Positions 1-64,000 of a DNA stretch of 64,000 bases are shown one piece after another. The number at the start of each line of letters is the position of its first letter. Within the stretch, counting starts at the first letter, position 1. The notes under the pieces were generated by a model. It did not search any database and had not been told where the DNA came from. It saw only the letters and a program-made list of their open reading frames with translations. Made by a program: the position numbers and the translations under genes. The DNA lies in IMG/VR virus record IMGVR_UViG_3300042691_019444, positions 1-64,000 of that record; one strand, given 5' to 3'. The stretch comes from a virus.

Positions 1-144
1 AAGGTTCGCTATCCGACCCCTGCGGTGGAGACCCCTGCGGTGGAGACCCCTGCGGTGGAGACCCCTGCGGAGACTCCGGTAGCGGTTGTGGAACCGGTAG
101 TCGAAGCCAAGAAGGGTAAGGGTAAGGGTAAGAAGACGGCGTGA
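1..144 (+). CDS. C-terminal fragment of a protein with Pro/Glu/Val repeat tail
   Basis: This is the 3' end of a gene that begins before the window; frame 1 reads to TGA at 142-144. The visible 47 residues start with KVRYP, continue as tandem TPAVE pentapeptides, then an Ala/Val/Pro/Glu linker and a basic KKGKGKGKK tail. The low-complexity tail resembles C-terminal linkers of DNA-binding or replication proteins, but no domain is visible, so function cannot be assigned. A 15-bp tandem DNA repeat encodes the TPAVE units. Confidence 0.7.
   Translation, partial: KVRYPTPAVETPAVETPAVETPAETPVAVVEPVVEAKKGKGKGKKTA
16..70 (+). repeat. 15-bp tandem repeat (TPAVE codons)
   Basis: Three perfect head-to-tail copies of ACCCCTGCGGTGGAG (16-30, 31-45, 46-60) and a partial fourth lie inside the truncated CDS. 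The unit is a multiple of three, so copy-number change would keep the frame. Slippage is the likely origin. Confidence 0.9.
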
Positions 145-209
145 TGAGGCCGAAACCTAGGGGGCAACCCCGATGGTCTGCGCGTACGTGCGCGCACTGA
201 GGAGGCCAT

Positions 210-536
210 ATGATCGGGAAAACTACACGCCGGAGTAATTGTTTGCCGTCAGTGTCGGGATGGGCCCAAAGTCCATCACTGTATTTCCTACTAGGGATTA
301 CGTCTAATCCCTGCGCGACGTCAATTCCCAAGGATGCAGAGGGTGAGTACAGTATAATCCGCAATGGGACACTGTACCGGTTCAGGCTATTCCGGTCTGG
401 TAACGGACCGGGTAAGAATGGGTATAAGCGATTGTATGTAGAGTGCCCAGATTGTGGGCACCTAATCGAATGCGGACACCTTGGACAGCATAGGGGGTCC
501 AAGATATGCATTACACGTGCAAGTGTAAGAGTTTAG
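210..536 (+). CDS. small C2HC-type zinc-binding protein
   Basis: The 108-residue product has a C-terminal segment with CPDCG, then CGH, H and C (about residues 79-102), which suggests one zinc site; the first half is unrecognised. The start is set by GGAGG at 201-205 followed by ATG at 210. It is the first complete gene of the replication side of the map. Function unknown; a small nucleic-acid-binding protein is the simplest guess. Confidence 0.6.
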   Translation: MIGKTTRRSNCLPSVSGWAQSPSLYFLLGITSNPCATSIPKDAEGEYSIIRNGTLYRFRLFRSGNGPGKNGYKRLYVECPDCGHLIECGHLGQHRGSKICITRASVRV

Positions 537-547
537 GTCTTTGTGAC

Positions 548-581
548 CAGACTCCAGCTCATTCGGGTGAGTTGGAGTCTG
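548..581 (+). promoter_or_regulatory. strong leader hairpin before the gene at 598
   Basis: CAGACTCCA, one G, and CTCA pair with TGAG, one T, and TGGAGTCTG: a 14-bp stem (one G:U) around a TTCGGG loop. It ends six bases before the GAGGAGG ribosome binding site of the next gene and has no T-run after it. A translational-control or RNA-processing element is more likely than a terminator. The arms GACTCCA/TGGAGTC recur before the helicase gene. Confidence 0.7.
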
Positions 582-597
582 ACCATGAGGAGGTATT

Positions 598-981
598 ATG
601 TATAGGATTTGGTTGGTAAATTTTGGGTGGTATTATCAGGATCTCGGGCATAAGACCGCACGTGAGGCTCTCAGGGCAGCACAACGCGGGGGGTTCGAGG
701 CTCGTGTTGAGAACGAGCAGGGGGACACGATCGTGACGTGGCATCCCATTGGTGGTGCACGGTGGTACACCCCTAGAACGGAGACGCCGTACGGATGCAG
801 GTTGGCAAAGCTCATAGCATCCGGTCAGATGTCTGAAGCCAGGAATCTGAGAGCGTTAGTTGGGAAGACTTCGTGGAGGGCGTGTGAAGCCCGTGCCATC
901 GCCGGTGCAATCCGGTACGCTAACCGGAAATGGGGTTTGAGTGAAGACCCACTCAAATGGTTATGGGAGGATTGGAAATGA
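598..981 (+). CDS. hypothetical protein, 127 aa
   Basis: The start has a strong GAGGAGG site seven bases upstream (587-593). The product has an N-terminal segment rich in aromatic residues (YRIWLVNFGWYY) and a C-terminal half with many Arg/Ala helices (RACEARAIAGAIRYANRKWG). No family is recognised. The stop overlaps the next start (ATGA), so the two are translated together. A stable leader hairpin precedes it, so its expression is probably regulated at the RNA level. Confidence 0.65.
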   Translation: MYRIWLVNFGWYYQDLGHKTAREALRAAQRGGFEARVENEQGDTIVTWHPIGGARWYTPRTETPYGCRLAKLIASGQMSEARNLRALVGKTSWRACEARAIAGAIRYANRKWGLSEDPLKWLWEDWK

Positions 982-1190
982 GACTCACATTCACCGCCCC
1001 TACGGGAGTAGAGACCCCCGTATTGGACGATAAACACGCCCCCTATCACGTTGCAACAACGCATCTATGTGGGTGTGGGGAATTCTACGTGAGTGGTAGT
1101 GGTCTCAAACGCGATGGACTAAGGTTCATTGCGGACGCAGTCTGTTGTGACTGCGGGCAGATACGAGGGACCCTCATACTAGAACTATGA
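978..1190 (+). CDS. small zinc-ribbon-like protein, 70 aa
   Basis: The start ATG at 978 overlaps the TGA of the preceding gene and follows GGGAGG at 965-970. Two Cys pairs (CGCG in the middle and CCDCG near the C-terminus) are spaced like a zinc ribbon. No named family is recognised. Translational coupling to the preceding gene suggests a shared role early in the replication module. Confidence 0.6.
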   Translation: MRLTFTAPTGVETPVLDDKHAPYHVATTHLCGCGEFYVSGSGLKRDGLRFIADAVCCDCGQIRGTLILEL

Positions 1191-1216
1191 CGGGGGTCAT
1201 TCCAATCTTGTGGCTG

Positions 1217-1251
1217 GACTCCAGTCCATTACGTGGTAGTGGGTTGGAGTC
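1217..1251 (+). promoter_or_regulatory. leader hairpin before the helicase gene
   Basis: GACTCCA (1217-1223) pairs with TGGAGTC (1245-1251) across a loop that can form a second CCA/TGG pairing. The same arms form the hairpin at 548-581, and both end just before TGACAA or TGACCA and a GGAGG site. The shared arms point to one regulator or RNA-processing factor acting on both genes. Confidence 0.55.
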
Positions 1252-1271
1252 TGACAACAAGGAGGCGGCAG

Positions 1272-3377
1272 ATGACCGCGAAGAGAGAGGTAATTGATGC
1301 GATGTTTCCTAGTCGGAGAACGGCTAGGAAACAGATGACCGCAACACGTGTTGCGGTACAGGTAGAACAGAGTGCACCTGAAGTGGATTACTCCAGGTTT
1401 GTTCAGGGTGCCAATCCCGAACAGACCGAGGCAATCCTTCATCGCGAAGGCCCCTTGGGGGTGTTTGCGGGTGCAGGTAGTGGCAAGACCAGAGTTCTGG
1501 TCTCCCGCGTAGGCGCACTCATCGCTTCTGGTGTTAGGCCAGAAAGAATCGTCAGCGTGACCTTCAGTAAGAAGGCTGCTGATGAGATGGGGGAGCGAGC
1601 AGCCAAGATGGGAATCCAAGGAGCGGTGTTTGCCACATGGCATTCCCTCGCGTTGCGTATGCTTCGCGAGGATGGGACGGAGTGGGGCACGGTCTGGAGT
1701 GTAGACGACACGGACCGGGCCAAACTCATTCTCAAGTCCGATGTACTCGGATACAAGGGAATGGGATGGAATGGTGCTGACTTGGGTCAAGTAGCGTCTT
1801 TCATCTCGTTCTGTAAGTCTCAGTTGTGGGCTGCTAATTCATCAGAGGCACAAGCCTACGCTGAGAAGGAGTTCGCTAAGGACTCTAAGAAGGCAATTGA
1901 AGCCTTCAAGCGGTATGACGTGGAGTTGGCTGATAACCAACTACTCACGTTCGATGACATGCTGGTGTTTGCCTATCAGTGGCTCTCCGTGGAGGAGAAC
2001 CGCAGACGATGGGCATCTAAGTGGGATTACGTCTTGCAGGATGAAGCGCAAGACGCCAACCCCGCACAGATGAAACTCGCGTCTATGTTGGCACGGGACC
2101 ATCGAAACTACATGATCGTCGGTGACCCTGCGCAAAGCATCTACGGATGGCGCGGGTCAAAACCAGAGTACATTACGACTTTCGCTTCCGTGTGGGAGGG
2201 TGCCAAGGTCGTGTGTATGAATCGCAATTACCGTTGCGGTTCACGCATTGTTGACGTCGCTAACGCGGTTATCACCAAGGCTGCAATCAAGCTCCCTGAC
2301 GACCTTATTGCAGAAGGTGGTTGGGAAGGTAACGTGTCATGGCGTCAGTGTAGTGACATGGATGCCGAAGCCAATTTCGTGGCTGCGGAAATTCTGGAGC
2401 GCCACAATACCGACCTAACACCCCTAGAACACAATACGGTTCTCTTCCGGACTAACGCGCAGTCTCGCGCGTTGGAAGAGGCTCTGCTCGCCCGTCAGAT
2501 CCCTTACGTCGTAGTGGGGGGTGTGTCGTTCTATGAGCGTAGAGAGGTGAAAGACATTCTAGCATACCTAAGAGTCGCATTGGGTAAGGGCAATCAGGAC
2601 GAGAACGTGCGGCGATGTCTCAATTCTCCATTCCGATACTTGGGAGCGGCATTCGCAGATAAGCTCTCAAGGTCATTGGTGGCGTTCCGTGGGAACGTTG
2701 CTAGTGCGGCGTACGATGCCTGTAATGCTACGCGTGTGCAGGCACGCCAGCGGGCATCCGTGATGGAATGGGTAGGTATTCTGGAGTCAGTAGTTGCGTA
2801 TGAGAACCGCCTCCATGATAAGGAATCAAGCGAAGAGAACGCAGGAACTCTCATTGATGCTTTGGTTGAGAAGACCAAATACATCGAGTGGCTGAAGCGT
2901 GACCAGGGGGAAGAAGGGTTGGAGTCGTCGCATGTTGCCAACATCAAGGAGTTGGCACGTGTTGCGACGCGCTTTGCGACTGCCACTGAACTACTCACAT
3001 TCATTGACAACACCATCGCCGCTGCGGAGCGGCAACGTAAGCAGAAGGAGCAGAAGGGGCGAGTTCTTCTCATGTCCATTCACCGATCTAAGGGTCTCGA
3101 ATGGCCTAACGTGTTCGTTATTGGTGCCGTGGAGGGGATTCTTCCCCACGGCAGGGGCGAGCCTGAAGAGGAACGCAGACTGTTCTATGTGGCTTGCACG
3201 CGAGCGGCACGCAGACTCTACATTACCTCTCCTAAGAGCATTGCACTCAAGGGAGGAGTCAAAGAAGTGAAGGTGTCCCAATTCGTTCGGGATGCCGGAT
3301 TAGGGGATGAGTTGGACTACTTTACTGACCTTGCCAGGGAGCGGGGGGAAGATGAGGAGCTGTGCGGTATCGCATAG
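1272..3377 (+). CDS. SF1A (UvrD/Rep-like) DNA helicase
   Basis: The 701-residue protein carries the full set of UvrD-family helicase motifs: Walker A GAGSGKT (about 67-73), motif Ia SVTFSKKAADEM, DEAQD in motif II, GDPAQSIYGWRG in motif III, NYRC in motif IV, HRSKGLEWPNV in motif V and YVACTRA in motif VI. It should be a 3'-5' ATP-driven DNA unwinding enzyme of phage replication or repair. I chose ATG 1272 because GGAGG lies at 1261-1265; the upstream ATG at 1233 lies inside the leader hairpin. A copy of the 18-bp palindrome sits in frame near the N-terminus and is translated as TATRVAV. A later ATG at 1335 has no clear ribosome binding site. Confidence 0.95.
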   Translation: MTAKREVIDAMFPSRRTARKQMTATRVAVQVEQSAPEVDYSRFVQGANPEQTEAILHREGPLGVFAGAGSGKTRVLVSRVGALIASGVRPERIVSVTFSKKAADEMGERAAKMGIQGAVFATWHSLALRMLREDGTEWGTVWSVDDTDRAKLILKSDVLGYKGMGWNGADLGQVASFISFCKSQLWAANSSEAQAYAEKEFAKDSKKAIEAFKRYDVELADNQLLTFDDMLVFAYQWLSVEENRRRWASKWDYVLQDEAQDANPAQMKLASMLARDHRNYMIVGDPAQSIYGWRGSKPEYITTFASVWEGAKVVCMNRNYRCGSRIVDVANAVITKAAIKLPDDLIAEGGWEGNVSWRQCSDMDAEANFVAAEILERHNTDLTPLEHNTVLFRTNAQSRALEEALLARQIPYVVVGGVSFYERREVKDILAYLRVALGKGNQDENVRRCLNSPFRYLGAAFADKLSRSLVAFRGNVASAAYDACNATRVQARQRASVMEWVGILESVVAYENRLHDKESSEENAGTLIDALVEKTKYIEWLKRDQGEEGLESSHVANIKELARVATRFATATELLTFIDNTIAAAERQRKQKEQKGRVLLMSIHRSKGLEWPNVFVIGAVEGILPHGRGEPEEERRLFYVACTRAARRLYITSPKSIALKGGVKEVKVSQFVRDAGLGDELDYFTDLARERGEDEELCGIA
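1338..1357. repeat. CACGTG palindrome, copy 1 (exact, inside helicase CDS)
   Basis: ACCGCAACACGTGTTGCGGT, a perfect 20-bp palindrome. Here it lies within codons 23-29 of the helicase gene and is read as TATRVAV before the conserved domain begins. Confidence 0.95.
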
Positions 3378-4012
3378 CCGACGGGGTACCTGCTCGGTCT
3401 GCAAAGATGGGCGGGTATCCAACTCCAACGTTCGATCAATATCTACATGCTCTAAGGGACGGCCGCATAACGTTCGACCGGTTCCTTAGTGCGACCACCA
3501 TGCGATGGTGGGCATTGTCGGCCACGCTCTATCGTAAATGGGGCAAGGACGCCTCGGGGGTGGATGTGGCTGACTTGTACCAGGAGCTAACTCTAGCAGC
3601 CTGGACGTTCGTGTCGCAATGGGACGCTACACGTGGAACCACGTTGGAGCAGTTCGTTGTATATAATGCAATGGACAAGGCCAAGAAGTGGTTACACGTG
3701 CAACGCGCGGCCAAACGTAGCGGTAATGCGGATGGCAATCCATCTCGGCGTGAAGTCTGTTCTGATTCAATCAAGCGCAACGTAGGCGTGATTGAATCAG
3801 AACTAACGAGGTTTGATGGGTACCGGGAAGCTATGAGTAAGGCCGACGAAAAATTCGGTTGCATCATCCATAGCCTCGCGCGTACAAATAGTGTCACAAT
3901 GACTGCGAGGGAGATTTACAAGTCAAAGGAGCGTAGGCGGGAGTATCACCTATGCTCTCTTGAGCATGCACATCGCGTGGTGCGGAGTGTGCTCAAGCGA
4001 CTTGCGTCCTAA
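3362..4012 (+). CDS. putative sigma-70 region 2-like protein
   Basis: Residues about 65-115 (VDVADLYQELTLAAWTFVSQ, then WDATRGTTLEQFVVYNAMDKAKKW) match the pattern of sigma-factor region 2: DLYQE..L..W.....FD..RG.....Y....  .....K. The 170-215 segment is basic and could hold a helix-turn-helix like region 4. This suggests a phage-encoded promoter-recognition factor, although other sigma-like phage regulators would look the same. The GTG at 3362 overlaps the helicase end; ATG at 3407 is an alternative with a poor ribosome site. The 18-bp palindrome follows its stop. Confidence 0.55.
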   Translation: MRYRIADGVPARSAKMGGYPTPTFDQYLHALRDGRITFDRFLSATTMRWWALSATLYRKWGKDASGVDVADLYQELTLAAWTFVSQWDATRGTTLEQFVVYNAMDKAKKWLHVQRAAKRSGNADGNPSRREVCSDSIKRNVGVIESELTRFDGYREAMSKADEKFGCIIHSLARTNSVTMTAREIYKSKERRREYHLCSLEHAHRVVRSVLKRLAS

Positions 4013-4013
4013 C

Positions 4014-4033
4014 ACCGCAACACGTGTTGCGGT
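4014..4033. repeat. CACGTG palindrome, copy 2 (exact)
   Basis: Exact copy extended by one further pair (C at 4013, G at 4034) to a 22-bp palindrome. It is followed by CGGCATAA (4046-4053) and AGGAGG before the gene at 4080, so it could control the HTH protein. Confidence 0.95.
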
Positions 4034-4045
4034 GTTGGGCAAATG

Positions 4046-4053
4046 CGGCATAA
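4046..4053 (+). promoter_or_regulatory. CGGCATAA motif
   Basis: One of 13 exact copies of CGGCATAA, each 14-40 bases upstream of a start codon. Here it sits between palindrome copy 2 and the AGGAGG of the gene at 4080. Confidence 0.5.
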
Positions 4054-4079
4054 GCGGTTCACACAATAGGAGGCTGAAA

Positions 4080-5342
4080 ATGGCGGCGAAGAAATGTTAC
4101 GGCGTGGTTCTGGCAAAGGCGAACGAGGAAAGTGTCAATGCGGCGCTCAGCGCTGCGGACCTACCGGAAGACGGCACCCTTGAGGAGAAGATCGGGCGTC
4201 TCGTAGCGTACTACCGCAAGGAAGTTTCGAAAGAGAACCTTGCGAAGTGCGACAACTGCGAGGGTGTTTCCGACGTCAGTCTGGACAAGTGCCCATATTG
4301 CGGTGAGGGCGACGAAGAAGAGGAGTCCGAAGAGGAGGAGTCCGAAGAAGAGGAGTCCGAAGAGGAGGAGTCCGAAGAGGAGGACGAGGAAGAAGAGTCC
4401 GAAGAGGAGGACGAGGAAGAAGAGGAAGAAGAAGCGCCACCCCCACCCCCAAAGAAGGAGAAGGGTAAGAAGGCTGAACCGGAGCCCAAACCCGCAAAGG
4501 GTAAGAAGGCTGAACCGGAGCCCGAACCCAAACCAGCAAAGGGCAAGAAAGCAATCGATGCCGTCACTACGGCAATCGCACCTGCGAAGAAACCAGGGCG
4601 TCCACCGAAGGCTGAGATCGTCAAGGCTGAGGATGGTCCTGATCCAAAGTACAAGGTCGGTGACCTGGATACGGCAATTGAGCGCGTGAAGGGCCTTCGA
4701 GCAAAGGGCGAAGAGACCCTGTACGACCTTGGGAAAGAGCTTGCGGCCATTCATGGGGAGCAATTGTGGAAGCTCCGCCAGGACAAGGATGGGAATCCTG
4801 CCTATAAGGGGTTCGGTCAGTTCTGCGCGGCCGAGGTGGGGTTGTCACACACAACAGTATTCCAACTCATCGATGTGTCGACGAAGTTCGACCGCAAGCT
4901 GTTCAGTGAAGTCGGCCATAAGAAGTTGGCACTTGTGCTTCAGGCTCCCGAGGCCGTGCAACCTGAACTCATCAAGAAGGTGAGCACCGGAGTTTCTCAC
5001 CGAGACCTTCTCACGGAAGTGAAGGCCAAGCGCGACGAGGCAGGGGTTTCCAAGCGTAACACCGGTCGCAAGGAGATGCCGAAAGGTAAGGCCCCCAAGA
5101 GCAAGAAGACTGAGCCTGCAATCACCATTGCGGCGGTCATTGGCAAGAAGACCATCAAGCTCTACCAGGACCCCAAGAAGTCCGGTAAGAAGGAGTTGGT
5201 CCCCGCCACAGACCTGGCTCAGAACCCATTCGGGTACGATGAGTTGGGCAACGGTGTGCGAGAATACTTCAGCATCCAAAAGGGTCCTGATGGGGCTCTG
5301 ATTCTGCACATCGTGCGTAAGCGTGAAGGCAAAGAGAAGTAA
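4080..5342 (+). CDS. zinc-ribbon / acidic-repeat / ParB-like HTH DNA-binding protein
   Basis: The start follows AGGAGG (4069-4074). The 420-residue product is modular: a C4 zinc ribbon (Cys 57, 60, 71, 74), an almost purely Glu/Ser tract at about 77-120, Pro/Lys repeats (KGKKAEPEPKPA), an AT-hook-like KKPGRPPK near 170, then a globular part with FGQFCAAEVGLSHTTVFQLI (about 245-264) followed by KKLALVLQAPEAVQPELIKK. That layout resembles the central HTH of ParB/KorB proteins, where a recognition helix precedes a short A-L-L helix and a V..G.S.RDL segment. No CTPase N-terminal domain is visible. It is probably an abundant DNA-binding protein, and the best local candidate for reading the dispersed palindrome. 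Confidence 0.7.
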   Translation: MAAKKCYGVVLAKANEESVNAALSAADLPEDGTLEEKIGRLVAYYRKEVSKENLAKCDNCEGVSDVSLDKCPYCGEGDEEEESEEEESEEEESEEEESEEEDEEEESEEEDEEEEEEEAPPPPPKKEKGKKAEPEPKPAKGKKAEPEPEPKPAKGKKAIDAVTTAIAPAKKPGRPPKAEIVKAEDGPDPKYKVGDLDTAIERVKGLRAKGEETLYDLGKELAAIHGEQLWKLRQDKDGNPAYKGFGQFCAAEVGLSHTTVFQLIDVSTKFDRKLFSEVGHKKLALVLQAPEAVQPELIKKVSTGVSHRDLLTEVKAKRDEAGVSKRNTGRKEMPKGKAPKSKKTEPAITIAAVIGKKTIKLYQDPKKSGKKELVPATDLAQNPFGYDELGNGVREYFSIQKGPDGALILHIVRKREGKEK

Positions 5343-5363
5343 CCGGCTTACTGCATCATCGAC

Positions 5364-5402
5364 AAAGGTCATCTATCTACCCGATAGGTGACCTTTTTTT
5401 TT
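5364..5402 (+). terminator. Rho-independent terminator
   Basis: AAAGGTCA-T-CTATC pairs with GATAG-G-TGACCTTT over a short loop, followed by nine T residues. It closes the transcription unit of the HTH gene before the DNA polymerase gene. Confidence 0.9.
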
Positions 5403-5409
5403 GTCTCAA

Positions 5410-5417
5410 CGGCATAA
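5410..5417 (+). promoter_or_regulatory. CGGCATAA motif
   Basis: This copy lies directly after the terminator T-run and before the CCGGAGG site of the DNA polymerase gene. A new transcription start is expected here, which is why I suspect the motif belongs to a promoter. Confidence 0.5.
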
Positions 5418-5433
5418 CCCCCCGGAGGTTCTC

Positions 5434-8112
5434 ATGCGCTATGTTGGCGGATTCGTCGATAGGGACTATACGACGCTCGTTTACAGGACTGCGGACGGCG
5501 TTCGGAGAGGGAGGCAGTTTCCGGTTGAGTGGGTGACGTATTTCAAGCTCTCGCAACTAGGGCAATACCGAAACGATATTGAGCGCTCTACGGCGGTACT
5601 TGGCGCGCGTGTGGAAAACGATGAGTGGTTGCGGGTTAGGTGGGCAACAAGGGATGCCCGCTATGCCGTGACAGCAACAACTGACCGCCAAGGGAACGAC
5701 ATACCGAATTGGTTTCGCATGAGGGGCATTGTTCCGTATGAGAATGATGTGAGTCCCGTACGTAGGTTCTTTTCGGATAACAACGCAGAGACGGAACCGT
5801 GGCCGAGAGTCGCATATCTGGATATCGAAACTGACTCACGTTTACCGTTCTCTAAGCGTGAGCAGATGCGGGTGTTGTGTTGGACGGTAGTGGCGGGGTG
5901 TGATTGTCCTGAGAAGAACATCCAAGAGGGGGACGTGATATTCGAGGGATTGGAAGAGTTCACAGATGAGTCTGAGAAGGAGTTGCTAGATAAGCTGTGG
6001 ACTGCACTGGAACCGTTTGATGTGGTGGCGGCATGGTATGGGGACGGGTTTGACTTTCCGGTCATCAGGGCACGCACCCTGAAGGTTGGATTGTCGATTC
6101 AGTTTGAGTATTGGCGGTTCGTGGATCATCTGCGCGTGTATGAGCTTCTCAATAAGAACGTTGCGGAGACTGGAGATGAGAAGTCTTCGCTTGCCCTGAA
6201 TAGCGTGTGTCAGGCTGTGTTGGGTAAAGGTAAGCACGACTTCGATGCAAGTAAGACGTATCAGGCTTGGGAATCCGGTGGAGCAGAGCGTGAGCGGATG
6301 TTCGCTTATTGCCGTCAAGATACTAAGCTGTTGAAGGAGTTAGAGGATAAGACCGGATACCTGAAGACGTTCGGTACTATGTGTGCGGCGTGCAGGCTGT
6401 TCATGGAAACCTATTCACTGAAGTCTTCAATTCAGATGGATGGGTTCATGCTCCGGTTGGGTCGTGAGAGTAACTACCACTTCCCCTCAACGTTTGGATT
6501 CACGCCGTTGAACGAACTTACGTATAAGGGTGCATGGGTGATGAGCCCTAAACTGCACGGCATAATTCCCAACGTCCATGTGGCAGACTTTAGTTCACTG
6601 TACCCGAGCATCATGATTAGTTGGAATATGAGCCCGGAGACTGTGAACCATGAAGCTCCAATCAACGGCCCAATACCCCCGAATTCATGTAGGGCGCCAG
6701 GGACCGGAGTGGTGTTTAGGACCGACGTAGAAGGGTTGTTGCCTAAGGCGCTGAACGTGTTGTTGGGTATGCGTAAGGAGTGGGCCGATAAGAAGTCACA
6801 ATGCGTCCCAGGTACGCCTGAGTTTCAGGCAGCCGACCGTTGGAGCATGGCCTATAAGGTATTGGCAAATTCGTTCTACGGTGTAGTGGGGAGTACCAAT
6901 AGTCGATACCATGACCGTCGCATCGCTGAGTCTGTTACACAGACAGGCGCATGGTTGAATCAGACTACGGTGTTCGAGGCTGAGAAGGTTGGGATTATGG
7001 CCTTCTACGGTGATACGGATTCGTTTTTTGCCAATCAGGTAAGTAAGGATAGGTTCGCGAACTTCGTGGAGTGGTGCAATGTTGAGTTGTACCCAAGACT
7101 ACTCAAAGAACGAGGGTGCACAATCAATAGAGTGAAGTTGGCGTATGAGAAGGAATTCGCAGCCCTAATCCTCCTTGCAGCTAAGAAGTATTTTGGGTTC
7201 TATCAGCACTATAAGGGGAAGCCTGCTACGGCTAAGTCCAAACCTGAAGTGAAGGGGATGGAGTATCGGAGGGGGGATTCAATTGCTATTGCACGTGAGA
7301 TGCAGGGGCGCGTGATTGACATCTTCCATAAGGGAGTACAGTACGACGACAACGGCAACGTGAAGGGGTTCGTTGCCCCTGAACCAACTGACGTGTTGCC
7401 AATTCTGGAAGAGTACCGGGATAGGACGTTGAGTGGAAACCTTGATCTGAACGACATTGTGTTGGCTCAGTCATTGACTCAGCCCATATCCGAATATAAG
7501 GCGAAGACGCCGCCAGCCCATATCCGGGTTGCGATGATGTTGCGGGAGCGCGGTAAGGACGTTAGTCCGGGCACCCGTATTCGATATGTCGTAATCGACG
7601 GGTCGAAGTCTCCGAAGGTTGTGATTCCAGCGGAAGACTGGACTGGTGAATATGACTGCTATGCGGTTTGGGAAGATAGGTTGTTTCCGCCGACCGGGAG
7701 AGTGTTGGAGGTAGCGTTCCCTAACCATAACTGGAAGCCGTGGTTTAGGGTACGGCCAAAGAAGCGACGGGGAGCTACCGCCAAGGAGCAGCCAAGCCTA
7801 CCGTTGCACAACCCCAAGGCAACGCCACCCAAGCCCGTTATGGTGCCACCCAAGCCCGTAGCACCGCCACCTATGCGCCCCACCCCCCTAACCGTGCGCA
7901 TCAACGCCACAACCCCTGATAGCAGGCAAGTAAGACGCGCAATCCTATCGCTCAAACCTCTCATTGAATCGTGCGAGCCGGGTGACACCAAAGTCATCAT
8001 TGAGGTATCGACTGGTGATGCGATTATGACGTTGTTGGTGACCAATCCCATAACGCCAACCGCCCAATTGATTGCAATCTTGAAGAAGAAAGGATGGTTA
8101 CATGCGTCGTAA
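5434..8112 (+). CDS. family B DNA polymerase
   Basis: The 892-residue protein has the 3'-5' exonuclease motifs Exo I DIET (130-133), Exo II with GFDFP (about 205-209) and Exo III YCRQD (292-296), then polymerase motif A DFSSLYPS (385-392), motif B KVLANSFYG (475-483) and motif C YGDTDS (525-530). It is a proofreading replicative polymerase. After the catalytic domain comes a Pro/Lys linker (PPKPV repeats, about 790-825) and an extra C-terminal domain of about 80 residues with KVIIEV and KKKGWLHAS, which I do not recognise. ATG 5434 was chosen for its GGAGG at 5424-5428. Confidence 0.97.
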   Translation: MRYVGGFVDRDYTTLVYRTADGVRRGRQFPVEWVTYFKLSQLGQYRNDIERSTAVLGARVENDEWLRVRWATRDARYAVTATTDRQGNDIPNWFRMRGIVPYENDVSPVRRFFSDNNAETEPWPRVAYLDIETDSRLPFSKREQMRVLCWTVVAGCDCPEKNIQEGDVIFEGLEEFTDESEKELLDKLWTALEPFDVVAAWYGDGFDFPVIRARTLKVGLSIQFEYWRFVDHLRVYELLNKNVAETGDEKSSLALNSVCQAVLGKGKHDFDASKTYQAWESGGAERERMFAYCRQDTKLLKELEDKTGYLKTFGTMCAACRLFMETYSLKSSIQMDGFMLRLGRESNYHFPSTFGFTPLNELTYKGAWVMSPKLHGIIPNVHVADFSSLYPSIMISWNMSPETVNHEAPINGPIPPNSCRAPGTGVVFRTDVEGLLPKALNVLLGMRKEWADKKSQCVPGTPEFQAADRWSMAYKVLANSFYGVVGSTNSRYHDRRIAESVTQTGAWLNQTTVFEAEKVGIMAFYGDTDSFFANQVSKDRFANFVEWCNVELYPRLLKERGCTINRVKLAYEKEFAALILLAAKKYFGFYQHYKGKPATAKSKPEVKGMEYRRGDSIAIAREMQGRVIDIFHKGVQYDDNGNVKGFVAPEPTDVLPILEEYRDRTLSGNLDLNDIVLAQSLTQPISEYKAKTPPAHIRVAMMLRERGKDVSPGTRIRYVVIDGSKSPKVVIPAEDWTGEYDCYAVWEDRLFPPTGRVLEVAFPNHNWKPWFRVRPKKRRGATAKEQPSLPLHNPKATPPKPVMVPPKPVAPPPMRPTPLTVRINATTPDSRQVRRAILSLKPLIESCEPGDTKVIIEVSTGDAIMTLLVTNPITPTAQLIAILKKKGWLHAS

Positions 8113-8623
8113 AGTCGAGACCACTACGGTGAAGTTACCCGAACAGATAAGTAGGATTGGGCGGGTAATTGAGACGGTATTCAGTTGTGATATTTGGGAG
8201 GAGTATAAGGAGCTGAAAGCGAAGCTCCGAATAGGTGAGGGGCACGCTGATTATTACACCGTACTAAGAGCCAATGATGAGGCTGAAGCCAACTACCTAA
8301 GGGCGTCGCGACTGTTGGCTAACGCTGAGTTGGAGTTGAAGAAGTTTATGGTTGAGCACCGTAAGACGTGCGCGGCTATGCGTAGTGATGCCCTAAAGTC
8401 GCTGAAGGAAGAGAAGTTGGAGGGTAGTAGGACTAAGACCATTACCAATCAGGACCTAGACGATTATGCGGCAGTACACTTCCACGACCTATGGACCGCA
8501 CAGGAGACAAGTAAGGTTCAGCATGAACAGACAATCGAGCACTTGAGAGTGTTGGTTGATGCGTGGAAGTCTAGGTGCCGCACACTCCAGGGCATGGTTG
8601 CAAAGGTACGCAATACTACCTAG
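8102..8623 (+). CDS. helical coiled-coil protein, 173 aa
   Basis: Its start overlaps the end of the polymerase gene by 11 bases, so it is probably translationally coupled. The product is almost all charged helix, with heptad-like stretches (LRASRLLANAELELKKFM; ALKSLKEEKLEGSRT) and no enzyme motif. Proteins of this type accompany replication genes in many phages, and a polymerase accessory role is possible, but I cannot name a family. Confidence 0.6.
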   Translation: MRRKVETTTVKLPEQISRIGRVIETVFSCDIWEEYKELKAKLRIGEGHADYYTVLRANDEAEANYLRASRLLANAELELKKFMVEHRKTCAAMRSDALKSLKEEKLEGSRTKTITNQDLDDYAAVHFHDLWTAQETSKVQHEQTIEHLRVLVDAWKSRCRTLQGMVAKVRNTT

Positions 8624-8628
8624 GGTGC

Positions 8629-8648
8629 ACCGCAACACGTGTTGCGGT
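8629..8648. repeat. CACGTG palindrome, copy 3 (exact)
   Basis: Exact 20-bp palindrome a few bases after the stop of the preceding gene. It is followed by a terminator and a CGGCATAA motif before the next gene, so here it is about 140 bases from the start codon. Confidence 0.95.
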
Positions 8649-8678
8649 ATAGTTGGGGAGCCGTTCCGGGTAGCGGCA

Positions 8679-8711
8679 GGGATGCACGGGTAGTGCGTCC
8701 CTTTTCTTTTT
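8679..8711 (+). terminator. Rho-independent terminator
   Basis: GGGATGCAC pairs with GTGCGTCCC (one G:U) over a GGGTA loop, followed by TTTTCTTTTT. It ends the polymerase operon. Confidence 0.85.
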
Positions 8712-8719
8712 AGGCATTA

Positions 8720-8727
8720 CGGCATAA
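8720..8727 (+). promoter_or_regulatory. CGGCATAA motif
   Basis: This copy again lies immediately after a terminator and before a new gene (8785), as at 5410. The repeated placement is consistent with a promoter element. Confidence 0.5.
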
Positions 8728-8784
8728 GCTACTTGTCCAGTTTCGTAGCTATAACGCAACGAAAACAACGCAACGGAGAACATC

Positions 8785-10038
8785 ATGGCCGGACTATCAT
8801 TGGAAGACTTTCTCGGGCACGCAACGAGAGCACAGGGAGGGAAGAACAAATACCTATCAAAGTGGAAGAAGAACAACCCTCCAACGGTGCTGGTGTGGTT
8901 GCATACTAAGGCGATCATCATGCCTCTTTGGAGACATGGAGTGCCTCGGTTGATGGAAGTCAAAGATGAGGATGGGGATAAGCGGATCGAAGTATGGGGT
9001 GGGGATTGGAGTTGCTGGGAGCCTGAAGAGGTATTGAAGCAACAATACTTCCGAGACCGGGAAACGGGCGAGCGTGAAGTACCTCCTACAATCTGCCCTG
9101 CGTGCAGGTTGGTTGAGCATGTAAGGGAGCGGGTTGAGAGTGGGAATCTGAATTGGACCACACCAATCTTCAAGTTCGTCGGCGACGATGCATCGAAGAA
9201 GGTCATCATTCATGCGGCCGGTATGTATAACGGCTTCAACGGAGACCTGAGTGATGAGGAGAAGGACGAGCTAAAGAAGCACCGAATCTTCAGAAACGAT
9301 GTGTGGCGTGAGAACATGATGGCGAAGCTCTCATACGGCTTCGTGGTTGTGGACAACTCCAACCTAACGGCGGGACCTCAGATTGCAATCGAGACCTCAT
9401 CGTTGGGAGACTGCGTCAAGAAGGTAATTGCGGACGCCATGATGGAGGCAGAGGACGAGGGCAACCCGTATACGAATCCGTACGCTATTCGGTGGGCATA
9501 CGATGCAAATGCGAAGGACTTGAATAAGAAGTATGCGGCCAACAAAATGAGCAAGGTTCCGTTCACAGAACAGGTAAGGAAGCTCATTGTAGACACCGCT
9601 CCCCCAGACCTGTCGCGACTGGATTACAAGCTCGACCCAACCGCCCTAAAGGAGCAGTTGCAGGAAGTGTGTTTGGTCAAGGACATTCCGTGGTCCGAGA
9701 TTTTTGGTGATGCTGAGAAGGCATGGCCTAAAATCAAGGAACGCCAAGAGGCTAAGAAGGAGAAGGTTACTGACAAGTCGACGGAGTTCAACACCGACGA
9801 ATTTGAGGATACCCCCAAAGGACCGCCGTCTCGGAAGGAGACGAAGAGTAAGAGTGATAAGAAACCAACGGTGGCGGCACTGAAGCCCAAGACGGTTGCT
9901 ACCAAGAACGTTGAGTGTTGTCCGAGTTGTGGAGAGCCAATTACAGCGTCGGATAAGAATGAGGGCATTTGCCCGCATTGTGGGGAGTTGTTCAACGTCG
10001 TCGATAAGGTGTTGGGTAAGGACGAATTACCGTACTGA
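8785..10038 (+). CDS. putative ssDNA-binding / replication accessory protein with C-terminal zinc ribbon
   Basis: The 417-residue protein starts after ACGGAG and lies between the polymerase and recombinase genes, where T4-type phages keep their single-stranded DNA-binding protein. The first 290 residues have mixed beta-type sequence and a CPAC pair (about 99-102); then comes a charged linker (KEKVTDKSTEFNTDEFEDTP) and a clear C4 zinc ribbon CPSCGEP...CPHCGE near the C-terminus. I see no catalytic motif. The SSB assignment rests on context and domain layout and is only moderately likely; a primase or helicase loader partner is an alternative. Confidence 0.5.
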   Translation: MAGLSLEDFLGHATRAQGGKNKYLSKWKKNNPPTVLVWLHTKAIIMPLWRHGVPRLMEVKDEDGDKRIEVWGGDWSCWEPEEVLKQQYFRDRETGEREVPPTICPACRLVEHVRERVESGNLNWTTPIFKFVGDDASKKVIIHAAGMYNGFNGDLSDEEKDELKKHRIFRNDVWRENMMAKLSYGFVVVDNSNLTAGPQIAIETSSLGDCVKKVIADAMMEAEDEGNPYTNPYAIRWAYDANAKDLNKKYAANKMSKVPFTEQVRKLIVDTAPPDLSRLDYKLDPTALKEQLQEVCLVKDIPWSEIFGDAEKAWPKIKERQEAKKEKVTDKSTEFNTDEFEDTPKGPPSRKETKSKSDKKPTVAALKPKTVATKNVECCPSCGEPITASDKNEGICPHCGELFNVVDKVLGKDELPY

Positions 10039-10060
10039 TTGGCGCGTTGGTGAGTTGTAA

Positions 10061-10100
10061 ATGCCCATCTCACGGCATAGTGAGGTGGGCATTGTTTTGT
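10061..10100 (+). terminator. Rho-independent terminator
   Basis: ATGCCCATCTCAC pairs with GTGAGGTGGGCAT (13 bp, one G:U) around GGCATA, followed by TGTTTTGT. The loop region reads CGGCATAG, one base off the CGGCATAA motif. Confidence 0.75.
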
Positions 10101-10110
10101 GGAGGTTATG

Positions 10111-11301
10111 ATGGGACGGAAACGTATTGTCGATGAAACTCCAATGGTGTTGGGTTACGAAGAGGAGGAATTTGGGGTTGAGTCGGTGGAGAGTCTGATA
10201 CCACCCCGTAATGAAGTGTTGGATGCGTTGAGGGGTGTGGCGGCAGACATAAATCGATGGGGGGCTGCTAAAGAGGTACTTACTAACGTGAGGGCCGTGA
10301 AGACGTGTTTCCCTCAATTCAATAAGGCCACCAAAGTAAACGGATTCCCAATCGAACGGTTCACATTGGTGCATGGGCCATCAGCGCACGGGAAGACGAC
10401 ATTCGCAATTGGGGTGGGAATGTCATTCCTGATGGGTAACCACTTCTATGCACATTGCGACGCTGAGAACACCACACCCGCAGACTACGTTGATAAGTTG
10501 ATGGGCTCGTATGCGGATCATCCAGCATTCCTTGCTATGCGCCCGCGTACGTACGAGCAAGCCATTGATGGTGTGAGGCAGTTCTGCGAAGTAATCCATA
10601 AGGCACGGGAAGAGGGCAAAATCCCTGCCGATACGTCTGGCGTCGTAGTGATGGATTCGATTCAGAAGCTCATGCCCCAACACTTACTGGATAAGATTCG
10701 GAAAGAAGGGGCTGATGGGTTGGGGGGTAGGGCGGGGCAGCTCAAAGCTGCAATGAATCAGGCGTGGCTGAACGACCTGATACCGATGCTGAACCAAACG
10801 GGGACCGCTGTACTTGCAATTGGTAGGGAAGCGCAAGACCCGAATGCAACTGAGATTGACCGCAAGTTCGGTAATGACTGGAAGCTAACGGGCGGCGTCG
10901 GATTGGTATACGACGCCTCCTTACTGGTGAGAGTCACGCGGTCATCTTGGGTATACGACAAACCCGGTGAGAACGGGGTAGTCATTGGGGAGAAGCACAA
11001 GTTGCGAGTCTGGAAGAGTAAGGTGGAGGCAAAAGACGCAAAGCATACCGAGTGCTTCTTTTATACGTCCAACGGTAAGGGTGGATATGCGGAAGGCTTT
11101 GATTTTCAACGCGACTACCTGGAGTTGGGAGTCGATTGCGGCGTAGTAACCAAGGCCGGAAGCTGGTTTTCGTTGGAGGATGATCGGTTAGGGCAAGGTG
11201 AACACAATGCCGTCTTGGCCTTACATCGGAATCCTAAGTTGTTTGAGAGGTTGAAGATGTTAGTTGATTCAACGTTGGAGAGTGAGGTAGGGGCATCATG
11301 A
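10111..11301 (+). CDS. RecA/UvsX-family recombinase
   Basis: The 396-residue ATPase has Walker A GPSAHGKT (89-96) and a Walker B strand SGVVVMDS, then a RecA-type C-terminal segment KAGSWFSLEDDRLGQGEHNA (after about 345), matching the RecA pattern of a Gly/Ser-Trp/Tyr-Ser followed by R-G-Q-G. It should form filaments on ssDNA and drive strand exchange in recombination-dependent replication, together with the SbcCD pair downstream. GGAGG at 10101-10105 fits ATG 10111; ATG 10108 is also possible. Confidence 0.9.
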   Translation: MGRKRIVDETPMVLGYEEEEFGVESVESLIPPRNEVLDALRGVAADINRWGAAKEVLTNVRAVKTCFPQFNKATKVNGFPIERFTLVHGPSAHGKTTFAIGVGMSFLMGNHFYAHCDAENTTPADYVDKLMGSYADHPAFLAMRPRTYEQAIDGVRQFCEVIHKAREEGKIPADTSGVVVMDSIQKLMPQHLLDKIRKEGADGLGGRAGQLKAAMNQAWLNDLIPMLNQTGTAVLAIGREAQDPNATEIDRKFGNDWKLTGGVGLVYDASLLVRVTRSSWVYDKPGENGVVIGEKHKLRVWKSKVEAKDAKHTECFFYTSNGKGGYAEGFDFQRDYLELGVDCGVVTKAGSWFSLEDDRLGQGEHNAVLALHRNPKLFERLKMLVDSTLESEVGAS

Positions 11302-12050
11302 ACATGAATATGAAGATGCTTGTCACCAGTGATTGGCATGCCGATGCAGTGACGAATGGGATTGAGCGGTACAATGAGATAGAGAGCATTGCGTTGGAGA
11401 TGGTGAAGACTGCAATCGAAGAACGTGTGAGTGTCTTCGTGTTTGCGGGGGACCTGTGCAATCCCGGATTAGGCGGTCGCACCATCATGGCAATCTCACT
11501 CGCAAGTAAGGTTGCCAATATGCTGGATGATGTAGGTATTAGGTCGATATGGTTGGCGGGTAATCATGATGTGGTTGATGTCGATTACCCTCTATCGTCA
11601 CTGATGCCCCTATGCACGCAAGGCAATTCCAATATCAATGTGGCGCAAGTGCCGATGGTCGTGGAGTTGGCACACGTCCCATTCAGGTTCTTATGTTTGC
11701 CGTATGTGTCAAAGTACCTAGGTGCGCGCATGTACGAGCATCATAATTATGTCGAGGCTCTGACTGCTGGGTTTAGTGCTCATGATTGGAAGTACACAAT
11801 AGTCGTCAGCCACATGACGGCATTGGACGTCACGGGGTTAGAGGTTGGGACGGAGAGCAATGAGTTTCGGTACGGAAAATCGTACAAGTTGAATCTGCCC
11901 TCTTACCTTGACAGGGGCGTAAGGTTGGTGATTCAAGGGCATTTCCATAAGCATCAACGGCATGGGGGGTTGTTTGTACCGGGGTCGTTAGTGCGGCTCG
12001 GGTTTGGGGAAGAGAAGCATCACCCCCACTACCACATTCTATCCATTTGA
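11298..12050 (+). CDS. SbcD/Mre11-like metallophosphoesterase nuclease subunit
   Basis: Motifs of the Mre11/SbcD phosphoesterase are all present in order: TSDWHA (DxH), FAGDLCN (GD), LAGNHDV (GNHD), VVSHMT, GHFHKH (GHxH) and VPGSLVRLGFGE. At 250 residues it is close to phage gp47-type proteins, shorter than cellular SbcD. It should be the nuclease partner of the SbcC-like ATPase at 12498. The ATG overlaps the recombinase stop. The 18-bp palindrome follows within one base of its stop codon. Confidence 0.92.
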   Translation: MNMNMKMLVTSDWHADAVTNGIERYNEIESIALEMVKTAIEERVSVFVFAGDLCNPGLGGRTIMAISLASKVANMLDDVGIRSIWLAGNHDVVDVDYPLSSLMPLCTQGNSNINVAQVPMVVELAHVPFRFLCLPYVSKYLGARMYEHHNYVEALTAGFSAHDWKYTIVVSHMTALDVTGLEVGTESNEFRYGKSYKLNLPSYLDRGVRLVIQGHFHKHQRHGGLFVPGSLVRLGFGEEKHHPHYHILSI

Positions 12051-12069
12051 CCGCAACACGTGTTGCGGT
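12050..12069. repeat. CACGTG palindrome, copy 4 (exact)
   Basis: Exact 20-bp palindrome whose first base is the last base of the SbcD-like stop codon. It abuts the GGAGGG ribosome site of the next gene, so binding here could control its translation or transcription. Confidence 0.95.
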
Positions 12070-12079
12070 GGAGGGCCCG

Positions 12080-12511
12080 ATGAGAAGACTAGTGTATGAG
12101 AAGCCTGCCGAGGGTTTCAGCGTCAAGAGCATACCCACTCAGACGTTAGGGTTCATCACGGTACGTGTCCCTTTCAAGCGTTTACCGGATGTGAAAGGTG
12201 TTCTGGTAAGACTGGAACCTAAAGAGGGGTGTTTGCCCGCCCAAATGGAAGAAGCTCTGACGATTGTTCGTAGTTGTGGACCTAAGTCGATTCAGGCAAT
12301 GGCCGTCAGAGTATTGGTTGCCACACCCGAGATGGAGGACACCGTTGATGAGTTGGTAGGTAATGCGGAGTTGCCAGATGAGACTTCGGTGAGGGCCGTA
12401 GTTGTGGAGATGGCTAAGGAGTCGGCCATTGCTGAGGAGCTGAAGGATTCCCTCGTCAATTACGTTTGCGAAGTATACGACCGAACGGAGGATTCCGATG
12501 TATATCGCTGA
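12080..12511 (+). CDS. hypothetical protein between SbcD and SbcC
   Basis: The 143-residue product starts at ATG 12080 after GGAGGG. It has a beta-rich N-terminal third (GFITVRVPFKRLPDVKGVLV) and an acidic helical C-terminal part. No family is recognised. Its place between the two nuclease-complex genes and its overlap with SbcC (14 bases) suggest a role with that complex, but the sequence itself does not show it. Confidence 0.7.
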   Translation: MRRLVYEKPAEGFSVKSIPTQTLGFITVRVPFKRLPDVKGVLVRLEPKEGCLPAQMEEALTIVRSCGPKSIQAMAVRVLVATPEMEDTVDELVGNAELPDETSVRAVVVEMAKESAIAEELKDSLVNYVCEVYDRTEDSDVYR

Positions 12512-14465
12512 GTTGGCATTGGAGAATTGGCTCCCATACGGCGGCACAACCGTGTTGAAGTTGGAACCTACCATCTATGCGATTGTTGCCGAAACCGAGG
12601 AGTATAAGGAGCGGAGTAATTGGGTGGGTAAGACTGCATTGTTTGAGGCTCCTGCGTTCGTGTTCTTTGGGGACCACCGTAAACGTACTGAAGATGAGTG
12701 GATTACCAATGGTGCCAAGAAGGGGTCAGTGTCGGTACTGCTGTCGAGTGGTGACAGACTGACGCGTAGCAGGGTTGTGGGTGAAGCAACCAAGTTCACG
12801 GTAGTTACAAGTGCAGGCAATCTCAAAGCAGGCAATGAAGCCGAGGAGTATGTTGCTAGGTTGTTGAAGATGAGTAAGGACGATTATTATTCAATGAGCC
12901 ATTACAGACAGGGGAAGTTGAGTGAGATCGTCACAATGGAGCCTGCCGCCAGGACGGAGTTGTTTTCTAAGTGGCTGAAGCTCAGTAGGTTGGTTGATGC
13001 GGAAGACTTGATTGCGAATGCGATTGTGGAGTTGAATGACGAACGCAGTAGGGCATTCGGTGTGATACGTGCAGGTTATGAGGCAATGAAACAAGCGCTG
13101 GATGACGTTGAACCAACGTCGGGGGAGCCAGTGGCATTGACTGAACCGGCAGCAATGGTTGAGTTTTGCAAAGTAGGACTCTCTAAGTTGGAGTATGCGG
13201 CGACGCAATTGCAGAAGCGGGTGAATGCGAAGAACGTACAGGTTCAGCAGTTGTTCACGCAAGCGAAGTCTGCGCGCGAATACGCCGTGAACCAAGCGAA
13301 TGCTGAGCATCGTAAGGCATATGCTGTTGAGATTGAAAAGCTGAGCAGTACGTTGCCGCCTAAACGCCCCGAGATCGATGCCAAAGTACAGGACCAATAT
13401 GAACAACGCTCTAATCAGATAGCGGTGCTCAATAGGGACCTAGCGTTGGCGCGGAGAGCCTGCAAGGGTGAGTTTGATGGTAAGTGTCCGGTGAATGGGT
13501 CTACGTGTCCCGTGCGGGACAAAATCAATGCAGCAAACGGTGAGGCCGTAACCCGCAGGGACCAACTCACGTCTAAGTGCGATGAGGCCATGCGTGTACG
13601 AGACAAGCTGGAAACAACCATCAATGAGATAAAGGTTCAGATTCGGTCTTACGATGAAGTGGTGACCCGCATAAGTACGCTGAAGAGTAAGGCTGAAGAG
13701 ATTCGGGTATCCAACATGAAGGCAGTCAATCCAGATGTGTTGTCGGCCTACAACGATGCCCGCAATGAATTGGAGAGCCTCAATATGGCACTCAAGGATG
13801 CGACGACCCATACCGAACAAGCTATGGCAATGGCATCCAAAATGACCGAAGCGATGGACGTTATTGCGAATTCCGATAAGGCTCTGAAGATCACACAAGC
13901 GGCCAGATACATCTTCAGCAAGCAAGGTGCTCAGCGTCGTATTGCGGAGCGGGTGATGCGGCGTATTGAGATGAGGGGTAATGAGACGTTGAGGGAGAAT
14001 GGGATTGAGCTTGCGTTCCATTTGGCGTGGTCTCGACTGGGGAAGGGGTTGGCTACGTATTGTCGGAGTTGTGGGGCGAGCTTCCCTAAGTCGGAACGTG
14101 TGAAGATGTGTAGTTGTGGCACTGCACGCGGACCGTTGGTTATCGATAAGAGTGAGGTGATTCTGAGCGATCAAAGCGGAGCCGCTAATGACATCGTTGG
14201 TGGAGTCATTCGGTTGGAGACTTCGGCCTGGTACAGAGAAACCAGGGGGTCGATGTGGAATGTGACGTTCATTGATGAACCGTATGGGGCGGTCGACCAA
14301 TACAATCGGCATGCATTTTCAAAGTTACTGCGAAGTATGCTGTCCAACAGATTGGGGATCGAACAGGCATTCGTTACGGCACACAACCCTGAGATGTTGA
14401 CTGAATTACCGGGGACCATTCGGTTGATTCGGAGAGGGAAGCTAACGCGAGCAGAGGTGGTGTGA
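12498..14465 (+). CDS. SbcC/Rad50-like ATPase
   Basis: This 655-residue SMC-type ATPase has a Walker A NWVGKTALFEA near residue 45, a zinc-hook-like CPVNGSTCP centre (about 331-339) in a coiled-coil region, a signature segment LSDQSGAANDI, Walker B VTFIDEP (about 588) with a following D loop, and the H-loop TAHNPEML. It is short compared with cellular SbcC (about 1000), as expected of phage gp46. A second Cys cluster (YCRSCG ... CSCG, about 521-540) just before the signature is unusual and may bind another zinc. It should process DNA ends with the SbcD-like protein. Confidence 0.92.
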   Translation: MYIAELALENWLPYGGTTVLKLEPTIYAIVAETEEYKERSNWVGKTALFEAPAFVFFGDHRKRTEDEWITNGAKKGSVSVLLSSGDRLTRSRVVGEATKFTVVTSAGNLKAGNEAEEYVARLLKMSKDDYYSMSHYRQGKLSEIVTMEPAARTELFSKWLKLSRLVDAEDLIANAIVELNDERSRAFGVIRAGYEAMKQALDDVEPTSGEPVALTEPAAMVEFCKVGLSKLEYAATQLQKRVNAKNVQVQQLFTQAKSAREYAVNQANAEHRKAYAVEIEKLSSTLPPKRPEIDAKVQDQYEQRSNQIAVLNRDLALARRACKGEFDGKCPVNGSTCPVRDKINAANGEAVTRRDQLTSKCDEAMRVRDKLETTINEIKVQIRSYDEVVTRISTLKSKAEEIRVSNMKAVNPDVLSAYNDARNELESLNMALKDATTHTEQAMAMASKMTEAMDVIANSDKALKITQAARYIFSKQGAQRRIAERVMRRIEMRGNETLRENGIELAFHLAWSRLGKGLATYCRSCGASFPKSERVKMCSCGTARGPLVIDKSEVILSDQSGAANDIVGGVIRLETSAWYRETRGSMWNVTFIDEPYGAVDQYNRHAFSKLLRSMLSNRLGIEQAFVTAHNPEMLTELPGTIRLIRRGKLTRAEVV

Positions 14466-15004
14466 TGGCTAAGGGGCATTTGAAGGGGCCTAGAGGGGAA
14501 TTGGAAGTTGCTAAGATTGTGCAAGAATGGTGGAGAAATTACGAGCCTGAAGCCATATTCGTAAGAACACCCGGATCGGGCGGATGGCATGGTCGAAATC
14601 AACGCGGGGCTGCCATTAGGGCCGGACATAATGTGAGTGGGGACGTAACGACGTCTTCTACGTCTTTCCCGTTTTGCGTCGAAGTGAAGAGGGTAGAGGA
14701 CTTCGACATGGACAATTTGGTAGAGTGTAGTTGTGTACGGCCGAGCCCCGTTTGGAAATGGTGGTTACAGGTACAACGGGAAGCCGGTGAGGTTCAGAAG
14801 GAACCTATGTTGTGGTTTAGGCAGAACCGAAAGCCGTGGATGGTTATTGTGGCGCTTTCATATGCGCGCGAGAACATCACCGTATCCCCCGTTGTAACGT
14901 GGACGACCAGACAACTACTCAACATCAATTGCGGGGCATCCCCTGTGATGTATGCGGCTAAGGACTTGTTGCGGATGGACCCTCAGTTACTTGCAAGGGA
15001 TTAG
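14465..15004 (+). CDS. PD-(D/E)XK nuclease, Holliday-junction-resolvase-like
   Basis: The 179-residue protein has GPRGELEVAKIV at the N-terminus (conserved Glu), FVRTPGSGGW, SGDVTT (catalytic Asp) and FCVEVKR (ExK), the order seen in PD-(D/E)XK resolvases and RecB-like phage nucleases. It probably resolves branched DNA made by the recombinase and SbcCD pair. It overlaps the SbcC stop by one base. The exact subfamily (Hjc-type or RecB-like) cannot be settled by eye. Confidence 0.75.
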   Translation: MAKGHLKGPRGELEVAKIVQEWWRNYEPEAIFVRTPGSGGWHGRNQRGAAIRAGHNVSGDVTTSSTSFPFCVEVKRVEDFDMDNLVECSCVRPSPVWKWWLQVQREAGEVQKEPMLWFRQNRKPWMVIVALSYARENITVSPVVTWTTRQLLNINCGASPVMYAAKDLLRMDPQLLARD

Positions 15005-15006
15005 CA

Positions 15007-15468
15007 ATGTTTACCGAATCATTGATGAGGGCGTTGGGGAGGATTGTGGATAGGTATCGGAATGAGTATGTGGCAACGTTACCGACCAATACAATACCGC
15101 TCCCCCCACCGGGCATACGGGCGCAAGTTGTAGACTTCGCAGCATTGTTTCCAAATGCGACCGTGGGTGATTGGGTGAACTTTACTGTAGCGCTAACTAG
15201 AAGGGAGTGGACTGAAGGTTACAGAAGCGCTTTGGAAGCGCGGGTGTTTGGTGAGATTGAGTTACCGGAACCCATAGCGGAACCCCCAGAATGGGCTGTA
15301 GTTGATTACAACGTTGTTCCGCTAAAGGACGACGTTGAACATGAGCCTGTTGTGCTGACAACCGAGGACGGCAGGCCGTACCTAAGGAGTAACTATGTCG
15401 ACCGAGAATGGAATGGCGTTGAGTCCGGGAATGACAGTGCTACACAAGCCAAGCGGAGTGATCGGTAA
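15007..15468 (+). CDS. hypothetical protein, 153 aa
   Basis: It follows the nuclease gene by two bases and overlaps the next gene by 74 bases in another frame. The product has an N-terminal helix (SLMRALGRIVDRYRNEYVATL), a Pro-rich turn and acidic C-terminal part. No family is recognised. The long overlap with a gene that has a strong ribosome site is unusual for this genome, so the true C-terminus may deserve caution. Confidence 0.55.
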   Translation: MFTESLMRALGRIVDRYRNEYVATLPTNTIPLPPPGIRAQVVDFAALFPNATVGDWVNFTVALTRREWTEGYRSALEARVFGEIELPEPIAEPPEWAVVDYNVVPLKDDVEHEPVVLTTEDGRPYLRSNYVDREWNGVESGNDSATQAKRSDR

Positions 15469-15778
15469 GATTGCAAAGCTGTACGGTGAAGGTGAGTACA
15501 AGGACCGGAATGGGAATTACTTATCATCAGCCGTAATCGAACTTGAAGATGGCAATGCGTTCCTACATAACCTCGAAAACGTCATGGTTATGAGTGTCAA
15601 TCTTACGCAGGTATATGAGTTGATGCGAGGAGCGTTGGGTGTGGTTATGAAGGAGTCGTTTACGATTGCCCGGTCTTATGGGGTGGAGTTTGAGGATGTT
15701 GTGAATGTAGGAATATGCGTGTTGCAACAACAGACCAACCTACTCAGGGCTACGGCTCCGAATTCCACTCCCCTCTGA
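15395..15778 (+). CDS. hypothetical protein, 127 aa (KOW/SH3-like start)
   Basis: The start follows TAAGGAG (15382-15388). The first 60 residues (LSPGMTVLHKPSGVIGKIAK ... AVIELEDGNAFLHNLENV) look like a small beta-barrel of the SH3/KOW type common in phage accessory proteins; the rest is helical. Function unknown. Confidence 0.65.
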   Translation: MSTENGMALSPGMTVLHKPSGVIGKIAKLYGEGEYKDRNGNYLSSAVIELEDGNAFLHNLENVMVMSVNLTQVYELMRGALGVVMKESFTIARSYGVEFEDVVNVGICVLQQQTNLLRATAPNSTPL

Positions 15779-15837
15779 TTAGGTTGTATTCCACAACCAT
15801 AGGCAATAATAGCCTCCGGGCGGCATTACTTACCAGT

Positions 15838-15857
15838 ACCGCAACACGTGTTGCGGT
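15838..15857. repeat. CACGTG palindrome, copy 5 (exact)
   Basis: Exact 20-bp palindrome directly upstream of GGGAGG and the start at 15869. Confidence 0.95.
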
Positions 15858-15868
15858 GGGAGGTTGGT

Positions 15869-16207
15869 ATGATTGTACGGCTCACCAGTAACCTCATTGT
15901 GTCTGCTACGGATGGGCTTTCGTTTGAATTGAAGGTCCGAAAGACGAAGGTTTCGCAATCGGGCGAAAAGCAGGAGTATTGGAAGGGAGTAGGTTACTAT
16001 TCCGACCTACGACAAGCGGCGGTCGCTGCGCTGAATAAAGGACTTGCCCGTGGTGACAAGTCTGTAGGGATCAAAGAACTGATTGGTGCAATCGACAAGG
16101 CGTCAAAAGTGATTGGGGATTCGTGTTCAAGGGCCATAACGGCCTACGATGCCGCACAAGTGGAAGGAGTGTTTGGTGATGGAGGAATCGAAAGTATCTT
16201 TGACTGA
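15869..16207 (+). CDS. small phage protein resembling the DUF5405 pattern
   Basis: The 112-residue product opens MIVRLTSNLIVSATDGLSFE, then WKGVGYYSDLRQAAVAALNKG. That pattern (short beta hairpin, then W..VGYY..L..A....L) is common to small phage proteins of the DUF5405 kind, recalled from memory and not searched. It is probably a regulatory or accessory factor. GGGAGG precedes the ATG. Confidence 0.6.
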   Translation: MIVRLTSNLIVSATDGLSFELKVRKTKVSQSGEKQEYWKGVGYYSDLRQAAVAALNKGLARGDKSVGIKELIGAIDKASKVIGDSCSRAITAYDAAQVEGVFGDGGIESIFD

Positions 16208-16493
16208 TGCGCTGAAGCTGATTGAGTCTGCGGTAAAGTTGGTTGAACCGTTCTATGCGTCGCGCTTCAGAATTTGCGAGAAAATCGAAGAGGACTACAA
16301 CCGTCAGATCCGAACTCTGAAGGGACAACAATGCATCTACACGGCAATCATTGGATTGTTGTTTAGGTATGAGGGGGAGGCAATGAAGCGGGTGATGAAT
16401 AGGATTGCTGAATCTACTGACGACTCATCCATACAGGCTATCGGAATACTGAAACTGATTGAGGCGGGGTCATGCAAGTTTCCAAGACAGTAA
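16179..16493 (+). CDS. hypothetical helical protein, 104 aa
   Basis: The gene overlaps the previous one by 29 bases. AAGGAG (16164-16169) supports GTG 16176 or ATG 16179 better than the upstream in-frame ATG 16149. The product is helical with one likely hydrophobic helix (CIYTAIIGLLF) in the middle. No family is recognised. Confidence 0.55.
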   Translation: MEESKVSLTDALKLIESAVKLVEPFYASRFRICEKIEEDYNRQIRTLKGQQCIYTAIIGLLFRYEGEAMKRVMNRIAESTDDSSIQAIGILKLIEAGSCKFPRQ

Positions 16494-16705
16494 GGACCGT
16501 GAAGGTGCCAATTGCGTGGAAGCCTGATTGGGCACCTGCACATATCGACGCAACCTACACATTACCGGCAGACGAAGACCCCGAAGACCCCGTAAGGGTG
16601 CAATGTGTTTGCAATTCATGCGGGGCTCATTGGCAGACAGACTGCTATTCGCGTCGCCACCTAACTCATATTCAGCGGTTCTGCCAGACCCATCTTCACC
16701 GTTAG
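16472..16705 (+). CDS. small zinc-binding protein, 77 aa
   Basis: Contains CVCNSCG (about 46-51) and C with H/H residues toward the C-terminus (HIQRFCQTHLH), an arrangement that could bind one zinc. GAGG lies just upstream of ATG 16472. It overlaps the previous gene by 22 bases. One of many tiny zinc-type proteins in this genome; function unknown. Confidence 0.6.
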   Translation: MQVSKTVRTVKVPIAWKPDWAPAHIDATYTLPADEDPEDPVRVQCVCNSCGAHWQTDCYSRRHLTHIQRFCQTHLHR

Positions 16706-16713
16706 GAGGCTAA

Positions 16714-17169
16714 ATGCCACAATATCGACTGAAGCTGATCGATTCGTTTGGGAGGGTAATTGCGAAGCGCAAGTACCTATTCCAATCCCTAGGTAGGTTG
16801 GCGGCCATGTCAATTCCTACGTCGGAACTACTTAGGTTGAGGGACGAATGCAAAGGTAACTTTGAGCTGGTGTTGAATCCGATCCGACAAGCTCTCATGG
16901 AGAACGGCTATAAGGATTTGGTGATTCTGCCGGCGCAGACACACATCGTTGAATTGGTGCCTATGGAGCAGGAAGTAACGGCCCATGAGCACGGCATTGA
17001 TGCGGATAGGGTTGCATTGGTTACGGCCTATCAGATGTTCAATTCGGCATTTGAGCAGGAGGTGAAACCTAGTCCCAAGCTACTGATGGCTTACCAAATG
17101 CTACGGCGTGAAATGTCAAAAATGGAGTTGGATACATGGGTACCATCTGTCAGTTCCCCACGCGGGTGA
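16714..17169 (+). CDS. hypothetical protein, 151 aa
   Basis: AGGAGG precedes the ATG. The product mixes a basic N-terminal third with helices and a mid-segment GYKDLVILPAQTHIVELVPM. No motif or family is recognised. It overlaps the next gene by 34 bases. Confidence 0.6.
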   Translation: MPQYRLKLIDSFGRVIAKRKYLFQSLGRLAAMSIPTSELLRLRDECKGNFELVLNPIRQALMENGYKDLVILPAQTHIVELVPMEQEVTAHEHGIDADRVALVTAYQMFNSAFEQEVKPSPKLLMAYQMLRREMSKMELDTWVPSVSSPRG

Positions 17170-17495
17170 AACGGCCAGTTGAGAGGAAGTCGCGCGTACG
17201 TGCGGATAAGATCAACCATGCACTGGCAAACGGTACACCTAAGGCATTCCACTACGAAGGAGTGACCATCAAGGGGGTATGGTACGACATTACGGTTCAG
17301 AAGATGGATTCCGGTAGATGGTGTTGGGAGGCAAAGCGGGTGATGTGTGAGACGGATACGGAGAACGATCTCGGTATCCCGCTGTCGTTGGTTGCCATAC
17401 TGAAAGAGGAACCGACCGTTACGTACGACACTCCAATTGAGTCGTTGGAGGCGGCGTATAGGTTGCTAAGTAGTCCGCAACACGTGTTGCGGTAG
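17136..17495 (+). CDS. hypothetical protein ending in a palindrome copy
   Basis: The 119-residue product has a central beta-rich segment (FHYEGVTIKGVWYDITVQKM) and a C-terminal end SPQHVLR, which is encoded by palindrome copy 6. The repeat therefore supplies the last residues and the stop (TAG) of this gene, in a different reading frame from the usual ATRVA. Function unknown. Confidence 0.6.
   Translation: MGTICQFPTRVKRPVERKSRVRADKINHALANGTPKAFHYEGVTIKGVWYDITVQKMDSGRWCWEAKRVMCETDTENDLGIPLSLVAILKEEPTVTYDTPIESLEAAYRLLSSPQHVLR
17475..17492. repeat. CACGTG palindrome, copy 6 (exact core)
   Basis: Exact 18-bp core overlapping the last codons of the preceding gene and followed at once by the TAGGAGG site of the gene at 17504. 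Confidence 0.95.
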
Positions 17496-17503
17496 GAGGG
17501 GCT

Positions 17504-17809
17504 ATGGATACGGATACGACGTATGTGTGGGTAAGGATAGTGGCGGTTGTTGGGGCGTTGTTGAGTTTGGTGGTGTCGTTCGTATTCTGTGGTGGGCTTG
17601 CAACGGATGCTGAGGTGATCCGTAGTGTGGAGACGGCCGGTTACTCGAAGGTCGTTATACTGAATCGCAATCGTCTAGTTAGCTGGAAGTGTTCAAGGGG
17701 TGACGCGTCGGAGTTCACGGTTGAGGCTGAGAACTCGCAAGGCAAACGCGTGGAGCTGATCTTGTGTGTGGGTACGTATCCAAAGGGCAACACCTTGAGG
17801 GTGAAGTGA
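17504..17809 (+). CDS. single-pass membrane protein, 101 aa
   Basis: Residues about 8-30 (VWVRIVAVVGALLSLVVSFV) form one hydrophobic segment, followed by a soluble domain of about 70 residues with two Cys. It could be an N-anchored inner-membrane protein. AGGAGG precedes the start. The stop overlaps the next ATG. Function unknown. Confidence 0.65.
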   Translation: MDTDTTYVWVRIVAVVGALLSLVVSFVFCGGLATDAEVIRSVETAGYSKVVILNRNRLVSWKCSRGDASEFTVEAENSQGKRVELILCVGTYPKGNTLRVK

Positions 17810-18252
17810 TGTTTAGGGATTGGCTACTGGTCAGGGTCATAAGCCTATCGGGTGAAGTACGGGACCTTCAGACGAGATTAGCAGTCCTTGCAACGGAGAA
17901 TCTGAATCTCCGGTTAGAGAACAATCGGTGGTGCGCGGAACGGACTGTTCTCAAGTCTCAGCGGCGTAAACATAAGACCGAGTTGGAGTTGATGGCTGCT
18001 GAGTTGGATTCAATCAAGTCCAAGTGGTTGGCATACGTGCAGGACCATAACCTGATGGATGCAAGTACGAAGCGCCAGATTGTACAGGAGTTGAATGTGG
18101 CGGCGAACATTCTGGCCGGCATCGAGGGCCCCGAGTCTCAAAGTGTGACTGAAACCCGCCCGAAGACTGAGTTGGAGTTGTTGCGAAGTAGGGCTAGGGG
18201 TATCAGAACTCATCTTCAAGCCTGTCTGCGAATGCTACAGATCAACTCATAG
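17809..18252 (+). CDS. coiled-coil protein, 147 aa
   Basis: Starts in the TGATG overlap with the preceding membrane protein, so the two are coupled. Residues 10-75 have a heptad-like pattern (LSGEVRDLQTRLAVLATENL), with further helices to the end. A membrane protein followed by a coiled coil would fit a lysis or superinfection pair, but nothing specific supports that. It is the last gene before a promoter and the virion surface module. Confidence 0.6.
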   Translation: MFRDWLLVRVISLSGEVRDLQTRLAVLATENLNLRLENNRWCAERTVLKSQRRKHKTELELMAAELDSIKSKWLAYVQDHNLMDASTKRQIVQELNVAANILAGIEGPESQSVTETRPKTELELLRSRARGIRTHLQACLRMLQINS

Positions 18253-18275
18253 CTACCACGCACACCTATCCTCCC

Positions 18276-18303
18276 TTACAATCGGCTCACCCTGTGTCAT
18301 AAT
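18276..18303 (+). promoter_or_regulatory. sigma-70-type promoter for the virion surface module
   Basis: TTACAA (18276-18281), a 16-bp spacer and CATAAT (18298-18303) lie in the 72-base gap before the structural gene at 18325. The -10 shares CATAA with the CGGCATAA motif seen elsewhere. Confidence 0.5.
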
Positions 18304-18324
18304 CCGACCACAAGGAGAAGCCGA

Positions 18325-19716
18325 ATGAAACTGAATCAATTTCAACGACGTGTTGGCGGGTCTGGTTCGATTCCGGTGTTGGGATCGGATACGGCCCCGA
18401 CAGCCGTATTGACTACCACGTTGCCCGATAACTTCGTGCATGCCGATAGGTCTCAGATTGAAGGGTTCCCAGTCCAACGGTTGGCCGTTGCATATAAGTA
18501 CACGGGAGCAGGTGTGGCCCCTACGGTATCGGCGAACCTTTACCTGTACGATCACACAACGCAGGGATGGTTCCAGATGGATGGGACCATCATATTGCAG
18601 GATGGGAAGATCAATCACTTCGACGTTGTGTCGCTGTATGATTTGCCTGCCGACTCACATTCACTTGCGCTTGCGGGGTCTCTCAATGCCATCATCGTTC
18701 CGTTGGCTGCTGGAGGAGAGCCTGATGGAACATATACGTTTGTTGCGGCGTTCGATGGTGCTCAGTCAGCGGTGGATGTTAGTTCGGCCCTGAGTGCACT
18801 ACTTACAACGCTGATTGCCAATCAGACGAACGGTACTCAGAAGTCCATTGTGCGGGGCGGGGCTAAGGGTACGACTGCGGCAGGCGACATCACCGGTAGG
18901 GCGTTGGGACCTAATGCGCAAGCTCTCGACGTATACGACGCATCTCCAAACTGCATTCCAGGCAATTACTCAACAAGTCGGGGTGATGCCGTAGCTGTTC
19001 GGGCATCGGACATAACTGTGACGTTCACAGGCCCGACCATTGTTGCGAGTCAGATTCGGCGGGTGATGGCGTACATTGATGCAGCCACTAAGCCCTATGT
19101 GTGGGAACAGGGCAAGAATGCAATCATCTCCATTTCGGGCACGACCATTACGGTGGCGTCCATTGATGGAGTGGTCGCAACAATCCCCGCAACAACGACG
19201 TTGGTTGTTGTGGATTGGGTTGCGCAAGACAAGGCGTATGACCAATCGTTGCAGGCACTGCGGACAGCCCCGATGTACGATGTACGGTCATTCCGCATCA
19301 CCGATTTGGTTCCGTTGTTGGCAGCGAATCAGACAGTCACGAACGCATGGGCTGATTTGGGCCCCGAAGTGTTGGTGGACGGTGCAACACACTTGCGTGG
19401 ATGGTTCGTATACACGAAGGGAACCGGTAATGTTACGACGTTGCAAGTGCGTGCCCTAATCAAGCACACGGCTGGAGGTACGGAGGAGTATCCGTTGCCC
19501 GTACTGAAGACCGACATCAGTGCGGTTCCGTACACGATTACGGCTGATGATGAGGGGGTATATGTGTCACCCGTAGATGCGAGTGGACTTAGGTCGTTGT
19601 TGTGGGCTCTCGCCAATACGGTCAAATACGTTCAATTCCAAGTGAAGGCCACAACTCCGGGCGATATGGTTATCAACGCAACTGGAACCGGCTATACACT
19701 GGGATGGGGAGGTTGA
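18325..19716 (+). CDS. putative virion structural protein, 463 aa
   Basis: Starts after AAGGAG. The sequence is Thr/Ala/Val-rich with repeated beta-strand patterns and few charges, typical of tail or fibre proteins. It opens a run of structural genes and has no recognisable enzyme motif. Most likely a tail-surface or baseplate-associated protein. Confidence 0.65.
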   Translation: MKLNQFQRRVGGSGSIPVLGSDTAPTAVLTTTLPDNFVHADRSQIEGFPVQRLAVAYKYTGAGVAPTVSANLYLYDHTTQGWFQMDGTIILQDGKINHFDVVSLYDLPADSHSLALAGSLNAIIVPLAAGGEPDGTYTFVAAFDGAQSAVDVSSALSALLTTLIANQTNGTQKSIVRGGAKGTTAAGDITGRALGPNAQALDVYDASPNCIPGNYSTSRGDAVAVRASDITVTFTGPTIVASQIRRVMAYIDAATKPYVWEQGKNAIISISGTTITVASIDGVVATIPATTTLVVVDWVAQDKAYDQSLQALRTAPMYDVRSFRITDLVPLLAANQTVTNAWADLGPEVLVDGATHLRGWFVYTKGTGNVTTLQVRALIKHTAGGTEEYPLPVLKTDISAVPYTITADDEGVYVSPVDASGLRSLLWALANTVKYVQFQVKATTPGDMVINATGTGYTLGWGG

Positions 19717-19718
19717 TG

Positions 19719-20498
19719 ATGAGCGGTCTTGGACAAATTGAAGCGCTAGGCAATCCCCCAGGCATCAACAACGAAGCTGTGCTGGGTCTCAATGGCGTTG
19801 CAAATAGTCTCTCATACATTGTTGCTGAGATAGAGAAGCACTTTCATACGGCTCAGCAGATTTACGGACTCACTGCCAATACGATGGCCCGTAAGTCGGT
19901 ATCACCAATCGTCATCACGGGTGGTAGTGATGCGTGGGGCACTGAGTTGGAGTTGCATAACGGAACTGTAATTGAGTCAGGTTCGGCAACTAAGAAGTTC
20001 GATATGAATCAACTATATGTGAACGCGGTAGGTACGGCTAACCGCATCACTATGTTGGAGTTCTATGCGAACACACATTCAGCAAACGTAGCCGCAACTA
20101 CTCAAGCGACCGGAGATACGGTTACGAAGAACGGACACGGGTTGGCTAACGGTACGAAGGTGATGCTGAACACCATCGTTACGTCGACTGGCATCAATGC
20201 CTATACGGTCTATTATGTGGTCAATCAGGCCACCAATACGTTCCAGTTGTCACTGACGCTCGGAGGGGCTGCGATCGATATTGGGACCGGAGACGGCACG
20301 TGCAATTATACGGTGTTGACTCAGACGCTTATCACGGAAACTGTGGTGAGTAAGTCGGCAGTCAATTCTGATGCTCTAGTGATTCCGATTCAGATGGCTC
20401 GCCAAACATGCAATACGCGTATCACGTGCAGGGGGTACGCGGGTGGGGGAACGAACGCCATTAGCTTCTTCGTTGGTCTCCATTCGTATGCAGCATGA
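19719..20498 (+). CDS. putative tail protein with HGLxNG beta-domain
   Basis: GGGGAGG lies just before two adjacent ATGs (19716, 19719). Residues about 120-200 (GDTVTKNGHGLANGTKVML ... YYVVNQATNTFQLSLTLGG) form a small beta-domain seen in many phage tail proteins, with the pattern HGL.NG, then YYV.N...NTFQ.S...GG. A related copy forms the C-terminus of the next gene product. Virion surface role inferred from this domain and the position. Confidence 0.65.
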   Translation: MSGLGQIEALGNPPGINNEAVLGLNGVANSLSYIVAEIEKHFHTAQQIYGLTANTMARKSVSPIVITGGSDAWGTELELHNGTVIESGSATKKFDMNQLYVNAVGTANRITMLEFYANTHSANVAATTQATGDTVTKNGHGLANGTKVMLNTIVTSTGINAYTVYYVVNQATNTFQLSLTLGGAAIDIGTGDGTCNYTVLTQTLITETVVSKSAVNSDALVIPIQMARQTCNTRITCRGYAGGGTNAISFFVGLHSYAA

Positions 20499-20507
20499 GG
20501 TGATGTA

Positions 20508-21053
20508 ATGGCAACAATCGCTCAATTGGCCCCTACGCTGATTTCGGTCGGCTTTACGGCAAAGGAACTACGGCGGGAACTACGGCCTAAGAATGCCCCT
20601 CCCCCACCACAATCGGCTCCCATCCAACGTAAACGATATGAACAAATCGTTAGGTTGTTGTGTAAGAATCCGACCCTAACTGATGAGGAGATTGCGAGGC
20701 GTGTAACTACGGTTCCGGCCTCATTGGTAACTACCATCAGGGCTGAGGTGAATGGTGTGGTTGCCCAGCTAGCGGGGCTGGACCCCGTAGATGAAGGAGT
20801 CGATCCTGAGACTGAATTGCAAGACGCTACAGTCAACGCCAGCACGAACAGGGTTATTCGCAACAAGCATGGACTTGAGGACGGAACTCAGATTCAGCTT
20901 GTTGAGGTAGTTGGTACGAGTGGAGTCTCACAAGGAGAGATGGTGTTTGTAATCAACACTAACGCAAACAACTTCCAGGTCTCACGTACGCAAGGCGGCA
21001 GTGAGATTGACTTCGTAGGAGCCGGCTCGATTCGGTATTTGGTGATGACATGA
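20508..21053 (+). CDS. structural protein: helical N-terminus plus HGLxNG-type beta-domain
   Basis: Residues 1-95 contain Pro-rich and helical segments, including LTDEEIARRVTTVPASLVTT, which looks like a small helix-turn-helix fold. Residues 107-181 (RVIRNKHGLEDGTQIQLVEV ... VFVINTNANNFQVSRTQGG) repeat the beta-domain of the preceding protein. Sharing suggests the two assemble next to each other on the virion. It overlaps the next gene by four bases. Confidence 0.6.
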   Translation: MATIAQLAPTLISVGFTAKELRRELRPKNAPPPPQSAPIQRKRYEQIVRLLCKNPTLTDEEIARRVTTVPASLVTTIRAEVNGVVAQLAGLDPVDEGVDPETELQDATVNASTNRVIRNKHGLEDGTQIQLVEVVGTSGVSQGEMVFVINTNANNFQVSRTQGGSEIDFVGAGSIRYLVMT

Positions 21054-21754
21054 TTGTTGAGTGCGGAAAGCCTAACGGGAGCGGACTTGTGTTCTGTGAG
21101 TCTTTCCGCTCTCGTCAACTCATCCAGTCTCGTGGTGGTGCGTTGGTTGGTTGTGCGGTGGGGGACGGTGGCATCAACCCAACGGCGGCGTCTTCGCGCG
21201 TGACGTTCGCGGGGACGGAGAACCTACTGAATCTAACGACTCGGTTCACACTGGCAACTAAGTTCAGGACTCCTGTGGCGGTACCTGGAGGTTCCAAACA
21301 CATTGTTGGAAGATTTGATAGTGCGTTTGTTGATGCTCAGTGGGCTCTTCAATATCAGATCAGCGGATTGATTGCTCCACCATCATTGACGTTCTACGTG
21401 GCAATTACCGGAGGGACAGTTGCTTCAGCTCTATTGGATGTTGCGCTCAGTCAGGCAACTGAGTATTTGGTGCACGTCGTTGTCAATTGTTCTAATGCGA
21501 TGGCGACTAGAGTTGTCATATATGTGAATGGGGCTACTCCACCACAAAGCAACACGTCAACACTCCCAGTCATAATACGTAGGTCGTCTACGCCCCTTAC
21601 GGTGTTCAATCGTTCTGGTGGTTCGACATTAGCACCAGACAATGATTTTGTTCTTCGTAGCGTGCGAATCTTTGATACCGCGTGGAGCGCTGAAGAAGTG
21701 CTGGATGACTACAACAATGACACCTATGCGGAAGTGTTTGGGGGTGGACCATGA
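21050..21754 (+). CDS. LamG-like (concanavalin-fold) receptor-binding protein
   Basis: The 234-residue product ends with VRIFDTAWSAEEVLDDYNND, the typical final strand and helix of LamG-like domains (strand, then W/LSAEE and a helix), preceded by beta-rich sequence with TEYLVHVVVN and VVIYVNG. Such domains bind glycans or protein receptors. It is the first of three such genes in a row and overlaps its neighbour by four bases. Probably a tail fibre or adhesin component. Confidence 0.7.
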   Translation: MIVECGKPNGSGLVFCESFRSRQLIQSRGGALVGCAVGDGGINPTAASSRVTFAGTENLLNLTTRFTLATKFRTPVAVPGGSKHIVGRFDSAFVDAQWALQYQISGLIAPPSLTFYVAITGGTVASALLDVALSQATEYLVHVVVNCSNAMATRVVIYVNGATPPQSNTSTLPVIIRRSSTPLTVFNRSGGSTLAPDNDFVLRSVRIFDTAWSAEEVLDDYNNDTYAEVFGGGP

Positions 21755-22761
21755 GCGGACCTATCCTTGAGGCGCAACTCAAGACCTGGTCGTGGGAGTT
21801 GGGTCCAAGTAGCATTCTGGTCAACGGGGACTTTGAGGGTGCGGCTGGTCCTCCCCCTGCGGGGTGGTCTCAGGTGAACGGACTGGCTACCAGGGAGTCT
21901 GGCGCTAGGACTGGCGGTACAGGACTCTATGTGTGTAGGGTGTCCTACTCCACCGCAGCGAGCGGTTACGCGTATCAGGCTGCGGGACTGAACCTGTCTC
22001 CTTACCGTATTACAGGATGGACTCGTGGCGATGGTACGGCCATTCCATTTGTTGGTAAGGACGGTGGAGCAGTATTCGTCGGTACGGCTAGCACAGCGTG
22101 GCAGCAGTATTCAGCGGACTTCTTCTACACATCTGGGAATACAATCTACCTATACTGCAACAATCTTGTGGCTGGTAGGTATGTGGAGTTCGACGACACT
22201 ACTCTCATACCGTTCTATGCGAGGACTCCTAATCTCGGGTCATTGAGGACTGCTGTTCAGTTAGGAAACGGTGTTACACCTAGTTCACTCCCGACCCTCC
22301 TGACAGGTACTCGTGGATTCCAACTTTCAGCCGCGAGTGCCCAGACGTTCCAGTGGTACCAAGCACTGAGCAATGGAACCTATACCGTTGCATTGACGTT
22401 TAGTCATACCAACTCACCAGCGGGGAATGGATATATCTTTGACGCGAGGGACAGTGGTGGAGCTGGGTACGCGTTGATCGGACCAGGGGCGGTACTCTCT
22501 CAGTCTACCGGGGTCACCTACCTGAATGGTCGCCCGATCAGTGCTGGAGTGGACATTGTACCTTACGGTCCAATCAATACGTTGGTATGCGCCGGAATCA
22601 CTCTGTCTATTGCGTCGCGGTTGGTGATAGGTGCCCACAACTCCGCGTCAACGTTCTTACTCAATAGTAAGTTCTACAACGTGAGTATCTATCCGGGCAC
22701 CCTTACTCCAACGCAGGCTCGGTCCTACCATGAACGCCAGATGGCGATACTGAGGTACTAA
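21751..22761 (+). CDS. CBM-like plus LamG-like tail protein
   Basis: Residues about 25-150 (LVNGDFEGAAG ... GWSQVNG ... RYVEFDDTTLI) follow the carbohydrate-binding-module pattern of N-G-D-F-E starts and a late F-D-D strand. The remainder reads as a LamG-like domain ending NVSIYPGTLTPTQARSYHER. This suggests a glycan-binding tail protein. Translational overlaps on both sides (ATGA, TAATG) tie it to the adjacent LamG genes. Confidence 0.7.
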   Translation: MSGPILEAQLKTWSWELGPSSILVNGDFEGAAGPPPAGWSQVNGLATRESGARTGGTGLYVCRVSYSTAASGYAYQAAGLNLSPYRITGWTRGDGTAIPFVGKDGGAVFVGTASTAWQQYSADFFYTSGNTIYLYCNNLVAGRYVEFDDTTLIPFYARTPNLGSLRTAVQLGNGVTPSSLPTLLTGTRGFQLSAASAQTFQWYQALSNGTYTVALTFSHTNSPAGNGYIFDARDSGGAGYALIGPGAVLSQSTGVTYLNGRPISAGVDIVPYGPINTLVCAGITLSIASRLVIGAHNSASTFLLNSKFYNVSIYPGTLTPTQARSYHERQMAILRY

Positions 22762-24815
22762 TGGGACTCATCCACGAATTGACCTCGTCCCGTGAATTGA
22801 AGGTTTACCACGACTTTCAACGACGCAGTCTCCTCGACTATTCAGGGAACGGTATTGGGCTCGGAGTTGGGGCAGGCTCGGCAGGATACTGGACCAAGTC
22901 TGGTGGCCGAGTAGGATTTAGCGGTACGATTGCGACCGAGCTGACGGCGGGAGCACAGGCGTCATTGGACCTAACTACAGCGACTCTGTTCTACACGTTC
23001 ACGCCGATGACGCCATCTTACTCTCCAACGGCGATGGCTATCTCAAAGTCCGAGGGGACTGGTACGTTACTAAACGGATATACGACGTTGGTCAGTCTGA
23101 CGTCTGTTTGGCTGTACCTTGGGAACTCGTCGTCGTTCCAAAGTATCCTCTCCTCGGGAGCGTTGTTGAACAAGTTCGGGTATCCGGTCCAGGTCGCACA
23201 CTCGTGGAACGGGACCACTGTGTGGTCATGGGTCAACGGTGTACTTACAGACCTACGGCCACAGACGGCGATACCGACGTCGGCTGGTAGGAGCTACAGG
23301 TTTGGATGGCCTGGCTCAGTAGGATTCCACGACATGGCTCTCCACAACGGTGGGATGGTGAATCGTGTACTGACAGGGTCTGAGGTTTCCAGGTTGTACG
23401 AGGAGTTCATTGACTCACCGAAATCTTCGGACCTACCTAGGCGGAACTTCGTACAGGTACCGAGGGGACTCACTGATGCGGAGTATGCTGCGAAGGGGAT
23501 AGTCCTCGATACGGCATTTGAACTTGTCAGTGTGGGCGGTAGTAGGCGCATCTTGGACATGGGTCCTAACAACTACGCCGGGACAATCAGCGGCGTGGTG
23601 ACCCCCGCCAAAGATGGCACTGGAATCAGGATTGGTACTGTCACAGACAACGTTCTGTTTCCAGACGTGACCCAACTGAATTCGGCGGTGTCATTTACGT
23701 ACGAAGAAGTCTGCGAGTTCAATGACGTAAATCTACCAGCAGCAGGATACCAGGCGATCAAGTTCCTGAACGTCAGTAACTACATCGCAATGGGTCCAAT
23801 TGTTGGGGCGGCAGGAGCTACCAAGAAGCACAGTACGGTGATTGCCAACGGTTCTGTGACATACGCGTCTACGGTCGCTAACGTACTTCGTAAGGGATGC
23901 AAACAGCATATCGTTGCCGTTTACAATGGAGCGGGCGTAACCAACGCTGACAAGTATCAGGTATACATTGACGGTAAGTCGTATCTTTGCGATTTTCCTG
24001 GTGGCAATCTGCCTTCTACAGGTCCCAATCTAGCAGCACAAGCCCTACAGACAGGGGCGACTACAGGTACTCCTAGGATTGTAGAATCTCAGCGTTGGAG
24101 TATTCCTCCTATGACAGCCGCACAGGCGCGGGCGAGCTACTTGGAGTTCGCCCGTAGAGTGGTGTTCAAACAGACGTTCGAAGATGTACCGGTCAGTCTG
24201 GCAGCAGTAGGGATTGGTGGGTACATAGGAAGTTGGAGAGTGTTGAGTGGTAGTTGGAAGTGCACTGAATCAGCGGACGGTAGGCGTTGGTTGGAGTGTG
24301 TGACATCAGGCAATATCGTAGACACTATTCCCGACCCACTGTCCAACGGCACTAAACGATTCACGTTCGTCCACGCGTCTGCGGTTACGATGAGGTTTGG
24401 ATGGATGCTGAAGTCGTTGATGGCTATTGGTAGCGCTGACCCTACCTTGGCTCAGCAAGGTTACGCATTCCACATTGATTCCACAGGTAGGACGATGTTG
24501 TGGAGGCTAGACTCTGCGGCATCTCCAGCGGTACTTTGGGACGTTCCTGGTTATCTACCAGTGAGTTCAACCGAGTACACCGTTACGGTCTCACGCCAAC
24601 CAAGTGATGGACTGATCTCTACATGGGTCAGCGGTGGTGCCTATAACAACTCCATACCATCCGCGCCCGTAGCAGACCCAACCTATCAGCCCAATCCGTC
24701 CTACTTCCAAGTACAGGCAACTCCGGGCGATAAGGTTCTGTTGTGGGATCCCAAGGATAGCAAGGTCGGAATCGTGCATTATCAGGGACAACTAGAGCCC
24801 AATGAGATATGGTGA
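22761..24815 (+). CDS. large tail protein with at least two LamG-like domains
   Basis: The 684-residue protein carries a first LamG-like domain ending near MVNRVLTGSEVSRLYEEF (about 198-215), and a second that includes KQHIVAVYNGAG, YQVYIDGKSY and a closing WSIPPMTAAQARASYLEFAR. A third beta-rich domain of about 230 residues follows (GSWRVLSGSWKC, LMAIGSADP). It is a good receptor-binding candidate. Its start shares a base with the stop of the preceding gene. Confidence 0.75.
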   Translation: MGLIHELTSSRELKVYHDFQRRSLLDYSGNGIGLGVGAGSAGYWTKSGGRVGFSGTIATELTAGAQASLDLTTATLFYTFTPMTPSYSPTAMAISKSEGTGTLLNGYTTLVSLTSVWLYLGNSSSFQSILSSGALLNKFGYPVQVAHSWNGTTVWSWVNGVLTDLRPQTAIPTSAGRSYRFGWPGSVGFHDMALHNGGMVNRVLTGSEVSRLYEEFIDSPKSSDLPRRNFVQVPRGLTDAEYAAKGIVLDTAFELVSVGGSRRILDMGPNNYAGTISGVVTPAKDGTGIRIGTVTDNVLFPDVTQLNSAVSFTYEEVCEFNDVNLPAAGYQAIKFLNVSNYIAMGPIVGAAGATKKHSTVIANGSVTYASTVANVLRKGCKQHIVAVYNGAGVTNADKYQVYIDGKSYLCDFPGGNLPSTGPNLAAQALQTGATTGTPRIVESQRWSIPPMTAAQARASYLEFARRVVFKQTFEDVPVSLAAVGIGGYIGSWRVLSGSWKCTESADGRRWLECVTSGNIVDTIPDPLSNGTKRFTFVHASAVTMRFGWMLKSLMAIGSADPTLAQQGYAFHIDSTGRTMLWRLDSAASPAVLWDVPGYLPVSSTEYTVTVSRQPSDGLISTWVSGGAYNNSIPSAPVADPTYQPNPSYFQVQATPGDKVLLWDPKDSKVGIVHYQGQLEPNEIW

Positions 24816-24832
24816 CGAGTGAGTGGTGCGCT

Positions 24833-24852
24833 ACCGCAACACGTGTTGCGGT
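24833..24852. repeat. CACGTG palindrome, copy 7 (exact)
   Basis: Exact 20-bp palindrome after the LamG gene, about 10 bases before the AAGGAG of the gene at 24876. It follows the largest gap between copies (7.3 kb, the long tail genes). Confidence 0.95.
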
Positions 24853-24875
24853 GAAACGTTTCAAGGAGAATCGAA

Positions 24876-25694
24876 ATGGCTACATACGTTCTGGTGAATA
24901 CGGTTCAGGTTGCGAAGGCTGTACTGAAGAGCGGTACGATTGTTGATTCGGTTGCCAGTGACACAACCCTAATCTCCAACGCAGGAGGACTACTCATCCC
25001 GACCGCTACGTACGCGGCACTTGTGACGGCTGCTGAGAAGGTCCGTAAGATGTGGGCGTCGGGCTTCGATCAGCAGACCTGTGATGCGGCGATGATGACG
25101 GCCTATACGCGAGCGCTGGACTTGGCCCGCGACACCATTGGCAATACGTCCCAAACCTACTATGGGCGAGTGGAGTACGTGAACCCACTTGCGGCGGAAC
25201 TCATCAGCATCGTTGCGGATGTGGCGTTGTCGAACGTTGCATTGACGATTGCGTCACAACCAAACGTTCCTTGCAAGTTGCAGGTGCGGATTACGGATGC
25301 GGACTCCTCCGTATCGGCCGGTACCTGTACCATCGTCGGAACCAACGCGGCAGGTGAGGCAGTGACGCAGGTCATTCCGATTACGGGCGGAACCCGAACC
25401 GTGATTACGGATGACGCGTACGCACGTGTGACCAGCATCACGGTTGCGGCGCTCGCCGGTCATACAGGTGCCGATAAGATTGGAGTGGGAGTGGGAGTTG
25501 CGCTTGGGTTGCCGATTCCTGCGGGCGCGACGGGTGTGGGCGTCTACAAGGCTACGGTGGACTACGCTGATGAGGCCGTGGGTACGGTTGACACTACGGC
25601 CCGAACAATCGCCCCTACGACCGCTGCGAACGGTACCCATGACTATGAGTTCTGGTACAAGTACACGCTCGCACACACGCACACCATTTCCTGA
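24876..25694 (+). CDS. putative virion structural protein, 272 aa
   Basis: The N-terminal half is helical (TYAALVTAAEKVRKMWASGF); the C-terminal half is Ala/Val/Thr-rich beta sequence (VTQVIPITGGTRTVITDDAY), ending in a His-rich LAHTHTIS. It resembles head or tail decoration proteins. No close family is recognised. A promoter-like sequence follows its stop directly. Confidence 0.6.
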   Translation: MATYVLVNTVQVAKAVLKSGTIVDSVASDTTLISNAGGLLIPTATYAALVTAAEKVRKMWASGFDQQTCDAAMMTAYTRALDLARDTIGNTSQTYYGRVEYVNPLAAELISIVADVALSNVALTIASQPNVPCKLQVRITDADSSVSAGTCTIVGTNAAGEAVTQVIPITGGTRTVITDDAYARVTSITVAALAGHTGADKIGVGVGVALGLPIPAGATGVGVYKATVDYADEAVGTVDTTARTIAPTTAANGTHDYEFWYKYTLAHTHTIS

Positions 25695-25722
25695 TTGACA
25701 TTCTCAGTACCCCCGATAGGAT
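25695..25722 (+). promoter_or_regulatory. promoter-like TTGACA / TAGGAT
   Basis: Perfect -35 TTGACA (25695-25700), 16-bp spacer, TAGGAT (25717-25722). It lies 34 bases before a terminator, so it may drive a small RNA rather than the next gene. Confidence 0.45.
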
Positions 25723-25755
25723 GAGATAGAGTTTCACGCGTAGCGGGAACTCCCG

Positions 25756-25802
25756 AACGGCTCAACCCGGACCCCCTCCCCTCGGTTGAGCCGTTTCCTT
25801 TT
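25756..25802 (+). terminator. Rho-independent terminator
   Basis: AACGGCTCAACC pairs perfectly with GGTTGAGCCGTT (12 bp), followed by TCCTTTT. A second small hairpin (CGGGAACTCCCG) lies just upstream at about 25744-25755. Confidence 0.85.
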
Positions 25803-25857
25803 GGATAATCAAACATAGCGGCGTAGACTTCAGCATAAACCTAGAAGGGATGTGCTG

Positions 25858-26775
25858 ATGGTTAGTGCGGCTATCAAGTTCGAACAAGGAGCCCTGATTG
25901 GTGTGGCTGGTCAGGCTTTGGAGGGTATTGCCCGAACGTCGGTGACGGTCTCGAATGGGGACGATACTGGGGTGGTGACGTGGGAGTATAAGTTGGAGTC
26001 GGCTCCCATTGGGTCGTCTCTGATTCCCGGCATACTGGGTACATCCTCATCGGTGTCGTTCTTGCCGGATGTGGAGGGTGGTTACGGTATCTCACTGAAG
26101 GTTGTTGGCCCTAGCGGGACTGCGACGGATAGGAGGGTATTCAGCGTTCCGACTGCATGGGGACACAACATTCCGGCGTCGGGGTTCGATGGTAATGCTC
26201 ACAACTTTGGAGGGCAGTCCCGTGGATGGGCCGGAACCTCCACTACGGGGCAGAAGCTATTGGACTCATTCATTGCGTTCGTGTCAACCGCACTACGTAC
26301 GTTTGCGGGGGACGTTGGCGGGTTGTTCAACAACAACATGCTTGTCAAGATACAGGGCAATACGATTCTGGCCTCAACTCCGGTTGCCAATGATGCTCTG
26401 GTATATGACGGCACCAAATGGGCGCCGTCTCCACGCGCCGATAAGCTACATATGTGGAGAGGCATTCCGGCTGATGAAGATCAATCTACAGGTGCAACTC
26501 CCATCGTTGATTTGGGGCATCTGACAGACGTTCCTGATATCGGTACTGACCCTGTAATGATGGCGTCAACTACAGGTCAATCCGTACGGGTCACCAGATT
26601 GGCATCCATGGCCGTAGCTACGGGGGAGCATGATTTCGTACTGATAAAGAACGGAATGAATGACCACTACGAACTATGGTGGAATGGTAATCGGTCAGGT
26701 AGTGCGGGTGCTAGCGGATATGGGGATTTGGCTGCCGGCGAAACCAAAATCCTACTGTATTGGATTGAGCGCTAA
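25858..26775 (+). CDS. minor virion protein with Ig/PKD-like N-terminal domain
   Basis: Residues 1-100 have alternating strands with GVVTWEYKLESAPIGSSLIP and VTVSNGD, which reads like an Ig/PKD-type fold; residues 165-205 (LVKIQGNTILASTPVANDAL, then VYDGTKWAPSP) are a common phage-fibre linker pattern; the C-terminus ends in beta sequence. ATG 25858 follows AAGGGA at the right distance. Probably a fibre or neck protein that closes the surface module. Confidence 0.6.
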   Translation: MVSAAIKFEQGALIGVAGQALEGIARTSVTVSNGDDTGVVTWEYKLESAPIGSSLIPGILGTSSSVSFLPDVEGGYGISLKVVGPSGTATDRRVFSVPTAWGHNIPASGFDGNAHNFGGQSRGWAGTSTTGQKLLDSFIAFVSTALRTFAGDVGGLFNNNMLVKIQGNTILASTPVANDALVYDGTKWAPSPRADKLHMWRGIPADEDQSTGATPIVDLGHLTDVPDIGTDPVMMASTTGQSVRVTRLASMAVATGEHDFVLIKNGMNDHYELWWNGNRSGSAGASGYGDLAAGETKILLYWIER

Positions 26776-26777
26776 AA

Positions 26778-26785
26778 CGGCATAA
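26778..26785 (+). promoter_or_regulatory. CGGCATAA motif
   Basis: Lies 13 bases after a stop codon and about 10 bases before the TGGAGG site of the gene at 26804, with no palindrome next to it. It marks the start of the accessory region. Confidence 0.5.
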
Positions 26786-26803
26786 GCCATAGCTGGAGGC
26801 ACT

Positions 26804-27055
26804 ATGGCTAGGAGACGTTTGAAAGACCTGATTCGGGTTGGCGCTGAATGGGTAGTTCCGGGGACGGGACCGTTGATTGTTGTCGATTACCATCCATCGA
26901 CAGTTATGGTGAGGACACGTACGGGTAGTGAGTGGCTGATACCCGTAACGACTTTGCTGAGATTTGGTTCGCACGTGGGAGGAGCACATGAGGTCAAAGT
27001 TCAAAGAACCGATAGATTACATCGTAAGCCGGTTGGAGTTGAAGGACAGCAATGA
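26804..27055 (+). CDS. hypothetical basic protein, 83 aa
   Basis: A small Arg-rich protein with beta-type sequence in the middle (GTGPLIVVDYHPSTVMVRTR), perhaps a small SH3-like barrel. TGGAGG precedes the start. It overlaps the next gene by 68 bases in another frame. Function unknown. Confidence 0.55.
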   Translation: MARRRLKDLIRVGAEWVVPGTGPLIVVDYHPSTVMVRTRTGSEWLIPVTTLLRFGSHVGGAHEVKVQRTDRLHRKPVGVEGQQ

Positions 27056-27278
27056 GAACGTCGCAATAGGCGTCATTGTGATGCCCCGGTATGAGGGGGA
27101 TACTGATGACCGGTTCTGCGGCACTCAGGGTGATCTCAATATCCGTATCGAGGGCAGCAGAACACGCCAATCCGATGCATATGAGTTGGCCTGCTCCCTA
27201 TTGGACAACCTAAAGGGAAAGCATCGGCTGCTCGAATACGTTCCACGTCTGAAGGCAAAGGTGAAGGTGCGGGTATGA
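26988..27278 (+). CDS. hypothetical protein, 96 aa
   Basis: GGGAGGAG precedes ATG 26988. The product starts with YIVSRLELKDSNENVAIGVI and has a helical second half with a basic C-terminus (RLKAKVKVRV). No family is recognised. The stop overlaps the next ATG. Confidence 0.55.
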   Translation: MRSKFKEPIDYIVSRLELKDSNENVAIGVIVMPRYEGDTDDRFCGTQGDLNIRIEGSRTRQSDAYELACSLLDNLKGKHRLLEYVPRLKAKVKVRV

Positions 27279-27382
27279 GCATATTGATTGGGGTCGCAAT
27301 AGCGTGCATTGCTGGCGCCATTGGGTTCCTGAACGGTATGATTTGGGAACGTCACAGGTTGGCGGGGCAACGGCGGCATTAG
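27275..27382 (+). CDS. 35-residue membrane peptide
   Basis: The ATG lies in an ATGA overlap with the preceding gene, and the reading frame is MSILIGVAIACIAGAIGFLN then GMIWERHRLAGQRRH. One hydrophobic segment of about 20 residues and a basic tail give the layout of a single-pass inner-membrane peptide, as for small holin-like or regulatory peptides. Length and coupling make it plausible but unproven. Confidence 0.5.
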   Translation: MSILIGVAIACIAGAIGFLNGMIWERHRLAGQRRH

Positions 27383-27390
27383 GTAACTGT

Positions 27391-27410
27391 ACCGCAACAC
27401 GTGTTGCGGT
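27391..27410. repeat. CACGTG palindrome, copy 8 (exact)
   Basis: Exact 20-bp palindrome directly followed by GGAGGAACC and ATG 27420. Confidence 0.95.
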
Positions 27411-27419
27411 GGAGGAACC

Positions 27420-27668
27420 ATGGGTAAGCAAGCAATTCATAAATGCGCGTCGTGTGGTAAGTGGGTGAGGGCAATGCCTGGGGACCCAGTTGTGTCTCTC
27501 AGACAATTGGGGGCGGGGTTCTACCATTACGATTGTGCAATGGTGGAGAGTGCGAAGCTACGGGGCACTACGGTTCCGACAATTGGAGAGCAGGACGTAT
27601 TTGGTTTCCTTGACGAAATCGAGGAGTTGGTAGAAGGAGGTTCTGATGCGCACGTTGATTCTGATTAG
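27420..27668 (+). CDS. small zinc-binding protein, 82 aa
   Basis: Starts right after palindrome copy 8 and GGAGG. Has HKCASCGKWV at the N-terminus and FYHYDCA near residue 40, a likely C3H zinc knuckle, with an acidic C-terminal tail. Overlaps the lipoprotein gene by 23 bases. Function unknown. Confidence 0.6.
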   Translation: MGKQAIHKCASCGKWVRAMPGDPVVSLRQLGAGFYHYDCAMVESAKLRGTTVPTIGEQDVFGFLDEIEELVEGGSDAHVDSD

Positions 27669-28131
27669 TGTGGTGCTGATTGGTTGCGGGGGCGCGGAGT
27701 TTAGTTCTGTTTCAGAACCTCTCACAATTCCTCAGATGGATGCTGCCGTGGATGCGATTGTTGGGGAGGAGACAGGGCCCGACACATTGCCGGAAGTCGA
27801 TAGTCCGGATGCAGCATCGGATACGCCTCAATCCCCAGATGGGTGTGAGCCCCTAACTCAAGCGCAGACATGCGAGCGTGCGTACGACCACGACAGGTGC
27901 GGAATCCTATACGAACCAAATTGTGGGATGGGTAGAGATTGCGGTAGTTGTCGGCACGGTGAGTGTGACTTTCAATCACACTTTTGCTTGTGCTCACGCA
28001 TCGTGACTGATGCGGACTTCTACAAGTGCGATGCTGATGAAGACCCCTATAACGGGGGAGCGGAGTGTGTGGCTGATGCGCATTGCCGTATCAATCCATC
28101 CTTTGCCAACATCTATTGCTGTACCAAATAG
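27646..28131 (+). CDS. Cys-rich lipoprotein
   Basis: The 161-residue protein begins with a signal sequence and a lipobox VLIGC (Cys14), so it should be exported and lipidated. A Pro/Asp/Ala-rich spacer (MDAAVDAIVG ... DAASDTP) follows, then a domain with 14 Cys that are probably disulfide-bonded. This spacer-plus-Cys-rich design is common in myxobacterial lipoproteins, which is the main reason for suspecting such a host. Possible roles are superinfection exclusion or host-surface change; neither is shown by sequence. AAGGAGG precedes the start. Confidence 0.75.
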   Translation: MRTLILISVVLIGCGGAEFSSVSEPLTIPQMDAAVDAIVGEETGPDTLPEVDSPDAASDTPQSPDGCEPLTQAQTCERAYDHDRCGILYEPNCGMGRDCGSCRHGECDFQSHFCLCSRIVTDADFYKCDADEDPYNGGAECVADAHCRINPSFANIYCCTK

Positions 28132-28139
28132 GAGGACAG

Positions 28140-28358
28140 ATGGGTGCGAAGCGTGAGAAGGAATTGGAGCTGGAGAACACGATACTGCAAGAGGCTGTGT
28201 CGGAGTTGTCTACCCAACTGAATACGATTCAGAAACTAGCTGAGGGGAACATGCGGGCATATGAGGTGAAGGGCCCATCACCCGCAGTGAAGAGCGTACT
28301 GATGCTTAGGTTGGAGTGTGATGCTCTGAAGTCCAGACTGGAGAGAAGGGGCATTTGA
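28140..28358 (+). CDS. short coiled-coil protein, 72 aa
   Basis: AGGAGG precedes ATG 28140. The product is nearly one continuous helix (ELELENTILQEAVSELSTQL) with heptads, ending in RLECDALKSRLERRGI. The stop overlaps the next start. No function assigned. Confidence 0.6.
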   Translation: MGAKREKELELENTILQEAVSELSTQLNTIQKLAEGNMRAYEVKGPSPAVKSVLMLRLECDALKSRLERRGI

Positions 28359-28768
28359 TGGAATCGTGCCGTGTCCGTATGTGTGTGAGGAATGGGGGCT
28401 ATGCCTACTTGGCTTCGCCGTATACGCATCTTGAACCATCTACGGAAGCGTATCGGTATGAGCAGGTTAGGGACGCATTTGCCTCTCTGGTTACGTCTGA
28501 TTTCGGTAAGTGCATGGCAATTGTTTCTCCTATACTGATGACTCATAATGCGGTAGTGGTGCACGGGTTGCCGCGCGATGCAGGATGGTGGGAGCGGTTC
28601 AATTTGGAATTGATGAAACGCGCTACGGTTTGCATCGTATTGTGTGTGCCGGGATGGAGGGAGTCAGTCGGGGTTAGTAAGGAATTGAAGTGGTTCAAAC
28701 AGAACAACGTGCCAATTCTTTATTATGAAGGATGGGAATTGGTGTGGTGCCCAGAAGGAGGGTTGTGA
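28358..28768 (+). CDS. DUF1937-type protein (nucleoside deoxyribosyltransferase-like fold)
   Basis: The 136-residue product shows the family pattern YLASPYTHLE, MAIVSPILMTHN, GLPRDAGWWERFN and VLCVPGWRESVGVSKELKWF. DUF1937 is related to nucleoside 2-deoxyribosyltransferases and is frequent in phages. A role in nucleotide metabolism or NAD-linked chemistry is likely but unproven. Its ends overlap both neighbours by one base. Confidence 0.75.
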   Translation: MESCRVRMCVRNGGYAYLASPYTHLEPSTEAYRYEQVRDAFASLVTSDFGKCMAIVSPILMTHNAVVVHGLPRDAGWWERFNLELMKRATVCIVLCVPGWRESVGVSKELKWFKQNNVPILYYEGWELVWCPEGGL

Positions 28769-29100
28769 TGGAAGTCAAAGAACGCAGTCGATGGTTGGAA
28801 GAGCTGATCAACAAGCGGGTTGCGGAACGGAATCACCCGGTATCTACCCAAGTGCAATACTTTGCGCCGCGCTTCAGATTGAGTGACCAGGATAGGCTAT
28901 ATCTTTCACAACTGAGTGCTGACATGAGTGCGGGGCAAAAGATTGGATTGTTGAAAGCCTATAGGCGGCAGTTGTTTGAGATTGATATGAAGCTGTTGAT
29001 GATGCATCCGGCCGCAATCATCCCCGGTATGAGTGAGTCGGATCATCGCAAAGCCCGCAATGCAGCCAAGCGTGAACGGCGTCGACTGCGCGGTAAGTAA
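28768..29100 (+). CDS. hypothetical basic helical protein, 110 aa
   Basis: Starts in the overlap with the DUF1937 gene, with GGAGGG upstream. It is helical and ends with a strongly basic tail (KARNAAKRERRRLRGK). No family is recognised. It precedes the terminase small subunit. Confidence 0.55.
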   Translation: MEVKERSRWLEELINKRVAERNHPVSTQVQYFAPRFRLSDQDRLYLSQLSADMSAGQKIGLLKAYRRQLFEIDMKLLMMHPAAIIPGMSESDHRKARNAAKRERRRLRGK

Positions 29101-29156
29101 TCCTCCCCCTTTACTAGTCTCCCGGTCTTCTGATAGTTGTATGTCAGGAGCCAATC

Positions 29157-29693
29157 ATGCGGAGACGTATACCCGAGAACACTGGCATTCGTAATCCTAA
29201 TGGGGGAACGAGCGCCCTAATGGTGCGCGTTCAACGGGAGATGTTCGTTGAGAAGTTGTTGATGGACGACACTCCCAATGACCTGATAATTGCTGCTGCC
29301 GAACAGCAATTTGGCATTGGGATGCGCGCTACCCAATACCTCATCCAGACAGTAAAGAAGAGATGGGAGCAGGAGACTGCCGATAGACGCCAGTATTGGA
29401 AGGACATGGCAATACGGCGGTTGATGCACACCATAAAGGGGGCGCGCGAGGACCGGAAATGGGGCGACGTAGTTGCGGCCGAGCGACTACTAAGTCAGAT
29501 TCAGGGAACGCAGGCACCTGTTGAGATCAAGGCCGAATTCACGTACGCGCAAGCGGTAGCCGACTACATCAGCAATTACACTGATGATGAGTTGAATGAC
29601 ATGATTGCCCAATACAATGATATGAAGCGACGGGCGTCGGTCATTACGGTACAGGCCGAGCAGGTCTCACCGCCACTGCTCCCCAAGCTATAG
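29157..29693 (+). CDS. putative terminase small subunit
   Basis: The 178-residue protein has an N-terminal helix-turn-helix candidate (LIIAAAEQQFGIGMRATQYL) followed by a helical region (YWKDMAIRRLMHTIKGARED) and KWGDVVAAERLLSQIQGTQAP, the pattern of small terminase subunits that end the DNA-binding part with an L..I.G segment. It should recognise the packaging start. The large subunit lies about 8 kb downstream, unusually far. CAGGAG precedes the start. Confidence 0.65.
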   Translation: MRRRIPENTGIRNPNGGTSALMVRVQREMFVEKLLMDDTPNDLIIAAAEQQFGIGMRATQYLIQTVKKRWEQETADRRQYWKDMAIRRLMHTIKGAREDRKWGDVVAAERLLSQIQGTQAPVEIKAEFTYAQAVADYISNYTDDELNDMIAQYNDMKRRASVITVQAEQVSPPLLPKL

Positions 29694-29694
29694 C

Positions 29695-29713
29695 ACCGCA
29701 ACACGTGTTGCGG
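29695..29713. repeat. CACGTG palindrome, copy 9 (exact) joined to CGGCATAA
   Basis: Exact 18-bp core (29696-29713) that runs directly into CATAAC, making a shared CGGCATAA (29711-29718), then GTGGAGG and ATG 29736. This composite occurs four times in the window. Confidence 0.95.
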
Positions 29714-29735
29714 CATAACGCATGTGGAGGTTGTT

Positions 29736-30041
29736 ATGAGCGACAACGAACAAGCGTTATGCGTGCCATGCGTACATCTAAACGGGTCGGGGTCCGATAC
29801 GCTTCTCAAGGAATACCGAGAAGTTGTGGAGGCATTCGACGAACTACAGTTGGCCCTTCAGCGACTTACGTTTCATTCGCGAGACTACTACGTATTGGGA
29901 GATGATGCGTGGAAGGTTGCGCGTGATGCCGAGACCGCCAGACGAGCAATGGTGTCAAGGTGTCGGGATGAGTATCGGCAAATCATGGTGGGGATTCGGA
30001 GACAAATTCGGGATAAGGAACGCCAGAGGGAGGTAAGATGA
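29736..30041 (+). CDS. hypothetical helical protein, 101 aa
   Basis: Start set by GGAGG at 29726-29730. It begins with CVPCVHLNG (possible zinc pair) and continues as charged helices ending RQIRDKERQREVR. No family is recognised. The stop overlaps the next start by four bases. Confidence 0.55.
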   Translation: MSDNEQALCVPCVHLNGSGSDTLLKEYREVVEAFDELQLALQRLTFHSRDYYVLGDDAWKVARDAETARRAMVSRCRDEYRQIMVGIRRQIRDKERQREVR

Positions 30042-30343
30042 GAGTCATATTCGAGTTGGCGGTTGGGATGGTGTTGGTTGCGGCGATAGTGCATGGTGCG
30101 ATTCTCAAGCTGAGGGTTGCGATGCTTGAGAAGAAGGTAAAGCAACTGACCACCAAAACGAACAATCCCTCAACCGTATTCGGGTTCAGGATCGGTACAC
30201 CAGACATCCATGAAATGGCCCTGAAGATGGGATATGAGCCATTCGCATTGACGGGGGACCAACTCATGGATGTGGTCGATTTGGTGATGGAGGAGAAGGC
30301 CCATACCCATAAGCCCAATCACCCAATCATAGACGCAAATTAG
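30038..30343 (+). CDS. N-anchored membrane protein with coiled coil, 101 aa
   Basis: A hydrophobic N-terminal helix (VIFELAVGMVLVAAIVHGAI) is followed by a short coiled coil (LKLRVAMLEKKVKQLTTK) and a soluble tail. The layout is shared by inner-membrane spanins and other phage membrane proteins, so a lysis role is possible but unsupported by any specific motif. Confidence 0.6.
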   Translation: MRVIFELAVGMVLVAAIVHGAILKLRVAMLEKKVKQLTTKTNNPSTVFGFRIGTPDIHEMALKMGYEPFALTGDQLMDVVDLVMEEKAHTHKPNHPIIDAN

Positions 30344-30352
30344 GAGGGTGTG

Positions 30353-31249
30353 ATGCGGCGCAAAGTAAGTTCAGAGGACCCATTCTTCAGATACGACTTT
30401 GGTGGGGACCCATCATCACAGGAGTACAGGGGTTGTTCGCTTGTGAAGCCCAGTACGATTCATGAACTTGTGGAGGAGTTCAATACGGCGGTGAATGCGG
30501 TGGAGACTTGCTATGCGCGACTGCGAGAGGCCGAAGCTGACCTTGAGAAAGTGTATAGCTATCAGGGGAGCACGAATCGGATTCGCATTGATGCGTGCGC
30601 CGGATACGGGCATGGATGTGACTTTAGTCCGGCAGGAGCCCAACGCACGATTGAGAAGATGCAGCGAGAAGCATGGTGGTTCATTGTTGAGCGGCTTGAG
30701 ATGCGTAGGGTGCTCAGCGTGCAGAAGACCAAAGAGTTAGATGAGCAGTTGAACAAAGGTGAATTGCCTCCCATTACGTATCCGAACGTGGAGGCATTCG
30801 TCCAGAAGTACGCATCAGACATCTCGTCGCTTATTGAGGATCAGATAAAGGAGGTGTTCGGGTTCCTACGCCCGCGTGGGGGTACGCGCGGCGGGAAGTA
30901 TAAGACCAATCCTAAGTTCGAGTTGAAGGACCGAGTCATCCTGGCGTATTGGGTCGACGACATGACGTGGAGTAGTCGATACCAAATCGCCCACAACTAC
31001 CAGAACGAAGCCCGTGCACTGGAGAGGGTATTCCAGACGTTGGACGGGAAGGGTAATGTGCTGAAGGGCTATTACTCAGAGTTGGACATCGCAATGAGGG
31101 AGGCACCTGATGGGGTAGGTGAGACTGACTATTTCAAATTCCGGGCATGCAAGAACCGCAACCTACATCTGCAATTCAAGCGGATGGATCTGGTGAAGAA
31201 ACTGAACATGATTGCTGGGGGTAAGTCCCTAAAGGAAGCATCGCAATGA
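30353..31249 (+). CDS. DUF4942-family protein
   Basis: The 298-residue product matches the DUF4942 pattern as I know it: an N-terminal helical part, AWWFIVERLEMRRVLS, LPPITYPNVEAFV, IKEVFGFLRPRG and especially a C-terminal FKFRACKNRNLHLQFKRMD followed by LVKKLNMIAGG. The family is common in phages and mobile elements; its function is unknown to me. GGAGGG precedes ATG 30353. Confidence 0.75.
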   Translation: MRRKVSSEDPFFRYDFGGDPSSQEYRGCSLVKPSTIHELVEEFNTAVNAVETCYARLREAEADLEKVYSYQGSTNRIRIDACAGYGHGCDFSPAGAQRTIEKMQREAWWFIVERLEMRRVLSVQKTKELDEQLNKGELPPITYPNVEAFVQKYASDISSLIEDQIKEVFGFLRPRGGTRGGKYKTNPKFELKDRVILAYWVDDMTWSSRYQIAHNYQNEARALERVFQTLDGKGNVLKGYYSELDIAMREAPDGVGETDYFKFRACKNRNLHLQFKRMDLVKKLNMIAGGKSLKEASQ

Positions 31250-31725
31250 CAAAGCTGAGAGAGCAAGTGCATGAGTTCATGGTGGCTACGGGGCAGGAGA
31301 TTCTGGATAACCCCTCAGTACCACCTTCGCCCGCTACGGTTCGGTTGAGGGTACTGCTTATTGTGGAAGAAGCGTTTGAGTATGCAATTGCATCTACGTC
31401 GGATAGGGGAGCGCACAGATACTTGAGCGCCGCAATGAGCAACGTACTGAAGACCATACAGGAGTTGGATGCTGACGTATGGGATCACCCGAACCGCGTA
31501 GAGATTGCCGACGCGTTGGCCGATCTTGATTATGTTGTGGAGGGTGCACGCCTTACGTATGGAATCGATGGGGACCGGATTGCGGACATTGTGCATGCAA
31601 CCAACATGAAGAAGTTGGAGGGCCCAATCGACCCGGTAACCATGAAGCGACTGAAGCCTCCTGGCTGGGTTCCGCCGACTGTCGATATCGCTAAGGAGCT
31701 GAACAAGCAATGCCTCCCAAAGTAA
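31246..31725 (+). CDS. MazG-like nucleotide pyrophosphohydrolase
   Basis: The 159-residue protein has the all-alpha MazG/PRA-PH pattern: RLRVLLIVEEAFEYAIA (metal-binding Glu pair), VEIADALADLDYVVEGARLT (second acidic cluster), then IVHATNMKKLEG and LKPPGWVPPT. It should hydrolyse a (d)NTP or related substrate. It lies directly before the adenine methyltransferase, with a 16-base overlap. A dNTP-pool or nucleotide-alarm role is possible. Confidence 0.75.
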   Translation: MTKLREQVHEFMVATGQEILDNPSVPPSPATVRLRVLLIVEEAFEYAIASTSDRGAHRYLSAAMSNVLKTIQELDADVWDHPNRVEIADALADLDYVVEGARLTYGIDGDRIADIVHATNMKKLEGPIDPVTMKRLKPPGWVPPTVDIAKELNKQCLPK

Positions 31726-32450
31726 CAGGGCCACTGTTCAAGTGGTTTGGAAGTAAGTGGTTGAGCAGTAAGACGCTCCCACAACCAACACGGGACTCGT
31801 TGATTGAACCGTTCGCGGGAGGAGCTGGTTATGCCTTACGGCATTGTCACCTAAACGTCCTATTGGCTGAGTCGGATGTTCGATTGCATCATTTGTGGGT
31901 GTGGCTCATAAGGTATGCGACCGAAGCGGCCATTAGGGAGATTCCGATCGATATCCCGGTCGGTACAGATATCAGACATTTGGAATTGAGTGTCGGCCAG
32001 GAACTACTCCTCAAAAACTGGCAGCGAACGAATAACGTGGGGAATTGCTGGACCATAAGTCCGTGGGGCAACAAGCCCGGACAATGGACCGCAAATACCC
32101 GCGCACGTGTTGCGGAAGAGATAGGGGCAATCAAGCATTGGAATGTAGCAACCGATGACGGGTTCGAAGTAATGAAGCGTTCTTACTTCGTTGACGCCAC
32201 ATGGTTCATCGACCCTCCTTATCAGTACAACTACCAATATGGTAAGCGACCAATTGATTATGAAGCTCTAGGCAAATTGGTAGATAGGTGTGCGGAGCGT
32301 GGTCAGGTGATTGTGTGTGAGGCAGTATGTCCCAAGACAGGCCGTGTTCCTACGTGGTTGCCATTCAAGCACTTCGGCGACCGCATCACCAGTAGGCGCA
32401 AACCCACCAATAACCATCACAGCAAAGAGCTAATTTGGGTCAGTGCCTAA
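31710..32450 (+). CDS. D12-class N6-adenine DNA methyltransferase (Dam-like)
   Basis: The 246-residue protein has the D12 motifs FKWFGSK at the N-terminus, the SAM-binding EPFAGGAGYAL (33-43) and the catalytic FIDPPY (about 166-171), with a C-terminal NNHHSKELIWV. It should methylate adenine in a short DNA site, perhaps to evade restriction. A split, degraded palindrome copy lies inside the gene at 32088-32115 and is read as WTANTRARVAE. Target unknown. Confidence 0.9.
   Translation: MPPKVTGPLFKWFGSKWLSSKTLPQPTRDSLIEPFAGGAGYALRHCHLNVLLAESDVRLHHLWVWLIRYATEAAIREIPIDIPVGTDIRHLELSVGQELLLKNWQRTNNVGNCWTISPWGNKPGQWTANTRARVAEEIGAIKHWNVATDDGFEVMKRSYFVDATWFIDPPYQYNYQYGKRPIDYEALGKLVDRCAERGQVIVCEAVCPKTGRVPTWLPFKHFGDRITSRRKPTNNHHSKELIWVSA
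32088..32115. repeat. degraded, split palindrome copy inside the methyltransferase gene
   Basis: Left arm ACCGCAA, an 8-9-base interruption, then an intact CACGTGTTGCGG right arm. It is not counted among the 23 copies but shows the same right-arm conservation. Confidence 0.5.
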
Positions 32451-32451
32451 C

Positions 32452-32471
32452 ACGGCAACACGTGTTGCGGT
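32452..32471. repeat. CACGTG palindrome, copy 10 (one mismatch)
   Basis: ACGGCAACACGTGTTGCGGT: one mismatch in the left arm. Followed by CGGCATAA at 32478 and GAGGAGG before the start at 32527. Confidence 0.9.
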
Positions 32472-32477
32472 AGCTTG

Positions 32478-32485
32478 CGGCATAA
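32478..32485 (+). promoter_or_regulatory. CGGCATAA motif
   Basis: Seven bases after palindrome copy 10 and followed by a half-site ACCGCAAACG. The gene start lies about 40 bases downstream. Confidence 0.5.
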
Positions 32486-32526
32486 GTAGTAGTAAGCACC
32501 GCAAACGGTTGTTGTGAGGAGGTATC

Positions 32527-33276
32527 ATGAAGACCTATACGCTGATTGATGGTAAGTGCCACGAAGGTGTTGTTGTGAAGAACGTAGGGAGGGGAGCCCC
32601 GCGCGTGATGGTCGGAGACCGAACGTTTATGTATGCGGGCACAAGGGACTTTGTTGGGCTTGCGCCTGATAAGACCACAACGGTTACGCGCGCACGACTT
32701 GCAACTACGATTCATCAGAACCGAAAGTTCATGATTCTGGTGAATGACTGGAAGGGACTTGTTGGGGGGACAATGCTGCTGTTCTCCGTAACAGTCAAAC
32801 TCCCTAAGGGGCATTCGGGCCCGCTTGTGCGGTTGGTGAAGCTAGCTAATTGTCCGATGAGGGGAGCACATTTACATGCTCATGGGCAATGCCGGTTGTG
32901 TGGGGAGGAGTTAGTGGACAACATTCCTCGCACGAACAACGGTAAGCCATTCAGGCATCCAGATAAGGGGCTGATTCACGAGTCCACACGCGCACAGGAG
33001 TCGATGGTTGGCTGGTTCAACATTCGGTCCCGTGAGGCCCAGAATGGAGAGACAATCGTTGAGGGGTTGTTGTCGTTTCCGAACCATAACCCCAGACAGT
33101 CAATTCCGGGCGACTTGGTTGTTGGGTATCCAATTACGTCGGTGTTGGATACCCAAACATTGTTTAGTGGATTCAGGATCGAGTACGCGGGTGGAGAGAT
33201 TCCGCAATTCAGGACAGTGCCGTATGAGGAGAAGTTGGTAATGGACACGGACTGGTATTTGGACGGTCAACTATGA
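32527..33276 (+). CDS. hypothetical protein with internal zinc site, 249 aa
   Basis: The first 105 residues look like a small beta-barrel domain; CPMRGAHLHAHGQCRLCGEEL (about 116-136) supplies Cys and His residues for a zinc site; the last 70 residues are beta-rich. No family is recognised. GAGGAGG precedes the start, and the stop overlaps the next gene. Confidence 0.6.
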   Translation: MKTYTLIDGKCHEGVVVKNVGRGAPRVMVGDRTFMYAGTRDFVGLAPDKTTTVTRARLATTIHQNRKFMILVNDWKGLVGGTMLLFSVTVKLPKGHSGPLVRLVKLANCPMRGAHLHAHGQCRLCGEELVDNIPRTNNGKPFRHPDKGLIHESTRAQESMVGWFNIRSREAQNGETIVEGLLSFPNHNPRQSIPGDLVVGYPITSVLDTQTLFSGFRIEYAGGEIPQFRTVPYEEKLVMDTDWYLDGQL

Positions 33277-33527
33277 CGGCGGAACTCCTGCGGCACATGT
33301 TGGGGAACTTCGCACTTGCGTTGTTGTTCATTGGCGCGCTTGCGTTGCTGTGTGGGTATGCGCTTGAGAGGTATGAGAGATACGAGGAGACAGACGATCC
33401 GGAAGAATCACTGGAGAGGAGGGTACGGGCGGTTGAGAATCGGTGTAGGGGGTTGAGAGATCAGATGAACAAGGTAGTAGATAGGGTCGAAAGACTAGAA
33501 CGTAAACAGGAGCGGGAACATGAGTGA
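33273..33527 (+). CDS. small membrane protein with coiled coil (spanin-like layout)
   Basis: An N-terminal hydrophobic segment (LGNFALALLFIGALALLCGY) is followed by a charged coiled coil (SLERRVRAVENRCRGLRDQM ... VDRVERLERKQERE). This is the layout of inner-membrane spanin subunits such as Rz. No matching lipoprotein partner lies next to it, so lysis function is only a suggestion. Overlaps both neighbours by a few bases. Confidence 0.6.
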   Translation: MTAELLRHMLGNFALALLFIGALALLCGYALERYERYEETDDPEESLERRVRAVENRCRGLRDQMNKVVDRVERLERKQEREHE

Positions 33528-34227
33528 TTGTCATGATGGACCCAAGTGGAACCCGAGGCGGGCATCTGCACACCTGCTGAGGATTGCGGCGGACTACACG
33601 GAGAACGCAACAACCGATAACTCGTTCAGCAGCGTAAGGGAATCGTTGATTGTCATTGCGCTGAAAGAGCCAATGGTGTCGCGTAATCGCCTGACCGAGA
33701 TCATGTATGGCGTGCTTGGGTATGATGAGGAGACCATTGCGGAGGAGTGCAGGTGTTTGGTTGATGATGAGCCGGGACTCATGATCCACCAGACAATTCC
33801 GGATGCGGAGTTGGAGTCAATGGCATCGTTGGTTCAGTCTGGTGGGGCCATCAAGTGGAATAGGTGGCCGAGATTGAGGGCCGTATTCAAGAACACGTCT
33901 CCGTCTAACCGGATATGGTTGGAGTTGGTAGCGTTCATCGATACGGTTGTGACGCAGTACGGATGGGGGACCAATACGCCGCAAGTAACCGAGGCACTTG
34001 CTGATGCTCAGTGTGAATGCGATATGCTGGATATGGACCGCCAGCAATCAATCGCCCGCATCACCGAACTACAGGCATCCAATACCAAGAACGTTGAGAA
34101 GTTGAGGGCAACTCAGGGTATGCTGAGGCGGGTAGTAAATGCCCTATTGTTCGGTACTCCACCACTCATTCCGAAAGACGTTCTGACAAATGATGAGATG
34201 TACGAGGTACTGAGGATTGACGCCTAA
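33520..34227 (+). CDS. hypothetical protein, 235 aa
   Basis: Three parts: a helical N-terminus with VSRNRLTEIMYGVLGYDEET that may be a winged-helix-like fold, a Trp-containing middle, and a C-terminal coiled coil (ECDMLDMDRQQSIARITELQ). No family is recognised. GGAG precedes the start and it overlaps the membrane-protein gene by eight bases. Confidence 0.55.
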   Translation: MSDCHDGPKWNPRRASAHLLRIAADYTENATTDNSFSSVRESLIVIALKEPMVSRNRLTEIMYGVLGYDEETIAEECRCLVDDEPGLMIHQTIPDAELESMASLVQSGGAIKWNRWPRLRAVFKNTSPSNRIWLELVAFIDTVVTQYGWGTNTPQVTEALADAQCECDMLDMDRQQSIARITELQASNTKNVEKLRATQGMLRRVVNALLFGTPPLIPKDVLTNDEMYEVLRIDA

Positions 34228-34260
34228 CGGTTCAGTTGTACGGGTAACCGTTCCTGAACC

Positions 34261-34296
34261 TGAACGCCGCATGGACCTCCCGCCATGCGGCGTTCA
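34261..34296 (+). terminator. long perfect hairpin, probable terminator
   Basis: TGAACGCCGCATGG pairs with CCATGCGGCGTTCA (14 bp, perfect) over a loop of eight bases. It follows the stop at 34227, and the downstream CTATTTGGG is only weakly T-rich, so it may instead protect or process the 3' end. Confidence 0.6.
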
Positions 34297-34310
34297 CCTA
34301 TTTGGGCTTC

Positions 34311-34329
34311 ACCGCAACACGTGTTGCGG
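34311..34329. repeat. CACGTG palindrome, copy 11 (exact) joined to CGGCATAA
   Basis: Exact 18-bp core (34312-34329) fused to CGGCATAA (34327-34334), followed by AGGAGG and ATG 34352. Same composite as copies 9, 15 and 19. Confidence 0.95.
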
Positions 34330-34351
34330 CATAACCGGTTAGGAGGTTGTG

Positions 34352-34573
34352 ATGCCTGCTACGGAAGTCCCTCAAATGGACGTTAGGGTTGTGCTGCTAT
34401 TGGCGTATACGTCCCGCAACATAGGGGCGTTGAGTGCTTGTGTGGAGCATATGCGAACAGTGCTGGGCATGAATTATCCCCAGATTTATGCCATAGCGCG
34501 GGAGGTGAATCCGGCGTTGGAACTTGCGGAATGGGATGCATTGTTGGCTGAAGCTGACGACTTGTGGGAGTGA
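34352..34573 (+). CDS. hypothetical helical protein, 73 aa
   Basis: AGGAGG precedes ATG 34352. A small acidic protein with SRNIGALSACVEHMRTVLGM helix. It opens a run of ten tiny proteins. No function assigned. Confidence 0.55.
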   Translation: MPATEVPQMDVRVVLLLAYTSRNIGALSACVEHMRTVLGMNYPQIYAIAREVNPALELAEWDALLAEADDLWE

Positions 34574-34581
34574 GGTGTGTG

Positions 34582-35142
34582 ATGGAAAAGTGTTGTGGGA
34601 CGTGCATGCACTGGAATAGGTCTGACCCGATCGATGGGTGTGCGGTGGTGGAGGTAGAACGGACTGCCGAGATAGGTGAGTGCCTGAATAGGGCATTTCC
34701 CAACCACACCCCGAGAGTATGGATTAGGTCGAATTGTGGGGCTCTATGTGTCAGATACAAGGAGTTCCGTTATGACCCCGAGAGGTTGGGGATGGCAATT
34801 GTGCTTGAAGCGGTTTACCGAAGTGAGGAATTCGACCGTAGTGGGGAATGCACCCAATTGCCGGACGGGGTTGAGGCTATACCGGCATTCTGGCGGATGG
34901 GTGAGTGTAGGGCATATGCGGGAGCCCAAATGCGGAGAGCCCGAGAAGAGCTGAAGTTGGTTGGCATTCCGCATGAGAGGGTGAGTGGGTTTGTCAAGGA
35001 CGCTGAGGAGTTATTGAGACGGCTAATTAGGCAACACGGATGGGGGTCTGTTGAGCTGAAAGCCGAGAAGGACCGAATTGTTGAGTGTTGGCGTCGCGCC
35101 AAACCCCCTCAACCGAAACTGATAGGGAATGAAGGTGTGTGA
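34582..35142 (+). CDS. Cys-rich hypothetical protein, 186 aa
   Basis: The N-terminal CCGTCMHWNRSDPIDGCAVV with further Cys (CLNRAF, NCGALC) resembles small zinc-binding domains, and the C-terminal 80 residues are helical. GAGGTG precedes ATG 34582. The stop overlaps the next start (GTGATG). Function unknown. Confidence 0.55.
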   Translation: MEKCCGTCMHWNRSDPIDGCAVVEVERTAEIGECLNRAFPNHTPRVWIRSNCGALCVRYKEFRYDPERLGMAIVLEAVYRSEEFDRSGECTQLPDGVEAIPAFWRMGECRAYAGAQMRRAREELKLVGIPHERVSGFVKDAEELLRRLIRQHGWGSVELKAEKDRIVECWRRAKPPQPKLIGNEGV

Positions 35143-35621
35143 TGGAAGACCGCGAAGACTACTGCACTACATGCAAGGACTTCACAGTGCGGTTGAAGTT
35201 GTGTGTGAATTGCCATGACCGGGAAGCCCATATGGCACAAGCCACAATCACCAGACTGACCACCAAAGTATCGGAGCTTGAATCTGAACTTACCGAGTAT
35301 CGGAATAGGGTGTTTGCGGGGGATGTGTGGGTTGTGAGGTACGTGGTAGATGGGAATGAGATTGAGCGGTCAGGTACGGAGATGGAAGTACGTCGGGTGC
35401 TGAAGTGGGTGCGGAAGGATGGTAGTGCTACCAATATTCGGTTCGTTCATAAGAGGGTGTATCGAATGCGGTGCAAGTCCCTACATCAAACCTGTAATGA
35501 CCCTCCCAAGGGGGACGGTAACTGTATGGCGTACTCGGCATTTTTGAACGACGCCATAGTTGTGAGTAAGGAGCTGGTTAGGGGAGCGCCTAAGGCGTAC
35601 CCGCGATGGAGGCCACTATGA
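35142..35621 (+). CDS. hypothetical protein with N-terminal zinc site and coiled coil, 159 aa
   Basis: YCTTCKDF and LCVNCHDRE (about 8-26) form a zinc-ribbon-like start, then a coiled coil (ITRLTTKVSELESELTEYRN) and a beta-rich domain (DVWVVRYVVDGNEIERSGTE). No named family. Stop overlaps the next gene by four bases. Confidence 0.55.
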   Translation: MEDREDYCTTCKDFTVRLKLCVNCHDREAHMAQATITRLTTKVSELESELTEYRNRVFAGDVWVVRYVVDGNEIERSGTEMEVRRVLKWVRKDGSATNIRFVHKRVYRMRCKSLHQTCNDPPKGDGNCMAYSAFLNDAIVVSKELVRGAPKAYPRWRPL

Positions 35622-35875
35622 AGACCAAACCAACCCCATACCCAACAAATCAAGTCCATCAGGATCGGGGCATGATGTTGGAGTGTGTGCGTACTGCCAG
35701 GGAGTTGATTGTTAGGGCGTTAGGGAGGATTGAGTACTGTGGGGTGGAGATGCCTGATGAGGACCGCAATCAGCTTCATGAGGCCGTAGCCGTACTGGAC
35801 CGGGTAGAGCGTCTAGTCAGAACAACCACATGGAAGGAGGCCACTGATGCCGACAAACCTCATACCGCTAAGTGA
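35618..35875 (+). CDS. hypothetical helical protein, 85 aa
   Basis: TGGAGG precedes ATG 35618. Mostly helix (MLECVRTARELIVRALGRIE; LHEAVAVLDRVERLV), resembling small phage regulators. It overlaps the next gene by 29 bases. No function assigned. Confidence 0.55.
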   Translation: MKTKPTPYPTNQVHQDRGMMLECVRTARELIVRALGRIEYCGVEMPDEDRNQLHEAVAVLDRVERLVRTTTWKEATDADKPHTAK

Positions 35876-36098
35876 GGCCGGTTACAGGGAGAGGGACTTC
35901 GTCCTGAAGCTATGGGCGAACGGGATGATGCCTCGTCTGATTGACCTAAAGGCATTCATGGAGATTGCCAAGTACGACCCTAGCAGGGATGAGATTGTGG
36001 TCGAGATACTTGGTACGACGATGGCAATTAGGGTTGTGGAGTTGTATGGCCCCGAACCGGTAAGGGGGGGACGCCAAAAGGAGACTAGAGATGGCTAA
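35847..36098 (+). CDS. hypothetical protein, 83 aa
   Basis: AAGGAGG precedes the ATG. The centre (LKLWANGMMPRLIDLKAFME) and IVVEILGTTMAIRVVELYG suggest a small alpha/beta fold. Overlaps the next gene by eight bases. Function unknown. Confidence 0.55.
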   Translation: MPTNLIPLSEAGYRERDFVLKLWANGMMPRLIDLKAFMEIAKYDPSRDEIVVEILGTTMAIRVVELYGPEPVRGGRQKETRDG

Positions 36099-36315
36099 GA
36101 AGCAAAAGTTGACCGTGAAGGTACCGCCCATTGCGGTGAGTGTTCGGAACACTGATGGGTGTAGTGGTACGTCGTTCTATGACACGTTGTTGGTCATTAG
36201 GGCTGACAGCAAATACTCCCTAGCGGAGAAGCTGCGCGACCTAGCTAGCCTGATTGGGTCATCCGACAACCTACTGAGTTCCGGAACCGTAATGATTGGT
36301 TGCCGCCGTAGGTGA
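36091..36315 (+). CDS. hypothetical protein, 74 aa
   Basis: A basic N-terminus and one helix (YSLAEKLRDLASLIGS). No ribosome site beyond a weak GAG; overlap with the previous gene supports coupled translation. Function unknown. Confidence 0.5.
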   Translation: MAKKQKLTVKVPPIAVSVRNTDGCSGTSFYDTLLVIRADSKYSLAEKLRDLASLIGSSDNLLSSGTVMIGCRRR

Positions 36316-36318
36316 GGG

Positions 36319-36516
36319 ATGGAGATCAAACAAGTCAGGTGTTGGTTGTGTGGTGTTTCGTTTGGGCACGGGAAGGTAGTGGTGGCCGAGAACGACCTAA
36401 CCGGTACCCGAACCTATCTGTATGGTTGCCACGACTGCACAACCCGCAGGGACGGCATTAGGGTATTGGAGATGAAGGCCATCACTATGGACAACGCAAC
36501 GGAGAAGAGACCATGA
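36319..36516 (+). CDS. small zinc-ribbon protein, 65 aa
   Basis: CWLCG (about 8-12) and CHDC (about 37-40) pairs are spaced as in a C4 zinc ribbon with a hairpin between. It follows the previous stop by three bases and overlaps the next gene. Probably a nucleic-acid or protein-binding knuckle. Confidence 0.6.
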   Translation: MEIKQVRCWLCGVSFGHGKVVVAENDLTGTRTYLYGCHDCTTRRDGIRVLEMKAITMDNATEKRP

Positions 36517-36719
36517 AGGTTATTAGGTACGGCAAAAAAATCCGCAAGCTACTGCGATGTCAGATGTGTGAGTCGGAGATGGAGGCAATGCCCGATGAAC
36601 TCAAACCTACCTCGCAGGTGAATAAGAATGGTTCGGTGATGATGGGGTGGACATGCCCGGTATGTGGGGTGGACGTCTATACGTCAGACGACTCAATCCC
36701 AATCGTAATGGAGAGGTAG
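36513..36719 (+). CDS. small zinc-ribbon protein, 68 aa
   Basis: CQMCESEM and CPVCGVDVY give a second C4 ribbon in a row. The N-terminus is basic (KVIRYGKKIRKLLR). Adjacent to another zinc protein in the same operon, so the two may have arisen by duplication, though they are not alike outside the Cys pairs. Confidence 0.6.
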   Translation: MKVIRYGKKIRKLLRCQMCESEMEAMPDELKPTSQVNKNGSVMMGWTCPVCGVDVYTSDDSIPIVMER

Positions 36720-36721
36720 CG

Positions 36722-36952
36722 ATGAAGCTCCCCCGGAAAGGCACCCGTATCCATTACGACCCAACACCCGGCATACAGAATCCCAACCGGTGGAGTGGTC
36801 AGTACAGAGGATGTGTGGATGGACAGTTGATTGTTAGGGTATGGTTTCCACACAAGCAACGTTGGAGTTATCAGCTATACAGCAGATGGTGGTGGGATGA
36901 GGGTCACTTTAGGGTCGGCCCACTACCACGACTCAAATTGATGTCAGCATAG
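36722..36952 (+). CDS. hypothetical Trp/Arg-rich protein, 76 aa
   Basis: GGAGAGG precedes ATG 36722. Beta-rich with many aromatics (YQLYSRWWWDEGHFRVG), perhaps an SH3-like fold. No family is recognised. Confidence 0.55.
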   Translation: MKLPRKGTRIHYDPTPGIQNPNRWSGQYRGCVDGQLIVRVWFPHKQRWSYQLYSRWWWDEGHFRVGPLPRLKLMSA

Positions 36953-36961
36953 GAGGGAATG

Positions 36962-37450
36962 ATGGAACAGCTAAGAGAGGGTGACGACATACAGACACTC
37001 GTTCTGGTGGTTATGTGTGAGTGTTGCCATACCGTGTACCGGTTACGACCAGGTGACTACCATAGGGAGAATTATGAGATTGTGTGGAGGTGTGTGGCAT
37101 GCAACGTCGACAACTACCTGGGTCACGCTCAGAAGTTCTCCGAATATGTAGCGGGTCTGTTGGGTAGACTGGAGAGTGCTGAACATGAGTTGTTGGAACG
37201 CCGAACAATCGCCGGTAGCCCTAGAAGGTTCTTCAGCATACTAACTACTGATGGCCCCCCAGACCAACGTCCCATAGAGGGAGTGCAGTTGTCTGACGGG
37301 TCATGTCTGTTGTGGTGTCCCAATGGTGCGTTGGTTGGATTCGATTCTTTGGAGGGGTTGTTATCTGCACACCCGAACTTCAGACTGTACTGGAAGCAAG
37401 GTGAGGACGGACACATGCGCTGGGTGAAGGACCCCAAAGAGACTCCGTAA
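36962..37450 (+). CDS. hypothetical zinc-binding protein, 162 aa
   Basis: AGGAGG (36951-36956) fits ATG 36962 better than the adjacent ATG 36959. An MCECCHTVYRL ... WRCVACNVD start gives a C4 zinc site; a coiled coil (LLGRLESAEHELLERR) and a beta-rich C-terminal domain follow. Function unknown. Confidence 0.6.
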   Translation: MEQLREGDDIQTLVLVVMCECCHTVYRLRPGDYHRENYEIVWRCVACNVDNYLGHAQKFSEYVAGLLGRLESAEHELLERRTIAGSPRRFFSILTTDGPPDQRPIEGVQLSDGSCLLWCPNGALVGFDSLEGLLSAHPNFRLYWKQGEDGHMRWVKDPKETP

Positions 37451-37533
37451 CTACCGGGTTGGATCGTAGTCATTTACCCACCTAGACATTCCGCATCACA
37501 GCATTCAATATCAGGGATTGGAGGTGAGTGCGG

Positions 37534-37683
37534 ATGGACCCCGAAATCCCCATCAGTTCAGTTCCTATCAATTCGCTACTTGATCCGGAATGGGATGAGG
37601 TGGTGAGATGGGGGCCAATCGAGGAAGTGCTCCCACCGCAAGGATTGGGAAGCACGGAGGAAGGAGGCTTAGACGATGGGTGA
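37534..37683 (+). CDS. 49-residue hypothetical peptide
   Basis: An open frame (MDPEIPISSVPINSLLDPEW ... EEVLPPQGLGSTEEGGLDDG) fills the gap before the gene at 37676 and overlaps it. GGAGG lies at 37520-37524, nine bases upstream; an in-frame GTG at 37528 is also possible. Acidic, with no motif; support is position and codon continuity only. Confidence 0.4.
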   Translation: MDPEIPISSVPINSLLDPEWDEVVRWGPIEEVLPPQGLGSTEEGGLDDG

Positions 37684-37921
37684 CGTTATGGTGTATGGGT
37701 CTGACCCATTCGATATCACGGTGGTTCGGTACAAGGACGGAGAGCACGCAGGGAAGTTCTGTGCGTTCTATACCCAAGAGGTGTTTGCGAGGGGCAGTAC
37801 ACGGGAAGAAGCCATTGAGGCGTTGTGCGCAAAGTTGCGTGGTATGTTCAGCAATTGCGACGTACACCAGCGAGTGTGTGTTCCGTTCAATAAAGTGTTG
37901 CGCCCCAAGAAGGGTGAATGA
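37676..37921 (+). CDS. HicB/DUF1902-like small protein, 81 aa
   Basis: The pattern FDITVVRYKDGEHAGKFCAF ... EVFARGSTREEAIEALCAKL follows HicB-type small folds (short strands, then G.T.EEA and a helix). No DNA-binding tail or HicA partner is seen, so a toxin-antitoxin role is not supported. AAGGAGG precedes the start. Confidence 0.55.
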   Translation: MGDVMVYGSDPFDITVVRYKDGEHAGKFCAFYTQEVFARGSTREEAIEALCAKLRGMFSNCDVHQRVCVPFNKVLRPKKGE

Positions 37922-37922
37922 C

Positions 37923-37942
37923 ACCGCAACATGTGTTGCGGT
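37923..37942. repeat. CACGTG palindrome, copy 12 (one mismatch)
   Basis: ACCGCAACATGTGTTGCGGT: the central CACGTG is CATGTG. Followed by AGGAGG and the large terminase gene. Confidence 0.9.
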
Positions 37943-37953
37943 AGGAGGCTCAT

Positions 37954-39606
37954 ATGGGACGCAAACCCCTAACCCCCTTAGATGTGGATGAGTGGGAGCA
38001 GAATAGACCGCCCACTAACCGCGAAGCCCTAATGATGAATGAGGGCGTGCAGGCAACCATACATGCGCTGTTCGCACGTGCGCGCATAGACCCCGTGTGT
38101 ACGTTCGACTTAGTTGCCCGCGAAGAGACTAGTAAGGTGAAGATTCGGGCCTTACCGCATCAGCGCCTATTTTTCGACTTCGTAATGGCTCACAGACATT
38201 GCGTGGTGTTCGAACCGCCCGGTACAAGTAAGACGTTCAATACGGCGTTCATTACGTTGTTCTTGCTGGGCAATGACCCAACAGAACGCGGAGCCATAAT
38301 CAGCGCTACACAACCACAAGCCCGTAAGCCGTTGGGGATGGTGCGGAGCTACATTGAAGAGTCGAAAGAGCTGAAGGCCATATTCCCCAAACTCCAACCC
38401 ACACTACGACGGGGTGAGCCGTGGACTAAGGACGCCATAACGGTGCATCGACCTCCGGGCATTCGAGACCCGTCGCTGGTTGCCGTGGGTATCGATGGGG
38501 CCTTACCGGGTTCGCGTCTGAGCTGGATTGTGGTGGATGACATTCTGAACCGCGAGAACACCGCCACACACGAGCAACGCCTAAAGGTCATAGACTTCTT
38601 CGACCTAACGGTACTGAGCCGCAATGACATGAAGACCGGGCGGTGCATCGTAACCAATACGGCGCACCACGAACACGACCTCCAGCACTACCTACTGAAG
38701 AAGGGTTGGCCTACCCTACGAATGGAGTTGGAGGGGAACGTTTGGATCTATAACACGGATTGGGACTCACCCCTGATACGGCCTGCTAAGCATACGCCGT
38801 TGAGACCAAATGGGCCGTACCGGTTGACTGACCACGACAAGGACGGGTTTGACGAATTCAATACCAAGTCCATGTGGCCTGCTAAGTACGACGCTGATGT
38901 GGTGGCTGAGCTGAAGCGGAATCACACGCCTAGGCGCTACGCACAGCTATTCAAACAGGAGTGTAGGGACGAAGAGTCACAGCGATGCAAGGATTCGTGG
39001 ATTGAGGCATGTAAGGAGCGCGGTAAGGGACTGAAGCAACTGCACAAGTACGAGGGGCCCAACCTAGTGACGACGGGCGTAGACCTAGCGTTTAGGGAGG
39101 GAGAGGAGCACGACTTTACGGCGTTCGTTACGGTGGAGTTCATGCAGGATGGCAGTAGGCGCCTATTGGAAGTCGAGTATGGGCAATGGGACTCTCCGAC
39201 CATTGTGGACAAGTGCATTGAGAAGGCTGAGCTTTTCAAGTGCATCCTTAGGGTGGAGAACAATGCCGCGCAGGACACCATCATTCAGTTTGCGCGTAAG
39301 CGAAACAAGGCATTACGAATCAGGCCCCACACCACGGGACGCAATAAGGCGCACCCTGAGTACGGTGTGGAGGGTATGTTTGTTGAGGTACGCAATGCAG
39401 GCTGGATATTCCCGTGTGACGATGCACTCAACTGCGATGAATCCGTACAGTGGTTGTTGGAGGGTATGGCAACCTACGATCCAGCCAAGCACACACATGA
39501 CGGGCTTATGGCGTTGTGGTTCGCAGTCGAACAAGGACGCGAGTTGGGGGCATTCCGTACACTCAAGTCCGGAGCTGGCGGTTTCGGTGGGCTAATGAGC
39601 AGATGA
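37954..39606 (+). CDS. terL: terminase large subunit
   Basis: The 550-residue packaging motor has a deviant Walker A EPPGTSKT (87-94), Walker B WIVVDDI (about 191-197), a motif III-like CIVTNTAHHEHD, and a C-terminal RNase H-type nuclease with TTGVDLAF (first acidic residue near 376), an acidic centre RVENNAAQDT and a late HDGLMALWFA. AGGAGG after palindrome copy 12 precedes the start. It should package DNA into the portal encoded at 56420. Confidence 0.9.
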   Translation: MGRKPLTPLDVDEWEQNRPPTNREALMMNEGVQATIHALFARARIDPVCTFDLVAREETSKVKIRALPHQRLFFDFVMAHRHCVVFEPPGTSKTFNTAFITLFLLGNDPTERGAIISATQPQARKPLGMVRSYIEESKELKAIFPKLQPTLRRGEPWTKDAITVHRPPGIRDPSLVAVGIDGALPGSRLSWIVVDDILNRENTATHEQRLKVIDFFDLTVLSRNDMKTGRCIVTNTAHHEHDLQHYLLKKGWPTLRMELEGNVWIYNTDWDSPLIRPAKHTPLRPNGPYRLTDHDKDGFDEFNTKSMWPAKYDADVVAELKRNHTPRRYAQLFKQECRDEESQRCKDSWIEACKERGKGLKQLHKYEGPNLVTTGVDLAFREGEEHDFTAFVTVEFMQDGSRRLLEVEYGQWDSPTIVDKCIEKAELFKCILRVENNAAQDTIIQFARKRNKALRIRPHTTGRNKAHPEYGVEGMFVEVRNAGWIFPCDDALNCDESVQWLLEGMATYDPAKHTHDGLMALWFAVEQGRELGAFRTLKSGAGGFGGLMSR

Positions 39607-39618
39607 AGGGAGCAGACA

Positions 39619-40128
39619 ATGAAACATGCGTGGTTGTTGCTGATGGTGTGGTTGATGGGGTGTTCGTCCACTGACCTTCCGAACGGGCTTACGTGCGCAA
39701 CGTGCGACGCGCGCGTGGATGGCCCTACCGCTATGGTGTGCGTCGATGAGGCGTTCTCTAGCGAGACGGGTGTGGCCGTAAATGCCATCAGGGAATGGGA
39801 TGGGGCGTTGTGCGGTAAGTTGCAATTCAAGACCAGAGTCATCGATGGGGCAGATGCCCCGGTAGACGGGTGTGACTATACGGTGTTGGCCGTAAGCTCG
39901 ACTGCCCCATGGGTTGCTGAGCATATGGAGGAGAACCTAGCAGGCTTTGCGGATCCCTCCATAGGCGTAGCTTGGGTGATTATTGACAAGGTTCCGGCAG
40001 GGTTGACACGTGCGGTTGTGGTGCACGAATTCGGTCACCTGTTGGGAGTCAAACACGGTGAGGGTGTAATGGCCGCAACCCTTACCAACGAATGCATTGC
40101 GGCTGAGTCTGTAGGGGAGGTGGAGTGA
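39619..40128 (+). CDS. lipoprotein metalloprotease with metzincin motif
   Basis: The 169-residue protein starts with a signal sequence ending in lipobox LMGC (Cys15), so it should be lipidated after export. Residues 136-146 read HEFGHLLGVKH, the full metzincin zinc motif HExxHxxGxxH, with a Met-turn candidate M151 in EGVMA; AIREWDGALCG (56-66) matches the start of matrixin-type domains. It should be a small zinc protease acting outside the cytoplasm. Six Cys before the motif suggest disulfides. It lies 12 bases after the large terminase, with GGGAG upstream. Purpose in a phage is unknown. Confidence 0.8.
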   Translation: MKHAWLLLMVWLMGCSSTDLPNGLTCATCDARVDGPTAMVCVDEAFSSETGVAVNAIREWDGALCGKLQFKTRVIDGADAPVDGCDYTVLAVSSTAPWVAEHMEENLAGFADPSIGVAWVIIDKVPAGLTRAVVVHEFGHLLGVKHGEGVMAATLTNECIAAESVGEVE

Positions 40129-40619
40129 TGGATACTGTATTAGGTGGAGCGATGGATGCCGTATTGGATGTGATGCAGGTAATCCGTAAGGCGCCAAGGG
40201 TGTTCTATCTGGTTAGGTTGGCGGATGAGACGGGTGTGAGTGGGACTGGGATTGTGGCGGATGGTGTGCAGTTCTGGGACGGTACGTGCGTTGTGAATTG
40301 GGCCACAACCACAACAAGCACAAGCATCTACAAGTCGATCACCGACGTAACTACCATTCACGGCCATAACGGTAAGACGCGAGTGTTCTGGGAGGACATC
40401 GACTTCATACACCGTCCTACGCAAACAGCAGTCATGCACGACTGTCAGGTGTTCAAGCCACTACCGGACGGGTCATGTGAGCTGTTCGATGGTTGGCCTA
40501 AACCCGAAGAGGACTACGTCAGTATCCGGTGGTACATAAACCGGTATGGGCGTCGGTTGCACAACCTACCTAGGGCAACACCCTATGTTGCTCCACCGAT
40601 GGGTGTAAGGGGCCCCTAG
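40128..40619 (+). CDS. conserved phage protein with IHGHxGxT motif
   Basis: The 163-residue product holds FYLVRLADETGVSGTGIVAD, GVQFWDGTCVVNWATTTTST and DVTTIHGHNGKTRVFWEDID. This set (R..D.SG.SG.G, F.DG.....W, IHGH.G.T) recurs in phage and actinobacterial proteins of unknown function. GGAGG precedes the start and it overlaps the protease stop by one base. Confidence 0.65.
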   Translation: MDTVLGGAMDAVLDVMQVIRKAPRVFYLVRLADETGVSGTGIVADGVQFWDGTCVVNWATTTTSTSIYKSITDVTTIHGHNGKTRVFWEDIDFIHRPTQTAVMHDCQVFKPLPDGSCELFDGWPKPEEDYVSIRWYINRYGRRLHNLPRATPYVAPPMGVRGP

Positions 40620-40623
40620 TGCG

Positions 40624-40631
40624 CGGCATAA
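40624..40631 (+). promoter_or_regulatory. CGGCATAA motif
   Basis: Lies before, not after, palindrome copy 13, with only four bases between. The reverse order compared with copies 9, 11, 15 and 19 shows the two elements are separate units. Confidence 0.5.
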
Positions 40632-40635
40632 CCCT

Positions 40636-40655
40636 ACCGCAACACGTGTTGCGGT
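40636..40655. repeat. CACGTG palindrome, copy 13 (exact)
   Basis: Exact 20-bp palindrome directly followed by GGAGG and ATG 40666. Confidence 0.95.
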
Positions 40656-40665
40656 GGAGGTTACT

Positions 40666-41103
40666 ATGCGTCCAACATGCCCGGTCTGTGGTGTCCGTCA
40701 CACCAAATTCCCCCGTAAGTGCTATTACAACCAACTAGGCTATTACTCACACGCCATCATCATGACTGGCCTCAGTGACATTCAGGCCATTCTCAACCAT
40801 CCCCAACTAGATGGTAAGGATTCGTGGAAGAGTGAGTTGCGCAAGTTCGTTGTAATGAAGAACTATGTGCGGGAATGGGCTGATGAGATTGATCCAAAGC
40901 AAGCGGGTAAACCGGATACCTTAGAACCACCGATTGACCTCATACGTGTGATTGTGGTGGCTGAGAATGATTTGCAGCGTGCCATACTGGATGGGGCTCT
41001 GAAGTACCCGGACATCCGAACACGCATCGATAACCTAGCGGCCAAGCTAGCCAATGAGTGCAGGTTGGCCGAACGAGAGGAGAGGGCCTATGAAGGTGGG
41101 TGA
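40666..41103 (+). CDS. hypothetical protein with N-terminal zinc pair, 145 aa
   Basis: The N-terminal CPVCGVRHTKFPRKC gives a possible C3H zinc site; the rest is helical (LIRVIVVAENDLQRAILDGA). No family is recognised. It overlaps the next gene by 14 bases. Confidence 0.6.
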   Translation: MRPTCPVCGVRHTKFPRKCYYNQLGYYSHAIIMTGLSDIQAILNHPQLDGKDSWKSELRKFVVMKNYVREWADEIDPKQAGKPDTLEPPIDLIRVIVVAENDLQRAILDGALKYPDIRTRIDNLAAKLANECRLAEREERAYEGG

Positions 41104-41320
41104 CAAGGTCCGTATCAAACTACATGCCCGCGAAGAATGGGTTGCTGATGTTGCCAATATTGTAGATGGTGCGGTTGGGACACTGGCATCGATCTATAAG
41201 GGGATGTATTTGGTAACGTTCAATCCACCACTCTATCCTACGCGGAAGCGGGGGTCGTATAACCTACCGCAACCCGTGTCGGGTATGCATTTCGATCGTC
41301 AAGACCTCATTGCGGCATAA
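41090..41320 (+). CDS. small beta-barrel (KOW/SH3-like) protein, 76 aa
   Basis: KVGDKVRIKLHAREEWVADV then GAVGTLASIYKGMYLVTFNP fits a small barrel of the KOW/SH3 kind. The C-terminal NLPQPVSG is encoded by a decayed palindrome copy (41266 onward), and a clearer copy follows at 41324. GAGGAG precedes the start. Confidence 0.6.
   Translation: MKVGDKVRIKLHAREEWVADVANIVDGAVGTLASIYKGMYLVTFNPPLYPTRKRGSYNLPQPVSGMHFDRQDLIAA
41313..41320 (+). promoter_or_regulatory. CGGCATAA motif
   Basis: Overlaps the last codons and stop of the preceding gene and lies four bases before palindrome copy 14, the same order as at 40624. Confidence 0.5.
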
Positions 41321-41323
41321 CTT

Positions 41324-41343
41324 ACCGCAACCCGTGTTGCGGA
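41324..41343. repeat. CACGTG palindrome, copy 14 (one mismatch)
   Basis: The core reads CCGCAACCCGTGTTGCGG: left-arm mismatch only. It merges with GGAGGTGG before ATG 41351. A decayed relative lies 58 bases upstream inside the previous gene. Confidence 0.85.
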
Positions 41344-41350
41344 GGTGGTT

Positions 41351-41590
41351 ATGCGTACTTCAAAACAACTCAAGTCTGATGTGCGGTTCGCCAGGCGCAT
41401 TGCACAGCTCATTTCAGCACACCTATCTGATGATGAGTTTGCACGCTTGTTGGCTATGCTTGATGGGTCCGACCTTATCGAAGATGCCATTGAGAAGGTC
41501 GGGTTCTGGAGATGCCCGCACGTGTACGTGAGGGGCAATCGCAAAGCCGTAAAGCGAGAACCTGTGAAGGCAATGGGTAAGGAGGAGTGA
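41351..41590 (+). CDS. hypothetical protein, 79 aa
   Basis: GGAGG precedes ATG 41351. Helical N-terminal half (RFARRIAQLISAHLSDDEFA), then a basic tail. No function assigned. The stop shares a base with the next start (GTGATG). Confidence 0.55.
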   Translation: MRTSKQLKSDVRFARRIAQLISAHLSDDEFARLLAMLDGSDLIEDAIEKVGFWRCPHVYVRGNRKAVKREPVKAMGKEE

Positions 41591-42102
41591 TGCTGAAGTA
41601 TGTAAATGATCCCACAATCATCGCATTCACCAGGGCCCGATTACCCTACGGATGGCTCGGTAACATGAGTGCCTATCCGGTCACCATCTTTGAGGTGTGT
41701 TGGCCTACCGCCGAACATGCATTCCAAGCCATGCGGGTGCATGAGAACTATTGGAATACGGTACGGGATGCTGCATCACCCATGACCGCTAAGATGCTAG
41801 TGAGGGGGATGATATCTAGGGGTGGTTACTTTATGGTGGTGGAACCCCGTACCGTGCGTGACATTGAGAACATGCGTACGGTGTTGATGCAGAAGGTGAT
41901 TCAGAATCCCAAGCTAGCAGTAGCGCTACTCCAGACCGGAGACAGCCTAATTGTTGAAGACGTTACTAAGCAGCCACATGACTTGTTCTGGGGCATGAAG
42001 TTGGTTGGAGACCATTGGGTGGGGGACAACATGCTTGGGTTATTGTGGATGGGGGTACGCGCTAGGCTACGAGGCATTATTCCTCAACAGGGGGTTCTAT
42101 GA
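41590..42102 (+). CDS. NADAR-fold protein (YbiA-like)
   Basis: The 170-residue product shows the NADAR pattern: YGWLGNMSAYPV, VCWPTAEHAFQAMRVHENYW, KMLVRGM, NMRTVLMQKVIQNPKLAVAL LQTGDSLIVED split by one space, DLFWGMK and GDNMLGLLWMGVRARLR. NADAR proteins cleave N-glycosidic bonds and some remove ADP-ribose from guanine, acting as antidotes to DarT-type toxins; others process riboflavin intermediates. In a phage it may counter NAD- or ADP-ribose-based host defence. The exact substrate cannot be read here. Confidence 0.85.
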   Translation: MLKYVNDPTIIAFTRARLPYGWLGNMSAYPVTIFEVCWPTAEHAFQAMRVHENYWNTVRDAASPMTAKMLVRGMISRGGYFMVVEPRTVRDIENMRTVLMQKVIQNPKLAVALLQTGDSLIVEDVTKQPHDLFWGMKLVGDHWVGDNMLGLLWMGVRARLRGIIPQQGVL

Positions 42103-42344
42103 GTAAGAAGGTAATTGGCATCGACCTAGCATCCGGTAAGGACTACACGTCAATGGTTGTGATGGGGGGCGGTAAGGTTCTGCAACTGCATCAAGGTACA
42201 ACGATGGATGTGGAGCAGATTAGGGCTGCTGTCCGGACATTAGAGACTGCTAATCAGATGTCGGTGAATGCGAACAATGTTCTGAAGTTCGCAGTATGGT
42301 TCAAGTCGCAATTGTTCAGGGAGATGGGAGGGACTGGCATATGA
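42099..42344 (+). CDS. small protein with RNase-H-like first strand, 81 aa
   Basis: MSKKVIGIDLASGKDYTSMV matches the first strand and acidic residue of RNase-H-fold nucleases (as in terminase nuclease or RuvC), but the protein is too short for the fold. It may be a truncated relative or a separate small protein. Overlaps neighbours by four bases on each side. Confidence 0.5.
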   Translation: MSKKVIGIDLASGKDYTSMVVMGGGKVLQLHQGTTMDVEQIRAAVRTLETANQMSVNANNVLKFAVWFKSQLFREMGGTGI

Positions 42345-42724
42345 AGCCTGTAGACCAGACAGTGTTTACGGTACCGGGAGGCAATTGCTTCTCAGCGTGT
42401 GTTGCGTCGTTGTTGCACCTAAGCATTGATGAGGTGCCGTACTTTATGGGGGATGAACCGCCTGATAAGCCCAATATGTGGTTCAGGCGGTTCTTGGATT
42501 GGTTGAAGCCTAAAGGGTTATGGGCGGTTACCATTGAGCTGGGTAATGGTTGGGTGCCATTCGGTGAATGCATCCTATCGGGCAAGTCTCCTAGGGGGGA
42601 CTTTCTACATAGTGTGGTGGCCGATGGTCTAACTATCATTCATGACCCACACCCATCCAGAGCCGGCATACTGACGCGGGAAGACGTAGTGGTGCTGATT
42701 CCTAGGATCATCTATAGGTTGTAA
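42341..42724 (+). CDS. papain-like/C39-like peptidase-fold protein
   Basis: The 127-residue product has GGNCFSACVASLLHLSIDEV (Cys nucleophile candidate), SGKSPRGDFLHSVVADG (His candidate) and IIHDPHPS (Asp candidate). This layout recurs in small phage proteins with a cysteine-peptidase fold, recalled without a search. It may be a real protease, a deamidase or an inactive relative. ATG 42341 lacks a strong ribosome site and is coupled to the previous gene. Confidence 0.6.
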   Translation: MKPVDQTVFTVPGGNCFSACVASLLHLSIDEVPYFMGDEPPDKPNMWFRRFLDWLKPKGLWAVTIELGNGWVPFGECILSGKSPRGDFLHSVVADGLTIIHDPHPSRAGILTREDVVVLIPRIIYRL

Positions 42725-43716
42725 TGACTCTGACGATCAGAGACCTCTACACGACATGTCCTAAGTGCGGAATGTACTTGGGTGCCTACGCAATGCGCGC
42801 ACGCGGGCAAGTGCGGCATAAGTGCCAACAACAATCGGAGGCTGATATGAGTAAGTACAGAGTCGAGACGTTTGGTCCATTTGAGATTAGCGAAACTGAT
42901 AACTTCGCAGAATTCACATCCAAAGACGGAGACGGCGTGGACATACCGTTGCAGAACGGGGTGGCGCGTGTGCGCGTTACAGTGCGCAAGCGTCCCGGAG
43001 AACCGTCTGAACCATTCGAGCACCAGATTGGACGCCTTGCTAAGTGCATCATGGCAGAGGTTGAGGGGGAGCCAAGTACGTCGGACGGTGCGGTTGATGT
43101 GGCAATCCGTCTCATCAAACACGCGTACGGGCATAGACCGCTAGACCTAGGTCCTACCATTGCGGTGGACTTCGACGGCGTAATCCATTCCTACGTTAGT
43201 GGTTGGAAGGGTGTGGATGGGATTCCGGATCCGCCCGTACCAGGGGCCATTGAATGGCTGAATGATGTGGTTACGGAATGCCGTGTTGTTATCCACACCA
43301 CAAGGGCCGAGAGTCCTAAAGGGGTGGCCGCCATTGTTGAGTGGTTGAAACGGAACGGCGCAACCCCACAACTCTACAACTCAACCATCACCAATAAGAA
43401 GGTACCGGCGGTCGTATACATTGACGACAGGGCATTCCGATTCACCGGTACATTCCCATCTATCGAGAAGCTGCTGATTGGAATGAAGCCCTGGTACAAG
43501 CAACCATCCTTTAGCGGACCCCACATAGGGACTCGCGGTAGGACGAGAAGTGAAGCGGCGCACGCTGCTATCGATATGATGGAACGAGAAGGGTTGTTGG
43601 ATGATTCCAAATGTGTTGAGTTGAAGTTTGGAACCGATACGGGGGACTATCGACACACATGTACGGTTGTGGATACCGTGGCTGAGCCCATGGACCTTAC
43701 CAAAATCCCCCTCTAA
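42724..43716 (+). CDS. zinc ribbon fused in frame to a HAD-like hydrolase
   Basis: The frame is open for 330 residues. The first 41 carry CPKCGMYLGAYAMRARGQVR and HKC, a probable zinc knuckle. After that comes a CGGCATAA motif (42814), GGAGG (42837-42841) and an in-frame ATG at 42847, which is a better-looking start, giving 289 residues. The HAD part has IAVDFDGVIHSYVSGWKG (about 145-162) with the catalytic Asp pair and a later VVYIDDRAFRF. Such HAD proteins are common in phages with unknown substrate. Either a fusion or an internal start makes two products. Confidence 0.75.
   Translation: MTLTIRDLYTTCPKCGMYLGAYAMRARGQVRHKCQQQSEADMSKYRVETFGPFEISETDNFAEFTSKDGDGVDIPLQNGVARVRVTVRKRPGEPSEPFEHQIGRLAKCIMAEVEGEPSTSDGAVDVAIRLIKHAYGHRPLDLGPTIAVDFDGVIHSYVSGWKGVDGIPDPPVPGAIEWLNDVVTECRVVIHTTRAESPKGVAAIVEWLKRNGATPQLYNSTITNKKVPAVVYIDDRAFRFTGTFPSIEKLLIGMKPWYKQPSFSGPHIGTRGRTRSEAAHAAIDMMEREGLLDDSKCVELKFGTDTGDYRHTCTVVDTVAEPMDLTKIPL
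42814..42821 (+). promoter_or_regulatory. CGGCATAA motif inside an open frame
   Basis: The only copy lying well inside an open reading frame. GGAGG and ATG follow 15-25 bases downstream, so it probably marks the true HAD gene start. Confidence 0.5.
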
Positions 43717-43763
43717 TCCCACCTATACGGCCGACACCAATCCAACTAAACTAACACCTAGGC

Positions 43764-43782
43764 ACCGCAACACGTGTTGCGG
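43764..43782. repeat. CACGTG palindrome, copy 15 (exact) joined to CGGCATAA
   Basis: Exact 18-bp core (43765-43782) fused to CGGCATAA (43780-43787), then AGGAGG and ATG 43805. Confidence 0.95.
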
Positions 43783-43804
43783 CATAACAGGTTAGGAGGC
43801 ATTC

Positions 43805-44017
43805 ATGCGACGACCGTTGTATGTCACGAACAAGGCTATGGTCCACTACATGTATTGGATGTGCGCACATAGCGCCAAAGAGCGACGGCTGCAAGAAGCA
43901 CACTCGCGCGCCACCATATCGTTGGAGGCGTGGTTTGAATTCGTCAGATACCGGGGCAATTCGTACACACATATTGAGTTCTACGAAGCCTGTTGGGGAA
44001 TCTCCAATGGCCCGTAA
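43805..44017 (+). CDS. hypothetical protein, 70 aa
   Basis: AGGAGG precedes the ATG. A Tyr/His-rich helical protein (AMVHYMYWMCAHSAKERRLQ). It overlaps the next gene by 11 bases. Function unknown. Confidence 0.55.
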   Translation: MRRPLYVTNKAMVHYMYWMCAHSAKERRLQEAHSRATISLEAWFEFVRYRGNSYTHIEFYEACWGISNGP

Positions 44018-44288
44018 ACGTCTAACCAGTGCACAGCTAACCGCACTAGATAGGGAGGTAGTGGTTGGGGCGGTATGGACGGTTGAGGAGTTCCATACCC
44101 TGAATCCGGTGCAGGTAGTGAGGGAATGTGCTGATGGGTTGTTTGTGTGGGTTGTGCCTAAGTATGGAGTAGAGGGGCGCAAACACCCGTTCAAAGTAGG
44201 CCGTTCATTCTTCGACCTATCGGGGTCCAAGTACATTGGGACCGATAAGGTATGTGACCACGAGCAGATAACCGATCTAATAGGATGA
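44007..44288 (+). CDS. hypothetical protein, paralogue of the gene at 54777
   Basis: The 93-residue product shares a colinear pattern with the protein at 54777: LNPVQVV against LSPIQIV, FVWVVPKYG against YVWIVPLAP, HPFKVGRSFFDLSGSKYIGT against YPIRVSKDRFSFHDSRYLGH, and VCDHEQIT against ICEHEPVT. This is within-genome duplication of an unknown family. No start-codon ribosome site is obvious; translation is likely coupled. Confidence 0.6.
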   Translation: MARKRLTSAQLTALDREVVVGAVWTVEEFHTLNPVQVVRECADGLFVWVVPKYGVEGRKHPFKVGRSFFDLSGSKYIGTDKVCDHEQITDLIG

Positions 44289-44530
44289 CTATGAAACTCC
44301 AATTCATTGCAACGGTGTTCGAGAAACGTGAGCGAGAGAACGCAACCTCAACAACACTGACGTCCACTAACGCTGAGATTGCGATTTACCATTCTCCGAA
44401 GGACGCCAAACACTTCGGTCCCGTTAGGGGTACTGAGGGGGAGTCAAACAAGTTCTTTCGGGTAACCATTGAGGAGGTGCCATACAGTGAAGCCAGCAAT
44501 GGGACAACCATTGAGGACTACGCTTCATGA
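44285..44530 (+). CDS. hypothetical protein, 81 aa
   Basis: Starts in an ATGA overlap with the previous gene. Beta-type N-terminus (LQFIATVFEKRERENATSTT) and Ser/Thr-rich. A second ATG two codons later is also possible. Function unknown. Confidence 0.5.
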   Translation: MTMKLQFIATVFEKRERENATSTTLTSTNAEIAIYHSPKDAKHFGPVRGTEGESNKFFRVTIEEVPYSEASNGTTIEDYAS

Positions 44531-44763
44531 ACACCGCGAGGGCTGTCATGCTGTGCGCGGCATCGTACATGCTCTCAAGGGAAGCTGATGCCATCTACTA
44601 CAATCTCGAAGCATCTGATGAGGAGCGCAAACGTGCACGTGAGCTTGATAAGGTATCCCATCAGATGGCAAAGGATGCCGGCGCACTTGATAGCGATACA
44701 CTTTGGCATCAAGGGGTGGAGTGGGTAACTAACGCCGATACTGACAAGTATGCGGATGACTAG
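44527..44763 (+). CDS. hypothetical helical protein, 78 aa
   Basis: Starts in an ATGA overlap. Helical and acidic (AIYYNLEASDEERKRARELD). No motif recognised. Its stop is followed by GGAGGG for the next gene. Confidence 0.5.
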   Translation: MNTARAVMLCAASYMLSREADAIYYNLEASDEERKRARELDKVSHQMAKDAGALDSDTLWHQGVEWVTNADTDKYADD

Positions 44764-44772
44764 GAGGGTGTG

Positions 44773-45066
44773 ATGAAGATGGGATTGATAGATCCGGAGA
44801 CTGGTGAGGTGTGCGCCGTATTCAAAGTTTCAGAATCGAGCATAGATGACGTTCATAAGGCATTGTGTGATAAAGGCACATTCAAGATGCCTGTATCGGT
44901 TTGGATTGAATACTTACCGATGCCTAAGGCCAAACCGGCTATCGTTTGTATCAACCCTAAGATTCGCCAACACCTGTGCTACACATGGGCAACTAAACTG
45001 AGGGACTTGCAACATAGGGATGTGAGATGTGATAGACCTACGCTTGACTACAAGTTCAACATCTGA
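44773..45066 (+). CDS. hypothetical protein, 97 aa
   Basis: GGAGGG precedes ATG 44773. Beta-type first half (GEVCAVFKVSESSIDDVHKA) and a basic second half. No family is recognised. Confidence 0.55.
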   Translation: MKMGLIDPETGEVCAVFKVSESSIDDVHKALCDKGTFKMPVSVWIEYLPMPKAKPAIVCINPKIRQHLCYTWATKLRDLQHRDVRCDRPTLDYKFNI

Positions 45067-45102
45067 GACGTTCGGGGTTGACTTGAAGCACGCGAGGCCA
45101 AC

Positions 45103-45285
45103 ATGTGCGGTGGAAAGATTCAATCCTATGTGGTGGGGTATCGGCATACTGACGGGCGCAACCTAACCCGCTACGTTATGGCAAGCTCTGAAGCTGAAGC
45201 CATAAGTGTTGTGACGGCCGAACCTACCTGCGCTGAGTTGCAATACGTACAACTCCCCTCCCAATTACAACCCCCAAAGCTATGA
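45103..45285 (+). CDS. hypothetical protein, 60 aa
   Basis: GAGG lies upstream of ATG 45103. The product (QSYVVGYRHTDGRNLTRYVM ASSEAEAISVV split by one space) has the short strand-then-helix look of small phage proteins with SSEAEA helices. It overlaps the HNH gene by four bases. Function unknown. Confidence 0.5.
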   Translation: MCGGKIQSYVVGYRHTDGRNLTRYVMASSEAEAISVVTAEPTCAELQYVQLPSQLQPPKL

Positions 45286-45875
45286 GCCCCCCTAGGTGGT
45301 TGACTAAGTTCCCATATAGGGGTGTCGGCATATGTTCGTGGTGCGGTAAGGCCACCCCACCGAAACGACGATACTGGTGTTCAAAGGAATGTGTTGAAGA
45401 GTGGATGATCCGTAGCAATGCCACGAGCCTACGTAGGGCAACGTTCGAACGGGACAGGGGCGTGTGCGCATTGTGCGGGGTCGACACAGAGGCAGTACAC
45501 AACGAGCTAACCAAACTCTACTACGATGCCCTAGCGAGGCAAGTAGGGGCAGGAACGTATCATGCCAGTCATGCCCTAGCTAAGCGCATTCCCGACTCAG
45601 ACCCCTACAGGGTTCGGATGCGTGAGTTGGGTAGTCCTAAGTGGATGAAGCGCTCTCTGTGGGAGGCCGATCATATTCAGACGGTTGTGGAGGGTGGCGG
45701 GGGTTGTGGGTTGGAGAACATTCGCACGTTGTGTTGGAAGTGTCATGCTGCGGAGACGGCTAAGCTACATGCCCGTCTGAAGGAGTTTCGTAGGCATTGC
45801 CCTCCTGATGTGGAGGCGTGGTTGGATGAACTAGGTACCGCAACACGTGTTGCGGCAGATAAGGAGGCCCCATGA
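45282..45875 (+). CDS. HNH endonuclease
   Basis: The 197-residue protein has an N-terminal zinc ribbon (CSWCGKATPPKRRYWCSKEC), a second CALCG (about 61-65), and the HNH core WEADHIQTVVEGGG, then LENIRTLCWKCH. It should nick or cut DNA, either as a free homing-type nuclease or in packaging or host-DNA attack. Its C-terminal TATRVAADKEAP comes from palindrome copy 16, which overlaps the last codons. Confidence 0.8.
   Translation: MSPPRWLTKFPYRGVGICSWCGKATPPKRRYWCSKECVEEWMIRSNATSLRRATFERDRGVCALCGVDTEAVHNELTKLYYDALARQVGAGTYHASHALAKRIPDSDPYRVRMRELGSPKWMKRSLWEADHIQTVVEGGGGCGLENIRTLCWKCHAAETAKLHARLKEFRRHCPPDVEAWLDELGTATRVAADKEAP
45838..45855. repeat. CACGTG palindrome, copy 16 (exact core, inside HNH CDS)
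   Basis: Exact 18-bp core read in frame as ATRVA near the C-terminus of the HNH nuclease, followed by AAGGAGG for the gene at 45872. Confidence 0.95.
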
Positions 45876-46237
45876 AGTGCAGTATGATCGTTCCGAGTGA
45901 AGTAGTGGCCGAACACTTACACGCTCGCGCGTGTGCGTGGGTGAAACGTCTATTGGAGAAGTGTGAGGTACAGGACGGGAAGGTCGTTATACCAGAGGAG
46001 CTAGTTAGGTCACTAAGCAATGCCGGGAAGGATTACCAACAACTAAACCCCATAGACCGATCCATTCTGCGGTATGAGGCTATGATGCTGATGCTGGCAA
46101 TCACAAGGCCAGAGTGGCACGGGCGTAAGTTGGTACGGTGTGGGGAGTGCAGTAGGCGCGTCAATGGTGTATGTGAAAACCATGGGTCCGAATGTGATGC
46201 GGACTGGGGTTGTGTGGAAGGATTGGAGGCACAATGA
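45872..46237 (+). CDS. hypothetical protein with C-terminal Cys cluster, 121 aa
   Basis: AAGGAGG precedes the start. The helical body is followed by RCGECSRRVNGVCENHGSEC at about 90-109 and a further Cys, a probable zinc or disulfide knot. It overlaps the first ParB gene by four bases, so it may be translated with the modification cassette. Function unknown. Confidence 0.55.
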   Translation: MKCSMIVPSEVVAEHLHARACAWVKRLLEKCEVQDGKVVIPEELVRSLSNAGKDYQQLNPIDRSILRYEAMMLMLAITRPEWHGRKLVRCGECSRRVNGVCENHGSECDADWGCVEGLEAQ

Positions 46238-46968
46238 AGAAGGCAAAGTCTGATAAGCAAATCGTCGGGACCGTTGAGCATGTTGGCATCGATACGTTGA
46301 AGCCCAACAAGTGGAACCCAAATAAGATGACTACCCGCAAGATGGATAGTCTGAAACAAGGACTGATGGAGGAGGGTTGGCTATCGTCTCAGACGTTGCT
46401 GGTGTGGGGTACCGATAAGGACGGAGTTGCCCACAACGTCATTATTGATGGTGAGCATAGGTGGCGGGCAGCGAAGGCTTGTGGGTTCAAACAGGCTCCT
46501 ATTGTGGTGCTGAACAACATCACTGAGATGGAGGCAAAACGGCTAACCATCAAGCTCAATCAACGACGTGGTGAGTTTGACAGTACGATGCTTGGAGACC
46601 TGTTGAAAGAGGTTGCACGCGAGACGGATGCAGCGCTGTCGCTGGGCTTTGAGGATGACTATGTGAGCAAGCTCATTGCATCTACGGATAAGACCGTAAG
46701 TGCGGCAGTATCGGCAGCAACTCCTCCCCCTGCACCGCCACCCCCTCCTGCTCCACCGCCACCTCCTCCAACTAAGGTGGACGGCATCAAGGGCGTACAA
46801 CCAAACACCCGCATTCCGGTCGTCTTCTACATGGATTCAGATGAGGATGCGACTTTGGTGCGTGAAGTGTTTGCGCACGCTCAACGGCAATTCGAGTCTG
46901 ACAGTAAGTTGCTGTTGAGTGCCGCCAAGTACATCAAGGCCAATCCGACCGCTATTCCAAAGGGGTAA
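46234..46968 (+). CDS. ParB/sulfiredoxin-fold (ParB N-terminal domain) protein 1
   Basis: The 244-residue protein has the ParB N-domain pattern: VGIDTLKPNKWNPNKMTT, then MDSLKQGLMEEGW and IIDGEHRWRAAKACG with the GEHR motif. No helix-turn-helix follows; instead a Pro-rich linker (PPPAPPPPPAPPPPPP, about 166-182) leads to a small C-terminal domain. Stand-alone ParB domains of this type occur in phage base-modification and mobile-element loci and can act as NTPase or phosphotransfer enzymes. It starts the seven-gene cassette and overlaps the following radical SAM gene. Confidence 0.85.
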   Translation: MKKAKSDKQIVGTVEHVGIDTLKPNKWNPNKMTTRKMDSLKQGLMEEGWLSSQTLLVWGTDKDGVAHNVIIDGEHRWRAAKACGFKQAPIVVLNNITEMEAKRLTIKLNQRRGEFDSTMLGDLLKEVARETDAALSLGFEDDYVSKLIASTDKTVSAAVSAATPPPAPPPPPAPPPPPPTKVDGIKGVQPNTRIPVVFYMDSDEDATLVREVFAHAQRQFESDSKLLLSAAKYIKANPTAIPKG

Positions 46969-48305
46969 TGATGAAACGCGTAATGCCGGACGGCTCCAGT
47001 ATCGACATGACCTATAAGTCCCCCCGCGTTAGTGGGGAGATTTATGAATGTGGGTTGCCCCTTACGTTTGACCAGTACAGCTATTGCGAATTCAGGTGCG
47101 CATACTGTTTCGCATTCAGTACTAAGTCGGTGAATATGGGGGGCAGTAAGGAGAAGAGTCTAAGTCGATACGACTACCCGCTTACGTGCGTTGATGTGGA
47201 ACGGGTAAAGTCCCTGTTCCTGAAGCGCACAACCAGTGAGAAGGGTGTTGTGCCGATGATACAGAACCTCATGGCAAAGCGGGCCCCCTTCCATTGGGGA
47301 GGGCTATGTGATCCGTTCGACGGCCATGAGGAGAGGTATCAGGTAGGGTTGGAGCTGCTCCGGTTCTTGCGCGCCATGAACTACCCGACGGTGTTGTGTA
47401 CTAAGGGTGTGTTGATGACCCGAGACCCATGGCGTAGCGTGCTGATGCAGAGTAACTTTCGGTTCCAGCAAAGCATCATTACTCAGGACCCTGTGAAGGT
47501 GGCAGTAGTGGATGCAGGGTGCCCTGATGCGGAAGCTAGGTTTGAGGCTATGCGCGTACTTGCGCGCGAGATGGGCCTCATTACGACGTTGCGGTTACGG
47601 CCCATCATACCGGGCATCGTTACGCCTAAGGACTGCGTGGAACTTATCAGGCGTGCTCACGCGTGTGGGGCAGTAGGTGTGAGTACGGAGTTCTTCTGCG
47701 TTGAGGCACGGGGGGAACATAATCGAGAGCGGTATGCGCCGATGAATGAGGTGGCGGGCATTGACATCTTTGACTTCTACCGTAAGAACTCACCAGGCCA
47801 GAGCGGATACTTGCGCCTAAACCCTGAGGTGAAGAATCCGTACTTCGACGCCATGGAGTCGACCGCTAAGTCGTTGGGGATGCGGTTTGCCATCAGTGAC
47901 TTCCATGGCAAGGAGCGGAATAACTGCACTACATGCTGTGCGGTTTACTGGGATGATGAGACCCAATTGGGAGGCAATGCTGAAGGGCCCTTTATCAACT
48001 ACGGTACACTCACGCGCGGCATCCAATTGGCATCCCGTACGGGATTCGTGTCGTTTGGGGATGTGGCTGAATCGCTCGATTGGGCCGAGCATATTGTGGA
48101 TAGTAACTTTCAGGGGTACATGTGCTCGAACCTGGAGCGTAGCCGCAACCGCAATAAGACGTTGAAGGACGCCCTACAGGGGGAATGGAATGACCCCAAT
48201 AACAGCAAGTCCCCTCACCGCTACACGTACGGCCAACTGAAGCCCATACGGGTGAATGATGCCGGGGATGTGGTGTATCAGTGGGTAGGTAGGAAACCAA
48301 CCTAG
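46968..48305 (+). CDS. radical SAM enzyme 1
   Basis: The 445-residue protein has the cluster motif CEFRCAYC (Cys40, Cys44, Cys47) and GGLCDPFDGHEERYQVGLEL followed by PTVLCTKG, a layout reminiscent of the spore-photoproduct-lyase-like radical SAM group. A C-terminal CTTCC (about 322-326) may hold extra iron-sulfur ligands. It should use S-adenosylmethionine to make a radical on an unknown substrate. Overlap with the ParB-domain gene suggests they work together. Confidence 0.85.
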   Translation: MMKRVMPDGSSIDMTYKSPRVSGEIYECGLPLTFDQYSYCEFRCAYCFAFSTKSVNMGGSKEKSLSRYDYPLTCVDVERVKSLFLKRTTSEKGVVPMIQNLMAKRAPFHWGGLCDPFDGHEERYQVGLELLRFLRAMNYPTVLCTKGVLMTRDPWRSVLMQSNFRFQQSIITQDPVKVAVVDAGCPDAEARFEAMRVLAREMGLITTLRLRPIIPGIVTPKDCVELIRRAHACGAVGVSTEFFCVEARGEHNRERYAPMNEVAGIDIFDFYRKNSPGQSGYLRLNPEVKNPYFDAMESTAKSLGMRFAISDFHGKERNNCTTCCAVYWDDETQLGGNAEGPFINYGTLTRGIQLASRTGFVSFGDVAESLDWAEHIVDSNFQGYMCSNLERSRNRNKTLKDALQGEWNDPNNSKSPHRYTYGQLKPIRVNDAGDVVYQWVGRKPT

Positions 48306-48325
48306 ACCGCAACACGTGTTGCGGT
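48306..48325. repeat. CACGTG palindrome, copy 17 (exact)
   Basis: Exact 20-bp palindrome directly after the radical SAM stop, before GGAG and ATG 48336. It separates two halves of the modification cassette. Confidence 0.95.
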
Positions 48326-48335
48326 GGAGTGGCAG

Positions 48336-49337
48336 ATGAGCATTATCAACCTGTTCTTTCTGGTACCTCCGTCGCAGCTTGGCGGTTGTACGTCGTTCAC
48401 CCTGCATCTGTACCATGCGCTTATCAACCTAGGGCACACCCCTAGGTTGTGCCGCATTACGGACACTGACAAAATCAAGGCCAGTAAGTTTCCGTATGGA
48501 CTTGAGATATGGAATGTTCCGCTTGAGTACGCATTGAACTTAGTTGGCAATGAGCCTGCCCTAATCACGTACTGCTTCTGGAAGAAGTATGCTGTGCATG
48601 CCGAACCGCTGATAAGGGCCGGAGTACCAATGGTGGTGCATGACCCCGCCGAGTTTCATTCGGATGAGTTGGAGTTGTTCAAACGGTTGCGGTATCGCCC
48701 AATAGTTATACGGGACCGCAACGTGAGGGGACTAAAGGCGTTAGGTGTGGAGTCTACGTACATTCCACACCCGTACGCCACATCTCCTACTGTGCCGATG
48801 CCTAAGGTCTACAGAGCCTTATGCTTGGCAAGGGTGGACTTTAGGAAACGCACTCACTGGATAGTGACCGCCAACAAGGCGTTGAGCGAATCGAAGCAAT
48901 GCCACCTATACGGGGAGGTGAATCGTATTTACGAATATCACCAACTACGCAAGGAACATCCTGATTGGAAGCAGTGGTATCACGGGCAATTCCCCGACAG
49001 GTTGGGGGCTGCGGTGGAGTTGTTTGGTGGGGCTGAGTATGCTGTGGACCTAACTCACATTCAGGGAGACGGGGGTGGCACGCAGTACACATTCTTTGAG
49101 GCGTGGAATGCCGGCATCCCGTTGGTACTGAACAGGGCATGGGAAACCGGGGTAACCGATGAGGTTAGGGACGGAGATAGTTGTGTGATGGTAAACAATG
49201 CCGATGAGTTGGTTGAGGTATTGAATACCAATCCTAAGAACTTCGCTGGAATAGTTGAGGGGGGCACACGCATAATGCACGCACACGGCAATGACGTTGC
49301 GATGCTGTATGCAGAACAAGCCATTAGGAGGCCATAA
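48336..49337 (+). CDS. GT-B (GT4-like) glycosyltransferase
   Basis: The 333-residue protein has two Rossmann-like halves: VPPSQLGGCTSFTLHLYHAL near the N-terminus (donor/acceptor Gly loop), IPHPYATSP in the middle, and TQYTFFEAWNAGIPLVLNR with the E-x7-type GT4 acidic region, followed by a helical C-terminus. It should transfer a sugar from a nucleotide donor. ATG 48336 follows GGAG after palindrome copy 17. Acceptor unknown: DNA base or virion protein. Confidence 0.8.
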   Translation: MSIINLFFLVPPSQLGGCTSFTLHLYHALINLGHTPRLCRITDTDKIKASKFPYGLEIWNVPLEYALNLVGNEPALITYCFWKKYAVHAEPLIRAGVPMVVHDPAEFHSDELELFKRLRYRPIVIRDRNVRGLKALGVESTYIPHPYATSPTVPMPKVYRALCLARVDFRKRTHWIVTANKALSESKQCHLYGEVNRIYEYHQLRKEHPDWKQWYHGQFPDRLGAAVELFGGAEYAVDLTHIQGDGGGTQYTFFEAWNAGIPLVLNRAWETGVTDEVRDGDSCVMVNNADELVEVLNTNPKNFAGIVEGGTRIMHAHGNDVAMLYAEQAIRRP

Positions 49338-50107
49338 TGCTGATCGATATCGGAATTGGTAAGAAGGTGTTTGTGGGGGTTGTCAGTCATGCTCGCCCGG
49401 ACAATGTTGCTAAGATGAGAGAGCTAGTTGGCGACGCAACGTGGTTCGTTGGAATTGGAGAGAGTAAGGCATACAAGGCAGCGGGGGCGGTTCATGTGGT
49501 GGAGAGTGGTCCCTTGTGCCGTAGTCGTAATGCCATCATCGACAATGCGGGCGCGAAGGCTGCTGATTATTGTGTGGAGTTGAGTGACGATCTGACCAAA
49601 GTACAGATTGCAGTATCAACACCTAAGAAGCTAGCGGCTCAAGACTCCGACTTTCAAACCGTAACCAGAATGGTGATTGAAGGGATGCTGGCGGTTGGGG
49701 CTAAGTTGGGCGGGGCTGCCCCTACTTCCAATCCGTTCTATTCAAATGTGGATGCCCCAATTCATAAGTCCTCATTCATCGTTGGGGACTTCATCGTAAT
49801 CGATACGTCGTGCGGGCTTAGGTTCTCCGAAGAAATGACCCTCAAGGAAGACTACGACTATACGATGCAGCACATTTACACGTTCGGGTGTGTTGCCCGT
49901 AGGGATGATGTGTTGATGACATTCCTACATCGTAAGAACAAGGGGGGTGCCGTAGAGGTGAGAACGCCTCAGTTGGAGCAGGATAACATCGCGTATCTGA
50001 AGACGCGTTGGCCTGACTGCATTGTTGATAACCCGAGACGCCCCAATGAGATTCTGTTGAAGCTCCCCAAGTATCTCAATCAGGGGCGGGCATCGGTGTC
50101 GAAATGA
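49337..50107 (+). CDS. putative GT-A glycosyltransferase, TET-associated (TAGT)-like
   Basis: The 256-residue protein has CRSRNAIIDNAGAKAADYCV followed by ELSDDL (DxD-like), KSSFIVGDFIVI, MTLKEDYDYTMQHIYTFGCV and FLHRKNKGGAVEVRT. The LKEDYDYT, then FxHxxNKGG pattern resembles what I recall of TET-associated glycosyltransferases, which occur with phage systems that decorate modified cytosines. No TET/JBP dioxygenase is in the window. Its start shares a base with the stop of the first glycosyltransferase. Confidence 0.6.
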   Translation: MLIDIGIGKKVFVGVVSHARPDNVAKMRELVGDATWFVGIGESKAYKAAGAVHVVESGPLCRSRNAIIDNAGAKAADYCVELSDDLTKVQIAVSTPKKLAAQDSDFQTVTRMVIEGMLAVGAKLGGAAPTSNPFYSNVDAPIHKSSFIVGDFIVIDTSCGLRFSEEMTLKEDYDYTMQHIYTFGCVARRDDVLMTFLHRKNKGGAVEVRTPQLEQDNIAYLKTRWPDCIVDNPRRPNEILLKLPKYLNQGRASVSK

Positions 50108-50787
50108 AGGGGTTAGTGGTATCGGCTAAAGGCGCTGAGGAACGGGACCTAATTGAATACGATGGAGTATTGGTTAGGAGGGATTGGGGGCCCGACATAG
50201 GTGTGTTGAAGGAATGGGCTCCAGTTTACCGGTGCTTGGAGTCGAGAATACCAGGGCACCGCGTGATGGATATAGGTGGCAATATAGGCATGTTCAGTAC
50301 TAAGGCATTGAAGTTAGGGGCTGAACATGTTGTGGCGTTTGAGCCAGAACCAGGGGCATTCAGTGTGTTGAGTGCCAATCTGATGGGGAAGAATGCGATT
50401 GCCTATAACGTGGCAGTAGGGGCAACCAATGGGACGGTCAGGTTGAGTGTATCGCCTAGCGGTAATGCCACGTCAGCAACCACTATGGTGCATGTGAATA
50501 GGCGGCAATCGATCGAGGTACCCAAAGTTTCATTCCTTGAGATGGTTGAACAGTACAGGCCGACGTTTCTCAAGGTGGATTGTGAGGGGGCGGAACTTGA
50601 GTTTTTGGATGGTTATCGGATGCCCGCTTGCGTGAAGGTAGTGACTGCCGAGCTACATCGGGAATTTGCTGGTTGGGAGTCATTGTGTCAGCGGGTGATT
50701 GGGTCCTTCAGTGAGTGGACGGCAATAAAGAAGCCATTGTCGTATTCGTTCCACAGGTGTTGGCTCATAAACTACGAGAGACCATGA
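50104..50787 (+). CDS. FkbM-family methyltransferase
   Basis: The 227-residue protein has the SAM-binding VMDIGGNIGMFSTKALKLGA, VVAFEPEPG (acidic loop) and FLKVDCEGAELEFL, the defining FkbM motifs. It should O-methylate a sugar or similar small group. Overlaps both neighbours by four bases. Capping methylation of a transferred sugar is a natural step after the two glycosyltransferases. Confidence 0.9.
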   Translation: MKGLVVSAKGAEERDLIEYDGVLVRRDWGPDIGVLKEWAPVYRCLESRIPGHRVMDIGGNIGMFSTKALKLGAEHVVAFEPEPGAFSVLSANLMGKNAIAYNVAVGATNGTVRLSVSPSGNATSATTMVHVNRRQSIEVPKVSFLEMVEQYRPTFLKVDCEGAELEFLDGYRMPACVKVVTAELHREFAGWESLCQRVIGSFSEWTAIKKPLSYSFHRCWLINYERP

Positions 50788-51710
50788 TTTACCAAACCAA
50801 TCAGCCGTGGACTGTGCAGGTCGAACTAGTTGAGGGATGCAATAGGTTGTGCGCGTTCTGTGGCATAAACGCTATACGGACACGACCAGGTGATTACAAG
50901 TACATGACCGTTGAGACGGCAACCAAAGTAGCGATTGAGCTGGGGGCAATCGCTCCTAAGTGCAAGATTCATTTCGCAATGCATGGTGAGCCATTACAGC
51001 ATCCACAATTCCATTCGATGGTCTCATTGTTCCGCACAATCCTACCTGAAGTTGAGATGATGGTAGTCACGAATGGGCGTGTGATTATGAACGACCTACA
51101 GGGAGGGCTGAATCGGATATTCGAGGCTGGGATCGATATGGTGATGCTCGATACGTACGAGCCTGAGCGGGGGCGCCTACGCGCGGGTGTGGAGATACTG
51201 CGAGGCATTCTGGTCTCAGACTATTATGGTGATGTGGTGAAGGGTAATGCCCCGAACCCGTATATGAATCATCACCGTAAGGTGCGTGGATACTTGTGCG
51301 TGATGGATGATATTGGGATTCGTAATGGTGAGCACCCTTCACGGAAACTACACAACCATTCCGGTTCAAACCCGTTAGGAACTAAGGTCCAGTCTCCACT
51401 TCAGAAGACATGCACTAAACCGTTCCGTGAGATGAGTGTGAATTGGAATGGGGATGTGCGGTTGTGTTGCGAAGACTGGACTGGTGCCTATACGTGCGGC
51501 AATTTGAACGAGAGGTCTGCTGCCGATATTTGGTACGGCCCTGAATTCGAATCCGCGCGTACAATGCTTCAGAACAAGCGGCGTGATTTCGGAGCCTGTA
51601 AGGTATGTGATGCTAGTAGTGGGATGAGATGTGGATTGCTGCCGAAATACCCGTCAGTCAGTCCTGAAGTTGAGAGCATTGTTAGGAACACTGAGAAGGA
51701 GGCAAAATGA
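50784..51710 (+). CDS. radical SAM/SPASM enzyme 2
   Basis: The 308-residue protein has CNRLCAFC (Cys19, 23, 26), a GEPLQHPQF segment, and a C-terminal SPASM-like region CTKPFREMSVNWNGDVRLCC, then CGNLNERSAADIW and CKVCDASSGMRC with several more Cys. SPASM-type radical SAM enzymes modify peptides, sugars or nucleic acid parts. It is the second radical enzyme of the cassette and overlaps the FkbM and second ParB genes by four bases. Confidence 0.85.
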   Translation: MIYQTNQPWTVQVELVEGCNRLCAFCGINAIRTRPGDYKYMTVETATKVAIELGAIAPKCKIHFAMHGEPLQHPQFHSMVSLFRTILPEVEMMVVTNGRVIMNDLQGGLNRIFEAGIDMVMLDTYEPERGRLRAGVEILRGILVSDYYGDVVKGNAPNPYMNHHRKVRGYLCVMDDIGIRNGEHPSRKLHNHSGSNPLGTKVQSPLQKTCTKPFREMSVNWNGDVRLCCEDWTGAYTCGNLNERSAADIWYGPEFESARTMLQNKRRDFGACKVCDASSGMRCGLLPKYPSVSPEVESIVRNTEKEAK

Positions 51711-52444
51711 AACGAAGACTGCAAAGCACCGCAACACGTGTTGCGGTCAAACCCGGTACGGTGCACCCGGTTGAGTACGTTCCCTATAAGGACCTAAAGA
51801 AGTCCGATTACAACCCTCGCAAGATGCCAAAGGCAAAGCTGGAGCGACTAGCTACGAACATTGCATTGTTCGGGTTCGTTGAGAACGTAGTTGTACGGAA
51901 GGAGACGGGGGAGATTATTGGTGGGCATCAGCGCATTGCTGCGCTTGAGTTGTTGGCGTCGGGTAAGTTTACGCCCAAGAATGCTGAAGGTAAGGAGATT
52001 GAATTCACACCCATCGTCAAGGTGCCAGTCATATACGTTGAGGGGTTGTCGGACTTTGACGTAAAGAATCTCAATCTCAGTCTGAACAGCATCAGTGGTG
52101 AGTGGGATTCCGATAAGCTGGGTACGCTTATCAATCAGATGGTCAGTGAGGTGGAGACCGCAATGGACAACATTGCGAAGGATGCACTTGCATATCTGTC
52201 GCCCAGCGGGTTGTCCACCGATGAGCTGAATGCAATCATCAACAAGGAATCTGAGGACGGGTTGGCGCCTGAACGTACAACCGGTGTCCCCAAGCTAAAC
52301 CTTGAGTTTACGTCGAAGGAACTTAGGGATGCATTCAAGGCGTTCGTTGGTGAGGAGAAGCAAGACGGGATTCCGAGCGGGGACCTACTTGCTAAGCGGT
52401 TGGGAATTGAGGTTGTGAAGAAGCGGAAGTCGAAGCGTACCTAA
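51707..52444 (+). CDS. ParB-domain protein 2
   Basis: The 245-residue protein has VEYVPYKDLKKSDYNPRKMP, LERLATNIALFGFVENVVVR and EIIGGHQRIAAL, the ParB N-domain with GGHQR in place of GEHR. No helix-turn-helix is evident after it. Residues 8-14 (TATRVAV) come from an in-frame palindrome copy. Two different ParB-domain proteins framing one cassette is unusual. The gene ends the cassette. Confidence 0.85.
   Translation: MKRRLQSTATRVAVKPGTVHPVEYVPYKDLKKSDYNPRKMPKAKLERLATNIALFGFVENVVVRKETGEIIGGHQRIAALELLASGKFTPKNAEGKEIEFTPIVKVPVIYVEGLSDFDVKNLNLSLNSISGEWDSDKLGTLINQMVSEVETAMDNIAKDALAYLSPSGLSTDELNAIINKESEDGLAPERTTGVPKLNLEFTSKELRDAFKAFVGEEKQDGIPSGDLLAKRLGIEVVKKRKSKRT
51728..51747. repeat. CACGTG palindrome, copy 18 (exact, inside ParB-2 CDS)
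   Basis: Exact 20-bp palindrome translated as TATRVAV just after the ParB-2 start codon. Confidence 0.95.
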
Positions 52445-52636
52445 TTCGGCATCTCCACCGCTTAGTACCAAACTCCCTCCCCCGATCACAACAATCCGTC
52501 AACATACTAGGACGTTCAATACCGTGCTTTGAGCGCGGCATACGTAGTCCTATGCTCGCCAAGTAGACGGCTATTGCTAGGGCCAGAAGGTGGATTGCTG
52601 CGTTCATTAGTGGGTTGTACTAGGTACGGGCCCCTA
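52445..52636. other. longest gene-free stretch in the window
   Basis: About 230 bases separate the cassette from the next gene start, and this part before palindrome copy 19 holds no convincing + strand gene. A minus-strand frame (52607 to 52392) could encode a 71-residue peptide with a hydrophobic N-terminus (MNAAIHLLALAIAVYLASIG), but it lacks a ribosome site. No tRNA or terminator is evident. Confidence 0.5.
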
Positions 52637-52654
52637 CCGCAACACGTGTTGCGG
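52637..52654. repeat. CACGTG palindrome, copy 19 (exact) joined to CGGCATAA
   Basis: Exact core fused to CGGCATAA (52652-52659), then GTGGAGG and ATG 52677. Same composite as at copy 9, with an almost identical leader (CATAACGCA.GTGGAGGTTG). Confidence 0.95.
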
Positions 52655-52676
52655 CATAACGCACGTGGAGGTTGTG

Positions 52677-53360
52677 ATGCGCTCACGTGTTATTGACTAC
52701 AGGGCTGAGTTCGAAAGCACCAAACGCGAGCACGATGCAGTGTTGGACGAAGCATCGTTTGAGGTGGCAGGCATACGCGCAACCGCTGAAGGTGAGTTGA
52801 AACTACTGTGCGGGAAGTTGGGTATCCGGTACAGGGATGCCAATAAGTCCGATCATCCCGAAATTGCTCACCATATGCGTGGGTTGGCAATCAAGACCAA
52901 TAAGGTGTTCGATAGGGCCATCTGTAGGCGTAAGGCCCTACACCTATGGATGTGTGAATGTGCAAAGTTGGCCGAGTTGAAGTGTGGGGACAATCCTGGT
53001 TTGCTGCTCATGTATGACTCGATTTCGGTTAGTAGTTATTCGACGCAGGGATTCGGAGCCGCTACCTACGCGTCCGGATATGCAACGTTGGTTGCGTGGC
53101 AGTTGAAACAGATATGCGATTGGTTAGTGGTTGAGGTGATATGCAACCAACTAGACCGGTCGTACGACGTAATGGTTGGGGTTGAGTCGAAGTTGGACGT
53201 TGAGATTCTGAAGCTGAAACCAACCGCTATCACGTTGCGTGAGTGGCTGAAGAAGTGTTGGGCGGTAGGTTGCAATCCTAGGGTGTTCAATCCGTACTTG
53301 CCGCACGGCATAGAGGCGAAGCTGGGATTAGACTACTTTGGAGGTGAAATCAATGGGTAA
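52677..53360 (+). CDS. hypothetical protein, 227 aa
   Basis: GGAGG precedes ATG 52677. The first third is helical, followed by a segment with SYSTQGFGAATYASGYATLV and a C-terminal basic end. No family recognised. It shares its leader composition with the gene at 29736, which suggests co-regulation. Stop overlaps the next gene by eight bases. Confidence 0.6.
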   Translation: MRSRVIDYRAEFESTKREHDAVLDEASFEVAGIRATAEGELKLLCGKLGIRYRDANKSDHPEIAHHMRGLAIKTNKVFDRAICRRKALHLWMCECAKLAELKCGDNPGLLLMYDSISVSSYSTQGFGAATYASGYATLVAWQLKQICDWLVVEVICNQLDRSYDVMVGVESKLDVEILKLKPTAITLREWLKKCWAVGCNPRVFNPYLPHGIEAKLGLDYFGGEING

Positions 53361-54126
53361 TTGGGTTGAATCCATATGTGCCAATTGTGGAAACCCGTAT
53401 GAGCGACAAAGCCTATATGGGCAAGTTCATAAGGTGCGGATGCGCGTACGCGTAAGGGGGACTTCGCCCCGAACTATCACACGTAATGCGCACGTGTCGT
53501 TCTGCCCCCTATGTTTGGAGAAGCGTAAGTGTCGGGTGTGCGGGGTTAGGTTTGAGAGGTACCCACATCCCAAATATCCAATCAAGTATGTGTGTCATAA
53601 GGACGAGACAGTGACTAAGCGGTATGCGCGTGAGTATGAGCCTATGAGGGTATGCCCGTCCTGTTACCGAATGAGCAAGTGCAAGCAATGCGGGTGGAAG
53701 TTCGACTATAAGAAGGCCGGATACGTTAGGCGCCCACCATTGTGTCCTTCGTGCAAGGCTGAGCGGCGGAAACAGATGTGTTACGTGTATGTGAAACGGT
53801 ACCGCAATGCTCATCCGGATCGTGCACGCGCCATAGAACGAAACACACAAGCCAAGAAAGCATTGCGATTCAAGACTGATCCTACCTACAGGGAGCACGT
53901 ACGTGCGCGCCAGCGCGAATGGGCGAAGCGCGATCGGGTAAAGAAACGGACCCTGAAGACCCTAATTGAGTCGACGTGTCTGAACACTCCAATTGGGTTA
54001 CTACGTGATAGGCGTTATGATTGTATGCACTACAATGCGAGGCTGTCTCGCGTTGTGAAGGAGAGACCACACGCATCTAACGTATGCCCCGAAGGATGTA
54101 AGTTCTACCGCAAAGGGAGAGGCTAA
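53353..54126 (+). CDS. multi-zinc-ribbon protein, 257 aa
   Basis: At least four CxxC pairs are seen: ICANCGNPYE, FCPLC, CRVCG, CPSC, CKQCGW and CPSCKAE within the first 140 residues, then a basic helical region and a final C. It looks like a string of small zinc ribbons that may bind RNA or DNA. GGAGG precedes ATG 53353. Function unknown. Confidence 0.65.
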   Translation: MGNWVESICANCGNPYERQSLYGQVHKVRMRVRVRGTSPRTITRNAHVSFCPLCLEKRKCRVCGVRFERYPHPKYPIKYVCHKDETVTKRYAREYEPMRVCPSCYRMSKCKQCGWKFDYKKAGYVRRPPLCPSCKAERRKQMCYVYVKRYRNAHPDRARAIERNTQAKKALRFKTDPTYREHVRARQREWAKRDRVKKRTLKTLIESTCLNTPIGLLRDRRYDCMHYNARLSRVVKERPHASNVCPEGCKFYRKGRG

Positions 54127-54127
54127 G

Positions 54128-54526
54128 ATGGAATCTGATAACAAGTATTGTCCACCGGCAGGTGATGCGAAGTGGCCTGTACTGGATTCGTCGGGGATGC
54201 CCCTATCTGGACTACCGACAGTGACCGCCCATACTTGGTATGAGGCAAATGAGAAGGTTCGTAAGGAATGGGGACCGGAATTCAAAGCCGCACCATTGGG
54301 GTATAAGATCCCAGAACAGGCAACCCCTTCACGCCCCCAAGTTCCTCCCACAATAACGACCAATATCAAGAAGGCAATGCGCGGCCGCATAGTGCTGGAC
54401 ATCACATTCCTTCCAGACAACGACCTAAGCGACGAAGCAACACTGAGGTTGGTACGGTGGAGATTGGGAGTCGCCCCATTGCCATTCAAGTATTCGCTAT
54501 CTATGACGCGCGACGAAAATGAGTAA
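54128..54526 (+). CDS. hypothetical protein, 132 aa
   Basis: Starts one base after the preceding stop. Contains HTWYEANEKVRKEWGPEFKA and a Pro-rich middle; no motif recognised. Overlaps the next gene by eight bases. Confidence 0.55.
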   Translation: MESDNKYCPPAGDAKWPVLDSSGMPLSGLPTVTAHTWYEANEKVRKEWGPEFKAAPLGYKIPEQATPSRPQVPPTITTNIKKAMRGRIVLDITFLPDNDLSDEATLRLVRWRLGVAPLPFKYSLSMTRDENE

Positions 54527-54743
54527 GTGCTACGGCAACGAGTACGGGGGCGTCACGCATTGTAAGGAATGCCGTCCAGGTCGACCCTTGTGCCGTTGGC
54601 AGCGACGTAGCAGTAAGCGCTATCAGGTGTGTATGTGTTCGGCCTATCACTTCCCCCATAGGGTTGGATCTGGCTTGTGTGGCAATCGAGATGCCCAGAA
54701 CTTGATACTGTACGGTCCTCCCCCTCAATCTACATCCCCCTAG
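54519..54743 (+). CDS. small Cys-rich protein, 74 aa
   Basis: Seven Cys residues (CKECRPGRPLCRW, VCMCSAYHF, LCG) in a basic chain suggest one or two zinc sites. Overlaps the preceding gene. Function unknown. Confidence 0.5.
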   Translation: MSKCYGNEYGGVTHCKECRPGRPLCRWQRRSSKRYQVCMCSAYHFPHRVGSGLCGNRDAQNLILYGPPPQSTSP

Positions 54744-54746
54744 TTG

Positions 54747-54754
54747 CGGCATAA
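54747..54754 (+). promoter_or_regulatory. CGGCATAA motif
   Basis: Follows the stop of the previous gene and lies about 22 bases before the GAGG...AGGATG start of the gene at 54777, with no palindrome nearby. Confidence 0.5.
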
Positions 54755-54776
54755 CCAACTAAACTACGAGGTTAGG

Positions 54777-55037
54777 ATGCGAGTACGCATTGTGTTGACA
54801 CCAGGGGCGTTGTGGAAGTTGGGTAGCGAATACGCGTCGCTAAGTCCGATTCAAATTGTGGTAAGTGGTAGTGAGTACGTGTGGATTGTCCCATTGGCAC
54901 CCACATATGAGGCGTGGAGATCGACACATAATGTACGGAGGTATCCGATACGGGTGTCGAAAGACCGATTCAGTTTCCACGATTCAAGGTATCTTGGTCA
55001 CGAACCGATTTGCGAACATGAACCGGTGACCACATGA
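54777..55037 (+). CDS. hypothetical protein, paralogue of the gene at 44007
   Basis: The 86-residue product shares a colinear pattern with the protein at 44007 (PIQIVVSGSEYVWIVPLAP; YPIRVSKDRFSFHDSRYLGH; CEHEPVT). The pair indicates an intragenomic duplication. The start follows TTAGG, with GAGG further upstream. Overlaps the next gene by four bases. Function unknown. Confidence 0.6.
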   Translation: MRVRIVLTPGALWKLGSEYASLSPIQIVVSGSEYVWIVPLAPTYEAWRSTHNVRRYPIRVSKDRFSFHDSRYLGHEPICEHEPVTT

Positions 55038-55309
55038 ATCAGAATCCTCCGTTGTGGGTCAAAGACGTATTGGCAACAATCGCAACAGTCGAGACGGCCA
55101 AGATGTTCTCATTCGTATTCACCGATGAGAAGTATCCGGTCTATATGCGCAAGCTACACGGAGTGATTCCGTATATTGTGCATTACAGTGACAAGTCTCC
55201 GAAGGCTGATGATTGTGAGGCGTGTGCGGCCGGAACATGCATACAACGGATTGAGCAATACCCGAACGCGTTGGTTGTGGTGCACAATCGGCGTAACGAA
55301 CTTTCGTAG
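55034..55309 (+). CDS. hypothetical protein with Cys pair cluster, 91 aa
   Basis: Contains CEACAAGTC (about 63-71) and a beta-type body (FSFVFTDEKYPVYMRKLHGV). No ribosome site is obvious, so it is coupled to the previous gene. Function unknown. Confidence 0.5.
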   Translation: MNQNPPLWVKDVLATIATVETAKMFSFVFTDEKYPVYMRKLHGVIPYIVHYSDKSPKADDCEACAAGTCIQRIEQYPNALVVVHNRRNELS

Positions 55310-55318
55310 GAGGATGAG

Positions 55319-55555
55319 ATGACCACCCCATTGGATGACCACTGTAGGGAATTGGTTAGGGTTGCAAAGGATGCTGGTGAGAAGGCTGATGCTGAGAAGA
55401 CATCTGATGCATGCATTGCGGCGTCGGACCGGTACAGGGAAGCCGCGATGGCTGTGATTCTGACTAACAACGATGCCTATGAGGCATTGTATGAACGAGC
55501 GTGCCATTACTTCGCTAAATTCCGCGAAGTCACATTCCCTCTCACATCTCCTTAG
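55319..55555 (+). CDS. hypothetical helical protein, 78 aa
   Basis: AGGAGG precedes the ATG. A charged helix with KDAGEKADAEKTSDACIAAS. No function assigned. Confidence 0.55.
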   Translation: MTTPLDDHCRELVRVAKDAGEKADAEKTSDACIAASDRYREAAMAVILTNNDAYEALYERACHYFAKFREVTFPLTSP

Positions 55556-55591
55556 CTATCCCCAATTCATCGAGTCATGTATGCTGTCCAC

Positions 55592-55611
55592 ACCGCAACA
55601 CGTGTTGCGGT
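55592..55611. repeat. CACGTG palindrome, copy 20 (exact)
   Basis: Exact 20-bp palindrome directly followed by AGGAGG and ATG 55624, at the head of the head-gene module. Confidence 0.95.
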
Positions 55612-55623
55612 AGGAGGCACACC

Positions 55624-56169
55624 ATGATCGAGCGTATCGTAGCCAATCCGGACCATGAAAATGTATTCCCAATCGGGCTTGCCCTAGAGCCCGAGTATGC
55701 GGCAATTGCACGCGCGCAAGGCGCCATCCTGCTCCCCTATGATTACGAGTTTGCTATGTGCAACCCCATCGGGGCATTCAATAGGGTTGAGTATGGTACC
55801 TATTCGGCAAACGGTAGTCGACGAGGGACACCCCTAATTCAATTCCAAGTGAAGGTGGGGGCGATGCTGTATGCGGATTGCCTAAGTCGTATTCATTGGG
55901 TGGCCTGCATCGTTCCTCGGAACGTTGCAACATCACGGCTGAACGTAAACATGAATGCGATGTTGCAAGGGGGGCTGAACGTGGTGCATCCGCAGAATGC
56001 AACCCCGTCAATCAAGTTCGATCAATTCCAAAGCACAGCTCCCGTATGTATTGGTGGTGAATTCGACATCAATCCAGTCATTCCGGCGTTCTATGGTTTC
56101 GGACTCCACGCGCATTCGGTGTATGACGTAGAATGCTTGTGGGTAGCGATGAGTAGGACTCGGAGGTAG
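55624..56169 (+). CDS. hypothetical protein before portal, 181 aa
   Basis: AGGAGG precedes the ATG. A beta-rich protein with GLNVVHPQNATPSIKFDQFQ and CIGGEFDIN. No family is recognised. Its place at the front of the head genes suggests a virion or assembly role. Stop overlaps the next start. Confidence 0.55.
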   Translation: MIERIVANPDHENVFPIGLALEPEYAAIARAQGAILLPYDYEFAMCNPIGAFNRVEYGTYSANGSRRGTPLIQFQVKVGAMLYADCLSRIHWVACIVPRNVATSRLNVNMNAMLQGGLNVVHPQNATPSIKFDQFQSTAPVCIGGEFDINPVIPAFYGFGLHAHSVYDVECLWVAMSRTRR

Positions 56170-56171
56170 TG

Positions 56172-56423
56172 ATGTTCAATAAGGCGTTGATATGGATTGC
56201 GGCAAGATTTGAGAAGCTATCAGTCACACTGAAGTTGAGAGCCCTGAGCAACGATGGCAATTCTGTCAATGACCGAGTTGTGCCATACCCTCCCATCATA
56301 TCGACAGACGGACTGAGCATGAGATGTCCACTAACCGAGACTGAGGTACGGCGGGAGATGGTTACTAAACCGGAGATGCCTAGTGTGTTGAGGGGCAGTC
56401 TCCAAGATAGGATAAAGCGATGA
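56172..56423 (+). CDS. hypothetical protein, 83 aa
   Basis: GGAGG at 56162-56166 fits ATG 56172. Short, with a hydrophobic N-terminal helix (FNKALIWIAARFEKLSVTLK) and a basic end. Overlaps the portal gene by four bases. Function unknown. Confidence 0.55.
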   Translation: MFNKALIWIAARFEKLSVTLKLRALSNDGNSVNDRVVPYPPIISTDGLSMRCPLTETEVRREMVTKPEMPSVLRGSLQDRIKR

Positions 56424-58552
56424 ACGAGCCTATCGACTACCAATCCGCATATGGGTTCAGCCCTAACTCTGCAACGTTCAGGGTCGCTAAGCTGGCGGAC
56501 ACTGAACGGTATAAGGAGATGACGTATTGGGAACGGTATTTCCAATGCAAACAACACGACCATAAGCGGTACGATTTTTCGGGGAGGTTGATAAAGAGTA
56601 TGGTTGGGTACGCCCAACCACTGCTCTCAACCACAACATCGGTCTACGTACCCCTACAGGAACGCAGGCCGAGCGTTCCGTATCGCATAGTGCGGATTAT
56701 CGTCAACTCCTTCACAAAGATGACATTCGGTGAAGGTAGGTTTCCGGACTTCAATGTACCTTCCGACAAGGACGCTGATGCGTTCGTTGATGAGCTGAGT
56801 AAAGTTGCGGGGTTGCCCAGCAAAATGATTCAGGCTCGTAACATCGGAGGGGCTGCGGGAACGGTGGGGTTGTCGTGGTGTTACCTAAATGGCAATCCGC
56901 TCGTAGACGTGCACAACGGTAAGAACTTGTACGTACACGAGTGGGCCGATTGGGTGAACAGGGTGCCCAATCACGTGACTGAAGTTTACAAGTACCGAAA
57001 GGACGTATGGGACCCTGAGAAGAAACAACAAGTGCGAGAGGAGTATTGGTATAGGCGTGATTGGACTCCTCAGGCTGATGTGGTGTTTCAAGATGTCAAG
57101 GTGAAGGGGTCAGAGGAGCCGAATTGGGTTGTGGACGAAGAGCGGACTAAGCTCCACGATGACGGCTTCTGCCACTTTATTTGGATTCGCAATTTACCCG
57201 GTACGGACGATTCCCAAGATGGGTTGCCGGACTGTGAAGGAGTGTGGGAACAATCAGACTCCCTCGATATGGCGTGGAGTGTGTTATGCAGGGGTACGAT
57301 TCTGAATCTCGACCCCACACTCAAGCTCAAAATGGACCCCGAAGCGATTGATTACGCGTTCGTGCGTAAGGGGTCTGACCAGGCGATTGTTACGGGTAAA
57401 GACGGAGACGCCTCGTACTTGGAGTTGGCGGGTACGAGTGTGAATGCCGGACTGTCGCTTGTGAAGGAGTTACGTACACAAATTCTCGAAACGACTGAGT
57501 GTGTGATTCCGGACCCCGATAAGATTGCGGCAGCCGGTACGAGTGCAGTTGCCCTCAAAATGATCTATGCCCTTATGTTGGGGAAAACTGACATCTTGAG
57601 GGAGCAATATGGGAAAGCACTGCACGAGTTGGTTCGACAGATGCTTATGGTTGCTCAGAAATACTACAGTCCTCATGAAGAGCAGATTGTTGATGAGACT
57701 ACTGGTGAGGTGAAGACCGAACTAGTGCAGGGCATTGTCAATCTACCGCTCAAGGTTGTTGAGACGGAATCCGAAGACCCTGATAGCAACGAAATAACCA
57801 TCACACTTGAACCTCACAATCCTGGGAGCAATTCCCAAATTGAACTTGTGTGGGGACCGTATTTCAAACCAACTGCCGATGACCATCAGAAGATTGCGAC
57901 TACGTTGGTTCAGGCCACGGGCGGTAAAGCATTCTGTGGTACGAAGACCGCAATTGATGTCTTTGCTGCGGTATTGTCTCGCGACCCAAGTAAGATGCTT
58001 GAGGATCTGAAACATGACGAACACGCTACCCGTCAAGCCGCAATGGAGATTGCGACCGATATGGATGCGGCAATGAATGCAGGGGGTGAAACTGAACCGC
58101 CAGAACTTGAAGATCCGGTATCTCAGGAGGCGGCAGCACAGCAACCACAACCCCCAGCAATGCCGGGGGCTCCTGCTGCTCCTCAGCAGCCTCTACAACA
58201 GATGCCCCGTATCAACATTACTGCTACCGACGTGGCTTCAATCGTGCTCGTAAACGAGGCGCGTGCGAGCCAAGGATTGGGACCTATGGTGAAGCCGGAT
58301 GGTTCGATGGATCCGGATGGTTTCATGACCGTAGCGCTGTTCAAGGCTAAGACTGCAAACATCCTTGCGGCAGTCGCTAACGCGGAGAAGGGTCAGGTTG
58401 GAATCAAGTCTGCAAACGAACCACCCCCAGCACCGTTCGGTGGTAATGGCCCTCCGCAAAAGGGACCCCCTCAAAAGGGACCCCCTCAAAAGGGACCCCC
58501 TAATGCTCCTCCGGATGAGAAGCAATTTCCCCCCGATGCGGAATCGAAGTAA
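56420..58552 (+). CDS. portal protein
   Basis: The 710-residue protein has the size and helix-rich middle of phage portals (TSVYVPLQERRPSVPYRIVR; IVNSFTKMTFGEGRFPDFNV; and SAVALKMIYALMLGKTDILR in the stem region), and sits just upstream of a MuF-like gene. The C-terminal 120 residues are Gln/Pro-rich and end in tandem KGPPQ units. It should form the dodecameric DNA channel at the capsid vertex for the terminase. Identification rests on position, length and pattern. Confidence 0.8.
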   Translation: MNEPIDYQSAYGFSPNSATFRVAKLADTERYKEMTYWERYFQCKQHDHKRYDFSGRLIKSMVGYAQPLLSTTTSVYVPLQERRPSVPYRIVRIIVNSFTKMTFGEGRFPDFNVPSDKDADAFVDELSKVAGLPSKMIQARNIGGAAGTVGLSWCYLNGNPLVDVHNGKNLYVHEWADWVNRVPNHVTEVYKYRKDVWDPEKKQQVREEYWYRRDWTPQADVVFQDVKVKGSEEPNWVVDEERTKLHDDGFCHFIWIRNLPGTDDSQDGLPDCEGVWEQSDSLDMAWSVLCRGTILNLDPTLKLKMDPEAIDYAFVRKGSDQAIVTGKDGDASYLELAGTSVNAGLSLVKELRTQILETTECVIPDPDKIAAAGTSAVALKMIYALMLGKTDILREQYGKALHELVRQMLMVAQKYYSPHEEQIVDETTGEVKTELVQGIVNLPLKVVETESEDPDSNEITITLEPHNPGSNSQIELVWGPYFKPTADDHQKIATTLVQATGGKAFCGTKTAIDVFAAVLSRDPSKMLEDLKHDEHATRQAAMEIATDMDAAMNAGGETEPPELEDPVSQEAAAQQPQPPAMPGAPAAPQQPLQQMPRINITATDVASIVLVNEARASQGLGPMVKPDGSMDPDGFMTVALFKAKTANILAAVANAEKGQVGIKSANEPPPAPFGGNGPPQKGPPQKGPPQKGPPNAPPDEKQFPPDAESK
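58459..58503 (+). repeat. 15-bp tandem repeat (KGPPQ) at portal C-terminus
   Basis: Three near-perfect 15-base units of the type AAGGGACCCCCTCAA encode repeated KGPPQ. Copy-number change would stay in frame. Confidence 0.85.
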
Positions 58553-58561
58553 CCTGTCGGC

Positions 58562-59713
58562 ATGGCCGATCCATCTCCCAAACGTAAACGCCCCCAAGTA
58601 GAATCCGAAACAGTGCGAGCGCAACGCCCGGTCGTGTACTCGCGCGCGGCCGCAACACGTGTTGCGGAAGCCGAGTTATTGAATCGGAGACAAGCCACCG
58701 ATTACGCGAGCAAAGTCGGAATCGATAAGGTCAAAAAGACTTTGAACGATGCGCGTGAAGACCTAAAGGATCGAACGCGTAAGCTGCATCCGGCCTTAGG
58801 TGACGACACCTTCACAGCCATGCATCTGAAAGCAACTATGATTCAGATTGATATTGTGGTTGGGAACATGAAGCCGGATATTGCGTCAGCCGTGAGTGAG
58901 TCAAAGCAGATTGCGGCAGATAGGGCGCAAGAGAACAGTCTGAAGACGCTAAGTGCCATTGACTCACGGTTTGAAGGGTTGGTTAGGGGCATGCCGTTGG
59001 AGGTTGCGATGCAGTTCGACCCGGATGCCGTGGGTAAGAATGCATCGATACTTAGACGTCTAATGGAATCACCAGAATCCGACTCAGTAGGGAATGCCAT
59101 TATGGAGCGGTATGGGACCGCCGTAGTGGGTGCATTTGAGGATAAGTTGAGAGTCGGTATGGTGACCGGTAAGTCGTTTGCGGAAATGCGCGAGGACTTG
59201 ATAGCGGAGTCTACTTGGCTACAGTCACAACCCATGTATTGGGCTCAACGGATAGTGCGCACTGAAGTGATGGGTGCCTATTCGAGAGCTGCATTGGAGA
59301 ATGCTAAAGATGCCAATAAGATTCTAGGCGATATGGTCAAGATTCTGGTGGCGGGGTTTGATGACCGTACCGCATGGGACTCATATCAGGTGCATGGACA
59401 AATTAGGAAGTTGAGCGAGCCGTTTGAGTGGATAACCCGAGACGGCCAACGCATAGCCTATATGACTCCCCCTAACCGCCCCAATGACCGCGAAACCGTA
59501 ATCTATCACAGGGTTGTGATGCCAATTCCTGATGACCTGAAACCGGTATCTGATGCGGAATATGAGGCGGTGTTTGTGAAGCAATGTAAGAGCAAGAAGA
59601 ACAAGTCTCCATCACCCCCCGCACGCCCGCGTATGACAACCGTCCCCCTAACATGGTTTGGGACTGGTATTCCGGACGACATGCAATCCGATTTCGAAGC
59701 GGCTAGTGAGTGA
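58562..59713 (+). CDS. MuF-like head morphogenesis protein
   Basis: The 383-residue protein has the Mu F signature: YWAQRIVRTEVMGAYSRAAL followed by a GFDDRTAWDSYQVHGQIRK segment. It should be a minor head protein acting with the portal in early assembly. Residues about 30-36 (AAATRVAE) come from palindrome copy 21. It begins ten bases after the portal stop with no strong ribosome site. Confidence 0.85.
   Translation: MADPSPKRKRPQVESETVRAQRPVVYSRAAATRVAEAELLNRRQATDYASKVGIDKVKKTLNDAREDLKDRTRKLHPALGDDTFTAMHLKATMIQIDIVVGNMKPDIASAVSESKQIAADRAQENSLKTLSAIDSRFEGLVRGMPLEVAMQFDPDAVGKNASILRRLMESPESDSVGNAIMERYGTAVVGAFEDKLRVGMVTGKSFAEMREDLIAESTWLQSQPMYWAQRIVRTEVMGAYSRAALENAKDANKILGDMVKILVAGFDDRTAWDSYQVHGQIRKLSEPFEWITRDGQRIAYMTPPNRPNDRETVIYHRVVMPIPDDLKPVSDAEYEAVFVKQCKSKKNKSPSPPARPRMTTVPLTWFGTGIPDDMQSDFEAASE
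58650..58667. repeat. CACGTG palindrome, copy 21 (exact core, inside MuF CDS)
   Basis: Exact 18-bp core translated as AATRVA, in frame near the N-terminus of the MuF-like protein. Confidence 0.95.
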
Positions 59714-59741
59714 TGTAGAATCACATTGAAAGGACTGCAAC

Positions 59742-59933
59742 ATGCCTATGAAGAACATGACCAATGGGACGCCAAATCTGACCAGTCAGAGCAAGAAGAA
59801 GGCATACGAATCAGAAGGTGTGACATCTGAGATGGTAACCAAATTGCCATTCATGGATGAGGTTGGGGACGACCATGAACCCGCCATCGAATGGCCTGAA
59901 GTGGATACGCCAACCGTTTTCAAGGTGAAGTGA
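59742..59933 (+). CDS. hypothetical protein, 63 aa
   Basis: Starts after AAAGGA. An acidic Pro-rich C-terminus. Its stop overlaps the next start. Small head-module protein of unknown role. Confidence 0.5.
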   Translation: MPMKNMTNGTPNLTSQSKKKAYESEGVTSEMVTKLPFMDEVGDDHEPAIEWPEVDTPTVFKVK

Positions 59934-60547
59934 TGGCTGAACAATCTCGTGATGATAAGGGGCGATTTGCCGGGGGATCTGGAGGGTCTTCTGGTTCATT
60001 TGGTAAACAGATGAAAGCATTTGGGGAAAGGGGTGGTGCGAATGCTGAACGCGGATTGGCAAATATAGGGCAATCCGCGAAAATGAAAGGGCACGACAAA
60101 GCATTCAAAGATGCGAGTGCCCGCGCAAACACTGAGAATACATCTCAATCGCACCGCGAAGCGGCATCGCGAGCGAAAGCTGCGGGTGAAGTTGCAACGC
60201 GTGAACGACAACCCGCCAGTGAATACAAACGCGCTCACGAAGAGCATAGTGAAAAGGCCGCCGATTTAGAACGTAAGGAGATTCAATCATTAGGCGATAA
60301 GTCGACACACACGGCTCGTGCCGAAGAGGCCAGTAAATCTGCTGATAAGGTAGGAGCTTCGGCGAAAACGCGTGACGATCATAATCGGGCATTTGATGCA
60401 CATTCGCACGCATCAACCATGCACGGTAAAGCGCGAAACGAAGCAATGCGAGCAGGCAAAAAAGACTTAGCAGAACGGCACGGGTCTGAAATGAAGAGGC
60501 ACTATAACGCGGCTGAGAAACATAGCGATATTGCGGATTCACTATAA
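59933..60547 (+). CDS. Ala/Lys/Glu-rich head-module protein, 204 aa
   Basis: The N-terminus reads RDDKGRFAGGSGGSSGSFGK, a motif often at the start of phage proteins in the portal to capsid region, and the rest is a His/Ala/Glu/Lys helix rich in short repeats (HREAASRAKAAGEVATRERQ). It may be internal virion protein or scaffold-associated. The start is coupled to the previous stop. Confidence 0.6.
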   Translation: MAEQSRDDKGRFAGGSGGSSGSFGKQMKAFGERGGANAERGLANIGQSAKMKGHDKAFKDASARANTENTSQSHREAASRAKAAGEVATRERQPASEYKRAHEEHSEKAADLERKEIQSLGDKSTHTARAEEASKSADKVGASAKTRDDHNRAFDAHSHASTMHGKARNEAMRAGKKDLAERHGSEMKRHYNAAEKHSDIADSL

Positions 60548-60565
60548 CCGCAACACGTGTTGCGG
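60548..60565. repeat. CACGTG palindrome, copy 22 (exact core)
   Basis: Exact 18-bp core beginning one base after the stop codon of the preceding gene, followed by GGAGAGG and the start at 60577. Confidence 0.95.
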
Positions 60566-60576
60566 AGAGGCCAACA

Positions 60577-60873
60577 ATGTCTGAATCGTTGAAAGCGTTA
60601 GCTCGCAAAATTCAGAAGGCTAGGGAGGAAGCCCTCAATAACTTGTCGAGAGCCGCTAAACAACAATCGGAAGAACAGCAGTCCATCTTGGACTCAATGT
60701 CCAATGTCAAGCGGCGATTGACTGGCAGCGGTGATGCTGCCAATATCTCCAAGCGTGTGTTGACTCAGCTCTCCAGGTCTGAGCGCGCATATAAGGGTTG
60801 GGAAACCCGCCGAAACAACAAGGAGCAAGACAATGGCAATGGGACAACAGACGGGGACAGCGAATCACTCTGA
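60577..60873 (+). CDS. hypothetical helical head-module protein, 98 aa
   Basis: GGAGAGG precedes the ATG. A coiled-coil-type sequence (LKALARKIQKAREEALNNLS RAAKQQSEE, split by a space) with an acidic end. It overlaps the next gene by 41 bases in another frame. Function unknown. Confidence 0.55.
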   Translation: MSESLKALARKIQKAREEALNNLSRAAKQQSEEQQSILDSMSNVKRRLTGSGDAANISKRVLTQLSRSERAYKGWETRRNNKEQDNGNGTTDGDSESL

Positions 60874-61054
60874 TGCGGATACGCAATGTGTCCAGAAAGA
60901 CGGAGACACCACGAAGGAACCCGATGTGAACAGCAAGTTCACCGCCGAAGGTGGGGTATCCATCTTTGATGACCTGGAAGCCGGTAAGGAGTCGGGGTTT
61001 GACGAAGGTGTCGGGTCGATTGGTGTTGGGAAGAAACCATTCAACGTCCGATAA
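60833..61054 (+). CDS. hypothetical acidic protein, 73 aa
   Basis: The start follows AAGGAG within the preceding gene. Acidic and Gly-rich (IFDDLEAGKESGFDEGVGSI) without a recognised domain. Likely a small virion or assembly factor. Confidence 0.55.
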   Translation: MAMGQQTGTANHSDADTQCVQKDGDTTKEPDVNSKFTAEGGVSIFDDLEAGKESGFDEGVGSIGVGKKPFNVR

Positions 61055-61063
61055 GGAGCAATC

Positions 61064-61474
61064 ATGGGCCAGACTCGTCTCGACGGAAGTCTACAAGCGG
61101 GACCCCCTAACGCATCTGAAGGGACGTTTCCGGCTTCCCAAACAACCATCCCATTGGTACTGACTCCTAATCCCAAACCGTGGCAAGTCGCTGAACCTAC
61201 GTTGACGCGTAGGGTCAATTCACCATCCCCATCCTGGAAGACCCTATCGGGTATTGGGGCGAATGACACCGTAACTGAGGCTCATTTCATTTATCTGCGT
61301 ACTGATTCGCAGTTGTCGGTGCGAATTACGCAAGAAGTGAATGGGGACCCCGTAACCGCAACCCTGAATGTTCGTGGGTTGCTAATTCTCGAAGTGTCTG
61401 ACTCCGAACCAATCACATTGGTTGAAGTACAGGGCACCGCAACACTCGATTTCTACGCACAAGGACAGAGGTGA
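61064..61474 (+). CDS. putative virion protein, 136 aa
   Basis: AAGGAG precedes the start. A Thr/Pro/Ser-rich first half and beta-type second half (SVRITQEVNGDPVTATLNVR) suggest a decoration or head-fibre protein. A half palindrome ACCGCAACAC lies in its end. Confidence 0.55.
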   Translation: MGQTRLDGSLQAGPPNASEGTFPASQTTIPLVLTPNPKPWQVAEPTLTRRVNSPSPSWKTLSGIGANDTVTEAHFIYLRTDSQLSVRITQEVNGDPVTATLNVRGLLILEVSDSEPITLVEVQGTATLDFYAQGQR

Positions 61475-61477
61475 TAC

Positions 61478-62107
61478 ATGAGCACTGTGAAAGAGTCTTT
61501 TGATCAAGCCAACCCGAACACCATCGCCGATCTGCTGAGGGCAATTGGGTTCGGAAACGTGTTGGCGGGACTGCGACGTCAGGTCATTCGAGCGTCGTTG
61601 TCTTCACACAAGTTGGTTCTGCCCAACATCATGAAGTGTCAGCGCCTTGTTGGCGTGTACGCACGTGTGGGAACGGGCACTCCCGGTGCACAATCAATTC
61701 AGACTGTCGGGGCAACTCCATCGGCCGGACAGGTTGCTCAGACCCATACGGGTGACGTGTTGTTCGCATCGGCCGATGCGTGGACAGAAGTTGATGTGGA
61801 GTACGAGCCCGTATTGGGTGAAGTGGTCTCGCTCTCATCCAAGCCCGTTGTGTCCAATACGTTCTCCGCTCCAGGTGCACTGACCCTCATCTCTGCCGTT
61901 GGGTACACGAGTGCAGGCGCCACGGTAGCCCTCACGGTTGTGGCTCCCGGTACGTCGGTGACGACCGGACAAGTCGCACTCGCTGCGAGCAAGAATGCAG
62001 TCAACTTCGCATCCGCAGACTCCATCGTTCGCGCAGACGCTGTCTATATCAAGGGCTACGCGAGCGAACCCGGTGCCGTATTGGCATCCACGAGCAACAT
62101 TCTGTAA
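61478..62107 (+). CDS. putative head decoration/structural protein, 209 aa
   Basis: Starts after AGAGG. The first 50 residues are helical, then Val/Ala/Thr-rich beta sequence (ALTLISAVGYTSAGATVALT). Position between portal and capsid genes and composition suggest a decoration or minor capsid protein. No domain recognised. Confidence 0.55.
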   Translation: MSTVKESFDQANPNTIADLLRAIGFGNVLAGLRRQVIRASLSSHKLVLPNIMKCQRLVGVYARVGTGTPGAQSIQTVGATPSAGQVAQTHTGDVLFASADAWTEVDVEYEPVLGEVVSLSSKPVVSNTFSAPGALTLISAVGYTSAGATVALTVVAPGTSVTTGQVALAASKNAVNFASADSIVRADAVYIKGYASEPGAVLASTSNIL

Positions 62108-62141
62108 TCCGCTGTAGGTCAGTTCAATCAGGAGGCCCCTC

Positions 62142-63002
62142 ATGCCCACTAAATCGACAGATACCAACGAGTTCATTTCATCTCTGGTCAACCCGGTTGT
62201 TACCGAAGGTTCGGGCGGTAGTGCGGACGGTTCGGAGACTAAGTCGGATACCAAACAAGGCGAGACTAAGTCGGATACCAAAGAGACCAAGTCCGGCTCA
62301 GACGAAACCAAACCAGAAACCAAACGGAAGGCCGATGACGGCGAGGATGTAGATGTGGATGAGAATGAGCGCGTCACAATGACGTTCGCTCAGTTTCAGA
62401 AGCGTCTCAAGCAAGCCCAGCGAGCAGTTCTGCGCGGTACGTTTGAATCCGATGATGTTCAGAAGATCCGGAAAGACTGGGAGAAGTCACAAGCGGCGCT
62501 GAAGGAACTCAATGAGATCAAGAAGTCGAGAATGGATGAGGTTGAAAGGGCGAAGAAGGAAGCCGAGGAAGCCAAACTCCAACTCGCTGAGCTTGAGAAT
62601 TCGGTGAAGGAACGTGAGCTGAATGACCTAGCTAACCGGGGCGAACAGGAAGTCCTGAACGTGGCAAAGAAGTTCATTCATTCCGACTACATCGAGGATG
62701 CTGTGCTGCTATTCCAGGGACACCTTGGGAAGTTGAGTGAAGCTGAGTTGGAGCAACTAACGCCTGAGAGTGTCAATTCGTGGTTCAAGGATTACGTCAA
62801 ACGGCGTCCTGCATTGGCCGTCTCAAGTGGCGAGAAGTCGGATAAACCGCAGCCTCGTCCAATCAATAGTGGGGCTGCCCCAAACAAGCCAAATTCGGAT
62901 GACAAGTCCGCACTTGCGAAGACCCCACGTCCTGGGCAACCCAATTCAATGACTCGTGCGGAATGGGATGATTTCAAGCGTCGCAATGGCTTGGATTACT
63001 AA
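62142..63002 (+). CDS. putative capsid scaffolding protein
   Basis: The 286-residue protein starts after AGGAGG, with an acidic Ser/Thr/Lys-rich repeat (SDTKQGETKSDTKETKSGSD), a long coiled coil (about 85-180, KKSRMDEVERAKKEAEEAKL), and a basic C-terminal helix MTRAEWDDFKRRNGLDY. This architecture and the position just before the major capsid gene fit a scaffold that binds capsid protein through its C-terminus. Confidence 0.75.
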   Translation: MPTKSTDTNEFISSLVNPVVTEGSGGSADGSETKSDTKQGETKSDTKETKSGSDETKPETKRKADDGEDVDVDENERVTMTFAQFQKRLKQAQRAVLRGTFESDDVQKIRKDWEKSQAALKELNEIKKSRMDEVERAKKEAEEAKLQLAELENSVKERELNDLANRGEQEVLNVAKKFIHSDYIEDAVLLFQGHLGKLSEAELEQLTPESVNSWFKDYVKRRPALAVSSGEKSDKPQPRPINSGAAPNKPNSDDKSALAKTPRPGQPNSMTRAEWDDFKRRNGLDY

Positions 63003-63012
63003 TCCCTCCTTC

Positions 63013-63032
63013 ACCGCAATACGTGTTGCGGT
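63013..63032. repeat. CACGTG palindrome, copy 23 (one mismatch)
   Basis: ACCGCAATACGTGTTGCGGT: one left-arm mismatch. It lies between the scaffold and capsid genes, upstream of the capsid promoter candidate. Confidence 0.9.
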
Positions 63033-63053
63033 GCACTCCCCAACAATCAACGA

Positions 63054-63081
63054 TTGACAAGTTCCTATGACGGAATATCGT
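63054..63081 (+). promoter_or_regulatory. promoter candidate for the major capsid gene
   Basis: Perfect TTGACA (63054-63059), a 16-bp spacer and TATCGT (63076-63081), about 95 bases before the capsid ATG. The 174-base gap is long for this genome and fits a dedicated strong promoter and leader. Confidence 0.5.
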
Positions 63082-63176
63082 CGTAGTGTTGATATGCTCC
63101 ACCACGCGACGACGGCGGCAACGGTCGGTTCGGGAGCACGCATAGCGTCACTCACACCGATTCAAGGAGAGTCCAA

Positions 63177-64000
63177 ATGTCAGGCATTATCGTAGGAATT
63201 CCCCCGGCCGTTCTCGACCTCGTTCAGCAAGGCGTACTTGAGCGCACGTTCCATGACGGGTTGTACCCGAAACTCCAATTCCGGTCTGAGGCCATGGCAG
63301 AGGAGTGGCCCGCGAACACCGGTACGGAAATGTTCATGACCCGTCCCGGTCTCCTGACTCCGGTCACGGAACCGATGGTTGCGGGTGTGGACCCTACGCC
63401 GCAAACGGTGAATCATGAGCAGTGGGTTGCGCGTCTTGCGCGTTACTCGTCTGCAATCGATACACACGCTCCCACGTCGGTTGTGTCGAATGCCAATCAG
63501 TTCCTTCGCAACATCAACCAGCTCGGTCTTCAGGCCGGTATGTCGGTCAACCGCATTGCCCGCAATGAGTTGTTCAAGGCGTACCTGTCCGGCCATACCC
63601 TCACGACCGCAGCAGTGAGTTCTGGCGACCTGACGGTTCCGGTTGCATCGCTGAACGGCTTCACTGACGTCATCATTCTCGGCACCAATACGCGCCCCGA
63701 GACCGTGAGTCCGACTCGCCCATTGCCCATCAAGATTGGCATCGGGTCCGCTCGCATTTCTCGTAACGTGGTTGGGTTCACTCCGACCGATCCGACTGAC
63801 CCCTACGGACCGGGAAGCATCGTGTTGGACGTGGCAATTCCGGTTTCCGGTTTCGCGGCACGTACGGCGGTTGTTTCGGACTACGCTCCTCGTATCATTC
63901 GTGCTGGTGGCGGTGCATCCATCGACGCCATTACGAGTTCCGATACGTTCGTGTTCCAACTCATCATCAATGCGATGAACTACCTTCGATCGAAGAACGT
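63177..64000 (+). CDS. major capsid protein, 5' part
   Basis: The frame from ATG 63177 (after AAGGAGAG) runs to the window end without a stop, giving 274 residues. The start MSGIIVGIPPAVLDLVQQGV, then GTEMFMTRPGLLTPVTEPMV and LFKAYLSGHTLTTAAVSSGD fit an HK97-fold capsid protein of a tailed phage; it follows a scaffold-like gene and its own promoter. The end lies outside the window, so length is unknown. Confidence 0.8.
   Translation, partial: MSGIIVGIPPAVLDLVQQGVLERTFHDGLYPKLQFRSEAMAEEWPANTGTEMFMTRPGLLTPVTEPMVAGVDPTPQTVNHEQWVARLARYSSAIDTHAPTSVVSNANQFLRNINQLGLQAGMSVNRIARNELFKAYLSGHTLTTAAVSSGDLTVPVASLNGFTDVIILGTNTRPETVSPTRPLPIKIGIGSARISRNVVGFTPTDPTDPYGPGSIVLDVAIPVSGFAARTAVVSDYAPRIIRAGGGASIDAITSSDTFVFQLIINAMNYLRSKN

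Follow-up and report, generated by a model that had tools for sequence, protein, structure and literature searches.

Most members of a family of tailed phages carry a palindrome of their own that recurs at even spacing along the genome, alongside a conserved ParB-type protein in which no CTPase domain was found. This combination appears to be new; a literature search that took in few of the subscription papers found no published description of such palindrome arrays. Our leading, though still tentative, explanation is that this phage ParB/Noc-like protein reads the private palindrome and organizes or marks the phage genome. The component claims stand at different strengths: the arrays with their even spacing and private sequences, the conservation of the protein and its predicted fold are direct results of the analysis, the ParB-type protein is probably the reader of the palindrome, and, if it is, an architectural or marking role has slightly better than even prospects relative to a regulatory one. 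A preliminary description of this DNA, which had proposed a ParB-like protein as the palindrome's reader, was right in its core and is partly supported as a whole.

Source record and gene neighborhood

The stretch of DNA analyzed here, hereafter the window, comprises bases 1-64000 of the virus record IMGVR_UViG_3300042691_019444 (92,970 bp in total; labeled G000). Among the products of the window are a UvrD-type helicase, a protein that weakly matches sigma-70 region 2, a family B DNA polymerase, and RecA-like and SbcD-like proteins. The record also has genes for terminase, portal, major head and baseplate wedge proteins and for a DnaB-like helicase. This gene content identifies G000 as a tailed phage, and the baseplate gene indicates that the tail is probably contractile. 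The closest named phages by head protein (three records in total), namely Streptomyces phage Kromp and the Komagataeibacter phages phiKX1 and phiKX2, are 27-30% identical to it.

The gene for the ParB/Noc-type protein lies between the sigma-like and polymerase genes, with a palindrome before it and a terminator-like hairpin behind it (Table 1). This palindrome, earlier given as 22 bp long, does exist and is in fact a perfect palindrome of 26 bp. Copies of the motif GCGGCATAA, which is perhaps a phage promoter element, also lie at window positions 29710, 34326, 43779, 52651 and others, often overlapping or adjoining the palindrome ahead of a ribosome binding site. Two other genes of the record deserve mention. 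The product of window 8785-10038, perhaps a single-strand DNA-binding protein, carries at its C-terminus a zinc ribbon to which Pfam families match weakly, and is encoded near the polymerase in 18 of 19 records. Another protein (L003 9467-10210; record 87467-88213), with no Pfam match at E <= 1, is distributed like the ParB-type protein, being found in 19/19 versus 0/3 records, one of the three being cut short.

Domain architecture of the ParB/Noc-type protein

From N- to C-terminus, the chain has an N-terminal domain followed by a zinc ribbon, then the ParB/Noc-type DNA-binding domain and finally a C-terminal beta domain. G000 shows all the features first noticed in the sequence: the open reading frame, the zinc ribbon, the acidic tract, the AT-hook-like motif and the palindrome upstream. 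Across the 19 family proteins, conservation extends to the zinc ribbon, whose four cysteines are invariant in the alignment, and to the ParB-type domain; judged by eye, G000 alone has the AT-hook-like motif and a long Glu/Ser tract, the homolog in G039 having an acidic stretch that is shorter.

A single-sequence model from residue 192 onward had a mean pLDDT of 66.9, and structural comparison of its first 130 residues gave Z 7.8-9.9 for ParB, Spo0J and Noc, 7.7 (1r71) and 5.8 for KorB, and 7.4 for Raf1. AlphaFold with seven homologs gave a pLDDT of 80.6 overall. Helical models may score Z 13 in such comparisons without kinship. The best 11 structural matches of this second model comprised eight ParB, Spo0J or Noc chains (Z 9.4-11.1) and three of Raf1, the Rubisco accumulation factor (Z 8.1-10.3), and the match that followed reached only Z 3.7. 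Seven of the eight ParB/Spo0J/Noc chains superimpose with an rmsd of 2.5-3.1 over 94-110 residues and the eighth, 6s6h, with 5.2; the Raf1 chains range from 3.9 to 9.0. KorB is missing among the matches to the seven-homolog model, Foldseek returned zero matches at E <= 0.001, and in Pfam HTH_ParB matched one of the 19 members (E 0.0017) and DUF3102 four (best E 0.028). The central domain is thus of the ParB/Noc type by predicted structure, with a faint link in sequence. A helix-turn-helix is predicted at residues 245-269, so that structure prediction bears out the earlier claim of a helix-turn-helix of the ParB/KorB type. In ParB, the recognition helix is described as inserting into the major groove, with helices 6 and 8 contributing contacts (excerpt of PMC7383237).

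The CTPase domain ParB_N is absent from the Pfam families listed for the 420-residue chain at E <= 1 and from those listed for the 19 family proteins at E <= 0.1; sequence comparison places a different domain and the zinc ribbon in its stead in the N-terminal part. ParB_N does occur on separate proteins in 12 of the 19 records at E <= 0.001 (above the Pfam cut-off in eight), and also in records devoid of palindromes. Those of G000 (46210-46968 and 51707-52444, the second under the Pfam cut-off) both lack an HTH match. Taken together, these proteins and the ParB-type protein look like a ParB split across several genes, and it is a guess that they could cooperate.

Table 1. Features of the window around the ParB/Noc-type gene and copies of the palindrome
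Feature	Position in window	Strand	Remarks
Weak sigma-70 region 2 protein, upstream neighbor	3362..4012	+	E 0.0015, below Pfam cut-off
26-bp perfect palindrome, upstream of ParB-type gene	4011..4036	.	copy of the genome-wide site
Putative promoter-like motif GCGGCATAA	4045..4053	+	10 copies on the record's + strand
ParB/Noc-type DNA-binding protein gene, 420 aa	4080..5342	+	intact ORF, SD AGGAGG; 18 homologs in related phage records
N-terminal domain, SAP-like (weak profile match alone)	4107..4229	+	family profile vs Hcc-1 chain 2do1, which we take to be a SAP domain, E 0.13
Zinc ribbon, residues 57-74	4248..4301	+	C57-x2-C60-x10-C71-x2-C74
Acidic Glu/Ser/Asp tract, D78-E118 (41 residues)	4311..4433	+	peculiar to G000
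AT-hook-like KKPGRPPK, residues 170-177	4587..4610	+	not conserved
ParB/Noc-type DNA-binding domain, residues 192-321	4653..5042	+	AF2 pLDDT ~88; ParB/Spo0J/Noc Z 9.4-11.1
Predicted recognition helix, residues 257-269	4848..4886	+	model helix H66-78; role by comparison with ParB alpha4 (excerpt of PMC7383237)
C-terminal beta domain, family-conserved	5112..5339	+	best structural match Z 3.7, no clear known fold
Terminator-like hairpin and T run, 3' of ParB/Noc-type gene	5364..5396	+
Family B DNA polymerase, downstream neighbor	5434..8112	+
Palindrome copy	1338..1357	.
Palindrome copy	8629..8648	.
Palindrome copy	12050..12069	.
Palindrome copy	15838..15857	.
Palindrome copy	17474..17493	.
Palindrome copy	24833..24852	.
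Palindrome copy	27391..27410	.
Palindrome copy	29695..29714	.
Palindrome copy	32452..32471	.	1 core mismatch
Palindrome copy	34311..34330	.
Palindrome copy	37923..37942	.	1 core mismatch
Palindrome copy	40636..40655	.
Palindrome copy	41324..41343	.	1 core mismatch
Palindrome copy	43764..43783	.
Palindrome copy	45837..45856	.
Palindrome copy	48306..48325	.
Palindrome copy	51728..51747	.
Palindrome copy	52636..52655	.
Palindrome copy	55592..55611	.
Palindrome copy	58649..58668	.
Palindrome copy	60547..60566	.
Palindrome copy	63013..63032	.	1 core mismatch

The palindrome of G000 and those of its relatives

The 18-bp core, CCGCAACACGTGTTGCGG, occurs 34 times in the G000 record (29 exact copies and five with one mismatch), about 2.7 kb apart; the record holds no further copies at two or three mismatches and no match to the reversed control at up to three. 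In its 20-bp form the palindrome has 23 copies within the window at <=3 mismatches versus 0 in 100 shuffles. The genome collection contains it in 14 stretches, some of them near relatives, with one copy each (about four stretches would be expected by chance at even base composition, by arithmetic), and nowhere as a host-type array. A 17-kb fragment of an unrelated phage (G007; L301) has seven sites at <=1 mismatch with the two central bases left free, at 3469, 4439, 6265, 6943, 7519, 7607 and 8476; they are the G000 palindrome or a CACCTG-centered variant, and several lie ahead of ribosome binding sites.

Single-sequence searches for the protein's relatives found none in phage records or viral contigs (one match at E 1), and relatives were reached via the head (capsid) protein instead. 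Homologs were present in two of nine records and in 16 of 29 large ones, which together with G000 makes 19, and the gene order sigma-like, ParB-type, polymerase is kept in the records where it was read (G014, G016 and G030). Dominant palindromes were sought by a blind count of inverted repeats in each record, and sites were counted at up to three mismatches, or two where the reversed control had more than one match. A dominant palindrome, usually of a sequence of its own, was thereby found in 18 of the 19 large records with the protein, G000 included, and 17 of the 19 have 13-34 sites each. G034 has five copies of a 19-mer, and no palindrome was detected in G030, in which the protein gene is intact; the C-terminal domain of the G030 protein deviates from the family. 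The palindromes include TGGAACTCGAGTTCCA in G014, TTGGAAACCCGGGTTTCCAA in G016, ACGGATGATCGATCATCCGT in G019, GAGATAACACCGGTGTTATCTC in G027 and CCGACATCGATGTCGG in G039, and a core, GGAAACCCGGGTTTCC, is common to G016, G029 and G035. G024 (L195-L199) presents a double palindrome, ATCCAATTGGAT-CG-ATCCAATTGGAT, of at least 26 bp in 23 copies at <=2 mismatches. Since most phages of the family have their own palindrome, the reader and its set of sites must change together.

Neither of the two large records lacking a match to the protein, G033 (72.8 kb) and G045 (92.3 kb), showed a palindrome. The resulting co-occurrence, 18/19 versus 0/2, has a p of about 0.014 by arithmetic uncorrected for ancestry, and, as these two records also lack the polymerase module and may be incomplete, it may reflect plain ancestry. 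A third palindrome-free record, G040, was considered as lacking the protein and dropped from the count because the record stops within the polymerase gene, short of the neighboring position that the ParB-type gene would occupy. The shorter records without a match may not span that place; ten of them have a palindrome (G003, G010, G013, G015, G026, G032, G037, G041, G042 and G043), and none was found in G011, G012, G017, G022, G023, G046 and G047. A distant relative reached via the polymerase, G018, had no match to the protein and no palindrome in the 18 kb inspected out of its 70 kb. The 26 records with sites are partly non-independent, for G042 and G043 have one palindrome in common, and the identical palindrome and capsid scores of G037 and G038 suggest that the former is a fragment of the latter phage.

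A C|G dyad is common to the 25 even-length palindromes listed, among which eight different centers occur. The known ParB-type sites parS and NBS are likewise palindromes with a C|G dyad. They are reported to differ from each other at positions 1 and 6 only (PMC7383237, in part).

Distribution of the sites and what it says of their role

Using a gene caller trained on each record, we found 115 of 429 sites within genes (366 expected) and 314 outside called genes (about 63 expected). These figures replace those of an earlier, cruder caller, which had placed 248 of the 429 in genes (377 expected). The sites are spaced more evenly than the random mean in all 17 genomes tested (>75 kb and >=12 sites): the coefficient of variation of their spacing is 0.41-0.69, versus mean values of 0.89-0.96 when sites are placed at random and 1.04-1.46 when random placement is confined to intergenic DNA. 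Against uniform placement p is <0.05 in 16 of the 17 (G025, p 0.15), and against random intergenic placement it is <0.005 in every one, with a mean z of -2.9. Each of the gene families tested has a site ahead of it in at most six of 18 genomes. This evenness, together with the want of a preferred gene family, indicates that the sites are spread to cover the whole genome and are not tied to particular genes, and favors a Noc-like role in architecture or marking. The proposal of a genome-wide, rather than gene-specific, distribution is thereby upheld. Autoregulation, by comparison, is not supported as a family trait: a site lies within 250 bp before the ParB-type gene in only one of the 16 genomes with a measurable distance (G000 itself), and before the sigma-like gene, its upstream neighbor, in four of 18 (about 2.5 expected).

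The main rival is a genome-wide transcription brake, which we regard as a rather unlikely alternative. Here, the palindromes would act as operators, akin to stoperators or those of KorB, that block or insulate transcription between long same-direction gene arrays and perhaps time early and late genes. It draws on the preference for gaps and the scarcity of sites in convergent ones: density is 1.35 sites per kb in same-direction gaps (268 sites) and 1.82 in divergent gaps (32 sites), versus 0.32 in convergent gaps, which hold only five. In same-direction gaps, the median site center is 20 nt past the stop and 45.5 nt ahead of the following start. Many sites of G000 also lie near the promoter-like motif, which is found in 11 of its 24 same-direction gaps (>=30 bp) with a site versus five of 26 without; the stoperators and the SPbeta repeat provide precedents. 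However, over all records this association is weak (32 of 260 gaps with a site versus 63 of 806 without, and zero in G021 and G028), clear as it is in G000. Moreover, the gaps with and without a site are alike in length (medians 95 and 103.5), no tested gene family consistently has a site before it, and the 115 sites within genes also speak against a brake. Finally, a search for tyrosine integrase (PF00589) found it in none of the 19 records, and so gave no sign of lysogeny such as the stoperators serve.

Does the ParB-type protein read the palindrome?

We compared protein and palindrome similarity over 17 genomes (excluding G030 and G034), using 8-base half-sites and permitting a single shift, which cost 1; for G014, the palindrome was entered with one extra base per end, outside the compared eight. 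The similarity of the ParB-type protein correlated with that of the palindrome at rho 0.41 (partial 0.39), the best of 40 gene families by a narrow margin; the sigma-like neighbor reached 0.34 and several structural and replication genes 0.29-0.33, whereas 31 of the 40 stayed below 0.25. In a permutation test uncorrected for ancestry, the whole protein reached p 0.001 and its DNA-binding domain p 0.019. The recognition helix alone showed no correlation (rho 0.06, p 0.29), nor did helices 3-4 (rho 0.14, p 0.12) or helix 6 (p 0.19), while in the rho comparison the C-terminal part gave 0.41. Thus, the signal sits elsewhere than a simple recognition code predicts, and no such code was found when sought over the 17 genomes. 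Overall, this tracking lends weak support to the ParB-type protein as the reader. Against that role stand G030, with the protein and no palindrome, G034, with its five sites, and G007, whose palindrome comes with no homolog in its 17 kb.

We consider it quite unlikely that the true reader is a different protein, such as the sigma-like neighbor or a host factor, to which the ParB-type protein is merely linked. The sigma-like protein has a comparable distribution, being present in all 19 records and not found in G033, G045 and G040 (which is cut off before the locus), and its rho is 0.34; the G007 fragment, which has the palindrome and shows neither a homolog nor a shared protein in its 17 kb, points the same way. 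However, sigma factors as a rule do not read long palindromes, the genome collection offers no array of the G000 palindrome, and the ParB-type fold suits palindromes with a C|G dyad.

A partition or replication element, with the sites serving as dispersed centromeres or origins, is very improbable. The ParB-type domain, the adjoining DNA polymerase gene and the ParB_N proteins encoded elsewhere in the genome would suit it, but ParA (PF13614) is found in none of the 19 records, which may be incomplete (control 14/14), and 13-34 would be a large number of origins for one genome. The lack of matches to ParA and to tyrosine integrase in these records would argue against partition and against classical lysogeny control. 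Least probable is an RNA hairpin near ribosome binding sites acting in termination, processing or translation control, for although many G000 copies lie directly ahead of a Shine-Dalgarno sequence, 60 of the 65 changed pairs in 45 variant sites (G013 and G034 excluded) break the symmetry and five keep it, which favors DNA over RNA pairing even if single changes could hardly be compensated, the listed terminator-like hairpins cover just one of six copies in the first 20 kb, Rfam has no match in the window, and sites also occur inside genes and in divergent gaps.

Returning to the ParB-type protein as the organizing or marking reader, we envisage that it would bind the 18-26-bp palindrome as a symmetric pair, and that occupancy of the evenly spread sites would organize or mark the whole phage DNA in the manner of Noc or MatP instead of switching single genes, with reader and sites changing together. 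A more elaborate, and unlikely, extension is a private genome-address system, in which each lineage would use its palindrome and a fast-diverging ParB-type reader, with the CTPase domain lost or split off (ParB_N now lying on separate genes), to tell its own DNA from that of the host or of co-infecting relatives when DNA is compacted, replicated or packaged; a new specificity would arise through coordinated replacement of the whole set of sites.

Comparison with known systems

In terms of fold, the nearest parallel is Noc of Bacillus, whose ParB-type DNA-binding domain (6y93) matches that of the phage protein at Z 10.1, and whose NBS has the C|G dyad seen in the phage palindromes. The CTPase domain of Noc is fused to the same chain. 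As far as excerpts of the cited papers go, NBS sites are scattered round the chromosome (PMC4331003), being dispersed like the phage palindromes, and Noc has CTPase activity and binds the membrane in a CTP-regulated manner (PMC8429893). On the phage chain, in contrast, no CTPase domain was found and a zinc ribbon is present instead, and the sites vary from phage to phage. If the phage protein does organize the genome as a whole, it would be an architectural protein of ParB-like kind whose own chain lacks a CTP switch.

KorB of plasmid RK2 also has a ParB-type domain (1r71, Z 7.7 with the single-sequence model). Several KorB operators are dispersed over this one replicon, and the switch of the KorB clamp is CTP-dependent. 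KorB is reported to change from a DNA-sliding clamp to a repressor with KorA (PMC11790492, in part). The phage protein differs in that no fused CTPase domain was found, and its candidate sites are more numerous and evenly spaced.

Among phage systems, the stoperators of Cluster A mycobacteriophages resemble the palindromes in being many per genome and phage-specific: there are up to 30 sites, and the motif varies between phages in correlation with the distance of their repressors (PMC6550527, in part). However, stoperators are described as asymmetric 13-bp sites mainly in one orientation (PMC6550527), bound by a monomeric repressor (excerpt of PMC9283540), whereas the sites here are palindromic; further, Cluster A phages have an integrase or parABS, while neither tyrosine integrase nor ParA was found in the 19 records here. 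MrpR of SPbeta, which binds the SPBRE repeat in different intergenic regions of its phage, offers the same pairing of a phage protein and a dispersed repeat that we propose here. It has a tyrosine-recombinase fold, unlike the predicted ParB-type fold of our protein, and functions in lysogeny control, with ten promoter regions named (PMC10516654, in part).

The family bears on the general question of how specificity can shift jointly in a DNA-binding protein and in its dozens of sites. The ParB/Noc specificity work, as excerpted, concerns two sites differing at two positions (PMC7383237), and this phage family offers more than 12 natural candidate reader-site pairs, with eight site centers, within one protein family.
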